Shown here: in pieces, positions 1-55,853 of the stretch | Layout of the letters: each line of letters begins with the position of its first letter | Position numbering within the stretch: position 1 is the first letter of the stretch | Assembly: GCA_020631155.1 (NCBI GenBank) | Contig: JAHDHV010000004.1 | Coordinates: forward strand, 1-55,853 | Length of the DNA: 55,853 nucleotides | Source of the DNA: Bacteroidota bacterium | Lineage (GTDB): Bacteria; Bacteroidota; Bacteroidia; Chitinophagales; UBA2359 | Direction: 5' to 3' | Notes under the pieces: model-generated | Seen by the model: the letters and a program-made list of their open reading frames with translations, nothing else | Told to the model about the DNA's origin: nothing | The model's database searches: none | Made by a program: the position numbers and the translations under genes

Positions 1-104
1 TTTCAGACCCTATTTTCGGCGAGGGTTTCAGTAGTATTTAAACACATTTACCCCCCTAAACAAACCAACTCAACATTCAAAGAAACTATTGTTTTAATTT
101 GTGT
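1..104. repeat. Left copy of a ~103-bp inverted repeat (partner at 36241-36343)
   Basis: The first 104 bases are the reverse complement of 36241-36343. The only difference I see is in a C/T run (six C then T here, four C then TT in the partner). The homology begins at base 1, so the element probably continues to the left of the window. The right copy is part of a ~305-bp unit with 15-bp terminal inverted repeats, so this may be one end of a non-autonomous (MITE-like) element. Confidence 0.85.
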
Positions 105-824
105 AAGTACCTAGACAAAATTAATGTTACAATAGTAAAAGACTAAACTCCTCATTTCTAATACTTTAGCACAAAATTGTGCACAATTAAATAGTGCTTG
201 GCACTTACCCTTTTAAATTTCCACATTACAAATGTCCTCTTTAGATGTAATTAATCACTGTTATTGGTCATAATTATGTAATTTATTTGCAAAAACCATG
301 CGTAAAATTCAATAAATAAATGCATTTTGTTTTAGGTCTCAACATTTCTGCTTTAGGTGCAAAAAAAAGGCTCCATGTAATCTATTTAATAAATATGCTA
401 AAACCCTAAAACATTACTATTTAATTAATTTATTGGCAAGTACAATATAACAAATAGGTTTCAAATTTTTTATAAAAAAAATATTCACAAATTTACTTTT
501 TCAAAATACATAATCATTTATCATAATTTGATACTCATCTATTTTTAAAAAAAATAACCCATTCCAATAGTTATCTATTCACAAGCATTTTGAAGCAAAA
601 AATAGCATTTGTAGATGTAAGAAAGTCTTTTCATAAGCATTAGAACTATCTAATAAATGAATTATCTTTGCTCAGAACATAGCCCAAGCTATAGACAAAT
701 ACAAAAAAAGTGTCATTTGTTTTTTAGAGGTTTATGTTCAACTAATTCATACTTACTTGCTACTTGTTATAATCCTCCCCTGTTTTTTTTTATTTTTTTT
801 TATAAACAAAACATTCTTAACATT
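105..824. other. AT-rich intergenic region upstream of the metalloprotease
   Basis: No convincing gene is present. Bases 159-206 hold a word (AAATAGTGCTTGGCACTT core) that recurs directly near 31341-31368 and inverted at 34106-34153. An open frame continues upstream of the metalloprotease start to 657, but it encodes a Phe/Tyr/Asn-rich stretch without a signal peptide and is probably 5' untranslated DNA. No clear promoter was recognised. Confidence 0.5.
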
Positions 825-2459
825 ATGAAGAGAATAATTTTACTTATCTTCTTTCTCTTAATCGGTGGATTGAGTATTGATGCACAGGCAAGAAACTGTG
901 GTACTATGGAGCATTTAGATTATCTTAAACAACAAGACCCTAACTTAGATAGTCGGATGATGCAAATAGAGCAACATACCAACAAATTTTTGAAAAACAG
1001 CTCACAAGAAAAAGCAGCAGGTATTATCACTATTCCAGTAGTTGTACACATTTTACATCGCACCAATGCAGAAAACATTAGTGATGCTCAAGTTTTGTCA
1101 CAAATTGATGTATTGAATGAGGATTTTAGAAGAACTAATGCGGATGCGAATGGTAAGTGGAGCCAAGCTGCTGATATTGAAATCGAATTTTGCATGGCTA
1201 CGGTAGACCCTAATGGTAATGCAACTGATGGTATTAACCGTAAAAGCACTACTAAACGTTCTTGGCGTACTAATGACGATATGAAAAAATCATCTAAAGG
1301 TGGTGTAGACCCTTGGCCAACTGACCAATATTTGAATATGTGGGTTTGTAATCTTGCTAATGGTATTTTAGGTTATGCTCAATTCCCAGGTGGCAGTGCT
1401 GCAACTGATGGGGTTGTTATGTTATACAATGCCTTTGGTAGAGTAGGTACATTAAACTCAACTTATAACTTAGGTCGTACTACGACTCACGAAGTTGGTC
1501 ACTGGTTGAACTTGCGTCATATTTGGGGTGATGGTGGTTGTAGCGTGGATGATTATGTATCTGACACACCTGAATCAGATGGAGCTAACTACGGTTGTGC
1601 AACAAGTCATTCTTCTTGTGGCAGTGCAGATATGGTAGAAAACTACATGGATTATTCTGATGATGGATGCATGAACTTATTTACTAGTGGTCAAAAAAGC
1701 AGAATGAGAGCTTTATTTGCGGCTGGTGGTTTTAGAGCAGCTTTAGCTAATTCAGCAGCTTGTGGCGGTAGCACTGGCGGCGGTGGCGGCGGTGACCCAA
1801 CGCCTACTTGTAACGATGGTATGCAAAATGGTGATGAAACTGGTGTTGACTGTGGTGGTAGCTGTACTGCTTGTGATACTGGCGGCGGCGGCGATACTGG
1901 TGGCAGTTGTGATGCGCCTACTGGTTTAGCTTCTTCACCTGCTGGTAAAGGTAAAAAACTTAAAGCTAATTTAAGCTGGGATGCAGTTAGCGGTGCTAGT
2001 AGCTATACGGTTGAATTACGTACACAAGGCGGTAGCTGGAGCAGTGGTTCAACTACTGGCACATCTATACAAGCAAGTGGTATCAGTTCAGGTACTGTTT
2101 ACGAATGGCGTGTACAAGCTGATTGCTCTGACTGGTCGGCTATTGCTTCCTTTGTAGGCGGTCAAAGCGGTCGTCTTGCCGAAGGTGCAGAAGGCGAAAC
2201 TACTCCATTAAGCATTTCTGTTTATCCTAATCCTGCTGTTGATCAAATCAATGTTACCTATGATAATTTCAATGCTAATGAGGTATTAACTCTTAGCGTT
2301 TACGACATTTGGGGAAGATTAGTATCACAAGAAAGAGTAACACCTAATACTTTCCAAAATAGCAAAGCATTAGATATTTCTGGCTTAAATAGCGGTTCTT
2401 ACATCATTCACTTGGATAATGGTCAAGAACAAGCCACTCAAAAATTCGTTGTATTCTAA
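825..2459 (+). CDS. Secreted M43 (pappalysin-like) zinc metalloprotease with FN3 domain and T9SS type A sorting tail
   Basis: This is a secreted zinc endopeptidase of 544 residues. The start at 825 is chosen because it opens directly into a signal peptide (MKRIILLIFFLLIGG...DAQA); the frame is open back to 657 but that extension looks non-coding. The catalytic core (about 65-313) carries HEVGHWLNLRH with zinc ligands H222, H226 and H232 and catalytic E223, followed by a Met-turn at M275 (NYMDY), as in MEROPS family M43. A Gly-rich linker, a short Cys cluster (CNDGMQNGDETGVDCGG, from 329) and a fibronectin type III-like domain (about 362-450) follow. The last ~80 residues (VYPNPAVDQINV... to ...QKFVVF) are a typical T9SS type A domain, so the enzyme is probably exported and cell-anchored or released. 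It is monocistronic with a strong terminator downstream. The substrate is unknown. Confidence 0.9.
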   Translation: MKRIILLIFFLLIGGLSIDAQARNCGTMEHLDYLKQQDPNLDSRMMQIEQHTNKFLKNSSQEKAAGIITIPVVVHILHRTNAENISDAQVLSQIDVLNEDFRRTNADANGKWSQAADIEIEFCMATVDPNGNATDGINRKSTTKRSWRTNDDMKKSSKGGVDPWPTDQYLNMWVCNLANGILGYAQFPGGSAATDGVVMLYNAFGRVGTLNSTYNLGRTTTHEVGHWLNLRHIWGDGGCSVDDYVSDTPESDGANYGCATSHSSCGSADMVENYMDYSDDGCMNLFTSGQKSRMRALFAAGGFRAALANSAACGGSTGGGGGGDPTPTCNDGMQNGDETGVDCGGSCTACDTGGGGDTGGSCDAPTGLASSPAGKGKKLKANLSWDAVSGASSYTVELRTQGGSWSSGSTTGTSIQASGISSGTVYEWRVQADCSDWSAIASFVGGQSGRLAEGAEGETTPLSISVYPNPAVDQINVTYDNFNANEVLTLSVYDIWGRLVSQERVTPNTFQNSKALDISGLNSGSYIIHLDNGQEQATQKFVVF

Positions 2460-2513
2460 ATACTTAATTGGTTTTATTATTACTGTCTTTGTATAAATGA
2501 GAGACAGTTGAAC

Positions 2514-2546
2514 GGGAAGCTTTTTAACTAAAAGGCTTCCCTTTTT
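2514..2546 (+). terminator. Rho-independent terminator after the metalloprotease
   Basis: GGGAAGC at 2514-2520 pairs with GCTTCCC ending at 2541. T/A pairs extend the stem inwards to a 4-base loop, and a T run follows. It lies about 55 bases after the metalloprotease stop. Confidence 0.8.
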
Positions 2547-2558
2547 GTTTATATGATG

Positions 2559-2727
2559 CTTAGAGGTTGTCTTGATTTTATCGTTTGGCTTAAAAAATGC
2601 GTCTTTTGCCCCCAAATTTCGCCTTTTTATCGGTACGTAGTTCTACTATGCACCTCAAAAAACGCTACATTTGGTAACAAAATCCATCATTTTCAGCTTC
2701 AAAAACAAAATCAAGATAACCTCTTAG
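2559..2727. repeat. Long imperfect palindrome (~169 bp) upstream of the tandem array
   Basis: The 21-base outer arms 2559-2579 and 2707-2727 are reverse complements with two mismatches. Further inverted matches occur inside, around a centre near GTAGTTCTAC (about 2638-2647). It resembles in layout, but not in sequence, the palindromic repeats at 24565, 26655 and 26996. The 79-codon open frame across it is read as non-coding. Confidence 0.6.
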
Positions 2728-2745
2728 TCATACTTATTTTTATTG

Positions 2746-2753
2746 TAGTTTTG
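2746..2753 (+). promoter_or_regulatory. Possible Bacteroidetes-type -7 box (TAGTTTTG) for the ATPase array
   Basis: TAGTTTTG fits the TAnnTTTG consensus of the Bacteroidetes housekeeping sigma factor and lies 95 bases before the first array gene. I do not see a good -33 TTTG, so this is weak. Confidence 0.25.
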
Positions 2754-2847
2754 TGTAAAAAGAATCAATTTGTAGAATTATTTTATTTATAGAAGTGTTT
2801 AAAAACTTGTGAACGCTACTTTTTTCAGATAAAAAACGCCATCAACT

Positions 2848-4554
2848 ATGTTAAGACTCCCTTACGGCATCAGCAATTTTAAAACCTTAGTTACAGAGGG
2901 CTACCATTACGTAGACCGCACTTCTTATGTGGAACTGCTAGAAAATCTCGACCCTCGTTATTTATTTTTTCTTCGCCCAAGAAGATTTGGAAAAAGTCTG
3001 TTTATTTCGCTCTTACAACACTACTATGGGCTAGAACATAAAAAGGATTTTCAAACCTTATTTGGGAAATATTATATTGGCAAAAATCCAACACCAAATG
3101 TCAATAAATATTTGGTATTAAAAATTGATTTTAGTCGTGTTGATAGTACAAGTAAAGAAAGTACTTTTGAGGGATTTGTGAGTAACATTAAGGAAAGTAT
3201 TTTGCAATTTTTAACTACTTATTCTTCTTTTTTTACAGAAAAAGATAAAGTAAGGGTTTCTGAAAAAAATGCTCCAAACAGTTTAATGATAGCGTTCTTT
3301 CTTATTGTTCAAGAAAAAAAAATCACCCAAAAAATCTATCTTTTAATTGATGAATACGACCATTTTGCCAATGAACTAATCGCTTTTGATATAGATAATT
3401 TCTCCAATATTGTGAGTAGAAATGGATATGTGAGAAAGTTTTATGAAACCATCAAAGTAGCAACACATGATGGCATTGTTGACCGAATATTTATTACGGG
3501 GGTCTCTCCTATTACACTGGATAGCCTAACGAGTGGCTTTAACATTGCTACAGGTCTTACTATTTACCCCAATTTCAATGAAATGATGGGGTTTACAGAG
3601 CAAGAAGTTAAGTTTTTCTTTGATAATATTGATTTTCCGAAAGAAAAAATGCCTGATACCTTAGCCAATATAAAAAAGTGGTATAATGGCTATTTATTTC
3701 ATGAAAATGCCCAAAACACATTATACAATCCTGATATGGTACTCTCTTTTCTTCATCATTATACGCTTTTTAAGGAGATACCTAAAAATTTGCTTGCACC
3801 AAATATCGCTAGTGATTATGGCAAAATCAAACGACTGTTTAATATTAATGACAGACAGCAAAATTGGAAAACACTAGAAAAAATTATTGAAAATGGAAAA
3901 ATATCTGCTAAACTGACGAGGGAATTTAGCTTTGAGAAAGTTTTTGATAAAAATGATTTTGTTAGTCTGCTCTTTTATCTTGGGCTATTGACCGTCAAAG
4001 GCAGTTTTTTTGATAGAACCATATTTACCATTCCCAATTATGTGATCAAAATGCTCTATTTTGACCATTTCCAGCAACTCATTATGGATAAGGCGCAGCT
4101 CACATCCGACGAAGTGCAACTCGAAGAACATATTTTTGAACTTGCTCAATACAATCGAATCCATCCTTTTTTAGCAGTCGTTGAACGCATTTTGAAAAGC
4201 CTTTCTAGTCGCGATGCGCTCAAATTTGATGAGAAGCATTTGAAAGTTATTTTTACTTCCCTATTTTATGTCACAGGCATTTACACCATTCAAAGCGAGT
4301 TTGCTGTTGGGCGAGAGCATGTAGATTTATTTCTTGCACGCCGTCCACCCTATGAACCACCCTATCAATTTGTTTTTGAGTTAAAATATTTAAAAAAATC
4401 AGGAGAAAAGCAGTTGGAAACGGTAAAAAAAGAAGCAACTCAGCAACTCAAAAAATACCTACAGCACGAAACTTTTGCTCCATTAAACGACCTCAAAGCT
4501 TATGTTGTTGTATTTGTGGGAACAGATGTAAAAGCAGTGGAAGTGTTGAGATAA
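2848..4554 (+). CDS. AAA-ATPase-like / PD-(D/E)XK nuclease-fold protein, array copy 1
   Basis: This 568-residue cytosolic protein matches the widespread Bacteroidetes family with an N-terminal AAA-ATPase-like domain (Pfam AAA-ATPase_like) and a C-terminal PD-(D/E)XK domain (PDDEXK_9). Walker A is RPRRFGKS (43-50) and Walker B is IYLLIDEYD (163-171, D168/E169). Putative nuclease residues are D493 (EHVDLF) and E511/K513 (FELKYL). Residues 1-91 and about 162-568 are the same as in the two following genes, while about 92-160 differ. The gaps between copies are 29 bases, so the three genes are probably one transcript. The ATG follows a conserved leader (ATAAAAAACGCCATCAACT) present before every copy. 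Family function is not established; a role in defence or in nucleic-acid processing is a guess from the fold. Confidence 0.85.
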   Translation: MLRLPYGISNFKTLVTEGYHYVDRTSYVELLENLDPRYLFFLRPRRFGKSLFISLLQHYYGLEHKKDFQTLFGKYYIGKNPTPNVNKYLVLKIDFSRVDSTSKESTFEGFVSNIKESILQFLTTYSSFFTEKDKVRVSEKNAPNSLMIAFFLIVQEKKITQKIYLLIDEYDHFANELIAFDIDNFSNIVSRNGYVRKFYETIKVATHDGIVDRIFITGVSPITLDSLTSGFNIATGLTIYPNFNEMMGFTEQEVKFFFDNIDFPKEKMPDTLANIKKWYNGYLFHENAQNTLYNPDMVLSFLHHYTLFKEIPKNLLAPNIASDYGKIKRLFNINDRQQNWKTLEKIIENGKISAKLTREFSFEKVFDKNDFVSLLFYLGLLTVKGSFFDRTIFTIPNYVIKMLYFDHFQQLIMDKAQLTSDEVQLEEHIFELAQYNRIHPFLAVVERILKSLSSRDALKFDEKHLKVIFTSLFYVTGIYTIQSEFAVGREHVDLFLARRPPYEPPYQFVFELKYLKKSGEKQLETVKKEATQQLKKYLQHETFAPLNDLKAYVVVFVGTDVKAVEVLR

Positions 4555-4583
4555 ATTTTCCTAAATAAAAAACGCCATCAACT

Positions 4584-6287
4584 ATGTTAAGACTCCCTTA
4601 CGGCATCAGCAATTTTAAAACCTTAGTTACAGAGGGCTACCATTACGTAGACCGCACTTCTTATGTGGAACTGCTAGAAAATCTCGACCCTCGTTATTTA
4701 TTTTTTCTTCGCCCAAGAAGATTTGGAAAAAGTCTGTTTATTTCGCTCTTACAACACTACTATGGGCTAGAACATAAAAAGGATTTTCAAACCTTATTTG
4801 GGAAATATTATATTGGCAAAAATCCAACACCAAATGTCAATAAATATTTGGTATTGTGTATTAATTTCAGTTCTGTTAATACAGCCAATCATGAAAGTAC
4901 ATTTGAAGGCTTTTTAAATAGTGTACGTTTAGGTATTAAAGCTTTTTTTCAATCATATAATCAATTTTTCACTAAAGAAGATGAAGATGTGCTAAATATG
5001 CATCAGCCTAATGAGTTGATGTTAAATTTTTTAAGTATTGTTAATGGCAAAAAAACAGGGCGAAAAATTTACCTTTTAATTGATGAATACGACCATTTTG
5101 CCAATGAACTAATCGCTTTTGATATAGATAATTTCTCCAATATTGTGAGTAGAAATGGATATGTGAGAAAGTTTTATGAAACCATCAAAGTAGCAACACA
5201 TGATGGCATTGTTGACCGAATATTTATTACGGGGGTCTCTCCTATTACACTGGATAGCCTAACGAGTGGCTTTAACATTGCTACAGGTCTTACTATTTAC
5301 CCCAATTTCAATGAAATGATGGGGTTTACAGAGCAAGAAGTTAAGTTTTTCTTTGATAATATTGATTTTCCGAAAGAAAAAATGCCTGATACCTTAGCCA
5401 ATATAAAAAAGTGGTATAATGGCTATTTATTTCATGAAAATGCCCAAAACACATTATACAATCCTGATATGGTACTCTCTTTTCTTCATCATTATACGCT
5501 TTTTAAGGAGATACCTAAAAATTTGCTTGCACCAAATATCGCTAGTGATTATGGCAAAATCAAACGACTGTTTAATATTAATGACAGACAGCAAAATTGG
5601 AAAACACTAGAAAAAATTATTGAAAATGGAAAAATATCTGCTAAACTGACGAGGGAATTTAGCTTTGAGAAAGTTTTTGATAAAAATGATTTTGTTAGTC
5701 TGCTCTTTTATCTTGGGCTATTGACCGTCAAAGGCAGTTTTTTTGATAGAACCATATTTACCATTCCCAATTATGTGATCAAAATGCTCTATTTTGACCA
5801 TTTCCAGCAACTCATTATGGATAAGGCGCAGCTCACATCCGACGAAGTGCAACTCGAAGAACATATTTTTGAACTTGCTCAATACAATCGAATCCATCCT
5901 TTTTTAGCAGTCGTTGAACGCATTTTGAAAAGCCTTTCTAGTCGCGATGCGCTCAAATTTGATGAGAAGCATTTGAAAGTTATTTTTACTTCCCTATTTT
6001 ATGTCACAGGCATTTACACCATTCAAAGCGAGTTTGCTGTTGGGCGAGAGCATGTAGATTTATTTCTTGCACGCCGTCCACCCTATGAACCACCCTATCA
6101 ATTTGTTTTTGAGTTAAAATATTTAAAAAAATCAGGAGAAAAGCAGTTGGAAACGGTAAAAAAAGAAGCAACTCAGCAACTCAAAAAATACCTACAGCAC
6201 GAAACTTTTGCTCCATTAAACGACCTCAAAGCTTATGTTGTTGTATTTGTGGGAACAGATGTAAAAGCAGTGGAAGTGTTGAGATAA
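4584..6287 (+). CDS. AAA-ATPase-like / PD-(D/E)XK nuclease-fold protein, array copy 2
   Basis: This is the 567-residue middle copy. It has the same N-terminal 91 residues, Walker A and C-terminal ~400 residues as its neighbours. The segment from residue 92 to the residues just before Walker B is the most divergent of the three (for example CINFSSVNTANH where copies 1 and 3 read KIDFSRVDSTSK, and KKTGRKIYLL where they read KKITQKIYLL). It is one codon shorter inside that block. The predicted Walker B and the PD-(D/E)XK residues are intact, so it does not look like a pseudogene. The leader and the 29-base spacers are identical to those of copy 3, as expected from tandem duplication. Confidence 0.85.
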   Translation: MLRLPYGISNFKTLVTEGYHYVDRTSYVELLENLDPRYLFFLRPRRFGKSLFISLLQHYYGLEHKKDFQTLFGKYYIGKNPTPNVNKYLVLCINFSSVNTANHESTFEGFLNSVRLGIKAFFQSYNQFFTKEDEDVLNMHQPNELMLNFLSIVNGKKTGRKIYLLIDEYDHFANELIAFDIDNFSNIVSRNGYVRKFYETIKVATHDGIVDRIFITGVSPITLDSLTSGFNIATGLTIYPNFNEMMGFTEQEVKFFFDNIDFPKEKMPDTLANIKKWYNGYLFHENAQNTLYNPDMVLSFLHHYTLFKEIPKNLLAPNIASDYGKIKRLFNINDRQQNWKTLEKIIENGKISAKLTREFSFEKVFDKNDFVSLLFYLGLLTVKGSFFDRTIFTIPNYVIKMLYFDHFQQLIMDKAQLTSDEVQLEEHIFELAQYNRIHPFLAVVERILKSLSSRDALKFDEKHLKVIFTSLFYVTGIYTIQSEFAVGREHVDLFLARRPPYEPPYQFVFELKYLKKSGEKQLETVKKEATQQLKKYLQHETFAPLNDLKAYVVVFVGTDVKAVEVLR

Positions 6288-6316
6288 ATTTTCCTAAATA
6301 AAAAACGCCATCAACT

Positions 6317-8023
6317 ATGTTAAGACTCCCTTACGGCATCAGCAATTTTAAAACCTTAGTTACAGAGGGCTACCATTACGTAGACCGCACTTCTTATGTG
6401 GAACTGCTAGAAAATCTCGACCCTCGTTATTTATTTTTTCTTCGCCCAAGAAGATTTGGAAAAAGTCTGTTTATTTCGCTCTTACAACACTACTATGGGC
6501 TAGAACATAAAAAGGATTTTCAAACCTTATTTGGGAAATATTATATTGGCAAAAATCCAACACCAAATGTCAATAAATATTTGGTATTAAAAATTGATTT
6601 TAGTCGTGTTGATAGTACAAGCAAAGAAAGTACTTTTCAAGGTTTTTTGAGAAATGTGAAAAGAGGAGTTAACAAATTCATGGCTGCTTATCCACATATC
6701 TTTGACGAAAAAGATAGAATGACTATTCTAAATGCAAATGCCCCAAATATTTTATTGTTGGATCTATTTGATATAATGGACAGAAAAAAAATCACCCAAA
6801 AAATCTACCTTTTAATTGATGAATATGACCATTTTGCCAATGAACTAATCGCTTTTGATATAGATAATTTCAGCAATATTGTGAGTAGAAATGGATATGT
6901 GAGAAAGTTTTATGAAACCATCAAAGTAGCAACACATGATGGCATTGTTGACCGAATATTTATTACGGGGGTCTCTCCTATTACACTGGATAGCCTAACG
7001 AGTGGCTTTAACATTGCTACAGGTCTTACTATTTACCCCAATTTCAATGAAATGATGGGGTTTACAGAGCAAGAAGTTAAGTTTTTCTTTGATAATATTG
7101 ATTTTCCGAAAGAAAAAATGCCTGATACCTTAGCCAATATAAAAAAGTGGTATAATGGCTATTTATTTCATGAAAATGCCCAAAACACATTATACAATCC
7201 TGATATGGTACTCTCTTTTCTTCATCATTATACGCTTTTTAAGGAGATACCTAAAAATTTGCTTGCACCAAATATCGCTAGTGATTATGGCAAAATCAAA
7301 CGACTGTTTAATATTAATGACAGACAGCAAAATTGGAAAACACTAGAAAAAATTATTGAAAATGGAAAAATATCTGCTAAACTGACGAGGGAATTTAGCT
7401 TTGAGAAAGTTTTTGATAAAAATGATTTTGTTAGTCTGCTCTTTTATCTTGGGCTATTGACCGTCAAAGGCAGTTTTTTTGATAGAACCATATTTACCAT
7501 TCCCAATTATGTGATCAAAATGCTCTATTTTGACCATTTCCAGCAACTCATTATGGATAAGGCGCAGCTCACATCCGACGAAGTGCAACTCGAAGAACAT
7601 ATTTTTGAACTTGCTCAATACAATCGAATCCATCCTTTTTTAGCAGTCGTTGAACGCATTTTGAAAAGCCTTTCTAGTCGCGATGCGCTCAAATTTGATG
7701 AGAAGCATTTGAAAGTTATTTTTACTTCCCTATTTTATGTCACAGGCATTTACACCATTCAAAGCGAGTTTGCTGTTGGGCGAGAGCATGTAGATTTATT
7801 TCTTGCACGCCGTCCACCCTATGAACCACCCTATCAATTTGTTTTTGAGTTAAAATATTTAAAAAAATCAGGAGAAAAGCAGTTGGAAACGGTAAAAAAA
7901 GAAGCAACTCAGCAACTCAAAAAATACCTACAGCACGAAACTTTTGCTCCATTAAACGACCTCAAAGCTTATGTTGTTGTATTTGTGGGAACAGATGTAA
8001 AAGCAGTGGAAGTGTTGCGGTAA
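6317..8023 (+). CDS. AAA-ATPase-like / PD-(D/E)XK nuclease-fold protein, array copy 3
   Basis: This 568-residue last copy shares its variable-block beginning (KIDFSRVDSTSKESTF) and end (KKITQKIYLL) with copy 1, but differs between them (for example GFLRNVKRGVNKFMAAY). Silent differences continue past Walker B to about 6873, including a Ser codon AGC where copies 1 and 2 use TCC. From there to the last codons the three genes appear identical. Its final codons are TTG CGG TAA instead of TTG AGA TAA, which marks the edge of the duplicated unit. ATPase and nuclease motifs are intact. Confidence 0.85.
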   Translation: MLRLPYGISNFKTLVTEGYHYVDRTSYVELLENLDPRYLFFLRPRRFGKSLFISLLQHYYGLEHKKDFQTLFGKYYIGKNPTPNVNKYLVLKIDFSRVDSTSKESTFQGFLRNVKRGVNKFMAAYPHIFDEKDRMTILNANAPNILLLDLFDIMDRKKITQKIYLLIDEYDHFANELIAFDIDNFSNIVSRNGYVRKFYETIKVATHDGIVDRIFITGVSPITLDSLTSGFNIATGLTIYPNFNEMMGFTEQEVKFFFDNIDFPKEKMPDTLANIKKWYNGYLFHENAQNTLYNPDMVLSFLHHYTLFKEIPKNLLAPNIASDYGKIKRLFNINDRQQNWKTLEKIIENGKISAKLTREFSFEKVFDKNDFVSLLFYLGLLTVKGSFFDRTIFTIPNYVIKMLYFDHFQQLIMDKAQLTSDEVQLEEHIFELAQYNRIHPFLAVVERILKSLSSRDALKFDEKHLKVIFTSLFYVTGIYTIQSEFAVGREHVDLFLARRPPYEPPYQFVFELKYLKKSGEKQLETVKKEATQQLKKYLQHETFAPLNDLKAYVVVFVGTDVKAVEVLR

Positions 8024-8225
8024 CATCGTTTATCCTACTATTTTCTAGCTTTTTCATACATTTTTTTTTAGGTATCCCAATATTTCCCTATCTTGATGGC
8101 GACTATAAACAGAGGCATAAAACTACTCAATAATTAAATTTGCTGTAAGATTTAATAACAAGTAAATTGTCTTAAATCTCAAGTCTTATGCCTTAAATCT
8201 TATATCTAAAAAAAAGCAGTCCTAT

Positions 8226-9488
8226 ATGAAACACTTAAATTATCTATTTATCTTATGTATTGGCTCACTTTGCCTACTTACATTCACCATCAGCAGTTGT
8301 AGTGATGATGATGAGCCTACACCATCCGAAAACGTCATTCAATTTTCGGCTACTGATGCCAACATTCAAGCAACTGTAGAGGCCGCTTTAATCAATGCTC
8401 AAGAAGATGACATTTTCGAGTTTGAGGCAGGCACTTACTCATTCACCTCTACCCTATCTTTGGATGCAGTCAACAATGTCACCATCAGAGGGGCAGGGCG
8501 TGAGCAAACCATACTTGATTTTTCTGGACAAACAACTGGTGCAGAAGGTATCAAAGTGACAGATGTAAGTATGTTTTTGATCTCCGATCTTACCATTCAA
8601 GATACAGGAGGCGATGGCATCAAAACAAAAGATTCGGATGGTATTACTTTCCGCAATGTAGGTGCAATTTGGACGGGCGAAGTTGGTGAACATAATGGTG
8701 CTTATGGCATTTATCCTGTATTGTGTAGCAATGTAATGATTGAAAATTGTTATGTAAAAGGGGCTTCAGATGCAGGCATTTATGTTGGCCAATCTGATAA
8801 AGCTATTGTGAAAAATTCTACTGCTGAGTTCAATGTAGCAGGCATCGAAATTGAAAATACAACTAATGCGGATGTTTATGGCAATACGGCATCTCGTAAT
8901 ACTGGCGGCATCTTGGTATTTGATTTACCGGGACTCACCAAATCGGGAAGCAAAGTAAGGGTTTTTGACAACACCATTGTTCAAAATGACCATGCTAATT
9001 TCGCGCCAGAAGGAAATATAGTTGGTAATGTATTGCCGGGTACGGGCGTTATGGTGTTGAGTACACAGGAGGTAGAAATTTTCAACAATACCATTACTGA
9101 AAATAATACAATGGGCGTAGGTGTGATTAGTTATGTTGTTTTGGAAGAAAGCTATGACGATCCTGATTTTAATCCTTATCCTACAGGCATCAATATTCAT
9201 GGCAATACCTTTGAACGTAGTACCAATATTCCTGCACAAACAACGCCTATCGGTGCTTTGATGGTGGTACAGTTCCCTGATAATAACATTCCTGATATTT
9301 TATACGATGGAATCGTTAGCCCTGATGCAACAGGCGCAGATAGCGAAAAAATTTGTTTAAGTGGCAATGTAAATGCTCGTTTTGCAAATCTGGATGTCGC
9401 CAATTTATTCCAAAATCTGAGTATGGACGCTACCCCACATGATTGCCAACATGAATCACTGCCAATCGTAGAAGTAACCGCTCCGTAA
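8226..9488 (+). CDS. Surface lipoprotein with right-handed parallel beta-helix
   Basis: This 420-residue lipoprotein has signal peptide MKHLNYLFILCIGSLCLLTF and lipobox I-S-S-C25. The acidic run SDDDE right after the Cys resembles the lipoprotein surface-export signal of Bacteroidetes, so it may be displayed outside. The body contains many Asn/Gly-rich parallel beta-helix turns (for example NVMIENCYVKGASDAGIYVG and NTASRNTGGILVFD), like pectate-lyase-fold proteins and polysaccharide lyases or epimerases. I cannot identify catalytic residues, so a carbohydrate-active role is only a possibility. The start is the only ATG in front of the signal peptide. The gene is convergent with the PKD protein and ends at a shared bidirectional terminator. 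Confidence 0.8.
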   Translation: MKHLNYLFILCIGSLCLLTFTISSCSDDDEPTPSENVIQFSATDANIQATVEAALINAQEDDIFEFEAGTYSFTSTLSLDAVNNVTIRGAGREQTILDFSGQTTGAEGIKVTDVSMFLISDLTIQDTGGDGIKTKDSDGITFRNVGAIWTGEVGEHNGAYGIYPVLCSNVMIENCYVKGASDAGIYVGQSDKAIVKNSTAEFNVAGIEIENTTNADVYGNTASRNTGGILVFDLPGLTKSGSKVRVFDNTIVQNDHANFAPEGNIVGNVLPGTGVMVLSTQEVEIFNNTITENNTMGVGVISYVVLEESYDDPDFNPYPTGINIHGNTFERSTNIPAQTTPIGALMVVQFPDNNIPDILYDGIVSPDATGADSEKICLSGNVNARFANLDVANLFQNLSMDATPHDCQHESLPIVEVTAP

Positions 9489-9616
9489 TTATTTTGGAGT
9501 TTGGAAGGTTTTAAGGTTTTTATCATCTTTAATATTATTTTAAAACAATACCTATCACCTTATTAATCAGAATTATACAAGACTCATTTGAATGATTATT
9601 TTTTCTTTTAAAAAAT

Positions 9617-9654
9617 AAAAAAGCTGTTGTTATAAACATAACAACAGCTTTTTT
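9617..9654. terminator. Bidirectional terminator between convergent genes
   Basis: A perfect 17-base stem (AAAAAAGCTGTTGTTAT, 9617-9633, with its complement at 9638-9654) has a 4-base loop. The ends are A-rich and T-rich, so it can serve both the beta-helix gene (+) and the PKD gene (-). Confidence 0.85.
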
Positions 9655-9738
9655 TATAAAAATAGAGTTATTTTCTACCATATCCGAAATCAAAAAATCT
9701 CCTATCTCACGTCTCCCGTCTCACATCTCCCGTCTCTT

Positions 9739-11628
9739 TTACTCAAACACATTCACAAAGCCTTTAAAAGTTTTGGTGCAACTTTCATCGTTATTTTTTA
9801 ATGCGGTGAGGGTGAAAAAATATTCTCCACCTTTTTGATAAGTATAGGTTGGATTTTCCTTTGTAGAACTATTGCCATCGCCAAAATCCCAGAGCAAAGA
9901 ATCATAGTGCCCGATAGAAGCATTATTAAATTGAACGGTTAAGCCATCTACACTATAATCAAAACCCACCTCAATATCACAAGTTTCGGTTTCTTGCTCT
10001 GTTGCACTTGCCTCCTCGCCCTCCGCTAAAATTTCTACGCGCTTGCAAAGCTGGTCTTCACAGCCTGTTGCTGCGCTTTGCGTAGTGAGGCAAACCTTAA
10101 ATGTGCCTTTTGAATCATAATGGTGATTGAACTGTTCTTTATCCCGAATTACTTTATTGCCTTCTCCCATTGACCACCAAAGCGCATCGTAGTCGCCATC
10201 CGAAAGATTGACCAATTCAACGCTATTGCCATCAGTGGTAAAGGTAAAATCTGCTTCAATATCACAACTGCCTACCTCAATTTCTTCGTCAATTTTTATA
10301 CAAGACCCATCTTCTAATTCCAGCACCAAAGCAACTGTATAAGTCCCCGCATCCGAGTAGGTATAAGTTGGATGATTGAGAATTTGGAAGCTATTATTGC
10401 CCAATTCCCAAAGGCTGCTTTTATAGGCTACCGAACTGGTATTGAGCAGTTGTATTTCCAAACCTTTTTGGGCAATATCAAAAGAAGGGAGTTGTAAAGA
10501 TACTTGTTTTGTGTCGAAAAAAGTACAGTTTTTTTCTTGTTTGGATAAATTGCCTACTAGGTCAAAATGCAATACATTGTTTGTTGCTCCATCAAATGTT
10601 GTGCCGTCAAAGTGTAGTTTTTCGACCTTATTTTTGTCAATTTTAATACTGATGGATTGATTCGCTGCTTTGCGTTTTTTATTAGTTGGATTAATAAAAT
10701 GGGAAATTGTATTGCCTCCACACTGAAAGAGCGCGTATACTTTATGATCAAGAGTAGAAAAGTCGAAGTTGCTATGGTCAAAATTGGGGCTAGTGAATAA
10801 AACAACCTCTGCATAAGCTGGCAAATATCCATTTTTAGGCGCAAGCAATTGTCCACCTTTTTTAATGGTTTTGTTGATGGCTTCTAGTGTTTTTTCAGTA
10901 GCTTCATCGCTACAGATGCCTTGCCATTTAGCTTTACTGCTCCAAGTTATTTTCATCTTCTCTATTTCAATCACTTGGTTGGCAACAACAAACTGAATGG
11001 CTTCATTATCAGCGTTTTGTTCGCCGCATCCTTGCCAAATTTTGTGGATGACTACATACTTACTGCCTTCTGCCTCACAGCTAACGCGCTCATCTTTGAT
11101 GCGTACTTCTTCGGAAAACGATTTGTTACAGTCGCCATTTTTAACCTTCACACTCACTTCATAAGTACCTGATGCTTTATATTGATGGGTAGGATTCAAT
11201 TTGTTAGACGTGTTACCATCGCCAAAATCCCACTGGATAGCCTCATAGGTATCTGTGGGAAGTATAAACTGGCTCAAATAACCTGTGTTTTTTACCTCAA
11301 AATTGGCACTTAATTTATCACAGGCCAAACCAATGGCTAGGTTTTTGCAATGTTGGCTTTTGCAGTTGGTATCGGGATTGCTAACTGTGCGGCATACTTT
11401 ATAGGTGCCTGTTTTTTTGAATTTGTGGGCAGCATCTTTAAGTTTGACAGTTTCTTCATTAATTGTCCATGTTGTTTGAACGTTTTTGGTTGTTGCATAG
11501 CTAAAAGTAGCTGTCAGTTTATGAATGGAGTAGTTAAAATCTGCTTGGCAAGCCCTTATTTCTTGGCTTCCTAATCCCCACAAAATCATCATTGTACATG
11601 TAGTAATTATCCATATTGACCGTTTCAT
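9739..11628 (-). CDS. Secreted multi-PKD-domain protein
   Basis: This 629-residue exported protein has a signal peptide (MKRSIWIITTCTMMILWGLG). I count five PKD-like domains: about 27-95, 100-178, 375-455, 456-540 and 548-629. Two are canonical (WDFGDGNTS and WDFGDGNSS) and the others are degenerate (WELGNNS, WWSMGEGN, TWTINEE). Between the second and third PKD is a ~190-residue region with paired Cys that vaguely resembles lamin-tail-like domains of secreted Bacteroidetes proteins; this is low confidence. Unlike the other large secreted proteins here it has no T9SS C-terminal domain and simply ends in the last PKD. It probably has a role in adhesion or as a scaffold. It is transcribed alone. 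Confidence 0.75.
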   Translation of the reverse strand: MKRSIWIITTCTMMILWGLGSQEIRACQADFNYSIHKLTATFSYATTKNVQTTWTINEETVKLKDAAHKFKKTGTYKVCRTVSNPDTNCKSQHCKNLAIGLACDKLSANFEVKNTGYLSQFILPTDTYEAIQWDFGDGNTSNKLNPTHQYKASGTYEVSVKVKNGDCNKSFSEEVRIKDERVSCEAEGSKYVVIHKIWQGCGEQNADNEAIQFVVANQVIEIEKMKITWSSKAKWQGICSDEATEKTLEAINKTIKKGGQLLAPKNGYLPAYAEVVLFTSPNFDHSNFDFSTLDHKVYALFQCGGNTISHFINPTNKKRKAANQSISIKIDKNKVEKLHFDGTTFDGATNNVLHFDLVGNLSKQEKNCTFFDTKQVSLQLPSFDIAQKGLEIQLLNTSSVAYKSSLWELGNNSFQILNHPTYTYSDAGTYTVALVLELEDGSCIKIDEEIEVGSCDIEADFTFTTDGNSVELVNLSDGDYDALWWSMGEGNKVIRDKEQFNHHYDSKGTFKVCLTTQSAATGCEDQLCKRVEILAEGEEASATEQETETCDIEVGFDYSVDGLTVQFNNASIGHYDSLLWDFGDGNSSTKENPTYTYQKGGEYFFTLTALKNNDESCTKTFKGFVNVFE

Positions 11629-12314
11629 CCCAGTAAATTTATATTTAACCCAAGCAATAACATTCCCTTTGCGAATATAAAGTGATTATCAACTTGTTAC
11701 AAATGTTTTTTTAAATTAGACTATGTTTGTGCTTGTTATTATGGCTTTTTTATAGCAAAAAAAATAAAATAATACTTTTTCAAACATCTAAAAATCGAAT
11801 ATTTCAACTACAAAAATCAACCAATTATATTATATACTTACTTTTCATCTTATTATTACTAACATTATATAAAAAATAGATTTGAAACATTACTAAGTAC
11901 CTAATTTTGAGGCTTTACATAGAAAATAAAATGTTAAAACGATTATCCTTCAACTAGCTGTTAACTATTTATATAACAAAATGCACCCACACTTATATAT
12001 CTACTTGACTAAGTAGCTGCTATCTTAAAGCTTTTTTAATACATTGCATAACTATCAACAAAATACATTTCCTTCTCTTTTACAAATAAAAGTGAAATTA
12101 TTTAATTTTAAATTAGCAAACATAAACACAATATCAATCTATTTTCCCATAAAAAAAAGTATTTATTTTCTATAACAAAAAATGATAAAATATAATCAGT
12201 TGTAAAACAAAATTAATAATATACAAACTATAGTTAATCAGTTTTATTAGGCTTATGGCAAGATTTTTGAATCTTAACAATAGTCAAGGTAAAAAACAAC
12301 TTAAATGTTTAGCA
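11629..12314. other. AT-rich divergent intergenic region
   Basis: This region lies between the divergently transcribed PKD gene and the giant adhesin and must hold both promoters. I see no gene, hairpin or clear promoter motif. An alternative upstream adhesin start lies at 12255 within it. Confidence 0.5.
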
Positions 12315-15300
12315 ATGAATCGAACAGTCACTCTTACGCACTTACTCCTCATAAGTGCATTTTTATTGATCAATAGCTTTACAATTTCAGCACAGACGAC
12401 CCCAACCGCTACCAATGACGACACAACAACCCTTAGCAATACCCTCGTTACGATTGATGTGTTAGAAAATGACTCGGAAGGTGACTCCCGAATTAGCTTA
12501 GTTGGCATTGTAAACGACCCTACGAATGGTACTGCTATTCCAATTACCTCAAATGGTACTATCTTATATACCCCTAATACTGGCTTTATAGGTGAAGATG
12601 AATTTACTTACCAAATTTCTGATGAGGAAGGTGATTTGGCGCAAGCAACTGTTACTATCAGCATTACTTCTGAAGACCCACCACCCAATACTAACAATGT
12701 ATCGGCGACCGATGATGAGGTGACCGCCACAGCAGAAGAACCTACACAAATTGATGTATTGAGAAATGATACAGGCGATAATTTAACTGTTGGGATTACG
12801 GCACTGCCCGAAAATGGGGCAGCTGTTGTGAATGATGATAATACCATCACCTATACCAGTGATGCAGGTTTCAGCGGCAGGGATGAACTGACCTATGAAA
12901 TTGAAGATGATGCTGGTAATACGGCTAGGGCTACCGTTACGATTGAAGTAACTGTACCTACTCCACCAGCAAGTAATGTATCGGCAACAGATGATAGTGC
13001 AGAAGCTTTCGAAAGTATGCCTGTACAGATTGATGTATTGAACAATGATACAGGGGACAATTTGACGGTTAGCATTACAACCAACCCCAATAATGGTTCG
13101 GCTTCTGTCAACAATGATAATACCATTACCTATACTTCTAATGCAGGCTTTAATGGAATAGACCAACTAACCTATGAAATTGAAGATGATGCAGGAAATA
13201 CAGCTAGTGCAACAGTAACCATTGGCGTAGTAATTCCCGATCCTGCTTTAATGGCTGTAGATGATGTGGTTACAACTAATACATTACAACCTAGAGTTAT
13301 TGATGTATTAGCAAATGATCAAAATATACTTGGTGGTAGTAATGATCAACTATTTGTTAGCGGTATTACTACACCTCCTAGTAATGGTTCAGCTACGGTC
13401 AATAATGATAATACCATTACCTATGTGTCTAATGCTGGTTTTTCTGGTACAGATGAATTGGTCTATGAGATCGGAATTGCTCAGGGGGATACGGATAGAG
13501 CTACGGTAACAATCACTGTAGAAGGTGTGCCCTCAAGTGTGGTAGCGGTAGACGATGCGATTACCACAGATACACAGCAGCCTAGAGTAGTGAATGTTTT
13601 GGACAATGATACAGGTGAAAATCTAGTAGTGACCATCACTACGCCCCCTAATAATGGTTCGGCAAATGTTAATAATAACAACAGCATTACCTACATTTCC
13701 AATACAGGTTTTGCTGGTACGGATCAACTAACCTATACAGCCACTAATTCACAAACCAACGAATCGGCTAGTGCAGTGCTAACCATCACGGTAAATGCAG
13801 TTGTGGCCGATCCGCCTGTGGCAAATGATGATGCGACACAGATGGAGCAAAATACCACGACGACCATTTTGGTGTTGAATAATGATCAAGGCAATAATTT
13901 AAGTGTTAGCATCAATACAACTCCTGCCAATGGTACGGCGACTGTTGCTGCTAATAGTGCGATTAACTATACGCCTAGTGCAAATTTTACAGGTACAGAT
14001 ATTTTTACTTATCTGCTCACCGATACAGAAAGCGGTTTAACGACTACTGCACAGGTCACTGTTACTGTAATTGGAACAACAAATCCACCTACGGGCAATC
14101 CTCCTGTGGCAAATGATGATGCAACCCCAACTTTGATTAATACTACGGTTAATATTCTTGTTTTAGATAATGATACAGGAAGTAATGTACAATTAAGCAT
14201 TAATCAAAATCCTGCTAATGGTTCGGTCAATATTAATGCAGATAATACCATTAGTTATACTCCAAATAACAATTATGTAGGTACAGACCAGTTTGTTTAT
14301 ACTTTAACAGATACGGAAACCAATTTATCTGATGATGCAACGGTAACGGTCACTGTAACAGGTACGCCCGGCGGTGGCAATGATGGACCTACTGCTGTTG
14401 ACGATCAAACAATTACCAATATCAACACTGCTGTAGACATACAAGTATTGAGTAATGATTCTGGTAATGGTGTGATTATCGCGCCTGGTGGAATTTCGGT
14501 GCCTGCCAATGGTACGGCTTCCTTAAAATTGGGCGGCACAATTACTTATACCCCTAATGATAATTTTGTGGGTGTAGATGCTTTTTCTTATCAAATTGTC
14601 GATCAAAATGGCTTAACAGCAACCGCTATGGTCACTGTTGATGTAGTACAAACAGATAATCAAGCTCCAAATATTGCCAATATTAGCCGATGTACCGAAC
14701 CTCTAACTCCTGTTACTATTTGCCACAACTGGACAGACCCTGACGGGGATGAGGTAGAAATTAATATTGATGAAAGTCATACAACCTTTAATTGCAGCTT
14801 GACTTTATTAAGTGATAGCTGTTTTAGATATACACCGCTCCCCGGTTTCTTTGGCACAGATACGGTGTTTTTGGTGGTTTGCGACAAGCAACTGCCTCCA
14901 CTTTGCTCAACTTCCAATGTTATTGTACATGTGGGTTGTGTCGCACCTAATGCCAACCCTGATAATGTAAGTATCAATGAAAATTTAGTAGTCATTAACG
15001 GCAGCCAAAGCAATGATACGAATGGTTACGATGGCATTGCGATTCCTGTGACTAGTAATGATAACGATCCTTGTGGAGCAACTTCGCTTAGTGTGAGTAC
15101 GATTCTTCAAGCTCCGCAAAATGGTACTGCCGTTCCCAATGGTGGGATTATTCAGTATACGCCAAACAGTGGTTTTGGTGGCACAGAAATTTTACAATAT
15201 GTTACTTGTAATAACTGCCCTGTTTGTGATACAACAACAGTGACCATCCAAGTACAACCGCAATTTATTTGCAATCTTGATCAAAATACTTGTATTCCGC

Positions 15301-18300
15301 CGTTTAACGCCACAGAGCTATGCCCCCAATTTTGTAATGTAGATGCTACTGTGTCTACCTCTCGCGTTTCCTTCTTCGGAACAGCAGGCACCATTACCCC
15401 GAACAATGCCAACAATTGTTTTAGCTATGTGCCTCCGCCTTCTTTTGGCACAACGGAAGTGATTTCTTTTGTGGCTTGTGATGCAAATAATGCTTGCGAT
15501 ACAACCCGAATAACGGTGACTATTGACCCCGCTTGTGGCGAAAGTCCCCCTATTGCCAATGACGATACAAGAAATACCGAGCTAGGGCAAACCTTACTGA
15601 TTAATGTTTTAGATAATGATAATGAGTTGGATGGACAAGATTTAATTATTTCAGGAATTATAAGAAATCCTAGTTGTGGAGCCGCAGTAATTAGCAATAA
15701 TGGTACGAATGTCACTTATACGGCTAATGCCACTTGCGATCAGGAAAATGATTCCTTCGACTATGTGATTTGCGATCCGACAGCTTTGTGTGATACCGCA
15801 ACGGTATTCATCAACTTTGATCCGATCATCACACCACCTGACCCGCCAGACCCACCAAATCCGCCTAGTGACTGTGAGTTTGAATCGCAGTTTTGTACAG
15901 AGCCTTTCCGCCCTGTAGAAATATGTGTTCAGTTCTGTGAATTAACAGGCGACAGCATCCAAGTGATCAGTGCAGAAACTACCTTTAACTGTAGCATTAC
16001 CTTGCTTAATGATACTTGTATCCGCTATACGCCTCTCCCCGGTTTTGTAGGTGGTGATACGGTCAGTATTTTAGGTTGTAATGCCATTAATGAATGTGAA
16101 ACGGTTCGCGTAAATGTTAATACAGGCTGCGCCAATCCAATCGCAGTAGACGATGCCATTGAAGTGCCTAGCAATCAAACTAGAAGCATTACAGTACTGG
16201 AAAATGACACCGATCCTTGTGGGGATTTGCTGAATACAACTATTCTTGGAAATGCCAGCAATGGTACGTCTTTTGTTAATAGCGATGGTACCATTACCTA
16301 TACCTCCAATGAGGGTTATCAAGGAGCAGATCAAATTACCTATATCGCTTGTAATCAGTGTGATGATGACGGTGGGCCGCGCTGTGATACGGCGGTGGTC
16401 AATATTACTGTAACAGATGATGGTGGCGGCAATCCTACTCCTGTGGTTTTGGATGCCGAACCTGATGTAGTACAAACGCCTTACAACACCCCTATTTCTA
16501 TTCCTGTTACCAATAATGATTCTGGAAATAACCTAGTAGTTACCACCACAATTGAACCTGAATCGGGTACGATTGTAAATAATGGTGATGGCACAATTAC
16601 TTATACTCCTGAACCTGATTTTTCGGGAGAAGATTACTTTTTTTATCAGGTTTGTGATGGTGGCAATCGCTGTGAGGAAACCATTGTGAGCGTTACAGTA
16701 TTGCCTAATAATAATGCAAATACGCCCCCTATTGCCAATAATGATGTAGCCATTACAGATGAAGATGAACCAGTTGCCATTCCTGTTTTGGTAAATGATA
16801 ACGATCCTGAAAATACAAACTTAACAGTAACTACCATTGTAGAACAACCTAATAATGGTACGGCTACGCCAAATGCCAATGGTACGGTTACTTATACTCC
16901 TGATCCAAATTTTATTGGAGAAGATGATTTTAGTTATGTTGTTTGTGATGCTGGAAACCCACAAGAATGTGATACAGCACAAGTAGGCATCAATGTAGGG
17001 GGCAACACCTTTACCAATGATCCGCCGGTGGCACAGGATGATGAGGCGATTATTGAACCGAATGTTGATGTAAGTATTCCTATCCTCAACAACGATAGTG
17101 ACCCCAATGCCGACCCCATCACCGCAACCATTAGCTCACAGCCTGCTCATGGTACAGCAACCATCAGCCCAGGCGGTCAGTTGGATTATACTCCCGATCC
17201 TGACTATCAGGGGACGGATTATTTGACTTATGTTATTTGTGATAATGGGAATCCTGTATTGTGTGATACGGCTTATGTGCGAGTCACTATTGGCGATGGC
17301 AACCAACCGCCAAACCCACTAGATGATAATGCAACAACGCCAATTAATACGCCTGTATTGATTGATGTGATGAGTAATGATAGCGATCCTGATCATCCCA
17401 ATAGTGAATTAGTGTTAACTATAGCAACACAGCCTACTAATGGGACAGCAATGTTATCAGGCAATATGCTCATTTACGAACCAAATAGCGGCCATCAAGG
17501 GTCTGATATGTTTACTTATCAGTTGTGTGATCCTGAAAATGATTGTGCAACAGCTACCGTTTTTGTAAATATTGTTACAGAAATTGAAGATATTGATGCC
17601 GAGCCTGATTTGGTGACTACTAATGTAAATATGCCGATTACCATTCCTATTTTAAATAATGATTTTGGAACGGATTTAGGCACGCCAACCGTATTGAATG
17701 GTCCTGATAATGGAACAGTGGTATCTATTAATCCAGAAACGGGTGATTTAACCTATCAACCGAATCCTGATTATACAGGCGAGGATTTTATTTTATACCA
17801 AATTTGCGATGCCAATAATAATTGTGATTCAACGCTTGTTTCCATTACCATTTTACCAGATATCACCCCTAATTTACCACCAACAGCTGGTAATGATGTA
17901 GCACAAACGCCAATGGGCAGCCCTATCAATATCCCTGTAACGGGCAATGATAGTGACCCAAATGGCGACCCAATAACTGTCACCGATATTGTTGACCGAC
18001 CTGAAAACGGAACAGCAACACCAAATCCTGACGGCACCATTGATTATACACCAAACCCCGATTTTGAGGGTTGTGATATATTTACCTATACCATTTGTGA
18101 TAATGCAACACCTCCGCTATGTGATACTGCATCCGTACAGGTAGAGGTTGGCAATGCCAGTTGCTTGAATATGCCTCCAATAGCAGTAGATGAACTATTG
18201 AGTGTTCCAATGAATACACCTATCAATATTCCCGTTTTAGCCAATAGCGATAGAGACCCAGACGGTGACCCGATAACGGTTCGCATTGGCTCTAATCCTG

Positions 18301-21300
18301 CTAATGGTACTTTGAGCAATACCGACAGCCCTAACGGAAACTATACTTATACCCCTAATCCCGATTTTTCAGGGGAAGATTTCTTTACTTACATCATTTG
18401 CGACAATGGACAACCTATTTTATGTGATACTGGATTTGTTACCATCACCGTAATGCCTGAACAAGATATTGATGCAGAACCAGACATTGAATTTACCAAT
18501 ATGAATGAATCGGTTACCTTTAACATTTTAACCAATGATGAAGGCACTAATATCACCATCACCGACATTCTTTCTAATCCAAAAAATGGAAATCTTATTG
18601 GTATTGATGAGGTGACAGGCGATGTAACTTATATTCCAGAAAATAATTTTACAGGAACAGATTATTTTGTTTATCAAATTTGCAATACAGATAATGAATG
18701 TGATACAACTACCGCATCCATCACTGTATTACCACCTAATACACCGAATTTACCGCCAACAGCAGGGGGTGATTTGGCAGAAACACTGCCTAATATACCT
18801 GTTGTTATTCCTGTAACGGGCAACGACAGCGATCCGAATGGCGATCCGTTAACCGTAACAGACATTACAACACCGCCTAGCAACGGTACAGTTACTCCAA
18901 ATCCAGATGGTACAGTCACTTATACCCCTAACCCTGATTTTGAAGGCTGCGACCTGTTTGCTTATCTTGTTTGTGATGATGGCACGCCTCAGCTTTGTGA
19001 TACGGCCTTTGTGGGTGTGAGTGTTGGCGATGTCAATTGCCTCAACAATCCACCTTTGGCATTTGACGATCGGGAAAATACTGAGGAAGCAACGCCTGTT
19101 CGGATAAATGTATTGAGAAATGGCGATATAGACCCTGATGGCGATAATTTAACCATCATTATAGGTACTGAACCGGGGAATGGACAAATTACAGAAATTG
19201 CAGGTCCTGTGTTTACGTATTTGCCAGATGAAGATTTTATTGGTGTAGACTATTTCAATTACATTATTTGTGATGATGGCCAACCAGTGTTATGTGATAC
19301 CGCTACCGTATCCATTACGGTTAGTCCTTCTGGCTTAGATGCCGAACCTGATATTGATTTTACCCCTATCAATACTCCTGTTGATATTCTTGTTTTGGAA
19401 AATGATATTGGTACAGGTTTAGAAATTTCTGCCATTTTATCCAATCCTGATAATGGACAAATAGAATGGAACTCAAACGGTACGGTTACTTATACCCCTG
19501 ATCCTGATTTTGTGGGAACAGATTATTTCCAATATCAGGTAACAGATACGGTTGGCGATACAGATTTTACGCTGGTCACCATCATTGTACTACCTGATAG
19601 CTTGGCAAATGTGCCGCCTAATGCAGTCAATGACGAAGCATTTACAGCACCTAATACACCCGTTCTCATTAGTCCATTAATGAATGATACCGACCCATTA
19701 GGGGGAGATACCATATTGATTACAGATATTACACAGCCCGAAAATGGTACAGTTGTCGTTAATCCAGACGGTACAATAACTTATACCCCTAATCCTGATG
19801 TCCTAAGCCCAATGGTTGATACCTTTACCTATGTAATTTGTGATAATGGCACACCAATTTTATGTGATACTGCCGTAGTTGCTGTGGGTATTGATTTAGA
19901 GCCACCGTTGAACTTATTCCCTGTAGCTCTTGACGATTCTACAGTAACCAATATGAATACACCAATTGATATTGATATCTTGGATAATGATTTTGATCCT
20001 GAAAATGGTCAGTTAACCATCACTGTATTAACCGATCCGCGACATGGTACAACACGCCCAGCCGAAGAGCCGGGTGTTTATAACTATTCGCCAGAGCCGG
20101 GATTTACAGGCATTGATTTCTTCACCTATGCCATTTGTGATGATGGTACTCCATCGCACTGTGATACCGCTTTTGTCACCATTATTGTACAAGGCGATAC
20201 CGCACAAATCGGCATCATTACCCCCGAAGAAACACCCGATACGGTTTGTATTGGAAACTTCTTACCAGAGGGTTTTGTGATTGATACCATCATTGTAACT
20301 AGTGTACCTGAGAATGGTGTGCCCTTCTTCCCAATGGACAATGACAGTTGTATTGCCTACCAGCCAAATGATGATTTTGTTGGAGATGATGAATTTAGCA
20401 TTGAGGTTTGTGATAGTACTGGAAACTGTATGCCTGTTAATGTGGATATTATTGTGCTAGAAGAACCAGATCCGCCGATTGCGGTGAACGATACGAGTTT
20501 TACAGATGTTAATACACCGATAGCCATTCCTGTTTTAGCCAATGATAGTGATCCTGATGATGATCCAATTGTTAGTGTCTCTATCTTAGAAGGGCCATTT
20601 GTAGAAGGAGCAACTGTACAACTTGATTCAGCAACGCTCGTAACGGTTTATATGCCTGCGGATGAATATGTAGGTACGGATTCGTTCAGCTACTTAATTA
20701 CAGATTCAACAGGGATGATTAGTGATACGGCATGGGTATTTATCACCATTGATAGTATACCGCCAGAGCCACCAGAGCCACCAGAAATGGGTGACATCAT
20801 TGCCACCATAGACCGCGATACCACAACGGTTGATCAGCCGATTTCTATTCGCGTATTGGACAATGACCAATTGCCTGATTCTAATGTGGTGAGCATTGAT
20901 ATTACAGTAGTGGATAACCCTATGGATGGAGCTGCTATTGTAAATGATAGCACCATCACCTACGCCCCACAAGATGGTTTTGTAGGAGTAGATACCTTTA
21001 CGTACCGCCTTTGCGCTACGATGGAAAATGACTCCGTTATTTGTGATACGGCAGAGGTAATTGTTGTTATCCGTCCGAATCCTTCGGATGATTGCCAAGC
21101 AGAGTTCTCGGCAGGCTTCTCCCCTAATGAGGACGGCTTCAACGAGGAGTTTCTCATCGGCAATCTGGACGACCCCTGTTTTGATGATATTCCATTAAAG
21201 CTCATCATCTTCAATCGCTGGGGCGACATTGTTTATCTGATCAATAATTACAGCAATGATTTCGCATGGGATGGCACTTTCCAAAGAAACGGAAATCCCG

Positions 21301-21389
21301 TTCCTGATGGAACTTATTATTACCTTTTATGGTTTGAAATAGACGGAGAGGATAGAGACCAAAGCGGTTTCGTAGAAGTGAAACGTTGA
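12315..21389 (+). CDS. Giant cadherin/Ig-like tandem-repeat adhesin with T9SS type B (CHU_C) tail
   Basis: This is an extracellular protein of about 3024 residues. I prefer the start at 12315, where MNRTVTLTHLLLISAFLLIN...SAQ is a good signal peptide; 12255 would add 20 hydrophilic residues. It is built from about 30 modules of 80-100 residues of the type PPxAxDD...VLxNDxD...P.NGT...TYTPNxxFxGxDxFxY, the cadherin-like/tandem-95 family. Modules 1-8 lack Cys; most later ones carry the pair VICDxG...LCDTA. Four modules of a different Cys-rich type interrupt the series (about 14680, 15268, 15870, 20200). The last ~95 residues (FSPNEDGFNEEFLI...IFNRWGDIVY...WDGTFQRNG) are the gliding-motility-associated domain that directs T9SS export. 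It is likely an adhesin or matrix protein. It is monocistronic, with a terminator after it. Confidence 0.9.
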   Translation: MNRTVTLTHLLLISAFLLINSFTISAQTTPTATNDDTTTLSNTLVTIDVLENDSEGDSRISLVGIVNDPTNGTAIPITSNGTILYTPNTGFIGEDEFTYQISDEEGDLAQATVTISITSEDPPPNTNNVSATDDEVTATAEEPTQIDVLRNDTGDNLTVGITALPENGAAVVNDDNTITYTSDAGFSGRDELTYEIEDDAGNTARATVTIEVTVPTPPASNVSATDDSAEAFESMPVQIDVLNNDTGDNLTVSITTNPNNGSASVNNDNTITYTSNAGFNGIDQLTYEIEDDAGNTASATVTIGVVIPDPALMAVDDVVTTNTLQPRVIDVLANDQNILGGSNDQLFVSGITTPPSNGSATVNNDNTITYVSNAGFSGTDELVYEIGIAQGDTDRATVTITVEGVPSSVVAVDDAITTDTQQPRVVNVLDNDTGENLVVTITTPPNNGSANVNNNNSITYISNTGFAGTDQLTYTATNSQTNESASAVLTITVNAVVADPPVANDDATQMEQNTTTTILVLNNDQGNNLSVSINTTPANGTATVAANSAINYTPSANFTGTDIFTYLLTDTESGLTTTAQVTVTVIGTTNPPTGNPPVANDDATPTLINTTVNILVLDNDTGSNVQLSINQNPANGSVNINADNTISYTPNNNYVGTDQFVYTLTDTETNLSDDATVTVTVTGTPGGGNDGPTAVDDQTITNINTAVDIQVLSNDSGNGVIIAPGGISVPANGTASLKLGGTITYTPNDNFVGVDAFSYQIVDQNGLTATAMVTVDVVQTDNQAPNIANISRCTEPLTPVTICHNWTDPDGDEVEINIDESHTTFNCSLTLLSDSCFRYTPLPGFFGTDTVFLVVCDKQLPPLCSTSNVIVHVGCVAPNANPDNVSINENLVVINGSQSNDTNGYDGIAIPVTSNDNDPCGATSLSVSTILQAPQNGTAVPNGGIIQYTPNSGFGGTEILQYVTCNNCPVCDTTTVTIQVQPQFICNLDQNTCIPPFNATELCPQFCNVDATVSTSRVSFFGTAGTITPNNANNCFSYVPPPSFGTTEVISFVACDANNACDTTRITVTIDPACGESPPIANDDTRNTELGQTLLINVLDNDNELDGQDLIISGIIRNPSCGAAVISNNGTNVTYTANATCDQENDSFDYVICDPTALCDTATVFINFDPIITPPDPPDPPNPPSDCEFESQFCTEPFRPVEICVQFCELTGDSIQVISAETTFNCSITLLNDTCIRYTPLPGFVGGDTVSILGCNAINECETVRVNVNTGCANPIAVDDAIEVPSNQTRSITVLENDTDPCGDLLNTTILGNASNGTSFVNSDGTITYTSNEGYQGADQITYIACNQCDDDGGPRCDTAVVNITVTDDGGGNPTPVVLDAEPDVVQTPYNTPISIPVTNNDSGNNLVVTTTIEPESGTIVNNGDGTITYTPEPDFSGEDYFFYQVCDGGNRCEETIVSVTVLPNNNANTPPIANNDVAITDEDEPVAIPVLVNDNDPENTNLTVTTIVEQPNNGTATPNANGTVTYTPDPNFIGEDDFSYVVCDAGNPQECDTAQVGINVGGNTFTNDPPVAQDDEAIIEPNVDVSIPILNNDSDPNADPITATISSQPAHGTATISPGGQLDYTPDPDYQGTDYLTYVICDNGNPVLCDTAYVRVTIGDGNQPPNPLDDNATTPINTPVLIDVMSNDSDPDHPNSELVLTIATQPTNGTAMLSGNMLIYEPNSGHQGSDMFTYQLCDPENDCATATVFVNIVTEIEDIDAEPDLVTTNVNMPITIPILNNDFGTDLGTPTVLNGPDNGTVVSINPETGDLTYQPNPDYTGEDFILYQICDANNNCDSTLVSITILPDITPNLPPTAGNDVAQTPMGSPINIPVTGNDSDPNGDPITVTDIVDRPENGTATPNPDGTIDYTPNPDFEGCDIFTYTICDNATPPLCDTASVQVEVGNASCLNMPPIAVDELLSVPMNTPINIPVLANSDRDPDGDPITVRIGSNPANGTLSNTDSPNGNYTYTPNPDFSGEDFFTYIICDNGQPILCDTGFVTITVMPEQDIDAEPDIEFTNMNESVTFNILTNDEGTNITITDILSNPKNGNLIGIDEVTGDVTYIPENNFTGTDYFVYQICNTDNECDTTTASITVLPPNTPNLPPTAGGDLAETLPNIPVVIPVTGNDSDPNGDPLTVTDITTPPSNGTVTPNPDGTVTYTPNPDFEGCDLFAYLVCDDGTPQLCDTAFVGVSVGDVNCLNNPPLAFDDRENTEEATPVRINVLRNGDIDPDGDNLTIIIGTEPGNGQITEIAGPVFTYLPDEDFIGVDYFNYIICDDGQPVLCDTATVSITVSPSGLDAEPDIDFTPINTPVDILVLENDIGTGLEISAILSNPDNGQIEWNSNGTVTYTPDPDFVGTDYFQYQVTDTVGDTDFTLVTIIVLPDSLANVPPNAVNDEAFTAPNTPVLISPLMNDTDPLGGDTILITDITQPENGTVVVNPDGTITYTPNPDVLSPMVDTFTYVICDNGTPILCDTAVVAVGIDLEPPLNLFPVALDDSTVTNMNTPIDIDILDNDFDPENGQLTITVLTDPRHGTTRPAEEPGVYNYSPEPGFTGIDFFTYAICDDGTPSHCDTAFVTIIVQGDTAQIGIITPEETPDTVCIGNFLPEGFVIDTIIVTSVPENGVPFFPMDNDSCIAYQPNDDFVGDDEFSIEVCDSTGNCMPVNVDIIVLEEPDPPIAVNDTSFTDVNTPIAIPVLANDSDPDDDPIVSVSILEGPFVEGATVQLDSATLVTVYMPADEYVGTDSFSYLITDSTGMISDTAWVFITIDSIPPEPPEPPEMGDIIATIDRDTTTVDQPISIRVLDNDQLPDSNVVSIDITVVDNPMDGAAIVNDSTITYAPQDGFVGVDTFTYRLCATMENDSVICDTAEVIVVIRPNPSDDCQAEFSAGFSPNEDGFNEEFLIGNLDDPCFDDIPLKLIIFNRWGDIVYLINNYSNDFAWDGTFQRNGNPVPDGTYYYLLWFEIDGEDRDQSGFVEVKR
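16441..20200. repeat. Higher-order three-module repeat inside the adhesin
   Basis: The module order DAEPD-type, PPTAGND-type, PPxAxDD-type recurs, beginning near 16446, 17590, 18469 and 19335 (the first period holds one extra module). The last three periods are about 870-880 nt. The copies are diverged, so the duplication is old. Confidence 0.7.
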
Positions 21390-21544
21390 TGAATGGTTTT
21401 AGAGTTTGGAAAATTATAAAGTTCCAAGGTTTGATGAAGATTGTAAGACATTTAAAATGAGAACAGCAAAAAGTCTCCAATCTCCTGTCTCACATCTAAC
21501 TATCTCTCTAAAAAAAATATCGTGTGATTTGAATTGGTAAAAAT

Positions 21545-21574
21545 GCCTCTGCTCTTAGGAGCAGGGGCTTTTTT
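21545..21574 (+). terminator. Rho-independent terminator of the adhesin gene
   Basis: A 10-base stem, GCCTCTGCTC (21545-21554) with GAGCAGGGGC (21559-21568), has loop TTAG and is followed by six T. It lies about 155 bases after the adhesin stop. Confidence 0.85.
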
Positions 21575-21596
21575 GTTTGTTGGATGTGGTGATATG

Positions 21597-21618
21597 GAGA
21601 CACAAGATTTTGTGTCTC
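21597..21618. repeat. GAGACACAAG hairpin, member of a dispersed family
   Basis: GAGACACAA and TTGTGTCTC form a stem that overlaps the end of the downstream convergent gene. Related hairpins lie near 32695, 43791, 49975 and 52133. Confidence 0.65.
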
Positions 21619-22229
21619 TACCCTTTACATTTATCATGTTTCAATGATTTTTTATTCCTTTTCAACAAACCTTTAATCATAGCAATGGCTTCATCGGCAT
21701 TTATATGATAATCATTGAAAACAACCTTGCCTTTTTGATCGATTAAAATAATCCAGGGCGTGCCACCTGTTCGATAATTAGTTAAAATATGAGAACGATT
21801 ACGTGTGCTGGCATCACCTACATCATGTCCCATTGGAATTTTTAGATCATAACGCTCCTGCGTTTCCTTCACTTTGTCCACCGTATTGATGCTTGCTCCT
21901 TCAAAAACCGTTTGCACACTTACAAATGCCACCTCATCATTACCCTCAAAGGCTTCTATCGTTTTTTGCAAAGTCGGAAAGCCATAGCGATGACAGCCGG
22001 GACACCAACTTTGAAAAGTCAACATAAATACCACCTTTCCTTCATAGTCCGATAGTTTTACCTCCTCCGTTGGATTTCCCTCCGCGTCTATCCACGATTG
22101 CACCTTCCATTCTGGAGCTTGTTTTCCAACTATACCGATTTTTCTTTTTTGCGCCCAACTGTTTTGATGGCTCAATAGTAAACACAGAAATACAAAAACG
22201 CCTATTAATTTTACTGGAAATAAATTCAT
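21618..22229 (-). CDS. Periplasmic TlpA-like thioredoxin-fold protein
   Basis: This 203-residue redoxin of the TlpA/AhpC-TSA type has a signal peptide (MNLFPVKLIGVFVFLCLLLS...WAQ), so it probably acts in the periplasm. The active site is WCPGC (C76, C79), with the cis-proline region GGTPW about 95 residues later. Such proteins reduce disulfides or serve as peroxide-related oxidoreductases; the substrate cannot be told. It lies at the end of a four-gene minus-strand stretch but is separated from the TA genes by 220 bases and a repeat, so it is probably transcribed alone. Its stop codon overlaps a GAGACACAAG hairpin. Confidence 0.85.
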   Translation of the reverse strand: MNLFPVKLIGVFVFLCLLLSHQNSWAQKRKIGIVGKQAPEWKVQSWIDAEGNPTEEVKLSDYEGKVVFMLTFQSWCPGCHRYGFPTLQKTIEAFEGNDEVAFVSVQTVFEGASINTVDKVKETQERYDLKIPMGHDVGDASTRNRSHILTNYRTGGTPWIILIDQKGKVVFNDYHINADEAIAMIKGLLKRNKKSLKHDKCKG

Positions 22230-22356
22230 ATTTAGAAATTTAGCTTTTTAGACTTTTGGCTTTTTCGCTATTTGAAATTAGTAATTTAGATGTTAGCTTT
22301 TTGAAATTAGCTGTTAGCGTGTAAAAACCAAATACTAGTTTTTCAACTTAAAGTAG

Positions 22357-22417
22357 AAAATCAGTGAATTTTAGTAAAACCATTGTCGGCGAGTATACAG
22401 GGGAGTGATTTTTGAAG
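22357..22417. repeat. TA-flanking repeat, copy R1
   Basis: This ~60-base sequence (AATCAGTGAATTTTAGTAAA core, then GGCGAGTATACAGGGGAG) recurs with few changes at 23228-23290, and its first part recurs at 24159-24178. It lies just downstream of the RelE-like toxin. Confidence 0.75.
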
Positions 22418-22453
22418 TTTGAGGGGATTTTTTAAAATATTTTTTTACTCAAC

Positions 22454-22849
22454 TTATTCTTCTTTATCCTTATATTCATCTTCTTTGTTATCAATTACTT
22501 GTTTTTGAATTTCTATTTCTGAGATTAAACCTCTAAGTGTTCCATCTGAAATATTTGAATAATTCGATTTATCATAAATTGAGAGTAAATACACTTCTAC
22601 TTTATCATTTTCTGCACTTATTTCATAAACATAAGTAATGACTCTCATTCCACCACTTTTACCTTTTCCTTTACTTTTTACAGCCAATCTAATCTTATAG
22701 GTTCTTTCTGTTATCTTTATTCCCTCATATGGATTTTCGATTAGTTTCGCTGCTAAATCAGCTAATTCAGTTTTTAGAGATTGATACTTCTTTAGTAGTT
22801 TTTTAGCATCTCGTTTAAATCTATCTGTTATAATTACAACAACACTCAT
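22454..22849 (-). CDS. RelE/ParE-family toxin of a type II TA module
   Basis: This 131-residue protein matches the RelE/ParE superfamily: N-terminal ITDRFKRDAKKLLKKYQSLK, then KIRLAVKSKGKGKSGGMRVI, a strand YVYEI and the late motif LLSIYDKSNYSNIS. Members usually are ribosome-dependent mRNA endonucleases that are inhibited by their cognate antitoxin. It follows the antitoxin gene by 24 bases on the same strand, the usual antitoxin-first order. The protein has a ~20-residue charged C-terminal extension. The module is flanked by repeats R1 and R2. Family assignment is good; activity is inferred. Confidence 0.8.
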   Translation of the reverse strand: MSVVVIITDRFKRDAKKLLKKYQSLKTELADLAAKLIENPYEGIKITERTYKIRLAVKSKGKGKSGGMRVITYVYEISAENDKVEVYLLSIYDKSNYSNISDGTLRGLISEIEIQKQVIDNKEDEYKDKEE

Positions 22850-22873
22850 TTAGCACTTTTTTGTTTTTTTAAA

Positions 22874-23101
22874 TCAATCTAACTCTTCTAAAAAATCAGT
22901 TAGAAGTATTTTTTCTTGATTTCCTTTTATCATACTTTCTACTTCTTCATAGGCAGAAACCAAATTCGATTTCAAATCCTGATACTCTAAAAATTCCACA
23001 AAATTGTTGCTTATATTTAACCAATCCTCTATTGGAATTAAAACAGCAGTCTTGTTTCCATTCTGATCTATTAAATATTGTATATTAATATTAAGCTTCA
23101 T
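22874..23101 (-). CDS. Putative antitoxin partner of the RelE-like toxin
   Basis: This 75-residue protein (MKLNINIQYLIDQNGNKTAV, then VLIPIEDWLNI) looks like the Phd/YefM-type or related small antitoxins that start with a beta-strand reporting on a residue-rich dimer. It precedes the toxin by 24 bases, which supports a two-gene operon. It presumably binds the toxin and autoregulates the operon. I see no convincing palindromic operator. The call rests mainly on size and context. Confidence 0.7.
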   Translation of the reverse strand: MKLNINIQYLIDQNGNKTAVLIPIEDWLNISNNFVEFLEYQDLKSNLVSAYEEVESMIKGNQEKILLTDFLEELD

Positions 23102-23119
23102 TGTTTAAGCTTTTATCTA

Positions 23120-23290
23120 AAATAAAATTATGCTCCTATTTGGTTAACAAACAAAAGCTAAATGTGGTTCTATCATATCCTACACTATATGTCAGCTAAA
23201 AATCAAGTCAATCAACCAATAATTCCAAAAAAATCGGTGAATTTTAGTAAAGCAATTATCGGCGAGTATACAGGGGAGAGATTTTTGAAG
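23120..23290. repeat. TA-flanking repeat, copy R2
   Basis: It is close to identical to 24051-24178 over the AACAAACAAAAGCTAAATG ... TACACTATATGTCAGCTAAA ... AATCAAGTCAATCAA part, and to R1 (22357-22417) over its right-hand part. So R2 is the fullest copy, and it sits between the two TA modules. Confidence 0.8.
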
Positions 23291-23360
23291 CTTTGAAAGA
23301 TTTTTTTGGATGAGTTCTTGGGAAAAACCGAAATAAGTGAGTTTATGCACATAGTTTTTC

Positions 23361-23780
23361 TCAAAGGATTTCTTTAAACTGTAATTCAAAGTCTTCAGCA
23401 GTTAAAACATTTATAGGTGGAAAATCAATATTTCTTAATACTTTAAATCCTCTATCATTGGAAATTATATAATCTGCATTTCCAGATATAGCACAATCAA
23501 TAAATTTATTATCATCTTCATCATCTAACAGTCTCCACTTAAAATGAGGATTAATTTGGTAAACATTAGGCAACAGCAATAAGAAATCTAAAGTTGTATC
23601 TGTTCTTGCCAATCCATATCTTTCAGTTACTATTTCATGGTATTCATTTAGGATTTCTGTTGTAACACACAAATCATACTTTCCCTGAATTATGTATTGA
23701 AAAATCCAATGTAATCGAAAATGGGGAGCCAATGATACTAAAAAAACATTCGTATCTAATACTAATCATAATCTATTCAT
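23361..23780 (-). pseudogene. PIN-domain toxin with an in-frame TGA at codon 5
   Basis: The protein after the stop reads LVLDTNVFLVSLAPH and ends with DDEDDNKFIDCAISGNADYI and NDRGFKVL, a complete PIN nuclease (VapC-like) fold with the conserved acidic residues. The natural start is the ATG at 23780, which overlaps the antitoxin stop (AATGAATAG); it gives M-N-R-L and then TGA (23766-23768) before the domain. No ATG, GTG or TTG lies between the TGA and the LDTN motif. Initiation at TTG 23732 would lose the catalytic Asp of LDTN. The toxin is therefore probably inactivated by one nonsense mutation, unless TGA is read through or the base is a sequencing error. The rest of the frame is intact, so the change looks recent. 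Confidence 0.75.
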
Positions 23781-24000
23781 TTAACCAGCCCTCTAAATCG
23801 TCATTAGTAATATTTTTTTCTCTAATAACATTTTGAACATTATCAGTTAATTTATTAGCAAAAAACTCCGCCAATACTTTTTTTATTGCTATTAGATCTT
23901 TGTTTGAAAGATCAAATGAATAGACTTTCAATAACTCTAATTGGAGATTACTTAATTTTTTTGCTCTCATTCCTTCCATAAGCCAGTTTGTTTTAGGCAA
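23773..24000 (-). CDS. Putative antitoxin for the PIN-domain toxin
   Basis: This 75-residue protein has the pattern LSNLQLELLKVYS....DLIAIKKVLAEFFANK...N.DDLEGWLNE. I recognise this pattern from small proteins paired with PIN toxins in Bacteroidetes and cyanobacteria. Its stop overlaps the toxin ATG, which indicates translational coupling. The start may instead be the internal Met at residue 8 or 11, since the first residues are atypical. It is inferred to neutralise the PIN ribonuclease; with a broken toxin it would be an orphan antitoxin. Confidence 0.7.
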   Translation of the reverse strand: MPKTNWLMEGMRAKKLSNLQLELLKVYSFDLSNKDLIAIKKVLAEFFANKLTDNVQNVIREKNITNDDLEGWLNE

Positions 24001-24050
24001 AATTAATTTTAAATGCTTAATCTAATTTATTATGTGTCACTATTTTATTC

Positions 24051-24178
24051 AATAAAATTATGTCTTTATTTTAAGAACAAACAAAAGCTAAATGTAGTTC
24101 TATCATATCCTACACTATATGTCAGCTAAAAATCAAGTCAATCAAGCAATAATTCCAAGAAAATCAGTGAATTTCATC
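24051..24178. repeat. TA-flanking repeat, copy R3
   Basis: It matches 23120-23248 with scattered differences and ends shortly after AAATCAGTGAATTT. It lies between the PIN-type module and tRNA-Asp. An inner inverted repeat TGTAG...CTACA is visible. Confidence 0.75.
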
Positions 24179-24249
24179 AAGAGCATTAAACAAATCACAG
24201 TCTCCCATCTCCTGTCTCAAATCTCCCATCTCATAAAAAAGAGCACAAA

Positions 24250-24280
24250 AAAAGGTTCTCCAAAAAATGAAGAACCTTTT
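24250..24280 (-). terminator. Terminator downstream of tRNA-Asp
   Basis: AAAAGGTTCT (24250-24259) pairs with AGAACCTTTT (24271-24280). On the minus strand the stem is followed by a T run. Confidence 0.8.
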
Positions 24281-24283
24281 TAG

Positions 24284-24357
24284 CGGTCCGGACGGGACTC
24301 GAACCCGCGACCCCCTGCGTGACAGGCAGGTATTCTAACCAACTGAACTACCGAACC
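24284..24357 (-). tRNA. tRNA-Asp (anticodon GTC)
   Basis: On the minus strand the 74-base gene has acceptor stem GGTTCGG/CCGGACC, anticodon arm CCTGCCTGTCACGCAGG with GTC in the loop, and T arm GCGGGTTCGAGTCCCGT. The discriminator is G and CCA is not encoded. A promoter lies just upstream and a terminator just downstream, so it is a single-gene unit next to the TA region. Confidence 0.97.
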
Positions 24358-24378
24358 TTCTCTTTTACAAGAGCGATG

Positions 24379-24411
24379 CAAATATACACTCTTTTCAGTC
24401 AATAATACAAG
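24379..24411 (-). promoter_or_regulatory. Promoter of tRNA-Asp (Bacteroidetes type)
   Basis: On the minus strand CTTG (24408-24411), a 21-base spacer and TATATTTG (24379-24386) match the -33 TTTG / -7 TAnnTTTG pattern. The box ends 21 bases before the tRNA. Confidence 0.5.
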
Positions 24412-24564
24412 TTTTTTTCAAAAAAAGTTTCAAATTTTTTTTTTTCTTCTTAAAAATCTGATCCATAGCCTCATAAACTGTTGATTAGCTGATGGTTATG
24501 TTTTCTGTTAGAAACTTTTTTTGGCTAACCTTCTTTTTCAAACTAATTTTCGTTGATAGAAATA

Positions 24565-24723
24565 AGTAATTCTACAATAGTCAATTAAACCAGTCGCCTT
24601 TGTTATTTTGTCCTGTACTGCGTTGAAAAGCCTCGTCATAATTCCACTATGACTACATTTTTCGCCTTGTACAAAACAAAATCACTTTGGCTTTATGGTT
24701 CAATTGATTATTTACGCATTACT
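24565..24723. repeat. Palindromic intergenic repeat, copy A
   Basis: Outer arms (AGTAATTCTACAAT...GTCCTGTAC and GTACAAAACAAAATC...CGCATTACT) form a long imperfect stem. The centre contains the perfect GTCATA-N7-TATGAC. Copies B (26655) and C (26996) follow the next genes. Confidence 0.85.
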
Positions 24724-24931
24724 AGTACAAAAACCCCTTGAAATAGCGTACATTTGTAAAAAGTACATCTTAGGTAGTCACCTCCCTACCCTACCTAAAT
24801 TAAGTAACTAGATAAAATTAGACAATACCTGAACTTACTATAAACTGTTAATAGTGAGTTTAATATCTCGAATCTTATGTCTTACGTCTAATTACTTATC
24901 ACTCTTTTATAGACTCACACTATCACATGCT

Positions 24932-25891
24932 ATGATGTTTCTTGACTTTGAAAAACCCATTGCCGATTTACACGAACAGCTAGTGCAGTTACAACAAATT
25001 GGTAATCAAACTAATAAGGATGTAACACAATTAATCACAGACCTGAGCAAACAGCTTCATACGACTAAAAAGAATATTTATACTAACCTTAGTCGTTGGC
25101 AGAAAGTACAATTATCTAGGCACCCAAAACGGCCTTATACCCTATTTTACATCCACCAAATATGCGATACTTTTACCGAACTGCACGGTGATCGCTACTA
25201 CGGCGATGATAAGGCAATTGTGGGCGGTTTTGGCAAAATAGAAGATAAAACGGTCATGATTATTGGGCATCAGAAAGGGCATAATACCAAAACGCGACAA
25301 TACCGCAATTTTGGAATGGCTATGCCCGAAGGTTATCGCAAAGCACTCCGCTTGATGAAGTTGGCAGAAAAATTTAACCGCCCCATTGTGTGTTTTATTG
25401 ATACACCGGGAGCATACCCCGGTATTGAAGCCGAGGAGCGCGGACAGTCTGAAGCGATTGCTCGCAATTTGCTGGAAATGACGCGCCTCAAAGTGCCGAT
25501 CATCTGTATTGTTATTGGCGAAGGGGCATCAGGTGGCGCATTGGGCATTGGCATTGCCGACCGTATTTTGATGCTGGAAAATACTTGGTATGCGGTTATT
25601 TCGCCCGAATCCTGCTCGTCTATTTTGTGGCGAAATTGGGAGCATAAGGTAAAAGCCGCCGAAGAGCTCAAACTCACTGCAAAGGACATGCGGCACTTTG
25701 GCATCATTGACGACATTATTCGAGAGCCTTTGGGCGGTGCACATCAACAACCTAAAATAATGGCTCAAACTGTTAAACAGTGTGTATTACAAAATTTACA
25801 CGAACTACAAACCCTCTCCCCTCAACAGCTTATTCAACAGCGGATTCTCAAATTTTCTTCTATAGGTTCTCACGCGCAAAATGGTTATTAA
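24932..25891 (+). CDS. accA: Acetyl-CoA carboxylase carboxyltransferase subunit alpha
   Basis: AccA transfers the carboxyl group from carboxybiotin to acetyl-CoA together with AccD, making malonyl-CoA for fatty acid synthesis in the cytosol. The 319-residue product starts [20 protein letters not shown], like the family N-terminus; the open frame back to 24854 is not needed. Characteristic segments are [51 protein letters not shown] and [13 protein letters not shown], then [12 protein letters not shown]. Length is normal. It stands alone between two copies of the palindromic repeat; accD and the biotin subunits are not in this window. Confidence 0.97.
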
Positions 25892-26109
25892 TAATGTGTA
25901 AGTCAGAACTTAAAGAATAGTCATTCTACCTGCACACAATGTTAAAAAACCTGCGATTTACTTTCAACTATGGTATCTTTTTTATATAATTGAGTACCAA
26001 ACACTATTTAATTGAATATTTTTTTTCTTCTAAAGCTTTGGCTATCAACTTTTTAACTAAAAAAATATCATTTTATTTTACTTTGGTACTTACAAAAAAG
26101 ACACCTTTT

Positions 26110-26649
26110 ATGTTACAAAATTTACGTTTATCGCTGTATCAACAACATTTAACTGAACAACTCCGTAAGCATCATGTTGACCACAAAATATTGAGCTTTC
26201 AACAAGCTAAACATATAGGAATTTTATTTGATGGTACTGATGAAAGTCATATTCCTACGATCAATCAATATGTTGAATTGCTGGAAAAGGGCGGCAAAAA
26301 TGTTAGCCTATTGTGTTTTATTGATGCGGTGCGCGCAATGGAAAGTCTAGCTTTTCCTACTTTTTCTAGGAAAGAAACCAATTGGTATTTTCAACCTACA
26401 AGCCATGAAGCACTTACATTTGTTGATAAAAAATTTGATGTGCTTATTAACGCTTTTTTGCAGGAATCTCTGGTTTTGGAATACATTAGCACTTTTTCTA
26501 AAGCCCAATTTAGGGTGGGACCTTACTTAAAAGATAAACAACATTGCTTTGATTTTATGATTAATATTGGGCAGGGTTCCTTGGATGATTTTATGAAAAA
26601 TACCTTACATTATTTGAAAATGTTCGACAGTAGCCTCGCAAGTACCTAG
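26110..26649 (+). CDS. DUF6913-like conserved protein
   Basis: A cytosolic protein of about 179 residues when started at 26110 (MLQNLRLSLYQQHLTEQLRK). The frame is open to 25990 only through a TTG start and a hydrophobic, unlikely extension. The pattern SFQQAKHIGILFDGTDE...IPTINQYVELLEKGGKNVSLL, KFDVLINAF and AQFRVGPYL...FDFMINIG fits the uncharacterised DUF6913 family, which I recall as restricted to Bacteroidetes. In this window it precedes dapA by about 600 bases with two palindromic repeats between, so co-transcription is doubtful. The function is unknown. Confidence 0.75.
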   Translation: MLQNLRLSLYQQHLTEQLRKHHVDHKILSFQQAKHIGILFDGTDESHIPTINQYVELLEKGGKNVSLLCFIDAVRAMESLAFPTFSRKETNWYFQPTSHEALTFVDKKFDVLINAFLQESLVLEYISTFSKAQFRVGPYLKDKQHCFDFMINIGQGSLDDFMKNTLHYLKMFDSSLAST

Positions 26650-26654
26650 ACATA

Positions 26655-26814
26655 AGTAATTCTACAATAATAAGTTAACCAATCGCCCCTTTGTTATTTT
26701 GTCCTGTACTTCGTTGAAAAGCCTCGTCATAATTCCACTATGACTACATTTTTCGCCTTGTACAAAACAAAATCACTTTAGCTTTATGGTTCAATTGATT
26801 ATTTCCGCATTACT
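26655..26814. repeat. Palindromic intergenic repeat, copy B
   Basis: It is nearly identical to copy A, including the central GTCATA-N7-TATGAC. It begins directly after the stop of the DUF6913-like gene. Confidence 0.85.
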
Positions 26815-26995
26815 AAGACTTGAGATTTGAGACTCAAATATCTAAATCAGTGTTTGGGATGTTGTTTTCACTCATTTTTTTCACATTATTAAAATCATCA
26901 AGCTTCCACTAAAAAGTAACATTTTTACTACTCCTTAGTCTACATTTAAGAAAATAAGATTATCTTTAGAGAATGGTTTGAGATAAGTAATTCTA

Positions 26996-27144
26996 CAATG
27001 ATAAGTTGAACCAGTCACCTTTATTATTTTGCTTTGTACTTCATTGAAAAGCCTCGCTGTAGCTCCGCTATACCTACGTTTTTCGCCTTATACAATTCAA
27101 AATTATTTTGGCTTTATGATGCAACTTATTTTAGTCGCATTACT
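26996..27144. repeat. Palindromic intergenic repeat, copy C
   Basis: It is the most diverged copy. The outer arms are conserved, but the centre reads GTAG...CTAC (CTGTAGCTCCGCTATACCTA) in place of the central palindrome of copies A and B. It lies about 120 bases before dapA. Confidence 0.8.
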
Positions 27145-27266
27145 AAGATGTGAATAATGGTTGCCAAATGCATCATTTCCCATCTAATTATTTTTTTTAA
27201 TGAAAAACTTTTTCCTTCTCAAACGACTATTTTTTTTCACGAAAACTACTTACAATTTTATAAAAA

Positions 27267-28187
27267 ATGAACAATAATCACCTATTCAAAGGAGTTGGTG
27301 TAGCTTTAGTCACGCCATTTACTATAGATAAAAAAGTAGATTATACGGCATTGAGCAAGTTAATCAACCATACAATTGACGGTCAGGTAGATTTCCTAGT
27401 CTCTTTAGGCACAACAGGCGAGGCAGTAACCTTAACTACAGAAGAAAAACATCATATTTTAGACTTCACCGTTCAAACTGTGGCAGGGCGTATACCTATA
27501 GTAGCAGGCTTCGGCGGCAACAATACCCAACAGCTTATTAACGATATAAAAAACTATCATTTTGAAGGCATTGCTGCAATTCTGTCGGCTAGTCCTGCCT
27601 ATAACAAACCTACACAAGAAGGAATTTACCAACATTATAGAGCTGTTGCTCAGAGTAGCCCAGTGCCAATTATTTTGTATAATGTGCCTGGACGTACCAG
27701 TAGCAATATGACTGCTTCTACGACCCTGCGCCTCGCCCATGAATTTGATAATATTATTGCAGTAAAAGAAGCTTCTGGCAATTTTTTACAGTGTATGGAC
27801 ATCGTGCAGGGCAATCAACGCGAAGATTTCCTTGTATTGTCAGGTGATGATGCCTATACTTTACCAATGGTTGGTTTTGGTATGGATGGGGTCATTTCGG
27901 TAGTGGCTAATGCTTTTCCTAAAGAATTTTCGGCTATGGTACATCATGCATTAGCAGGCAATTTTGCGGCTGCACAATCGCTACATTACCGAGTGCTTCA
28001 ATGTATACACCTATTGTTTAAAGAAGGCAATCCTGCGGGTGTGAAGGCAACTTTGCAATTATTGGGCATTTGTGAGGGTCATTTGCGGCTGCCATTAACG
28101 CCTATAAGTGAGCGATTATTTACGATTTTAGCGCGAGAAGTAGAACAAATTGTCGCTTTTTCTAAAGAGCAGTGTACAGTTGATTAA
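27267..28187 (+). CDS. dapA: 4-hydroxy-tetrahydrodipicolinate synthase
   Basis: DapA condenses pyruvate with aspartate semialdehyde, the first committed step of lysine and diaminopimelate synthesis in the cytosol. The 306-residue TIM-barrel protein has T49/T50 in SLGTTGEAVTL, Y138 in LYNVPGRTSSN with R143, and the Schiff-base lysine K167 in IIAVKEASGNF. All are at the spacing of the E. coli enzyme. The start ATG follows an A-rich leader, as usual in this genome. It is single, with no lysine riboswitch evident in the 120 bases between repeat C and the start. Confidence 0.97.
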   Translation: MNNNHLFKGVGVALVTPFTIDKKVDYTALSKLINHTIDGQVDFLVSLGTTGEAVTLTTEEKHHILDFTVQTVAGRIPIVAGFGGNNTQQLINDIKNYHFEGIAAILSASPAYNKPTQEGIYQHYRAVAQSSPVPIILYNVPGRTSSNMTASTTLRLAHEFDNIIAVKEASGNFLQCMDIVQGNQREDFLVLSGDDAYTLPMVGFGMDGVISVVANAFPKEFSAMVHHALAGNFAAAQSLHYRVLQCIHLLFKEGNPAGVKATLQLLGICEGHLRLPLTPISERLFTILAREVEQIVAFSKEQCTVD

Positions 28188-29645
28188 ACAATTTTTCGGT
28201 TTAGCTTTTTATTATTAGCAGAAAAATATCATTATAAAGTCAAAATTCTCTATTTTATTTTTCCCCACAATGTTTGTGAAAAGACTATTGAAATAATTTA
28301 CTTTATTAAATTCTATTATTTATAAAAAACTAAACGGCAAAAGGCAAATACTCAGAAAAAAAAAACTTTAAAAAGGTAGAAATACATTATTTTTAAGGTT
28401 TTTTTTCATCAAAACTATCTTTTATAAATAAAAAAACAACATTAATAATACATCAAACATCTTAAACTCTATTTATCTACCTCTTTAAATAACAACAAAT
28501 ATCACATACAAATGAACAAAACATCATTAAAAATTCACTTTTTATAATAAAAATGTCACTAACACTTGCTTCGTAACACTATTATATATATATTTGACTG
28601 TAGTTGAAAAAATATACATATGCATAGGTTGTTATCCTTAAATGAAGTGTCTAATATTATGAAAAAAAGAACCCTAAAACATTTTTTGAATACTTTTTAT
28701 GAAAGTTACACATTAACATAGCTAAACATATACTGCCAAAACTGCTCAAAACACCTATTTCACTCAATAAAAAAAGGCAGCGTATTGTTTTTTTTTTCTA
28801 ATAATTATTTACGCAAATATATACTACATAGCGAAACAAAGTTTTTAACTTGTCGTATAGTTGATAAACGCAGTCAATTGTTGATGAGATATTAAAATAT
28901 TACCCAACACCCTATTGTATTTTATTTTTTCTCATTAAATAAATCAAATTGGTACCATTTTAGACCCACCTAACATAACCTACTACTAGCATAGCTATTG
29001 TATGCGCCTGATTGTGAAAAAGTTATTTCCATATAGTCCCTAGAAGCTTTGGAATAATCAGTTCGCTTTCATTCCCATTTCTATGTATCGTTGCTTTATG
29101 GTTGTTAAGCGATTGCCTTTCAACCACACATGGGAACAGCCATAACCTATGAGGTAAAGCATAAATTAATCAACAGTAATTCACACAACACATAGCTCAT
29201 TATCTTTTTTTCAATTAATAAAAAAATTATAAATATTTTTTTATTAATTAGATTTATTATTATCAGTCAAGCATATCAATTCGCTAAGTCTATTAATCAC
29301 ATTATCAACTCATTAAACAGTAAAACATTCTATATACTATTTATCCGCTAAAATAGATATAGTTAAGCATAAGTCGTCTTTGTATAATTTGGCTTCTTAA
29401 ACCCATCTCAATAAGAAGTTCTACGTATACCCTTGAAACTGTTCTTTTTAGTTCATTTTTACTAAATATGGAATAAAAAAAGCAGCTTTAATATTACTAA
29501 TTACTTTTATACTACTCATTAAATTACTCAATAAGCTCATTCAGTCGTTTTAAGGATCGCTGTCATGGTTTATTCTAGGTTGTTGAAATGGCTAAATGAA
29601 ACAAAAAATAAGTAAATTTCTCACTAATTAAAAAGTGTTTGCCCC
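28188..29645. other. 1.46-kb AT-rich gene desert
   Basis: No open frame of note on either strand. Bases 29060-29165 have slightly higher GC and several inverted words (TTCCCAT/ATGGGAA, GCTTTA/TAAAGC, GGTTG/CAACC), which might be a structured RNA or leader. Otherwise nothing is recognisable. Confidence 0.5.
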
Positions 29646-30932
29646 ATGAAAACACACCGCCTAATTTTGGTATTGACGTTCCTATTACTCAGTACTTCAT
29701 CTGTATTTAGTAATTGTTGTAACGGTTCAGAACAGCAAGGTATCCAGTTTTTTGTAGGAACTTGGGATCAAGTATTGGAAATGGCAGAGGTGCGTAAAAA
29801 ACCAATTTTTGTACATATGTACACTAATTACACGCCAGCTTGCCGAAAAATGGAGAAGGAAATTTTTAAAGATTACCGCTCTGTTAATCTGTATAATACA
29901 GAATTTATTAATCATAAAATAAATTTGCATACAAAGGAGGGTATGAAATTTAAAGAGCGCTTCAACCTGCCCAATACCACTAGTCAGTTTCCTGTATTGT
30001 TGTATTTTGATCAGACAGGTAGCTTATTAATGAAAAAATTAGGCGAAAAGAGCGTCAATGAGTTCTTAGATATTGGCAATCAAATTATTCATGCTAGTGA
30101 TGGACAAAAAAACAAAACCATTGCTCAACCTTATATGAATTATATTATTTATAAAGCGAGCTATGAGGAAGGAGAGCGCAAACCTAATTTTCTGCATGAA
30201 TATGCTTATCAAGCCAAAAAATTCAATGATAACTACCTACCAATGGTCAACGAGTATATTGCACAACTCAGCGATGAGAAATTATTTACTCAAAAAAATG
30301 CACAGTTTATTTGCGATTTCTCCGATGATATTCATGCAAGACCTTTTGAAATATTACTAAACAATAAACATCGTTTTATCAGTGTATTGGGGCGCGAAAT
30401 TGTTGAAAATAAAATGAAAGAAGCTATTCGTACAGCCGTTGTAAATAGTGCGATGGCACAAGAAAGTGAGCCACAAAATTTTCAATATGCGCTGCGTACT
30501 GTTACCAAATGCAATCTTTCTGATGCTTCAGAATACACTTTTTTGATGGAGTTATTGTATGCTAAAAAGCTGAGAAATTGGGGAAGCTATCGCGCACTGG
30601 CTTATAATTACTTGGAAAATAATACCATTGAGAACGCGAATGTAATGAATGAAATAGCGTGGCAATTTGCGATACATGCTTCTGATAAAGACAAATTAGA
30701 ATTGGCTTTAGAATGGACTACGACCATTATTGAAGCGAAACCCAAAACTTTCTCTTATTTAGAAACGCAAGCAGCTTTATTGTACCGCTTAAACAAAAGG
30801 TCAAAAGCCATTAAAATAGCCGAAAAAGCTATTGATCTGGCCAAACAAAGAGGTATTAATTATAAGTCTACCTTAAATCTGTTAAAAGCCATCAATACGG
30901 ATACCGTTATTCCTCAAAATTTAAGAAAATGA
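29646..30932 (+). CDS. Secreted thioredoxin-TPR protein, paralog 1 (degenerate TPAC site)
   Basis: This 428-residue exported protein has a signal peptide (MKTHRLILVLTFLLLSTSSVFS). It has a thioredoxin-like domain at about 33-155 (KKPIFVHMYTNYTPACRKME, cis-Pro in SQFPVLLYF) and a helical C-terminal part with TPR-like repeats (end: RSKAIKIAEKAIDLAKQRG). The canonical CxxC is TPAC: the first Cys is replaced by T63 and only C66 remains, so it cannot act as a simple dithiol oxidoreductase. Additional Cys pair C24-C25 follows the signal peptide. It is the first of three co-oriented paralogs separated by 490-1670 bases. Role unknown; possibly a chaperone or redox partner for exported proteins. Confidence 0.8.
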   Translation: MKTHRLILVLTFLLLSTSSVFSNCCNGSEQQGIQFFVGTWDQVLEMAEVRKKPIFVHMYTNYTPACRKMEKEIFKDYRSVNLYNTEFINHKINLHTKEGMKFKERFNLPNTTSQFPVLLYFDQTGSLLMKKLGEKSVNEFLDIGNQIIHASDGQKNKTIAQPYMNYIIYKASYEEGERKPNFLHEYAYQAKKFNDNYLPMVNEYIAQLSDEKLFTQKNAQFICDFSDDIHARPFEILLNNKHRFISVLGREIVENKMKEAIRTAVVNSAMAQESEPQNFQYALRTVTKCNLSDASEYTFLMELLYAKKLRNWGSYRALAYNYLENNTIENANVMNEIAWQFAIHASDKDKLELALEWTTTIIEAKPKTFSYLETQAALLYRLNKRSKAIKIAEKAIDLAKQRGINYKSTLNLLKAINTDTVIPQNLRK

Positions 30933-31423
30933 TAAATTTTACACAAAGCTTGTCAGTAATTCAATAAGTTATTGATTAACAAAATTTTACCTAAGTCTAT
31001 TTACAAAATTACTTTAGATAAAGTATTAAATTTTACCAAAAAACAACAACTCAATCAGCAAAGATTTGGTTATTTATTGATATTTTGTGTTCACTAGCTT
31101 AAATATAAAGTTCACAAATTATTGATTTCGTGGGTTGCACAAATAGTTTTTTTGGTAAAAGAATACTTTATCTATTGTTTTCCTACACAGTTTACTAAAG
31201 GTAAGGTACTATTCTATCCTCTGTTTATTTGGCTTCTCCCCTCAAAATATTTAAGTCAATATCACTCTTGTTAGTACCCAAACAATAAAGCGTTTTTTTG
31301 GACTAAAAGGAATTAGCAATTAATACCTTCAAACAAAATTTCACCCAATTAAATAGTGTTTGGCACTCGCTTTTCTATTGTATACTAAACTGTGTAGATT
31401 AGTTACCCTTAAATCATTGACTT
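30933..31423. other. AT-rich spacer between thioredoxin-TPR paralogs 1 and 2
   Basis: No gene. It contains the dispersed word AATTAAATAGTGTTTGGCAC at 31347-31366, related to 181-206 and 34106-34153. The length implies that paralog 2 has its own promoter. Confidence 0.5.
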
Positions 31424-32689
31424 ATGGTAAATCCAAAATCTCTGAACCATTCTGTACTACTATTCTCATTCCTATTGTTACCCCTCTTTTCTATTCCTAT
31501 TTATGCTCAAAAAATTGCTGTAAAATTTGAAAAAGGAAACTGGTATAAAGTTATTGAAAAAGCTAAGGAGGAAAATAAGCTTATCTTTGTAGATGTGATG
31601 GCCGACTACTGCCCGCCTTGTAAGGTAATGGATGCTGAAGTATTTCCAGAAAAAAGTGTTGCCTTATTTTACAATGAACATTTCATAAGCTATCGCATTG
31701 ATATTGAGGCAAAAGAAAGTACTTATTTAAAAGAATTATTTAATATTAAAACAGTTCCTACTTTGCTCTTTCTTACCTCAGAGGGGAAGCTCATAAAAAA
31801 GTTGGAAGAAGGAAAAACAGCCAAAGAATTTATTGTATTGGGTAAAGAAGTGATGAGCGATAAACGCTCTTTTATGGTGCAAGTAAATGATAATGATCCT
31901 GATTGGCTGCGCTATAAAGAGCTAGAACGCATGTATCAATCAGGTACACGACAACCCAAATTTTTGCGAGAATATGCCTACCTACTACGTAGATATCGCA
32001 AGCCTCATAATATGGTTGTTAACGAATATCTTCGCACACAAGCAAACCGCAAACACCTCAAAGAAAACCGACTATTTGTATATGATTTCACCAGTAATCT
32101 AGGCAATTTAGCGGTCGATTTTTTTATCAAAGACATTCAACATTACAAACAAAGTCATGGTGGTAAAAAAATTAATGAAAAGGTGAAAACTGCTATTTAC
32201 AACAGTATTTTAACAGCTATTCGAGAGCGCGATTATAATTTATTTGATAAGGCAAATCTCATTTTCAAAGACATTGAACTACCTGAACAAGATAAATTTG
32301 TTTTTGAAATGCAGTCGCTTTTTTATCAAGGAATTGAGGATTGGGAAAACTATGCAGAAGTAGCTTATAAATACTTGAATAGCAAAGAGATAACTGACCC
32401 TATTTTATTAAATGATATAGCTGCAAAATTTCACCAATATGTTAATAGTAAAAAGGACTTGAAACAGGCCTTGAAGTGGGTAAAACAGTCTATTAAAATA
32501 GAAAATGAGTATTATAACAATACAACTGCTGCGTCTCTTTATCATAAATTAGGTAAAACTAAAAAAGCAATTAAGGCTGCGGAAAAAGCCATAAAAATTG
32601 CTAAACTGCGCGGTCGGGATAACTATCAAGGTGCATTGCGAATGGTTGATAGAATGAAATCGCAACAAACAAAGTTAAATTTGTATTAG
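31424..32689 (+). CDS. Secreted thioredoxin-TPR protein, paralog 2 (canonical CPPC)
   Basis: This 421-residue protein has a signal peptide ending near PIYAQ, then a thioredoxin-like domain with DYCPPCKVMD (C63, C66) and cis-Pro in KTVPTLLFL. That is similar to the thioredoxin_7/DsbD-gamma type. The C-terminal ~250 residues are helical with TPR-like ends (LKQALKWVKQSIKIENEYYN, KTKKAIKAAEKAIKIAKLRG). It is the only paralog with an ordinary active site, so it is the one most likely to be a working oxidoreductase. The family C-terminus is shared with paralogs 1 and 3. The stop is followed almost at once by a GAGACGCAAG-type hairpin. Confidence 0.82.
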   Translation: MVNPKSLNHSVLLFSFLLLPLFSIPIYAQKIAVKFEKGNWYKVIEKAKEENKLIFVDVMADYCPPCKVMDAEVFPEKSVALFYNEHFISYRIDIEAKESTYLKELFNIKTVPTLLFLTSEGKLIKKLEEGKTAKEFIVLGKEVMSDKRSFMVQVNDNDPDWLRYKELERMYQSGTRQPKFLREYAYLLRRYRKPHNMVVNEYLRTQANRKHLKENRLFVYDFTSNLGNLAVDFFIKDIQHYKQSHGGKKINEKVKTAIYNSILTAIRERDYNLFDKANLIFKDIELPEQDKFVFEMQSLFYQGIEDWENYAEVAYKYLNSKEITDPILLNDIAAKFHQYVNSKKDLKQALKWVKQSIKIENEYYNNTTAASLYHKLGKTKKAIKAAEKAIKIAKLRGRDNYQGALRMVDRMKSQQTKLNLY

Positions 32690-34362
32690 AATATGGAGAG
32701 ATGCAAGATTTTGCGTCTCAACAATTTGATAAACCTAGTCTGCTCTGAAATTTGGAGTGGACTTTTTTGTGCCCCATTTATTAGTGAATTTCAAAAGCAC
32801 CCACACAGGAAAAAGTATATTATTTTATTTTTTTTGACATAAAAAAGACACTTTTATAACACTTTCTACCTATTTCTAGCCTTATATTAATAGTGTTTAG
32901 CATGTTTTTAAGCTTGAAAAATGATATAACTCATCATATCTATAAAATATTAGAAAATTATTTTTTTACCATCTAAAAAATTGATAATCAATGTATTAAA
33001 TAGTTTTCCATCCTCCATGTATCATAGTACTGTAATGAGGTATCCATTGTTATTGATTAAATAATATTTTTATCAAAATGTTAAAATCATTGTACTTATA
33101 AAAAAAACAGTTGTATGAATGGGGTAAATGGTTTATTTTTTTATCAAAACTCCATTGTTTCATTTTTAGAGCTTGTTCACACTATATACTTAATGCATTG
33201 TAGACAGAAAATGACAGTTTAAGCTAGTCAAGTTTAACATAAATAGTTTAAAAAAAATATCAATACACTAAGGAGAACACTCACTACCTATCAACACATA
33301 CTAGTAATGGCTCATTTTTGTATTTAAGTATGACATACTTTTATAATATTCTTGAAACATTTATCCATTTATCTGCGTACAAAATACGGAAACCTTAGTA
33401 TTATCATGCATAATACACTAATTAAAAACTATTTATGTTTGAAAATTTCACACATTTTAAATAGTTGACATAATACTATGGCTGTACCTTCACAGTTTTG
33501 TTTTCCATAAAAATGAACTACTAAAATCTAAGATCAATACAATGCACGCACAAAATTTTCTTTTATCACTGAAAATACAACCAACTATACATAAAAACAA
33601 TCTACTATATACCACTTAGGCTTAACCACAGATACATTGTCTAATGATCATTTTTTTTACATGCGCTATCAACTACATTATAGTGCTAACATTGACTACC
33701 TGACTAATTCTGAGCACTTTGCATAAGTACTCATCAAGCAACTTTAATGCCCTCTAAGTAGGCAAGATTTTTGCAATATTCTTCAAAAAATAGCATCTTC
33801 ATACAGAATTAGCGTCCTATCTGAACAAAGCCTCAACTATATTACAAGTGTTTTTTCATCATACATTTTGTGTATAATAGGTATTATTCTAATTAACTGA
33901 TACTTGTGTAAAATACAAGTGGCTATCTGATTAAATTGACTGACTTTGCAACTTTATGGTAGGGTATCTAACAGTGTCTATTTACATTGTTGCTCATACA
34001 CTTTATAAATTGTTGCTTGAATTGTCATTTTATTTTTTCACCCAACATCTGAAAACAATTTTATACACCCCAACTAATGCCCAATAACGGCCATGAGTAA
34101 TAAATTAAGTGCCAAGCACTAATTAATTGAGCACAATTTTGTTCTAAAGTATTGATTTTCATTATTTTAATCAAACAAAGAGCCCCATTTAATTTATTGT
34201 GTAGTACTTAAATATTGCTCAAGCTTAGTAAATAGATTATTTTCTTTAAAGTATTTTTATTTCATCATTCTTAAAACACTGATAATAAGATAAAAATACA
34301 ATAGAATCATTCTAAATCTTTTGCTAAAATTGTTAATCAACCGAATACATAAATGTAGTGTT
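32690..34362. other. 1.67-kb AT-rich gene desert
   Basis: It starts with a hairpin of the GAGACRCAAG family (about 32695-32720, GAGATGCAAGATTTTGCGTC), and 34106-34153 holds an inverted copy of the word at 159-206. I see no coding frame. The remainder shows no recognisable element. Confidence 0.5.
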
Positions 34363-35598
34363 ATGTTAAATTTTAGACCTAAGTTTATTTCGTTTATCAC
34401 ACTAACAGTAGCGGTGTTCCTCCTCTGTTCTGCTAATAGTTATAAGTCTGAGAACTCTCAGCTAATACAATTTTTTGATGGCACCTTTGATCAGGTGATG
34501 AATCTTGCTCATAAAGAAAGTAGATGCGTGTTTGTGCATACTACTTCTCGACACTGCTCTTCCTGTACTAGCTTGGCGCAACAATTGTTTCGAGATAATC
34601 AAGTAGCTAATTACTACAACAGTAATTTTATCAATTATAAGCTGGATTTGGACGACCTTCGCTACGATAATTTTGCTCGAATACATGAACTAGGACATCA
34701 TCCTGTTATGTTGTATCTGAATCCCAAAGGACATATTGTTAAAAAAGAATCTGGAATTACAAATGTTGGCGATTTTATTCAGGCAGGCGATTATGTCATC
34801 AAACAGCATAAAGCAACGGATTTTAATGTGCATAACTACGAAAACATGAAAAGCAAATACGATCATGGTTATGCTGATCCTGAATTTTTGCTTGATTATT
34901 CCTATACCCTAAAGGAAGGTAATTTTCCTTATAATACTGTTGTCAATCAATATTTGGCAGAACTGAACCCTGCGGAACTTGCCCAAGAAAAAAACCGAAA
35001 ATTCATTTACGACTTTTCCGATAATTTGGAAAATAACGCCATTGATTACTTTTTAGCAGACCTTTATCATTTTAAAGAGGTAGTTGGCGGCCCTCCAATC
35101 AATGAAAAAATTAAAGTGTCGGTTTACAATACCATCATTACGGCTGTGCGAGAGCGTGATAAAAAATTGTATGAAAAAGCGCGAAAAATCGTAGAGGAAG
35201 CGCATTTGCCCAATAGTCGTGAGTTTTTATTTTATATTGATACAGAATATTTTCAAGGCATTAGGGATTGGAAAGCTTTTGCAGATGTAACCATTAAATA
35301 TTTTAAAGAATATAACATAAGCGACCCCGACCTGCTCAATGCAGCAGCCTACAAATTACATTTATATGTTAAAAACAAAGGCAATTTAAAACAAGCCTTA
35401 AAATGGATTGAAAAATCTATTAAGATTGAAAACGAATATTACAATAACCTAACCCACGCTCGTATTTTGGCAAAATTAAAACGCTGTAAAGAAGCCATCC
35501 GTGCTGCTCAACAAGCGGTAGACCTCGCCAAAAAACGCAATATCAACTTTATTGATGCTTCGCGTTTGTTAGATAATCTACAAAGTAGAGGGTGTTGA
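34363..35598 (+). CDS. Secreted thioredoxin-TPR protein, paralog 3 (CSSC)
   Basis: This 411-residue protein starts at 34363 (MLNFRPKFISFITLTVAVFL), giving a good signal peptide; the in-frame TTG at 34321 is unlikely. The thioredoxin-like domain carries the motif HCSSCTSLAQQ (C65, C68 from this start), and GHHPVMLYL replaces the usual xVPT cis-Pro loop. The TPR-like C-terminus (LKQALKWIEKSIKIENEYYN) is nearly identical in part to paralog 2, so these two split more recently than paralog 1. A CSSC site is unusual for thioredoxin folds and may alter redox potential. Function unknown. Confidence 0.8.
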   Translation: MLNFRPKFISFITLTVAVFLLCSANSYKSENSQLIQFFDGTFDQVMNLAHKESRCVFVHTTSRHCSSCTSLAQQLFRDNQVANYYNSNFINYKLDLDDLRYDNFARIHELGHHPVMLYLNPKGHIVKKESGITNVGDFIQAGDYVIKQHKATDFNVHNYENMKSKYDHGYADPEFLLDYSYTLKEGNFPYNTVVNQYLAELNPAELAQEKNRKFIYDFSDNLENNAIDYFLADLYHFKEVVGGPPINEKIKVSVYNTIITAVRERDKKLYEKARKIVEEAHLPNSREFLFYIDTEYFQGIRDWKAFADVTIKYFKEYNISDPDLLNAAAYKLHLYVKNKGNLKQALKWIEKSIKIENEYYNNLTHARILAKLKRCKEAIRAAQQAVDLAKKRNINFIDASRLLDNLQSRGC

Positions 35599-36642
35599 TG
35601 ATTTTGGAAGGTTATTAAAGTTTGGAAGCTTGCAAAGTTATAAGGTTTGAAAGTTTTTTTTAAAAATAAATTTTAAAAACAAGACCTATTATTTTGTTAA
35701 TTAAAAATATACAAATTTTAATTAAGTTGTTGTTATTTTAGTCAATGAAATAAAAGACGAAAAACAAACTTAGCTCCAAATTCTAAAAGCTTACAAAGTG
35801 ACAAGGTTTTAAGTTTTTTTTTTTTAATGAAACTTAAATGCCATACCTAATAAGTACCACACAATAATTAAACAGAACTCTTTGTTTGATTAAAATGAGT
35901 GTGTCAAGAATTTAGGGAATGGCAAAATACTGTTTAAATAGACATTCACTTTTCCCAAAAATGAAACATCACTTTTTTGTTCGTGTAAAAGAGCGACCTT
36001 GAAATTTTTTGCGTTAAGAAAATCGAATGAACAGCGTTAAGAAATATCCGTAGTGATACGGAATTTAAGAACCTGCTAATCTATTTTTAAAGTTTAAATC
36101 TTTGATTATCAGTTTTTTATTTTTTTTAACAAAAGAGTATCACCTTAGGAGATTTTAGCTGTGAATGAGGTTTTTAGCAAAAAAATTTCACAGTCTTGAC
36201 TTTTTTTTTCTTTTTTTGTCAAGTAAAAATTTAAAAGGGTACACAAATTAAAACAATAGTTTCTTTGAATGTTGAGTTGGTTTGTTTAAGGGGTAAATGT
36301 GTTTAAATACTACTGAAACCCTCGCCGAAAATAGGGTCTGAAACTCCACGATTGCCTTCGGCGACTTACTTTTTGCATTCGCGAAAAAAGTAAGCAAAAA
36401 CGCTTGTCAAAAATATCGTTCCCACGCTTCAGACCTGCGCTTTGCTACCGATTTTTGACCTGCCTGCGCTTCTTTTTCGTAAAGCAGATTCATGAACCTG
36501 CTCTACGAAAAAAAACGATGACTTTTGTGTACCCTTTTGAAAAAAAATTTTTGGGAAAAAAATCACTTCCACAACTTTTCCCCAAAAAATTTTAATAAAA
36601 CATAGTTTGTCTCAAATCTCATGTCTCCTATCTCCCAACAGT
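35599..36642. other. Intergenic region with MITE-like element
   Basis: It starts with degenerate TTTGGAAGGTT words and AT-rich DNA, then a GC-richer unit at 36233-36537 (annotated separately), then a low-complexity stretch with CTCATGTCTCCTATCTCCCA. A 63-codon open frame at 36404-36595 lies within the element and is not credited as a gene. Confidence 0.5.
36233..36537. mobile_element. Putative ~305-bp MITE-like element with 15-bp terminal inverted repeats
   Basis: AAAAGGGTACACAAA (36233-36247) and its exact complement TTTGTGTACCCTTTT (36523-36537) bound the unit. The unit includes 36241-36343, which is repeated inverted at window bases 1-104. It is clearly richer in G+C than its surroundings and encodes no transposase. 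Target-site duplications were not established. Confidence 0.55.
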
Positions 36643-38481
36643 TTATCCACCTTTTACATTATCCCGTATCCAAGCTAAACAATCTTGGAAATTATCAAAA
36701 ATGTGCTCTGGTGGAATGAGATCAGGAATCAAGTCTATGCGTTCCATTAGGTAACGAGGTTGTTTAATGACACCTACCAGCAATACTTTTTTGCCTTTCT
36801 GTACCAAATCAAAAACGGAATCTTCAATAGCATATAAACCTGATTGATCGAGATACTCCATTTCATCCATGCGAATTACAATCGTAGAAGCAGTCTCTGG
36901 AATTTGTCGAATCAATTGGTTAAAATCATTGGTTGCACCAAAAAATAAAGGGCCATCAATATGCTTTATAAATACTTCATCTACCAAATGTTGTGGGAAA
37001 TTGGCTTCATCTGGCCAAGCTTCTTCTTTTAAGGCTTGTATATTGGAACCTTCTGCGGTTAGATCGCCCATTTTTTTCATAAACATGAGCGAAGCAATCA
37101 CCAAACCGATACCTACGGCATATACCAAGTTCCAAACAGAGGACAATACCAAAACAATCAATAATATCGCAACCTCTGGACGTGGCATATAAGGAATGGC
37201 TTTTAAACCTTTATAGTCCATCACACCAATACCAACCGTAATAAGGATACCTGCCAAAACCGCAGCAGGAATCTTAGAGGCAGCAGAGCTAAAAACCAAC
37301 AGAATCATCATTAACAAAATACCTGCTATCATACCCGATAGTCGCGTTTTCCCTCCTGCATTGATATTTACAACTGTTCTAATCGTAGCACCTGCCCCCG
37401 GAATACCGCCAAAAATAGCTGCAATGGTATTACCGATCCCCTGTCCAATCAATTCCTTATTTGGTTTGTGCTGTGTTTTGGTCATATTGTCCGCCACAAC
37501 AGAGGTGAGCAAGGAGTCTATCGCGCCTAAAAGAGCTAGTGTGAAGGCAGTAAATAGGTAGGGTGTAAGTGTCGCAAAGTTAAATTCTGTAAAAATCCTC
37601 CATTCGGGCAGTGGCAAGCCAGTTGGAATCTCCTCAATAGGGCGGTAGTTGAGGCCAAAGGCTACGGCAACACCTGACACCACAAAAAGCGCGACCAGTG
37701 TACTCGGCACTACTTTGGTAATGTGTTTGAAGCCGTAAATAATGAAAATGGTAGCGAGTGCCAGCATCAACTCCAGCCAATTGATGTTTTTTAAAGCGCG
37801 AGGCATTAGTCTCAAGGCACCCAATACACCAGAGGCTTCGGCACCTGCCAGAGTTTGCGATTCTTTAAGGATGTCCTCCTCTGAGATGTCATCTGCTCTC
37901 TTGATGGTTTCCTTAAAGTCCTCAAGCACTAGTATACCTTCGCCTGCTTCCTCCTTCAGTATATTTTCTAGTATGATTTCTTCTGCTTGAGGCTTAAATT
38001 TGTTGACATACGCTGCATCTTCTTTAGGGTAGTAACCAACAGAAGGCAAAATTTGTGTTACTAAAATAATGACACCGATTGCGGTCATAAATCCAGATAC
38101 AACGGGATAGGGCATATACTTGATGTACTTTCCTAAACCAATGATTCCCAAGCCAATTTGCATTAAACCTGCTAGTAAAAAGACCATCAGGATGGCGGGT
38201 AATGCATTGCTCACATCACCATCAAAGGCGGCTATAATTTGAGCAATGACGATCATAGAAACGGCGGTCATAGGGGCAGTGGGGCCAGAAATTTGTGTAT
38301 TAGTACCACCAAAAAGGGCAGCAAAAAAGCTGATAAAGATGGCACCGTAAAGACCTGCACTGGGTCCTAAACCAGAACTCACTCCGAAAGCTAATGCTAG
38401 AGGTAGGGCAACAATCCCTGCGGTAATACCACCGAAAAAGTCTCCTCTAAGATGAGAAAAATCAAATCCAAATTTTTTCAT
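36643..38481 (-). CDS. SulP-family anion transporter with STAS domain
   Basis: This 612-residue inner-membrane carrier is of the SulP/SLC26 type, which transports sulfate, bicarbonate or other anions. The start region FFGGITAGIVALPLALAFGV and FGGTNTQISGPTAPMTAVSM are typical of the first membrane helices and the substrate-site loop. The end (about 495-605) is a cytosolic STAS domain (DGPLFFGATNDFNQLI, MDEMEYLDQSGL). Residues about 150-228 are a charged insertion between membrane segments (YPKEDAAYVNK to KNINWLELML) that short SulP proteins lack. The anion cannot be predicted. It is single, divergent from the peroxidase gene. Confidence 0.92.
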   Translation of the reverse strand: MKKFGFDFSHLRGDFFGGITAGIVALPLALAFGVSSGLGPSAGLYGAIFISFFAALFGGTNTQISGPTAPMTAVSMIVIAQIIAAFDGDVSNALPAILMVFLLAGLMQIGLGIIGLGKYIKYMPYPVVSGFMTAIGVIILVTQILPSVGYYPKEDAAYVNKFKPQAEEIILENILKEEAGEGILVLEDFKETIKRADDISEEDILKESQTLAGAEASGVLGALRLMPRALKNINWLELMLALATIFIIYGFKHITKVVPSTLVALFVVSGVAVAFGLNYRPIEEIPTGLPLPEWRIFTEFNFATLTPYLFTAFTLALLGAIDSLLTSVVADNMTKTQHKPNKELIGQGIGNTIAAIFGGIPGAGATIRTVVNINAGGKTRLSGMIAGILLMMILLVFSSAASKIPAAVLAGILITVGIGVMDYKGLKAIPYMPRPEVAILLIVLVLSSVWNLVYAVGIGLVIASLMFMKKMGDLTAEGSNIQALKEEAWPDEANFPQHLVDEVFIKHIDGPLFFGATNDFNQLIRQIPETASTIVIRMDEMEYLDQSGLYAIEDSVFDLVQKGKKVLLVGVIKQPRYLMERIDLIPDLIPPEHIFDNFQDCLAWIRDNVKGG

Positions 38482-38994
38482 GTTGTTTTGCCTTAAACAA
38501 TTGACTAGATTTTAATATAAAATTACTTTCTACCTATATAGGGTATAGCTATTAAAGCTTGACATTCAGCTACCTAAAATTAGCTGAAAATCAACTAATC
38601 ACTAGGGGAACAGCCTGCAAATAAACGAATTGTTAAATAATTTTCCGATAAAAATTCTCTTTAAATAAGCAAAATTTTGAATTATGATTAAACTTTTTTT
38701 TACCTTTTTTCTATTATTTAAAAACAACTCACAATATGATATAAAAAAAAATATACTTACACTTAAAAATCAATAATTTTATCAACAAAAAGCAATTTTA
38801 TTTTTATAGAATTATTTTGTAAAAAAAATATGCTTCTTCAAGTATTCTTACAAATTGACTGTTAATCGTGCACAAATGTTTTTTTTATAGTATATTTATC
38901 CTTCCTGACAAAGCTTACACAAAATAAGAAAACGCACTTTTTTCCTTCCTCTTCCTCCTCTTTCTCATTTACTAACCCCCAATCTAACTATTAC
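38482..38994. other. Divergent AT-rich intergenic region
   Basis: This region must carry the promoters of the SulP transporter (-) and the peroxidase (+). It has long A/T runs. No gene, hairpin or motif is convincing. Confidence 0.5.
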
Positions 38995-41900
38995 ATGATG
39001 ATTTTATTCAACAAAAAGCATTTTTATTTATTTTTTCAAAAAAAAATAATATTAACATTAATATTATTACTGACAATTCTAAACATCTTACATCCACAGG
39101 AAGTTAGCGCACAAGGCAATCCTTTTAGTGTAACAAATGTGCCTGCTGATGAATTTGAATTTGAAGTAACTGCACCTGTAGTTGCGGATGATATTGAAGA
39201 AAATATTTCTGTAACTGCAACTACTCAAAATCTTATTGATTTGGCTATCAGCACTTTGGAGGCAAATGGCAGTTTAACGGCTGATGAGGTAATCGCAGCT
39301 AGAGAAGCTATAGTGCAAGACCCTAATGTACAAGAACAGTTTGCAGAATTTTTTGTACAAGAACTGATTGAGGCAGGCGGTACTTATGATGGTTTTACGG
39401 TTACCGTTCCCACAGGTTTTGAATTTAGTGACGAACTCATTAATCGCTTAGTAACTCAGTTGGTCGCCCTTTTAAATACGCGACTATTGGCTAATGATCT
39501 TATACTTAGTGATGAAGATATAAATTTACTAATCACTACATTAATAGAAAATTTTTCTGTATCTGCCATTTCACTCCGCTTGCCTGCTGTTGATATAGCG
39601 TTCTCCGTTTCCCCTTGCTTTCGCGAACCCAACCGCAGAATTAATGGCGAATGTAATAACCTAGTGAATCGAGCGTGGGGAAAAGTAGACATCCCCCTAC
39701 TCCGCAAAACACCCTCTGCTTATGGCGATAGCTTAAATACGCCAAGCGGTGCGGTTCACATATCGGCTCGCTATATTAGCAACCTAGTTTGCGCGCCCCC
39801 TCAAACTTTTTTAAGTCGCGAACAATTGAGCGCACTCACCTTTACTTGGGGACAATTTATAGACCATGACATCGGCGTTTCTCCAACTCCCGAAGGCGAG
39901 GAAGCCGAACATTTGCCTATTGCTGTGCCAGCAGATGATCCTATTTTCACCCAAGATTCTTTATCTTTTACTCGCTCCCGAAAATTTGGCGATACAGGAG
40001 AAAATGATATTCCTAGAGAACAGTTTAATCACTTAACCGCTTGGATAGATGGTTCCTCTGTCTATGGTTCAACGGTTGCGCGAGCCAACTATTTGAGAGA
40101 TTTCAACACTTTGGGGAAACTAAAAACCTCAACGGGCAATTTCCTACCTTATAATACGGTGGATAATGAAGTAGGGGGAGAAATTGATCCGACTACGCCA
40201 AATATGGCAGGTGCTGCTCCCTTTTTGCCTCCTGCTTTTGTGGCTGGTGATTTTCGGGCAAATGAGCAAACGGGCTTAACGGCTATGCATACCTTATTTG
40301 TACGAGAACACAATCGCATTTGTGACTCCTTGATTAACAGTGGCTTAACGGATGGAGAATACATTTATCAACATGCTAAAAGATGGGTAAGCGGTATCAT
40401 TCAGTCCATTACTTACAATGAATTTTTACCTGCTTTGGGCATCCCATTAGAGCCATATGTCGGCTACAATGACAGCATTACCCCCGATATGAGCAATGTA
40501 TTTTCTACGGCTGCTTACCGTCTTGGTCACTCCATGATTACGCCTACGGTATTCTTTTTGAATGACAGTTGTAACTATGTAGGGCAAGGGGAATTTGGTT
40601 TGAGAGAGGTATTTTTTCGACCACCTGTTGTTGCTGAAAATGGCATTGGGCCGATCTTAAAAGGCTTGTCTGTTCAGGTGCAAAATGAAATAGACCCTTA
40701 TATTATTGAGGATGTTCGCAGCTTGCTATTTGGTAATACGCCGAGCGAGGGCGGTGCTACAGATTTGGCTGCCCTTAATATTCAAAGAGGCCGCGATCAC
40801 GGATTAGCAAATTATATCACCTATCGCCGATTGTTTAATATGGATGAAATGTTGCCGAGTTATACTTTTGCAGATATTAGTAGCGATCCAGTGATACAGC
40901 AAGCTTTGCAAACAGCTTATGAAGATAGCGTTAATTATATTGATCCCTGGGTTGGCTTTTTGGCAGAAGATCATTTGCCTGATGCAGCCGTTGGAAAAAC
41001 CTTACACAATATTCTAAAAGAGCAATTCCAAAGAATGAGAGATGGCGATTTTTATCATTATGAAAATGATCCTGAATTATCGGCTGAAGAAGTCCATACA
41101 ATCAAGCATACTACCCTATCACAAGTTATTAAACGCAATACTTCTATTTCAAATATACAAAAATATGCATTTATAGCAGAGCCTTGTATTAAAGGTGAAA
41201 TTACTGACGCTTCTTGTGGAGAAGAAAATGGCGACATCAATGTAAGTATCATCGGTTTAAGAGGTGAACTGACTTATCAATGGTCGCATGACCCAACTGC
41301 TACCGAAGCAAATATTTGGAATCTTGGCGCAGGTGAATATACGGTAACTGTTACGGCAAATAATGGCTTAACATTTAGCAAAACATTTATCATAACAGAA
41401 ATAAATAGCATAGAAATCACAGTTAAAGAACTTACCCACCCTACTTGTGGCGAAAATAATGGCAATATTTTATTAGAAATTTTGGATCAGGATGGCGAGC
41501 CTGTTACGGATAGCTTGACCTACCAATGGTCGCATGATCCGACAGCTATAGGAGACAGTATTGGAAATGTTGGTGCTGGAGATTATACGGTTACAGTGAC
41601 CAATCAATATGATTGTATAGTAGAAAAAACCATTCAACTAGAAGATGATTCTAGCAATTGTAATGAAGCACCGATAGCAGTAAATGATAGTATAACAACA
41701 AGCATCAATCAAACTATTAGCATTGCCGTACTGGACAATGACAGCGATCCCGAAGGCGATACATTTATCATTGAAAACTTTGAACAAGGAGCCAATGGAA
41801 CAGTTACAGAAGTAGACAATGAATTAATCTACACACCTAATCCTGATTTTGTTGGTAGTGATACCTTCTCTTATACCATTTGTGATGATCAAGGTGGTTG

Positions 41901-43059
41901 TGCAGACGCAACTGTAATTATTGAAGTAGAAGAATGTCAAAAAACGCTACCAGAATATTGCACACAGCCCCAAACCCCTTTAACATTCTGCGCTAGTTTC
42001 TGCTTATTAAACAGCTACTCCATCACCTCTCTAAGTACAGAATCCAACTCAAGATTAACCATTCAAAACAATAATTGTATTAAATATAGAGCTAGAAAGA
42101 AATTTACAGGTATGGATATGGTAAAAATAACTGCCTGTGAGGGTGCAAATTGTGAAACAGTATATGTAAAAATAATGGTTCACGATGATGTAGATTGCGA
42201 AAATCAAGCACCGCAAGCCAATGACGACTTTATTACGGTGACAAGTGGAAGAAGACAAAATGTTAGAGTATTGGATAATGATACGGATTCAGATGGCGAC
42301 AAATTGACCATTACCAGCTTTACACAAGGCACTTATGGCAGTGTTCGCTTATCTACAAATGGCAAAAGACTGATCTACACCTCTGATGCGCCTTATGTTG
42401 GCGAAGATCAGTTTAGCTATCAGATATGTGATCCTTTTGATGCATGTGTCGAAGCAATTGTTTTTGTTACTGTAGAAGAAAGCAATAAAGAAATTTGTGA
42501 TACGACACAGCATTGTGTTAAGCCGCATCGTTTCCAAAAAATCTGTCCGCAGTTTTGCCCTGCTACTGCTGAGGAGACCTATCTATTGACGGAGATAAGT
42601 AAAGCGCAAAATGGCTGGGTTTGGAAGGATAAAAATGGATGTTTCTATTATCTTGCGAAATCTACAGGTAGCGAGTTGTTAAGTGTTGAAGGGCAACATA
42701 CCATCAATAATACAACAACAACCAAATACATTTTTATAGAGGCAAAAAGCTACTGCGGAGATAGTGACAAAACAGCAAACAATTTGCCTAGTTATCTAAA
42801 TCAATTGACTATCAGCAGCTTATACCCTAATCCTGTTGAAAATAATTTACAAGTCAACTGTTTGATTCCACTAGAAACGGAGCAAATTCAAGTTCGTACT
42901 TTCGATCTTACAGGTAAAACATTTATCCAACAATCAATGGCTGTTCAGCCCGGTGATTACCAATTTAATTTAAATACAAAAAGCTATCCTTCAGGTTTGT
43001 ATTTCCTAGAAATAACTACACCGACTGCTACAAACACGGTTAAGTTTGTAAAACATTAA
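38995..43059 (+). CDS. T9SS-secreted animal-type haem peroxidase with SprB and cadherin-like modules
   Basis: This 1354-residue exported enzyme has a signal peptide ending near VSAQ40 and an unrecognised, partly helical, N-terminal region (about 42-200). The peroxidase domain (about 205-720) matches the animal haem peroxidase superfamily. Distal WGQFIDHDIG has Q287, D290 and H291; FRANEQTGL has R421 and E424; the proximal YRLGHSMI has H512. The Asp and Glu that make haem ester bonds in mammalian enzymes are present, while the Met of myeloperoxidase is Gln. Then come two SprB-type repeats (about 733-885, each TYQWSHDPTA), cadherin-like modules, two Cys-rich modules shared with the adhesin, and a T9SS type A tail (LYPNPVENNLQV to KFVKH). 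It probably uses peroxide to oxidise halides or substrates at the cell surface. It is monocistronic. Confidence 0.9.
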   Translation: MMILFNKKHFYLFFQKKIILTLILLLTILNILHPQEVSAQGNPFSVTNVPADEFEFEVTAPVVADDIEENISVTATTQNLIDLAISTLEANGSLTADEVIAAREAIVQDPNVQEQFAEFFVQELIEAGGTYDGFTVTVPTGFEFSDELINRLVTQLVALLNTRLLANDLILSDEDINLLITTLIENFSVSAISLRLPAVDIAFSVSPCFREPNRRINGECNNLVNRAWGKVDIPLLRKTPSAYGDSLNTPSGAVHISARYISNLVCAPPQTFLSREQLSALTFTWGQFIDHDIGVSPTPEGEEAEHLPIAVPADDPIFTQDSLSFTRSRKFGDTGENDIPREQFNHLTAWIDGSSVYGSTVARANYLRDFNTLGKLKTSTGNFLPYNTVDNEVGGEIDPTTPNMAGAAPFLPPAFVAGDFRANEQTGLTAMHTLFVREHNRICDSLINSGLTDGEYIYQHAKRWVSGIIQSITYNEFLPALGIPLEPYVGYNDSITPDMSNVFSTAAYRLGHSMITPTVFFLNDSCNYVGQGEFGLREVFFRPPVVAENGIGPILKGLSVQVQNEIDPYIIEDVRSLLFGNTPSEGGATDLAALNIQRGRDHGLANYITYRRLFNMDEMLPSYTFADISSDPVIQQALQTAYEDSVNYIDPWVGFLAEDHLPDAAVGKTLHNILKEQFQRMRDGDFYHYENDPELSAEEVHTIKHTTLSQVIKRNTSISNIQKYAFIAEPCIKGEITDASCGEENGDINVSIIGLRGELTYQWSHDPTATEANIWNLGAGEYTVTVTANNGLTFSKTFIITEINSIEITVKELTHPTCGENNGNILLEILDQDGEPVTDSLTYQWSHDPTAIGDSIGNVGAGDYTVTVTNQYDCIVEKTIQLEDDSSNCNEAPIAVNDSITTSINQTISIAVLDNDSDPEGDTFIIENFEQGANGTVTEVDNELIYTPNPDFVGSDTFSYTICDDQGGCADATVIIEVEECQKTLPEYCTQPQTPLTFCASFCLLNSYSITSLSTESNSRLTIQNNNCIKYRARKKFTGMDMVKITACEGANCETVYVKIMVHDDVDCENQAPQANDDFITVTSGRRQNVRVLDNDTDSDGDKLTITSFTQGTYGSVRLSTNGKRLIYTSDAPYVGEDQFSYQICDPFDACVEAIVFVTVEESNKEICDTTQHCVKPHRFQKICPQFCPATAEETYLLTEISKAQNGWVWKDKNGCFYYLAKSTGSELLSVEGQHTINNTTTTKYIFIEAKSYCGDSDKTANNLPSYLNQLTISSLYPNPVENNLQVNCLIPLETEQIQVRTFDLTGKTFIQQSMAVQPGDYQFNLNTKSYPSGLYFLEITTPTATNTVKFVKH

Positions 43060-43091
43060 TAGCCAAGTGCCAATTATTTAATTAGGCATCT

Positions 43092-43132
43092 ACATGTGTC
43101 GCATTTATATGTGGCACATGTTTTTTTTTTTT
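43092..43132 (+). terminator. Rho-independent terminator after the peroxidase
   Basis: An 11-base stem (ACATGTGTCGC, 43092-43102, with GTGGCACATGT, 43111-43121, including two G-T pairs) is followed by a 12-base T run. Confidence 0.8.
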
Positions 43133-43169
43133 AGATGGGAGACTTGAGACAGGAGATGTGAGATTATTA

Positions 43170-43739
43170 TCAAGAAGTACGAGCTTCCCACACATTTTTA
43201 GTGATTCCAAAAATGATGTTATGGACATTCGCTTCGTCTTTTTTGCCTTCCTTGAGTATAAAATTATTTTTTTTCAATAAGCTTATCGAAGCTCCATTGT
43301 GGCAGTCGGTAAAAGCTTCAATTTCCGTCAATGCCAATTGCTCAAAACCAAAGTGCAAAACGCATTTTAGGGCTTCTGTCATTATACCTTTATTCTGGAA
43401 ATCAGGATGTAAAGCATAGCCAACTTCGGCAACTGCTTCGTCAGGGGAAAAATTCCAGAGGCAAATAGAACCGACCATTTCTGGACTTTCTTTCAAGGAA
43501 ATACACCAGTAAATGCTTTCGTCTGTCTTTAGCCAATTTTCAATTTTGTCAAAAAAATCTTTTGCATCTTCTAGCGTTTTTGGTAGCGTATTTTGAATGT
43601 ATTTGTTGACCGTTTTATCTGATCTCAAAAATAGAATGGCTGGACAATCTGCAATAACTGCACGTCTCAGGACTAATCTTTCTGTGTTTAATGTCGGAAA
43701 TGGGGTGAATTTTAGGGGTGAACGGGGGGTGTTTTTCAT
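43170..43739 (-). CDS. GNAT acetyltransferase, RimJ/RimL type
   Basis: A cytosolic N-acetyltransferase of about 189 residues using acetyl-CoA. TLNTERLVLRRAVIADCPAI is the typical N-terminus, with WCISLKESPEMVGSICLWNF, AVAEVGYALHPDFQNKGIMT (the CoA-binding loop) and AFTDCHNGASISLLKKNNF. The start at 43739 is chosen because the open frame back to 43820 runs through a hairpin repeat and reads as non-coding; 43751 is also possible. Substrates of such paralogs range from ribosomal proteins to small amines and cannot be told. It faces the end of the peroxidase gene. Confidence 0.85.
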   Translation of the reverse strand: MKNTPRSPLKFTPFPTLNTERLVLRRAVIADCPAILFLRSDKTVNKYIQNTLPKTLEDAKDFFDKIENWLKTDESIYWCISLKESPEMVGSICLWNFSPDEAVAEVGYALHPDFQNKGIMTEALKCVLHFGFEQLALTEIEAFTDCHNGASISLLKKNNFILKEGKKDEANVHNIIFGITKNVWEARTS

Positions 43740-43790
43740 GTCTTTGGACATATATTTTGTAATTTTAGGTAGAGACAATTCATCATAGCG

Positions 43791-43814
43791 AGAGACAATT
43801 CGTGAATTGTCTCT
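43791..43814. repeat. GAGACAATTC hairpin downstream of the RND gene
   Basis: AGAGACAATTC (43791-43801) pairs with GAATTGTCTCT (43804-43814). A preceding direct partial copy (GTAGAGACAATTC) lies at 43769-43781. It sits 46 bases past the RND stop and may limit transcription. Confidence 0.65.
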
Positions 43815-43859
43815 ACCCAATATTAATTCAACATTAAAATCAATTCGTAATTAAAACCC

Positions 43860-46800
43860 CTAACCAATCCCGCCGCCGATGACTTTGGTGCTGATTCTGT
43901 CTAAAATTAGATACATCACAGGTACAATGATGAGCGTTAGGAAGGTGGCGAATACTAAGCCGAAGATAACCGTCCATGCCATTGGTCCCCAGAAAATAGC
44001 GTTGTCGCCGCCTACGTAGATTTGCGGATCGAAATCGGATAAGAGCGAGAAAAAATCAATGTTTAGCCCTGTGGCGAGGGGTACTAAGCCGAGTACGGTA
44101 GTAATTGCTGTGAGTAGTACGGGGCGTAAACGCTTGCTCCCTGCTTCTACGATGGCATCTACTACCTGACCGCGTGTTTCGGTTTCGCCTTTTCCCAAAC
44201 CTAATTCCAAACGCTGACGGTTTCGCACCAAATTGGTGTAGTCTATCAGTACGATGGCATTATTTACGACTACCCCTGCCAAAGAAATGATGCCGATGCC
44301 TGTCATGATGATGATGAAATCCATTTGGAATAAAACGTAACCTAAAAATACGCCAATGGTGCTAAATAGGATGGATAAAACAACGATAATTGGTACGGCT
44401 ACGGAGTTGAATTGGGAAACGATGATGAAGAAAATCAGCATAACGGCGATGCCCATTGCAGTAGATAAGAAAGCGGTAGATTCTTGCTGCTCCTCTTGTT
44501 CACCAGTGAATTTTACTTGGTAGCCATCGGGCAAATCGTAGCTTTGTAGCATACGCTCATATTTTTTGACAATTTCTGCGCCATTATAACCTTCCGTTAC
44601 ATTAGAATAAATACTGACTACTCTATCTAAATCTTTTCTTTTCACAGAACCATAAGTAGAGGTATATTCAATATTGGCGACCGAAGAAATAGGAATTTGC
44701 ATTTGTCGCCCTTTATTATTTCGGAAAATGACTTTCTGATTCAAAATAGTTGGCACATCGTAGCGATCTTCTTTTCTAAGTCGCAATTGGATGGGATATT
44801 CGTCTTCCCCTTCTTTAAATTTAGAGACTTCTTTTCCAAAAATAGCGGTACGAATCGTGGTTGCAATTTGAGCTGTTGACAAACCAAAACGCCTTGCTTT
44901 TTCTCGATCAATATTCACCAATAATTCAGGTTTGCCCGTTTCCAAATCCATTTTGAGTTCCTCCACACCTGCAATATTGGCATCGTCTAAATAGCGTTTG
45001 ATGTCGTTGGATAGATTGGTTAGGGTTAAAAAGTCCTCACCGCTGACCTCAATATTAATCGCTGCACCTGTTGGCGGTCCTGATTGGTCTTTTTCTACCA
45101 CGATTTGAACGCCTGCAAAGCCGTTTAATGCTTCGCGTACTTCCTCCATAATTGGAATTGTTGATTTGCCTTTTCGATATTGGTACTCTAAAAAGGTGAC
45201 TGTTACTCGGCTTTTGTTCGGGCTTGTTCCCTGCTGTGGCCCTGCATTGGGATTGCCTGTACCTGCGCCTACTTGTGCCAAAATAGACTCGATCATATAA
45301 TTGTACGGCTCTAATTCTTTGTACAAAATATCCTCTACCTCTTTGGTAAATGCATTTGTTTTTTCAATATCAGTACCTATAGGATGCTCAATATAAACGT
45401 GGATATTATTCGGTTCGTTGATGGGAAATAACTCTACTTTTAAGCCTGCTGCGCCTAAAATCATGATAGAACCTATTAATAAAGCAAAAGTTCCTAGCAG
45501 AAATAAAGCAGGTCGCCAGCTTGTTAGGGCAAAGCGCACAAAAGCACGATAAGCACGCTCTAATGCTGGCATAACAGAGGCTTGAAATTTTCGAGATAAA
45601 GGCACTAATATAAAAGAATTGAGTAGGGTAAATAGGGCTGCGATAGCAAATAAAGAGCCTAAAGAAGTCCAGCCCATGACGTAAAAAACGATGGACAAAA
45701 TGACTAATAAAGCAAACCATTTGAGGGTACCAACCACATCAATTTTTTCCTCTCCATCGTCTAATTTCATGAAAACGGAAGTCAATACAGGATTAACTAC
45801 CAAAGCCACAAATAAGGAAGAAGCGAGTACGATGATCAATGTAATCGGCAAAAATTTCATAAATTCGCCCATAATATCTTTCCAAAAAAGCAAAGGCACA
45901 AAAGCAGCCAAGGTTGTTGCGGTGGAACTGATGATCGGCCAGGCAACCTCACCAACGCCTTCTTTTGCTGCGCGAATGGTGTCATAGCCCTCATGTTCGA
46001 TCAGTCGGTAAATGTTTTCGACCACCACAATGCCATTGTCCACCAACATTCCCAATGCCAGAATGAGCGAGAATAAAACCATGACGTTCAAGGTGTTACC
46101 TGAAAAGCCGAGTATCATAAAACCTGCTAACATGGACAGTGGAATGGCGACTCCAACAAATAAAGCATTTCGCAATCCCATAAAAAACAACAAGACCAAA
46201 ACCACCAATAAAACCCCTGAAATGATGCTGTTTTGCAGGTTATTAACCATAGAACGGGTAAATTTCGACTGATCGTTGACCAGTTCAACCACTAACTGCT
46301 CTGGAAAACGCTTTTCTTTGGCTTCGGCTACCAGCAATTTTGTTTTGTCAATGGCATCCAGCAAATTTTCCCCACTTTTTTTCACAATATCACAAGTCAC
46401 CACAGGCAATTTAGCTGCTCGCGCATAACTTTCCGCATCCTCATAAGCCAATTCAACCTCTGCCACATCTTTTAAATAAATAATTTTTCCCTGTTCATTG
46501 GAAACAACGATGTCCTCTATTTCTTTCACATCCTTAAATTCGCCGTCTACCCTTACGTTTCTATTGGACTGATTCATCAATACATCACCGCCTGACATGG
46601 TGATATTTTCGCGTGCAATTGCTCCTTCAATATCGCCAAAGTTGAGGTTGCGCGCTTCCAATTTATGCAAATCTACATTGACACTCACCTCTTTTTCTGG
46701 CACACCGCGAATATCAACCGAAGATACCTCTGGCAATTTTTCGATTTCTTCTTGTAAATATTCTGCATAACTTTTTAGAATGTCTAAATCTTCATAACCA

Positions 46801-47321
46801 GAAATATTAACATTCAAAATAGGTAAATCACTGAAATCCAGCTCAAAAACATTAGGTTCAGAAGGTAAATCGGTCGGCAAATCAGGGCTTGCTCGATCTA
46901 TCGCATCTTTGACATCTAACACTGCCTCATCTACTGGCATGTCCATATTAAAATCTACAATGATAGTTGCGTAGTCTTGTATGGAGGTGGAGGTGATTTT
47001 ATCTACCCCGTTGATGCTGTTGAGCTCCTTTTCGATAGGGCGCGTTACTAAATTTTCCATATCTAGGGGCGAGTTGCCCGGATAAGGCACCCCTACATAT
47101 ACCTGTGGTATTTTAATTTCTGGAAAATTTTCTTTGGGCATTGCCATATAAGAACCTAATCCTAACACAACTAGCAGAAAAATGATGACTAAAACGCTTG
47201 TCACATTATTGACTGCAAAGCTTGATAGCCCAAATTCGCGAATGATGTGTTCGTTTGAATTACTAGAATTAGACTGATTATTGTTATTTTGATTGTTCAA
47301 ATTGAGTTCTTTATTATCCAT
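43860..47321 (-). CDS. RND-family efflux transporter permease
   Basis: This 1153-residue inner-membrane proton-driven pump is of the AcrB/MexB type. An Asn-rich cytosolic lead (residues 1-25) precedes the first membrane helix. Porter-domain landmarks are KENFPEIKIPQVYVGVPYPG and RPIEKELNSINGVD. TM4 reads LGMLVDNGIVVVENIY, so the AcrB Asp pair is Asp-Asn. TM10 reads AGVVVNNAIVLIDY, without the AcrB Lys; I have seen this variant in other Bacteroidetes RND pumps. It is the last gene of the tetR-tolC-MFP-RND operon, 77 bases after the MFP. Substrates are unknown (drugs, bile-like compounds or lipids are typical). Confidence 0.93.
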   Translation of the reverse strand: MDNKELNLNNQNNNNQSNSSNSNEHIIREFGLSSFAVNNVTSVLVIIFLLVVLGLGSYMAMPKENFPEIKIPQVYVGVPYPGNSPLDMENLVTRPIEKELNSINGVDKITSTSIQDYATIIVDFNMDMPVDEAVLDVKDAIDRASPDLPTDLPSEPNVFELDFSDLPILNVNISGYEDLDILKSYAEYLQEEIEKLPEVSSVDIRGVPEKEVSVNVDLHKLEARNLNFGDIEGAIARENITMSGGDVLMNQSNRNVRVDGEFKDVKEIEDIVVSNEQGKIIYLKDVAEVELAYEDAESYARAAKLPVVTCDIVKKSGENLLDAIDKTKLLVAEAKEKRFPEQLVVELVNDQSKFTRSMVNNLQNSIISGVLLVVLVLLFFMGLRNALFVGVAIPLSMLAGFMILGFSGNTLNVMVLFSLILALGMLVDNGIVVVENIYRLIEHEGYDTIRAAKEGVGEVAWPIISSTATTLAAFVPLLFWKDIMGEFMKFLPITLIIVLASSLFVALVVNPVLTSVFMKLDDGEEKIDVVGTLKWFALLVILSIVFYVMGWTSLGSLFAIAALFTLLNSFILVPLSRKFQASVMPALERAYRAFVRFALTSWRPALFLLGTFALLIGSIMILGAAGLKVELFPINEPNNIHVYIEHPIGTDIEKTNAFTKEVEDILYKELEPYNYMIESILAQVGAGTGNPNAGPQQGTSPNKSRVTVTFLEYQYRKGKSTIPIMEEVREALNGFAGVQIVVEKDQSGPPTGAAINIEVSGEDFLTLTNLSNDIKRYLDDANIAGVEELKMDLETGKPELLVNIDREKARRFGLSTAQIATTIRTAIFGKEVSKFKEGEDEYPIQLRLRKEDRYDVPTILNQKVIFRNNKGRQMQIPISSVANIEYTSTYGSVKRKDLDRVVSIYSNVTEGYNGAEIVKKYERMLQSYDLPDGYQVKFTGEQEEQQESTAFLSTAMGIAVMLIFFIIVSQFNSVAVPIIVVLSILFSTIGVFLGYVLFQMDFIIIMTGIGIISLAGVVVNNAIVLIDYTNLVRNRQRLELGLGKGETETRGQVVDAIVEAGSKRLRPVLLTAITTVLGLVPLATGLNIDFFSLLSDFDPQIYVGGDNAIFWGPMAWTVIFGLVFATFLTLIIVPVMYLILDRISTKVIGGGIG

Positions 47322-47398
47322 GTTTTTTTTTGAATAGATGGGAGATATGAGATGGGAGATATGAGATGGTTGACATCTTAAATCTTTTGTCTAAAAAA

Positions 47399-49921
47399 TC
47401 AATTAATCACTTTTACCAATTCTTTATCACCGACAAAGCGTGCGCCGTCTGTGATGATTTCTTCGGAGCCTGTTAGACCGCTATCAATGGTTGTTTCGCC
47501 AGCATAGTTTTTGCCTGTTTCGACATATACTTTTTTGGCAACTGTTTGTCCTTTTTCTGTAATTACAATGAACACATAGCTCCCTTCTAAATCACTCTGT
47601 ATCAAGTTAGTAGGAACGGTTACTGCATCTGATAGTTCAAACTCTCGGAATTTTACCATCGCCATCAAATTGGGTTTAATTTTTCCGCCTTTATTGTTAA
47701 GGGTAGCCTCAATTTTAATGGTTCGGTTATCGGGATTAATGAGTTCGCCAATGTTTTGAATTTTGGTATCTTGCTCAATATCCAAAATAGGGATGTGAAC
47801 AATCACTTCATCGCCGCGGCTGATAGAGGCAAGGTAACGCTCTGGTACATCAGCACTTGCAATCAAACTAGCGGTATTCACCAACTTAACAATTGGTGCA
47901 CCGGGACCAGCCATTTCGCCCCTTTTTATCATAATCAAATCAATAATGCCATTTGTCGGCGCATATAAGTTGGTTTTACGCAACTGTTTTTCCAGTGTAG
48001 CCTTCTTTTTTTCCAAAGTTTCCACCTGTTTTTTAGCATTTTCCAACTCCATATCCTGTCCTGTATTCGCCTGTGCAATTTGCGCCAACAAAGTAGACCG
48101 TTTCTTTTCCAAAGCATCTACATCATTCTTCGCAACCGTCAATTCAATATCTTGCCCTTTATTTGCTTGCTCAATCTGCGACAATAAAGTTTTGCGCTTT
48201 TTCTCCAAAGCCTCCACATTATTTTTTGTTGTCAACAAATCAATATCCTGCCCAGAGTTGGCGGAAGCAATTTGAGATAGTAAAGTTTTGCGCTTTTTCT
48301 CCAAAGATTCTACCTGCGTTTCCGCATTGAGCAACTCAATATCTTGACCTGTGCCTGCCTGTGCAATCTGCGCCAATAAAGTTTTGCGCTTTTTCTCCAA
48401 AGATTCTACCTGCGTTTTGGCATTCAACAAATCAATATCCTGACCTGTGCCTGCCTGTGCAATTTGCGCCAATAAAGTTTTGCGCTTTTTCTCTAAAGAC
48501 TCTACTTGTGTGCGCGCATTGAGCAAGTCAATATCTTGTCCTGTGCCTGCTTGTGCAATCTGTGCCAATAAAGTTTTGCGCTTTTTCTCTAAAGATTCTA
48601 CTTGTGTTTTGGCATTGAGCAATTCCATATCCTGCCCTGTATTCGCCTGTGCAATTTGCGCTTTGGTTGTAGTTATCTTTTTTTCAAGGCTTTCTACATC
48701 ATTTTTTGCCTTAATATATTCAATCTCCGAGCCGATATTTTGCTTCCATAAACGGTCTCTTCTTTCAAAAACATCTTTGGCGAGAGTCAAGGCTAAGGTC
48801 AATTCATCTAAGCTTTTTTGTAATGATTCCTTATCATTGCCGATCAGTTGCTCCCGCTTTTTAACCATATTTTTAGCTAAATTAAGCGAAACATCCAATT
48901 CGTCTAATCCTTTTTGTAGCGATTCTTTATCATTGCTGACCAATTGCTCCCGCTTTTTGACCATGTTTTTGGCTAAATTGAGCGAAACATCCAATTCGTC
49001 CAGTCCTTTTTGTAGCGATTCTTTATCATTGCTGACCAATTGCTCTCGCTTTTTGACCATGTTTTTGGCTAAATTGAGCGAAACATCTAATTCGTCTAAG
49101 CTTTTTTGCAAGGATTCTTTATCATTTCCAATCAACTGTTTGCGTTTGAGAACCATATTTTTAGCCAACTTCAAGGAAGTATCTAATTCGTCTAAACTAT
49201 TTTGTAGAGATTGTTTATCATTACCAATTAGAATTTTGCGTTTGTCTACCATGCTTTTAGCCAAATTAAGCGACACATCCAATTCGTCTAGGCTTCGTTG
49301 TAGAGATTCCTTATCATTTGCAATCAAGGCCTCCCTTTTACCGACCATTCGGCGCGCCAAATTGAGGGATAAATCTAATTCGTCCAAGCTTTTTTGCAGA
49401 GATTCATTGTCGCGATTTATCAACTGTTGTCGTTTAACCGCCATGTCCCGCGCCAACTGTAGGGAAACCTCCAACTCGTCCATATTGGCTTTTAAGATTT
49501 CAGCATCCACTTTGCCAATCAACTGCCCTTTTTTCACTCTTTCCCCTTCTTTTACTTTTAAATTACGCACAATACCGCCTGTTTCACTGCTGACCATGTA
49601 TTCATTTTTGGTCTGCACAGTTCCTTGAAATTCAGCGTATTGAGCAAAATCTTTTTTGGTTATGGGTACACTACTCACTAAGCGAGCCTTGCGGTTATTA
49701 CTGCCTTTATAGTCAGGGTCTATTTTGGACAATTCCTCCTCTTTCTTCCGCATTTCAGCCTGCAATTCTTCGATGGTTGCCCGTTTAGCAGCTATATCTT
49801 CTTTTAGTTCAGCCTTATTGCTGTTCACATCATCCCCACTAGAACGGTTACAGCCAATGGATAAGGTGAGTGTCAGCAGTAGAAAGCTGAAAACAATGGT
49901 GATGATTGAATATTTTTTCAT
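47399..49921 (-). CDS. RND adaptor (HlyD-type membrane fusion lipoprotein) with extended coiled-coil hairpin
   Basis: This 840-residue periplasmic adaptor is more than twice the usual length. A lipobox (S-I-G-C24) suggests inner-membrane lipid anchoring. A short coiled coil (about 35-68) is followed by the lipoyl half (GGIVRNLKVKEGERVKKGQL, about 115-135). Then come two coiled-coil arms: eight 32-residue repeats (LDELDVSLNLAKNMVKKREQ type, 147-402) and eight more (AKTQVESLEKKRKTLLAQIA type, 405-652). The second lipoyl half and the beta-barrel and proximal domains occupy 653-840 (YAPTNGIIDLIMIKRGEMAG). The hairpin should dock on the TolC partner encoded upstream. The repeat copies are very alike at DNA level, so the elongation is recent. 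An open frame on the other strand across the repeats is an artefact. Confidence 0.92.
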   Translation of the reverse strand: MKKYSIITIVFSFLLLTLTLSIGCNRSSGDDVNSNKAELKEDIAAKRATIEELQAEMRKKEEELSKIDPDYKGSNNRKARLVSSVPITKKDFAQYAEFQGTVQTKNEYMVSSETGGIVRNLKVKEGERVKKGQLIGKVDAEILKANMDELEVSLQLARDMAVKRQQLINRDNESLQKSLDELDLSLNLARRMVGKREALIANDKESLQRSLDELDVSLNLAKSMVDKRKILIGNDKQSLQNSLDELDTSLKLAKNMVLKRKQLIGNDKESLQKSLDELDVSLNLAKNMVKKREQLVSNDKESLQKGLDELDVSLNLAKNMVKKREQLVSNDKESLQKGLDELDVSLNLAKNMVKKREQLIGNDKESLQKSLDELTLALTLAKDVFERRDRLWKQNIGSEIEYIKAKNDVESLEKKITTTKAQIAQANTGQDMELLNAKTQVESLEKKRKTLLAQIAQAGTGQDIDLLNARTQVESLEKKRKTLLAQIAQAGTGQDIDLLNAKTQVESLEKKRKTLLAQIAQAGTGQDIELLNAETQVESLEKKRKTLLSQIASANSGQDIDLLTTKNNVEALEKKRKTLLSQIEQANKGQDIELTVAKNDVDALEKKRSTLLAQIAQANTGQDMELENAKKQVETLEKKKATLEKQLRKTNLYAPTNGIIDLIMIKRGEMAGPGAPIVKLVNTASLIASADVPERYLASISRGDEVIVHIPILDIEQDTKIQNIGELINPDNRTIKIEATLNNKGGKIKPNLMAMVKFREFELSDAVTVPTNLIQSDLEGSYVFIVITEKGQTVAKKVYVETGKNYAGETTIDSGLTGSEEIITDGARFVGDKELVKVIN
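47966..48709. repeat. 96-bp tandem repeats, second arm of the adaptor hairpin
   Basis: Seven full 96-bp units and a partial eighth encode AKTQVESLEKKRKTLLAQIA and then the GTGQDIDLLN-type segment. Units 2-4 are the most alike. Confidence 0.9.
48716..49483. repeat. 96-bp tandem repeats, first arm of the adaptor hairpin
   Basis: Eight 96-bp units encode LDELDVSLNLAKNMVKKREQ and then the NDKESLQKG-type segment. Units 5 and 6 are identical in protein sequence. Confidence 0.9.
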
Positions 49922-49974
49922 GTGTTATGTTGAATGATTTTTGATTACGAATTAATTACTGGTAGAGACAAGTC

Positions 49975-50002
49975 GTAGAGACAAGACATGCCTTGTCTCT
50001 AC
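49975..50002. repeat. GTAGAGACAAG hairpin between tolC-like gene and adaptor
   Basis: A perfect 11-base stem, GTAGAGACAAG (49975-49985) and CTTGTCTCTAC (49992-50002), has a 6-base loop. A direct partial copy lies just before it (49962-49972). Confidence 0.75.
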
Positions 50003-50010
50003 AATTACAG

Positions 50011-51426
50011 TTACACCCCATCCTCATAATTGCCTAATGCTTTTTCTAAATTTGTTTTGGCAACAACGAGGTCGTAGAGGGCTTGGATATATAAACCTTG
50101 CGTTTCATACAGGGCGGTTTCGGCATTGGTGACTTCCAAGCTAGAACCTACCCCTTCTTTGTATTTAATCAAGGTAGTTTGATAAATTTTATCGGCTAGT
50201 TCTAAATTGTTTTTTTGGCTTTGTAATTGTTCAAATGCAGTGGAATAATTGGTTTTCGCTTGCAATACCTCAAAAAGAATGGATTGCCGAGTAAATTCTT
50301 GTTGGTTCAATACCTGTTCCTGTACCACTTTTTTCTGTTGCATTTGTCCCCGTTTTTGAAAGCCATCAAAAATAGGAATATTGAGGTTCAAACCTGCTGA
50401 AACTGCTGGCAACCATTTGGTATTAAAAATATCAAAATCATTAGATTGAAAGCTGGTTTGCCCATTGAGGAAAGCAGTGAGATTTGGCAAATACAATACT
50501 CTAATGCGTTTAGCGTCTAGATCGCTAAATACTTTTTCGATAGCCAATGCCTTTAATTCCACACGCTTTTGCAAGGCTTCATTTTGCAAACTGACCACAT
50601 CTGTTGCCACCACTTTTTCGGCATCCTCAATAAAGCCTTCCATCGTATCTGTCAAATTCACCAACTGATTGAGGTCTAAACCCATTTGATATTTCAGCAA
50701 GTTTAGCGAGATTTCCGCCAATCGTTCTGAGCTTTTTACCTGCGCTTCGAGGTTAGAAAGGGATAGTTTTAATCGGTCTACATCTAGTTGTTCCGCAAAG
50801 CCATTTTTATACAATTCGGTCGTTTCAAATAAAATACGATTTAATACTTTTATATTTTTATCTAAAATTTTCAAATTCTCTTTAGATACCAAAGCAGCAA
50901 TATAAGCATCTGCCACACTTTTTTGAATGTCCACATTTGTTTGCGCTGCCGACATTCTCGCTCTTTCTACAAATAATTTAGCAGCTTTTAATCCCAACAA
51001 ATAGCTGCCATCAAATACTAGCTGCGTTGCCTGTATGGTAGCCGTCAAATTATTTTTTGTACCAAATACCAATTCAGAGAAAGTACCCTCAGGAGCAGAA
51101 GGATCAAAAAATTGAGCAGGAACAAGCGAAATGGGCTGTTTAATGTTGCGTTGATAATTAACAGTGCCATTAATTTGTGGTAGTCCAAGACCCGTAACCT
51201 CAGTCACTTGCCCTTTGGCAGAGCGAATACTTGCCTTTGCATTTTTAGCATTTAGGTTGTGTTCTAGGGCATAGGCTTGAGCTTCGGCTAAAGTGAAGGA
51301 TAAAATTTCGGCAGTACTCTTATCAGTTGTATTGCCTTGCGCCATCAACTGTTGAGTAAAGATAGTTGATAGCATTATTAAGAAAAAAAACAGTGGCCTA
51401 TAAGAGGGCTCAAAAGTAGTTGACAT
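50011..51426 (-). CDS. TolC-family outer-membrane efflux protein
   Basis: This 471-residue outer-membrane channel protein has a signal peptide (RPLFFFLIMLSTIFTQQLMA). The paired OEP repeats are rich in long helices. Landmarks are LAEAQAYALEHNLNAKNAKA, NNLTATIQATQLVFDGSYLL, LNLNIPIFDGFQKRGQMQQK and VTNAETALYETQGLYIQALY. It forms the exit duct for the adaptor and RND pump encoded after it. Its first codons overlap the end of the tetR gene by 17 bases, so the two are translationally coupled. A hairpin of the GTAGAGACAAG family lies before the adaptor gene, which may lower downstream transcription. Confidence 0.92.
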   Translation of the reverse strand: MSTTFEPSYRPLFFFLIMLSTIFTQQLMAQGNTTDKSTAEILSFTLAEAQAYALEHNLNAKNAKASIRSAKGQVTEVTGLGLPQINGTVNYQRNIKQPISLVPAQFFDPSAPEGTFSELVFGTKNNLTATIQATQLVFDGSYLLGLKAAKLFVERARMSAAQTNVDIQKSVADAYIAALVSKENLKILDKNIKVLNRILFETTELYKNGFAEQLDVDRLKLSLSNLEAQVKSSERLAEISLNLLKYQMGLDLNQLVNLTDTMEGFIEDAEKVVATDVVSLQNEALQKRVELKALAIEKVFSDLDAKRIRVLYLPNLTAFLNGQTSFQSNDFDIFNTKWLPAVSAGLNLNIPIFDGFQKRGQMQQKKVVQEQVLNQQEFTRQSILFEVLQAKTNYSTAFEQLQSQKNNLELADKIYQTTLIKYKEGVGSSLEVTNAETALYETQGLYIQALYDLVVAKTNLEKALGNYEDGV

Positions 51427-52048
51427 ATTGGTTGAGTTTTATTTTATCAATATTTTTTTGCAAATATTCAATCCCTTTTTTAGAGGCAATGCCATAAATA
51501 TGGTATTTGAACATTTCTTTATAAGCAGTCAATGGATGTAGTTCTTGCTCTATAAAAAAAGAGGAGTCCGAAAAAATTTCAAAATGTGAGATGTAAACTT
51601 TGGCAATAATTTTCGCTTGTGTATTTTTTCGATACAAACCTTCCTGTATGCCTCTCTCAATATTCTTTGTGATGCAATGATACACAAATTTATTTTTATG
51701 CTCCTCTACCAATTGCCAAGAATCAGGGTAGTATTTTCGAATGTCATACATGGCTGTAGGATTCATCCTTTTGAGATGCTGACTGACAAAATTGGCAATG
51801 GCAACCATTTCCTCAATAGCATTTTCAGAGGTCTCATGATTTTTTGCCACCGAACATTCTTCTTGTTTAAAATAAACTTGTAGCGTCCTTTTAATTAAGT
51901 CTGCTTTATTATCAATATACTGATAGAGCGTTTTTTTGGACATACCTAATTCCCTTGCAATATCATCCATAGAGACACTACGTACCCCATATTTGGTGAA
52001 CAATTGAAAAGATGTGTGCAGTATTTTATTAAGTGGCTGGCTAGTCAT
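51410..52048 (-). CDS. TetR/AcrR-family regulator of the efflux operon
   Basis: This 212-residue DNA-binding repressor has an N-terminal HTH: ILHTSFQLFTKYGVRSVSMD, then DIARELGMSKKTLYQYIDNK. The ligand domain that follows (about 60-200) is variable, as usual. It is the first gene of the operon, overlaps the tolC-like gene, and lies directly downstream of a perfect 15-bp inverted repeat. It probably represses its own operon and is released when a pump substrate binds. A local repressor role is inferred from context. Confidence 0.9.
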   Translation of the reverse strand: MTSQPLNKILHTSFQLFTKYGVRSVSMDDIARELGMSKKTLYQYIDNKADLIKRTLQVYFKQEECSVAKNHETSENAIEEMVAIANFVSQHLKRMNPTAMYDIRKYYPDSWQLVEEHKNKFVYHCITKNIERGIQEGLYRKNTQAKIIAKVYISHFEIFSDSSFFIEQELHPLTAYKEMFKYHIYGIASKKGIEYLQKNIDKIKLNQYVNYF

Positions 52049-52054
52049 ACTTAC

Positions 52055-52098
52055 AAAACTATGGAAACTCTAAAAAGTTCAATAGTTTCCATAGTTTT
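52055..52098. promoter_or_regulatory. Candidate TetR operator (15-bp perfect inverted repeat)
   Basis: AAAACTATGGAAACT (52055-52069) and AGTTTCCATAGTTTT (52084-52098) are exact complements 14 bases apart. The site starts 7 bases upstream of the tetR ATG, the expected place for autoregulation. As a hairpin with a T run it could also end plus-strand transcripts. Confidence 0.6.
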
Positions 52099-52545
52099 TT
52101 TAAACAGTGGTTTTTTATTTGGCAGTAATTCGTGGAGACGCAAGATTTTACGTCTTTACAGTAGTCCGTGGCGTCCTTTATCATTAAAAAAACATACCTT
52201 TTTTTAGGGAAAAATAAAAAACATTTACTTTAAGTAAAGCTTTTATTCACAAGGAATAAGTGACTGATTTAAAGCTAATAACTTGACTATTTAACATTAT
52301 ATAGCTACATCAAGCAGTGTGACGTTTTTTGTGCTTTTCACTCTCAATAAGGCTATACGCGCCTCACCACCGACTATTTTTTAGAACTACTATTTTTACT
52401 TTGGGATACTACTAATAACAAACTGGTATTCTGTCTTGTGCAATTTTTTAACTATACTACATTGACAAGTTGTTTTGACATCACTACTTAGTTTGCAAAA
52501 TCCGTATTCCCTATTTTATTACTTCTAACTACATACACAGTCCCT
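52099..52545. other. Intergenic region upstream of the redoxin gene
   Basis: It contains a GAGACGCAAG-type hairpin at about 52133-52156 and otherwise AT-rich DNA that should include the redoxin promoter. No gene was found. Confidence 0.5.
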
Positions 52546-53112
52546 ATGGAAATCAAAAAATGGTTGATTTTACAGGTAACCCTTACCCTAGCAGTAATTT
52601 GTTTACTACTGACTTCTACAAATGTATGGGCACAAAACACTCCTACTGTTCTTGCAGAGGACAACTTGAAAACAAGCAAAATGCTCCCTGCACTTTCACT
52701 CAATAATCTAAAAGGGGAGGCTGTTCCTTTACAACATTACCTTCAAGATGGCAAAGTGATAGTATTGAAATTTTGGTCTGCTTGGACAGCAGCACACTGC
52801 AAGCCTTGTGAACTAGATTTGCAACAAACATCAGCCCTACAAAAAAAGTGGCAACAAGAGGACGCTATTGAGTTAATTACCATTAGCACAGATAAAGGTG
52901 GACAGGCAAAGCAAATGGTTCAAGATTTTTTAACAGAAAAAGGGTGGCAATTTGAGGTGCTATTTGATGAGGCAGATGAACTGCAAAAGCAATTAGATGT
53001 GCAAACTGTTCCTAGTATTTTAATTGCAGATGAAACAGGTCAGATTTTATTTGAGAGTTATCATTCTCGCAAAAATTACCAAGAGGCTTTAAGCAGTATT
53101 TTTACAAAATAA
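52546..53112 (+). CDS. Secreted TlpA-like redoxin (CKPC)
   Basis: This 188-residue periplasmic thioredoxin-fold protein has a signal peptide ending VWAQ30. The active site lies in SAWTAAHCKPCELDLQQ (C85, C88), with the cis-Pro loop QTVPSILIAD. The family (AhpC-TSA/Redoxin) includes disulfide reductases for cytochrome maturation and general thiol repair. The insertion TAAH before the CxxC differs from the usual WCxxC. It stands alone downstream of the divergent efflux operon. Substrate unknown. Confidence 0.85.
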   Translation: MEIKKWLILQVTLTLAVICLLLTSTNVWAQNTPTVLAEDNLKTSKMLPALSLNNLKGEAVPLQHYLQDGKVIVLKFWSAWTAAHCKPCELDLQQTSALQKKWQQEDAIELITISTDKGGQAKQMVQDFLTEKGWQFEVLFDEADELQKQLDVQTVPSILIADETGQILFESYHSRKNYQEALSSIFTK

Positions 53113-53568
53113 GAATCTAGTATTCAGTCGTTTAAGTCAGCTTATCTGCTAAGTTACTGTAGGTAGGTTGGCTTTTTTTAATTACGAATTACGAATTACG
53201 AATTAGAACTTACATTTTTTTAAAAAAAACAGAAATCTAATTTTTAAAAAGCCAAAAGTCCAAAATAGCTAAAAAGCCAAAAGTTCAAATAGCCAAAAGT
53301 CTAACTTCCATCCTCTAACTTCCAAACACTATCTTCTACCTTTCCACTTATATTAAACATATTTAGGTAATATTTTAAAAATTTGACAATTCCACTCAAA
53401 AGCTAAAACACTGACTATCAATCAATTAACTAAACAAGCTACAAACTCACTTTAAAGTATTTATAGCAGTTTGTTGATTTTTAAGAAGTTTTATTGTTAT
53501 TTTGTGTTTTTAAAACCTCTTTTCATCTGGAAACATCTGTACCCATACTTAATTATCCACGCATAATA
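53113..53568. other. Repeat-rich intergenic region
   Basis: It holds AATTACG tandem words (53179-53205) and GCCAAAAGTC/AAAAGCC words (about 53250-53305). Inverted forms of the latter are found at 22240-22262. No gene was found. The MerR promoter must lie in the right half. Confidence 0.5.
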
Positions 53569-53907
53569 ATGGCTTATAAAGACAAGGAAATCAAAAAACT
53601 GTATTACTCCATTGGCGAAGTTGCCAAGATGTTTAATGTGTCTACTTCCCTTATTCGATTTTGGGAAGGGGAATTTAGTATTTTGAAGCCGAAAAAAAAT
53701 CGCAAAGGTAATCGCTTATTTACAGAAAAAGACCTAGATAATCTACATTTGATTTATCATTTGGTGAAAGAGCGAGGGTATACGCTGGAAGGTGCTAAAA
53801 GAAAAATTAAAGAAAACAAAGAAGATACATTAAATAATTTTGAAATTGTAAAATCACTAAAAAAACTGCGAGAATTTTTAGTGCAGTATCGCGATGGGCT
53901 GGATTAG
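53569..53907 (+). CDS. MerR-family transcriptional regulator
   Basis: This 112-residue protein starts at 53569 (MAYKDKEIKKLYYSIGEVAK); the frame open to 53494 adds an unlikely segment. The winged HTH is SIGEVAKMFNVSTSLIRFWE, followed by GNRLFTEKDLDNLHLIYHLV and a helical dimerisation segment. There is no obvious metal- or drug-binding C-terminal domain, so it resembles the short Bacteroidetes MerR regulators with unknown inducer. Its neighbours give no operon partner. The target is unknown. Confidence 0.88.
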   Translation: MAYKDKEIKKLYYSIGEVAKMFNVSTSLIRFWEGEFSILKPKKNRKGNRLFTEKDLDNLHLIYHLVKERGYTLEGAKRKIKENKEDTLNNFEIVKSLKKLREFLVQYRDGLD

Positions 53908-54014
53908 CTTAAAGCCAAATACCTCAACTAATACTTTAGATAAGAAAACCTAAAGCACTGCTTATCAATTGCTTAATTACAATAACAAGGCATTTCACTT
54001 TTTCAATAATTAAT

Positions 54015-54830
54015 TTACCTTTCTATATTAGCTTCTTTATACAAGTTTACCATTTTATCTTCAATATCATAGACCAAATCAATAAATTTAGGGTCGCGCT
54101 TTACAAAACGGTCGCGCTCAAAGGGAAGGTCTACTTTAATATGATGTACAATTTTTGAGGGAGTTGCCTTCATAATGTAAATATCATCGCCGAGATAAAC
54201 CGCCTCCGCAATGTCGTGAGTAACAAAAATAATAGTCGGCTGCACCTCTCGCCAAATATCTGCCAACATATCCTGCATTCGCAAGCGCGTATTGATGTCT
54301 AATGCGCCAAAAGGCTCGTCCATCAATAAAATTTTGGGATTCGCCAGCAAACTTCGTGCAATTGCCACCCGTTGTAACTGCCCCCCTGACAAACTCGGAT
54401 ACTGAGCATACTTATCTTCCTGCCCCTTCAAACCTACTTTTTCAATCATTGCCCGCGCCCGATCTTCACGCTCTTTTTTAGCCACTCCTTGATATTTCAA
54501 GCCCAAGGCCACATTTTCCAAAACCGTCATCCAAGGCATAGACGAATACTTTTGAAACACCATTCCCACTGTATCTTTTTCCGTTCTAGGCTTGCCATTT
54601 AACAAAACCTCACCCTTTGTAGGAGTCTGTAAACCAGCAATATAACGCAATACGGTTGACTTTCCACAACCCGAAACACCCAATATAACCACAAACTGCC
54701 CCTGATCTTTCTTATCTTCAATTAGCAAATTATAATCCTGTAAAATATAATTTTTTCCGCCATCATACGATTGTGCAACATTTCGCAATTCAATGATGTT
54801 GTTTAATTTGGTATCTTGGAAGTTCGTCAT
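54015..54830 (-). CDS. ABC transporter ATPase, nitrate/sulfonate/taurine type
   Basis: This 271-residue cytosolic ATPase starts at 54830 (MTNFQDTKLNNIIELRNVAQ); the open frame to 54902 overlaps low-complexity DNA. Walker A is GVSGCGKST (51-59); also present are Q-loop VFQKYS, signature LSGGQ, Walker B ILLMDEP and switch His in VTHD. The layout matches SsuB/TauB/NrtD-like subunits that import anions or sulfonates. No permease or binding-protein gene adjoins it in this window, so it is an orphan or its partners are elsewhere. Confidence 0.92.
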   Translation of the reverse strand: MTNFQDTKLNNIIELRNVAQSYDGGKNYILQDYNLLIEDKKDQGQFVVILGVSGCGKSTVLRYIAGLQTPTKGEVLLNGKPRTEKDTVGMVFQKYSSMPWMTVLENVALGLKYQGVAKKEREDRARAMIEKVGLKGQEDKYAQYPSLSGGQLQRVAIARSLLANPKILLMDEPFGALDINTRLRMQDMLADIWREVQPTIIFVTHDIAEAVYLGDDIYIMKATPSKIVHHIKVDLPFERDRFVKRDPKFIDLVYDIEDKMVNLYKEANIER

Positions 54831-55113
54831 TTTGTGTGTGTTGGTGAATGTTTTTAAAATAGATGTGAGATACGAGATTTGAGATATACTAAAAAATATC
54901 ATGGATTTTCTACTGCCTACTCACTTATTTCTAATTATTCCAGAATTGTAACGACTGATTGGGGGGAATTGTTTTGGAGTTTGGAAGGTGATAAAGTTGC
55001 AAAGTTTTAAGGTTGCTTTTCAAAATAAAACGTTTAAAATATACTTACAATGATAATAACCATAAGTATACAAAAAAATTATTCGCCAATCTATTCAATA
55101 AACTAGCAACTCT

Positions 55114-55551
55114 ATGTCCTACAAAGAAAAAGACAAGGTTTTCGCTTACATTCTGCGATCTATCGGTGCAGAAACGGCTTTGCTGATATTTTTTCATAGA
55201 GATTACCCCGAAGCAGGTTGGCAGGTGCCCGCAGGAACGGTAGAGGCAAGCGAAGAAAAATTATCAGCACTCAAAAGGGAAGTCAAAGAAGAGAGTGGTT
55301 TAGATAGGTTTCTGGCAATCAAATATTTAGGCTATGCCAAATTTATACGTGAAGATCGAAAAGAAATTCACCATCGCTATTTTTATCAATTAAATGATGC
55401 AGGTAATTCCTCAATAACATTTCAGCACATTGTTACAGGTAATGATGAAGATGAAGGTTTGGTGTTAGATTATAAATGGGTTGTACTCAAAGACTTACCT
55501 CCATTGGCAGGGCAACACGATCAATTATTGCATTTGCTCGAAACAGTGTAA
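55114..55551 (+). CDS. Nudix hydrolase
   Basis: This 145-residue cytosolic hydrolase has a complete Nudix box, GTVEASE...REVKEESGL (GX5EX7REUXEEXGU), needed for Mg-dependent cleavage of nucleoside diphosphate-linked compounds. Before it, WQVPAGT is typical of the family. The length is normal for a small housecleaning Nudix enzyme. The substrate cannot be assigned. It is divergent from the ABC ATPase, with about 280 bases between. Confidence 0.9.
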   Translation: MSYKEKDKVFAYILRSIGAETALLIFFHRDYPEAGWQVPAGTVEASEEKLSALKREVKEESGLDRFLAIKYLGYAKFIREDRKEIHHRYFYQLNDAGNSSITFQHIVTGNDEDEGLVLDYKWVVLKDLPPLAGQHDQLLHLLETV

Positions 55552-55823
55552 AGCTTTACTTCAATCAAATCAACCTTTTTCCATATTTTGCCGTTTTGTA
55601 AAAAGAGACAAAATTGCCTTTTAGCTGTTTAGCCTTTTGGATATTTAAGTAGTTAGACAAAATTAAACGACCGTTGGATTTGTCATAAGTTGTTAACAAT
55701 GAGTTAACTATCTTAAATCTCATGTCTTATGTCTTATGTCTTATGTCTTATGTCTAGGCACTTAGCTATTTAAATACGTAGTTCAATCAATTACTGAGCT
55801 ACGAATCACGAATCAATTACATT
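55552..55823. other. Intergenic region with heptamer microsatellite
   Basis: Bases 55722-55755 are ATGTCTT repeated four times plus a partial copy. A GTAGTTAGACAAAATTAAA word at 55649-55667 resembles 106-121. No gene was found. Confidence 0.6.
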
Positions 55824-55853
55824 ATGCCAGAAAAAGCAAATTCAGAGGGAAGT
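55824..55853 (+). CDS. Possible 5' end of a further gene, cut by the window
   Basis: An ATG at 55824 opens M-P-E-K-A-N-S-E-G-S and runs to the window edge. Nothing more can be said; it is included only because the frame is open at the edge. Confidence 0.3.
   Translation, partial: MPEKANSEGS

Follow-up and report, generated by a model that had tools for sequence, protein, structure and literature searches.

Introduction

The closest described relatives of the genes analysed here are the DUF1703 proteins. These were defined by Knizewski et al. (2007, PMC1913061) as an AAA+ ATPase joined to a PD-(D/E)XK nuclease, and that paper describes an RPRRFGKS Walker A and a DEYD Walker B for the family. 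According to a later report, Cardinium cCpun has 25 DUF1703 paralogues with intragenic recombination, a mean identity of 39% and predicted secretion, and their function was left open (Siozios et al. 2019, PMC6387759). One of the two domains, PF09820, is also listed for RdrA of RADAR (PMC10952713).

In this work we describe three tandem genes (units 1 to 3, Table 1) from a draft genome of a Bacteroidota bacterium (GCA_020631155.1, contig JAHDHV010000004.1). The whole 55,853-nucleotide stretch that was analysed is called the window. Judged by sequence, the units belong to the known family DUF1703 (PF09820 plus PF08011). They have its domains, and sequence and alignment reveal the Arg-rich RPRRFGKS Walker A and the DEYD Walker B. 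Both domains score above the curated Pfam cut-offs, with 165.5-165.9 bits against 26.1 for AAA-ATPase_like (PF09820) and 48 bits against 25.5 for PDDEXK_9 (PF08011). A first-pass annotation of this DNA had proposed an undescribed effector. That part of its reading falls, since DUF1703 proteins are known from both of the papers above.

What differs is the pattern of divergence. As far as the text consulted goes, the DUF1703 papers cover domains, expansion and recombination; the feature added here is a set of three segments that are exchanged as discrete alleles. The Cardinium expansion consists of widely divergent paralogues, without breakpoints located in the text consulted, whereas the window holds near-identical units with one swapped block. 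No description of localised, swappable DUF1703 segments was found in the mostly open-access literature searched. The family is therefore a known one, with a segment-swap architecture that is apparently undescribed.

Several other systems are alike in part. The ATPase fold of Avs proteins and of RADAR RdrA may be related to that of the units, judged by Foldseek matches with modest TM-scores. Avs proteins likewise combine a STAND ATPase with a nuclease. They have a repeat-built C-terminal sensor, whereas none was found in the units by Pfam or AlphaFold2; the units are only 568 aa long, have their nuclease at the C-terminus and match no PADLOC family at E 0.1. The CR-type NTPase-REase effectors also join an NTPase to a REase-fold nuclease, and among the Wolbachia CifB nucleases the CinB/CidB structures match the nuclease domain of the units (Foldseek). 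Unlike both, the units have no Pfam-recognised header domain and form a chromosomal tandem array in a bacterium. Finally, in HsdS of type I restriction systems, whole-segment exchange by recombination in conserved borders alters target specificity. The segments described below (V1, V2 and V3) would resemble HsdS target recognition domains in this respect, by analogy only; in contrast to HsdS they lie inside an ATPase-nuclease, and no restriction-modification genes were seen beside the array.

Results

A tandem array with one swapped block

The three units lie head-to-tail with a repeat spacing of 1736 and 1733 nt. The same short spacer joins them and their reading frames are intact. The gene upstream of the array encodes an M43-type protease carrying a Por secretion tail, the one downstream a beta-helix protein. 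The remainder of the window looks like ordinary chromosome, and the lack of recognisable defence genes around the array counts against a role in conflict or defence. The source genome is a 6.48 Mb draft (completeness 91.6%) with 21 matches to PF09820, in which the nearest paralogue outside the array is 51% identical; the copy number and order of the units rest on its 666 contigs, which cannot prove them.

Table 1. Coordinates of the array and its features in the window
Feature	Position	Strand	Description
Unit 1	2848..4554	+	AAA-ATPase_like + PDDEXK_9 protein, 568 aa; PF09820 E 1.3e-48, PF08011 E 1e-12
Unit 2	4584..6287	+	AAA-ATPase_like + PDDEXK_9 protein with another V1 block, 567 aa
Unit 3	6317..8023	+	AAA-ATPase_like + PDDEXK_9 protein of 568 aa; third V1 block
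V1 block, unit 1	3120..3339	+	Gene nt 273-492, aa ~92-164; dS 0.69-1.56 against 0-0.01 in flanks
V1 block, unit 2	4856..5072	+	From alignment and dS
V1 block, unit 3	6589..6808	+	From alignment and dS; further differences up to gene nt 557
Walker A variant (LRPRRFGKS region), unit 1	2974..2997	+	Same in all three units
Walker B (LLIDEYDH region), unit 1	3337..3360	+	Directly after V1; D168, E169, Y170, D171 invariant in 123 relatives
V2-equivalent position, unit 1	3640..3801	+	aa ~265-318, in the lid; the same in units 1 to 3 but exchanged among relatives
V3-equivalent position, unit 1	3985..4227	+	aa ~380-460, hairpin plus helices preceding the nuclease; the same in units 1 to 3 but exchanged among relatives
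PD-(D/E)XK nuclease domain, unit 1	4228..4533	+	aa 461-562; D493, E511, K513, Q533 invariant across 123 relatives (alignment)

In a base-by-base alignment the first 272 nt and the last 1212 nt of units 1 and 2 are identical, and every difference between them, including one codon indel, lies within the V1 block. Between units 1 and 3 there are 71 differing sites, starting at nt 306, and 64 of the 71 are within gene nt 319-472. The differences beyond the block are at nt 492, 510, 556, 557, 1702 and 1704; those at 556 and 557 make up a Ser codon swap (TCC to AGC), and the last two sit at the extreme 3′ end of the gene. An even spread of differences along the units is excluded, and the earlier claim that diversity in the three genes is limited to one block stands. 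V1 alone is replaced in the window; V2 and V3 are the same across the units. Units 1 and 3 agree at the start of the block and over a short piece at its end; the core exchanged between them is therefore shorter, at aa ~108-156. The unit 3 differences at nt 492-557 would fit an exchange tract that is longer and ends elsewhere, and the tracts end at different places in different copies.

The synonymous sites carry the main argument. For the three unit pairs dS within V1 is 0.69, 1.56 and 1.84, and in the flanking codons it is 0.00-0.01. V1 is near saturation and the flanks are at zero, which counts for segment replacement. Because synonymous divergence is high inside the block and about nil outside it, recombination must have placed the V1 differences where they are, as the first-pass annotation had supposed in naming cassette exchange or gene conversion. 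Point mutation in place followed by selection is excluded, since positive selection would leave the synonymous sites of the block as similar as those outside. Diverged V1 blocks may have been recombined into one backbone, or the backbone may have been homogenised around old blocks; the data fit either direction. Within V1 dN/dS is below 1, at about 0.3-0.55, which counts against a conflict or defence role.

Other parts of the window also hold repetitive or duplicated genes. On the reverse strand, 47399-49921 encodes an 840-aa RND-type adaptor with two tandem-repeat arrays, each made of about 6-7 copies of a repeat of about 96 nt; the repeats seem to extend a coiled-coil hairpin, and their copy number may vary between strains. 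Read by eye, three related neighbouring genes (29646-30932, 31424-32689 and 34321-35598, in the region 29646-35598) have a thioredoxin-like N-terminal part, 12255-21389 encodes a 3044-aa protein with many cadherin-like repeat segments and a gliding-type tail at its C-terminus, and the product of 38995-43059 joins an animal-type haem peroxidase to repeat segments and a secretion tail.

Predicted structure of the units

AlphaFold2 models of units 1 and 2 are confident, with pLDDT values of 90.3 and 90.4. In both, V1 forms three helices (103-124, 131-138 and 142/143-156; pLDDT about 97) between the strand 88-94 and the Walker B strand. This agrees with the earlier expectation that the block is helical and leads into Walker B, which in the sequence follows V1 directly. 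The V1 blocks of the two units share about 42% of residues. Because the same three helices are predicted despite this, V1 exchange leaves the predicted fold intact.

The best Foldseek matches are STAND ATPases, namely the archaeal ATPase 2qen, CED-4, Apaf-1 and NLRC4, with E-values of 6e-7 to 2e-3 and modest TM-scores of 0.2-0.4 by query length; Avs3 and RdrA match more weakly. Searching solved structures by sequence gave no meaningful match. In AAA+ proteins in general, elements that contact the substrate or DNA are located between beta-2 and beta-3, and by analogy V1 is therefore a plausible contact site.

Three exchanged segments across the family

Relatives were collected from GTDB genomes and 151 sequences were aligned. 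V1 falls below both neighbouring stretches by more than 0.2 identity in 97 of 164 close pairs, which overlap. Close relatives differ in V1, V2 (aa ~265-318) and V3 (aa ~380-460) in Bacteroidota, Thiotrichales, Desulfobulbaceae, Cloacimonadota and Clostridia. V1 is flanked by strand beta-2 and Walker B, V2 belongs to the lid, and V3 lies between the lid and the nuclease; few parts of the family are less conserved than these three. Their borders recur in unrelated genomes: V1 at aa 108-156 in the window as well as in a tandem pair from Thiomargarita, and at 108-155 or 112-156 elsewhere, V2 at aa 267-315 and V3 at aa about 384-479. A per-pair synonymous test, which weakens for older pairs with more than about 10% nucleotide divergence of the cores, reached p<0.001 in 10 (V1), 8 (V3) and 2 (V2) of 51 overlapping pairs. 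These comparisons show that recombination between diverged alleles replaces as many as three internal segments, each as a block, with the catalytic parts fixed.

An archaeal array has the reverse of the divergence pattern in the window. In Methanospirillum stamsii (L193, G071:C19:500-6100) three tandem DUF1703 genes are 87-97% identical in V3 and the nuclease and 56-74% in the remainder.

Discrete alleles in Thermoanaerobacter and Thiothrix

All 10 Thermoanaerobacter genomes searched have the DUF1703 gene, in 1 to 3 copies, some of them cut by contig ends, and the downstream flank of the locus is shared across species wherever a comparison is possible. The segments sort into few classes: A and B for V1, a and b for V2, and x, y and z for V3. 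Between alleles the nucleotide identity is 58-62% (V1), 54-56% (V2) and 58-72% (V3). Within alleles it is 95-100%, save for the two V1-B copies, which share 82%. In the conserved stretches (aa 15-90, 170-250 and 325-372) all copies keep 90-100% identity; the nuclease stretch and the C-terminal tail also sort into classes.

Written in the order V1, V2, V3, the haplotypes are Aby and Aax in T. wiegelii (G061); Bax, Abx and Aay in G085; Aay and Abx in G087; Aay in G088; Abx in G086; Abx and Aaz in G089; and Abx and Bay in G093. All four combinations with x and y occur, both for V1 with V3 and for V2 with V3, and recombination is therefore required. In T. wiegelii the x-type and y-type copies have their V2 alleles the other way round from the main pair in G085, G087 and G093.

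Equivalent arrays are present in closed or near-closed chromosomes of four Thiothrix species. Their V1 falls into two classes, 62-64% identical to each other and 95-100% within, beside a middle stretch of 93-100%. Their N-terminal stretch (aa 15-90; arrays L290-L293) also has two classes, about 82-84% against 93-100%, and is possibly a further exchanged segment, judged from these identities.

Are the copies in an array selected to differ? The first-pass annotation had thought so, and this does not hold in general. V1 is the same in all copies of the Thiothrix arrays G099, G103 and G104 and differs among the copies of G105, so arrays are not always repertoires. In Thermoanaerobacter no genome has two equal haplotypes, which has a non-significant chance probability of P = 0.22 when G089 and the AS04 contig (L128) are taken as one genome and counted once. 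Selection for a repertoire within arrays is thus contradicted by most Thiothrix arrays.

Donors, switches and neighbours

The first-pass annotation had also raised the possibility of silent donor cassettes. None turned up: the own genome gave only a weak 60-nt match, in a paralogue on another contig (C126), and outside the array the best donor candidate among the 151 relatives has about 46% amino acid identity to the V1 blocks. A diversity-generating retroelement was rejected, as reverse transcriptase genes are found on other contigs only and the block has no second copy outside the array. An invertible or shufflon-type switch was likewise rejected, there being no inverted repeats around V1. 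Read by eye, the surrounding ORFs include no recognised recombinase.

Among 79 loci no cluster of neighbouring genes (ORFs of at least 100 aa) was common to more than 8. With no conserved neighbour at this scale, no separate partner or immunity gene is seen. DUF1703 relatives in phage and plasmid records are few and distant.

Discussion

The most likely explanation, which we hold at about even odds, is that the units are a self-contained conflict or defence ATPase-nuclease, with specificity or inhibitor resistance residing in the exchangeable segments. It is favoured by the block replacement with its recurring borders and reassorting alleles, the invariant catalytic residues, the V1 helices kept between variants, the Foldseek matches and the absence of a conserved neighbour gene of at least 100 aa. 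The DUF1703 protein would act alone inside the cell as a conflict or defence effector, e.g. against phages or other invading DNA. ATP binding and turnover would gate the nuclease, and V1-V3 would bind the trigger or the inhibitors of the invader. By swapping a whole pre-adapted segment the protein could change its specificity at once with the enzyme unharmed, and tandem copies could serve as templates for exchange and hold different specificities. Old discrete alleles, common to several species and shuffled as units, are the expected product of frequency-dependent selection with recombination. A defence role of the units is possible; the missing PADLOC match counts against it, as does the lack of any NCBIfam match. 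The proposed effector is also weakened by the frequent Thiothrix arrays with one V1 in all copies and by the modest TM-scores of the Foldseek matches.

The alternative that survives best is that V1-V3 are simply tolerant regions, in which recombination from conserved flanks, drift and transfer, and gene conversion produce mosaics that leave function unaffected. This would fit the low conservation of the segments, the dN/dS below 1 in V1 and the Cardinium paralogues, which are known to recombine intragenically (PMC6387759). Drift alone predicts something other than few discrete classes with little between them, found in several species and repeatedly exchanged as units, and we think this explanation rather unlikely.

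Less probable still is that the segments form the subunit interface of a homo-oligomer and that swaps prevent mixed rings of co-resident copies. A STAND-like fold and the frequent tandem or multiple copies in the family would suit such insulation. However, free reassortment would break contacts between different segments, three Thiothrix arrays keep one V1 in all their copies, and the single-copy Thermoanaerobacter genomes G086 and G088 carry the same alleles.

We regard it as very improbable that DUF1703 is a selfish or transposase-like NTPase-REase gene whose own spread, not a host function, explains the copies and the recombination. A link between NTPase-REase pairs and transposable elements is reported (Zhang et al. 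2016, cited by PMC5289972), and DUF1703 fragments have been named MITE candidates in Cardinium (PMC12039267). A mobile element is nevertheless not supported for the window, where the units have no bounding inverted repeats and the genome has no close copy beyond the array, and the Thermoanaerobacter locus is chromosomal with a flank shared across species. Finally, falsely expanded units or strain variants strung together are barely credible, even in a 666-contig draft with identical 1.2 kb repeats that are hard for short-read assembly, given the like arrays with the same swapped segment in Thermoanaerobacter and Thiothrix chromosomes that are closed or nearly so and, in the window, the uniform spacer and intact frames.

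The exchanged segments point to where the variable function of the protein resides. The units in the window, which differ only in V1, and the Thermoanaerobacter copies, which differ mainly in V2 or V3, are natural swap experiments. DUF1703 genes are spread over many bacterial phyla and also occur in some archaea, and a single genome often has many of them. A wider and more tentative proposal, to which we give somewhat less than even credence, is that DUF1703 is a widespread single-gene immune or conflict system that takes its specificity from three independently exchangeable segments within one chain, with few long-lived interspecies alleles and no repeat sensor or specificity subunit. Should specificity for a target or inhibitor indeed reside in the segments, an immune-type ATPase could be diversified compactly within a single chain.
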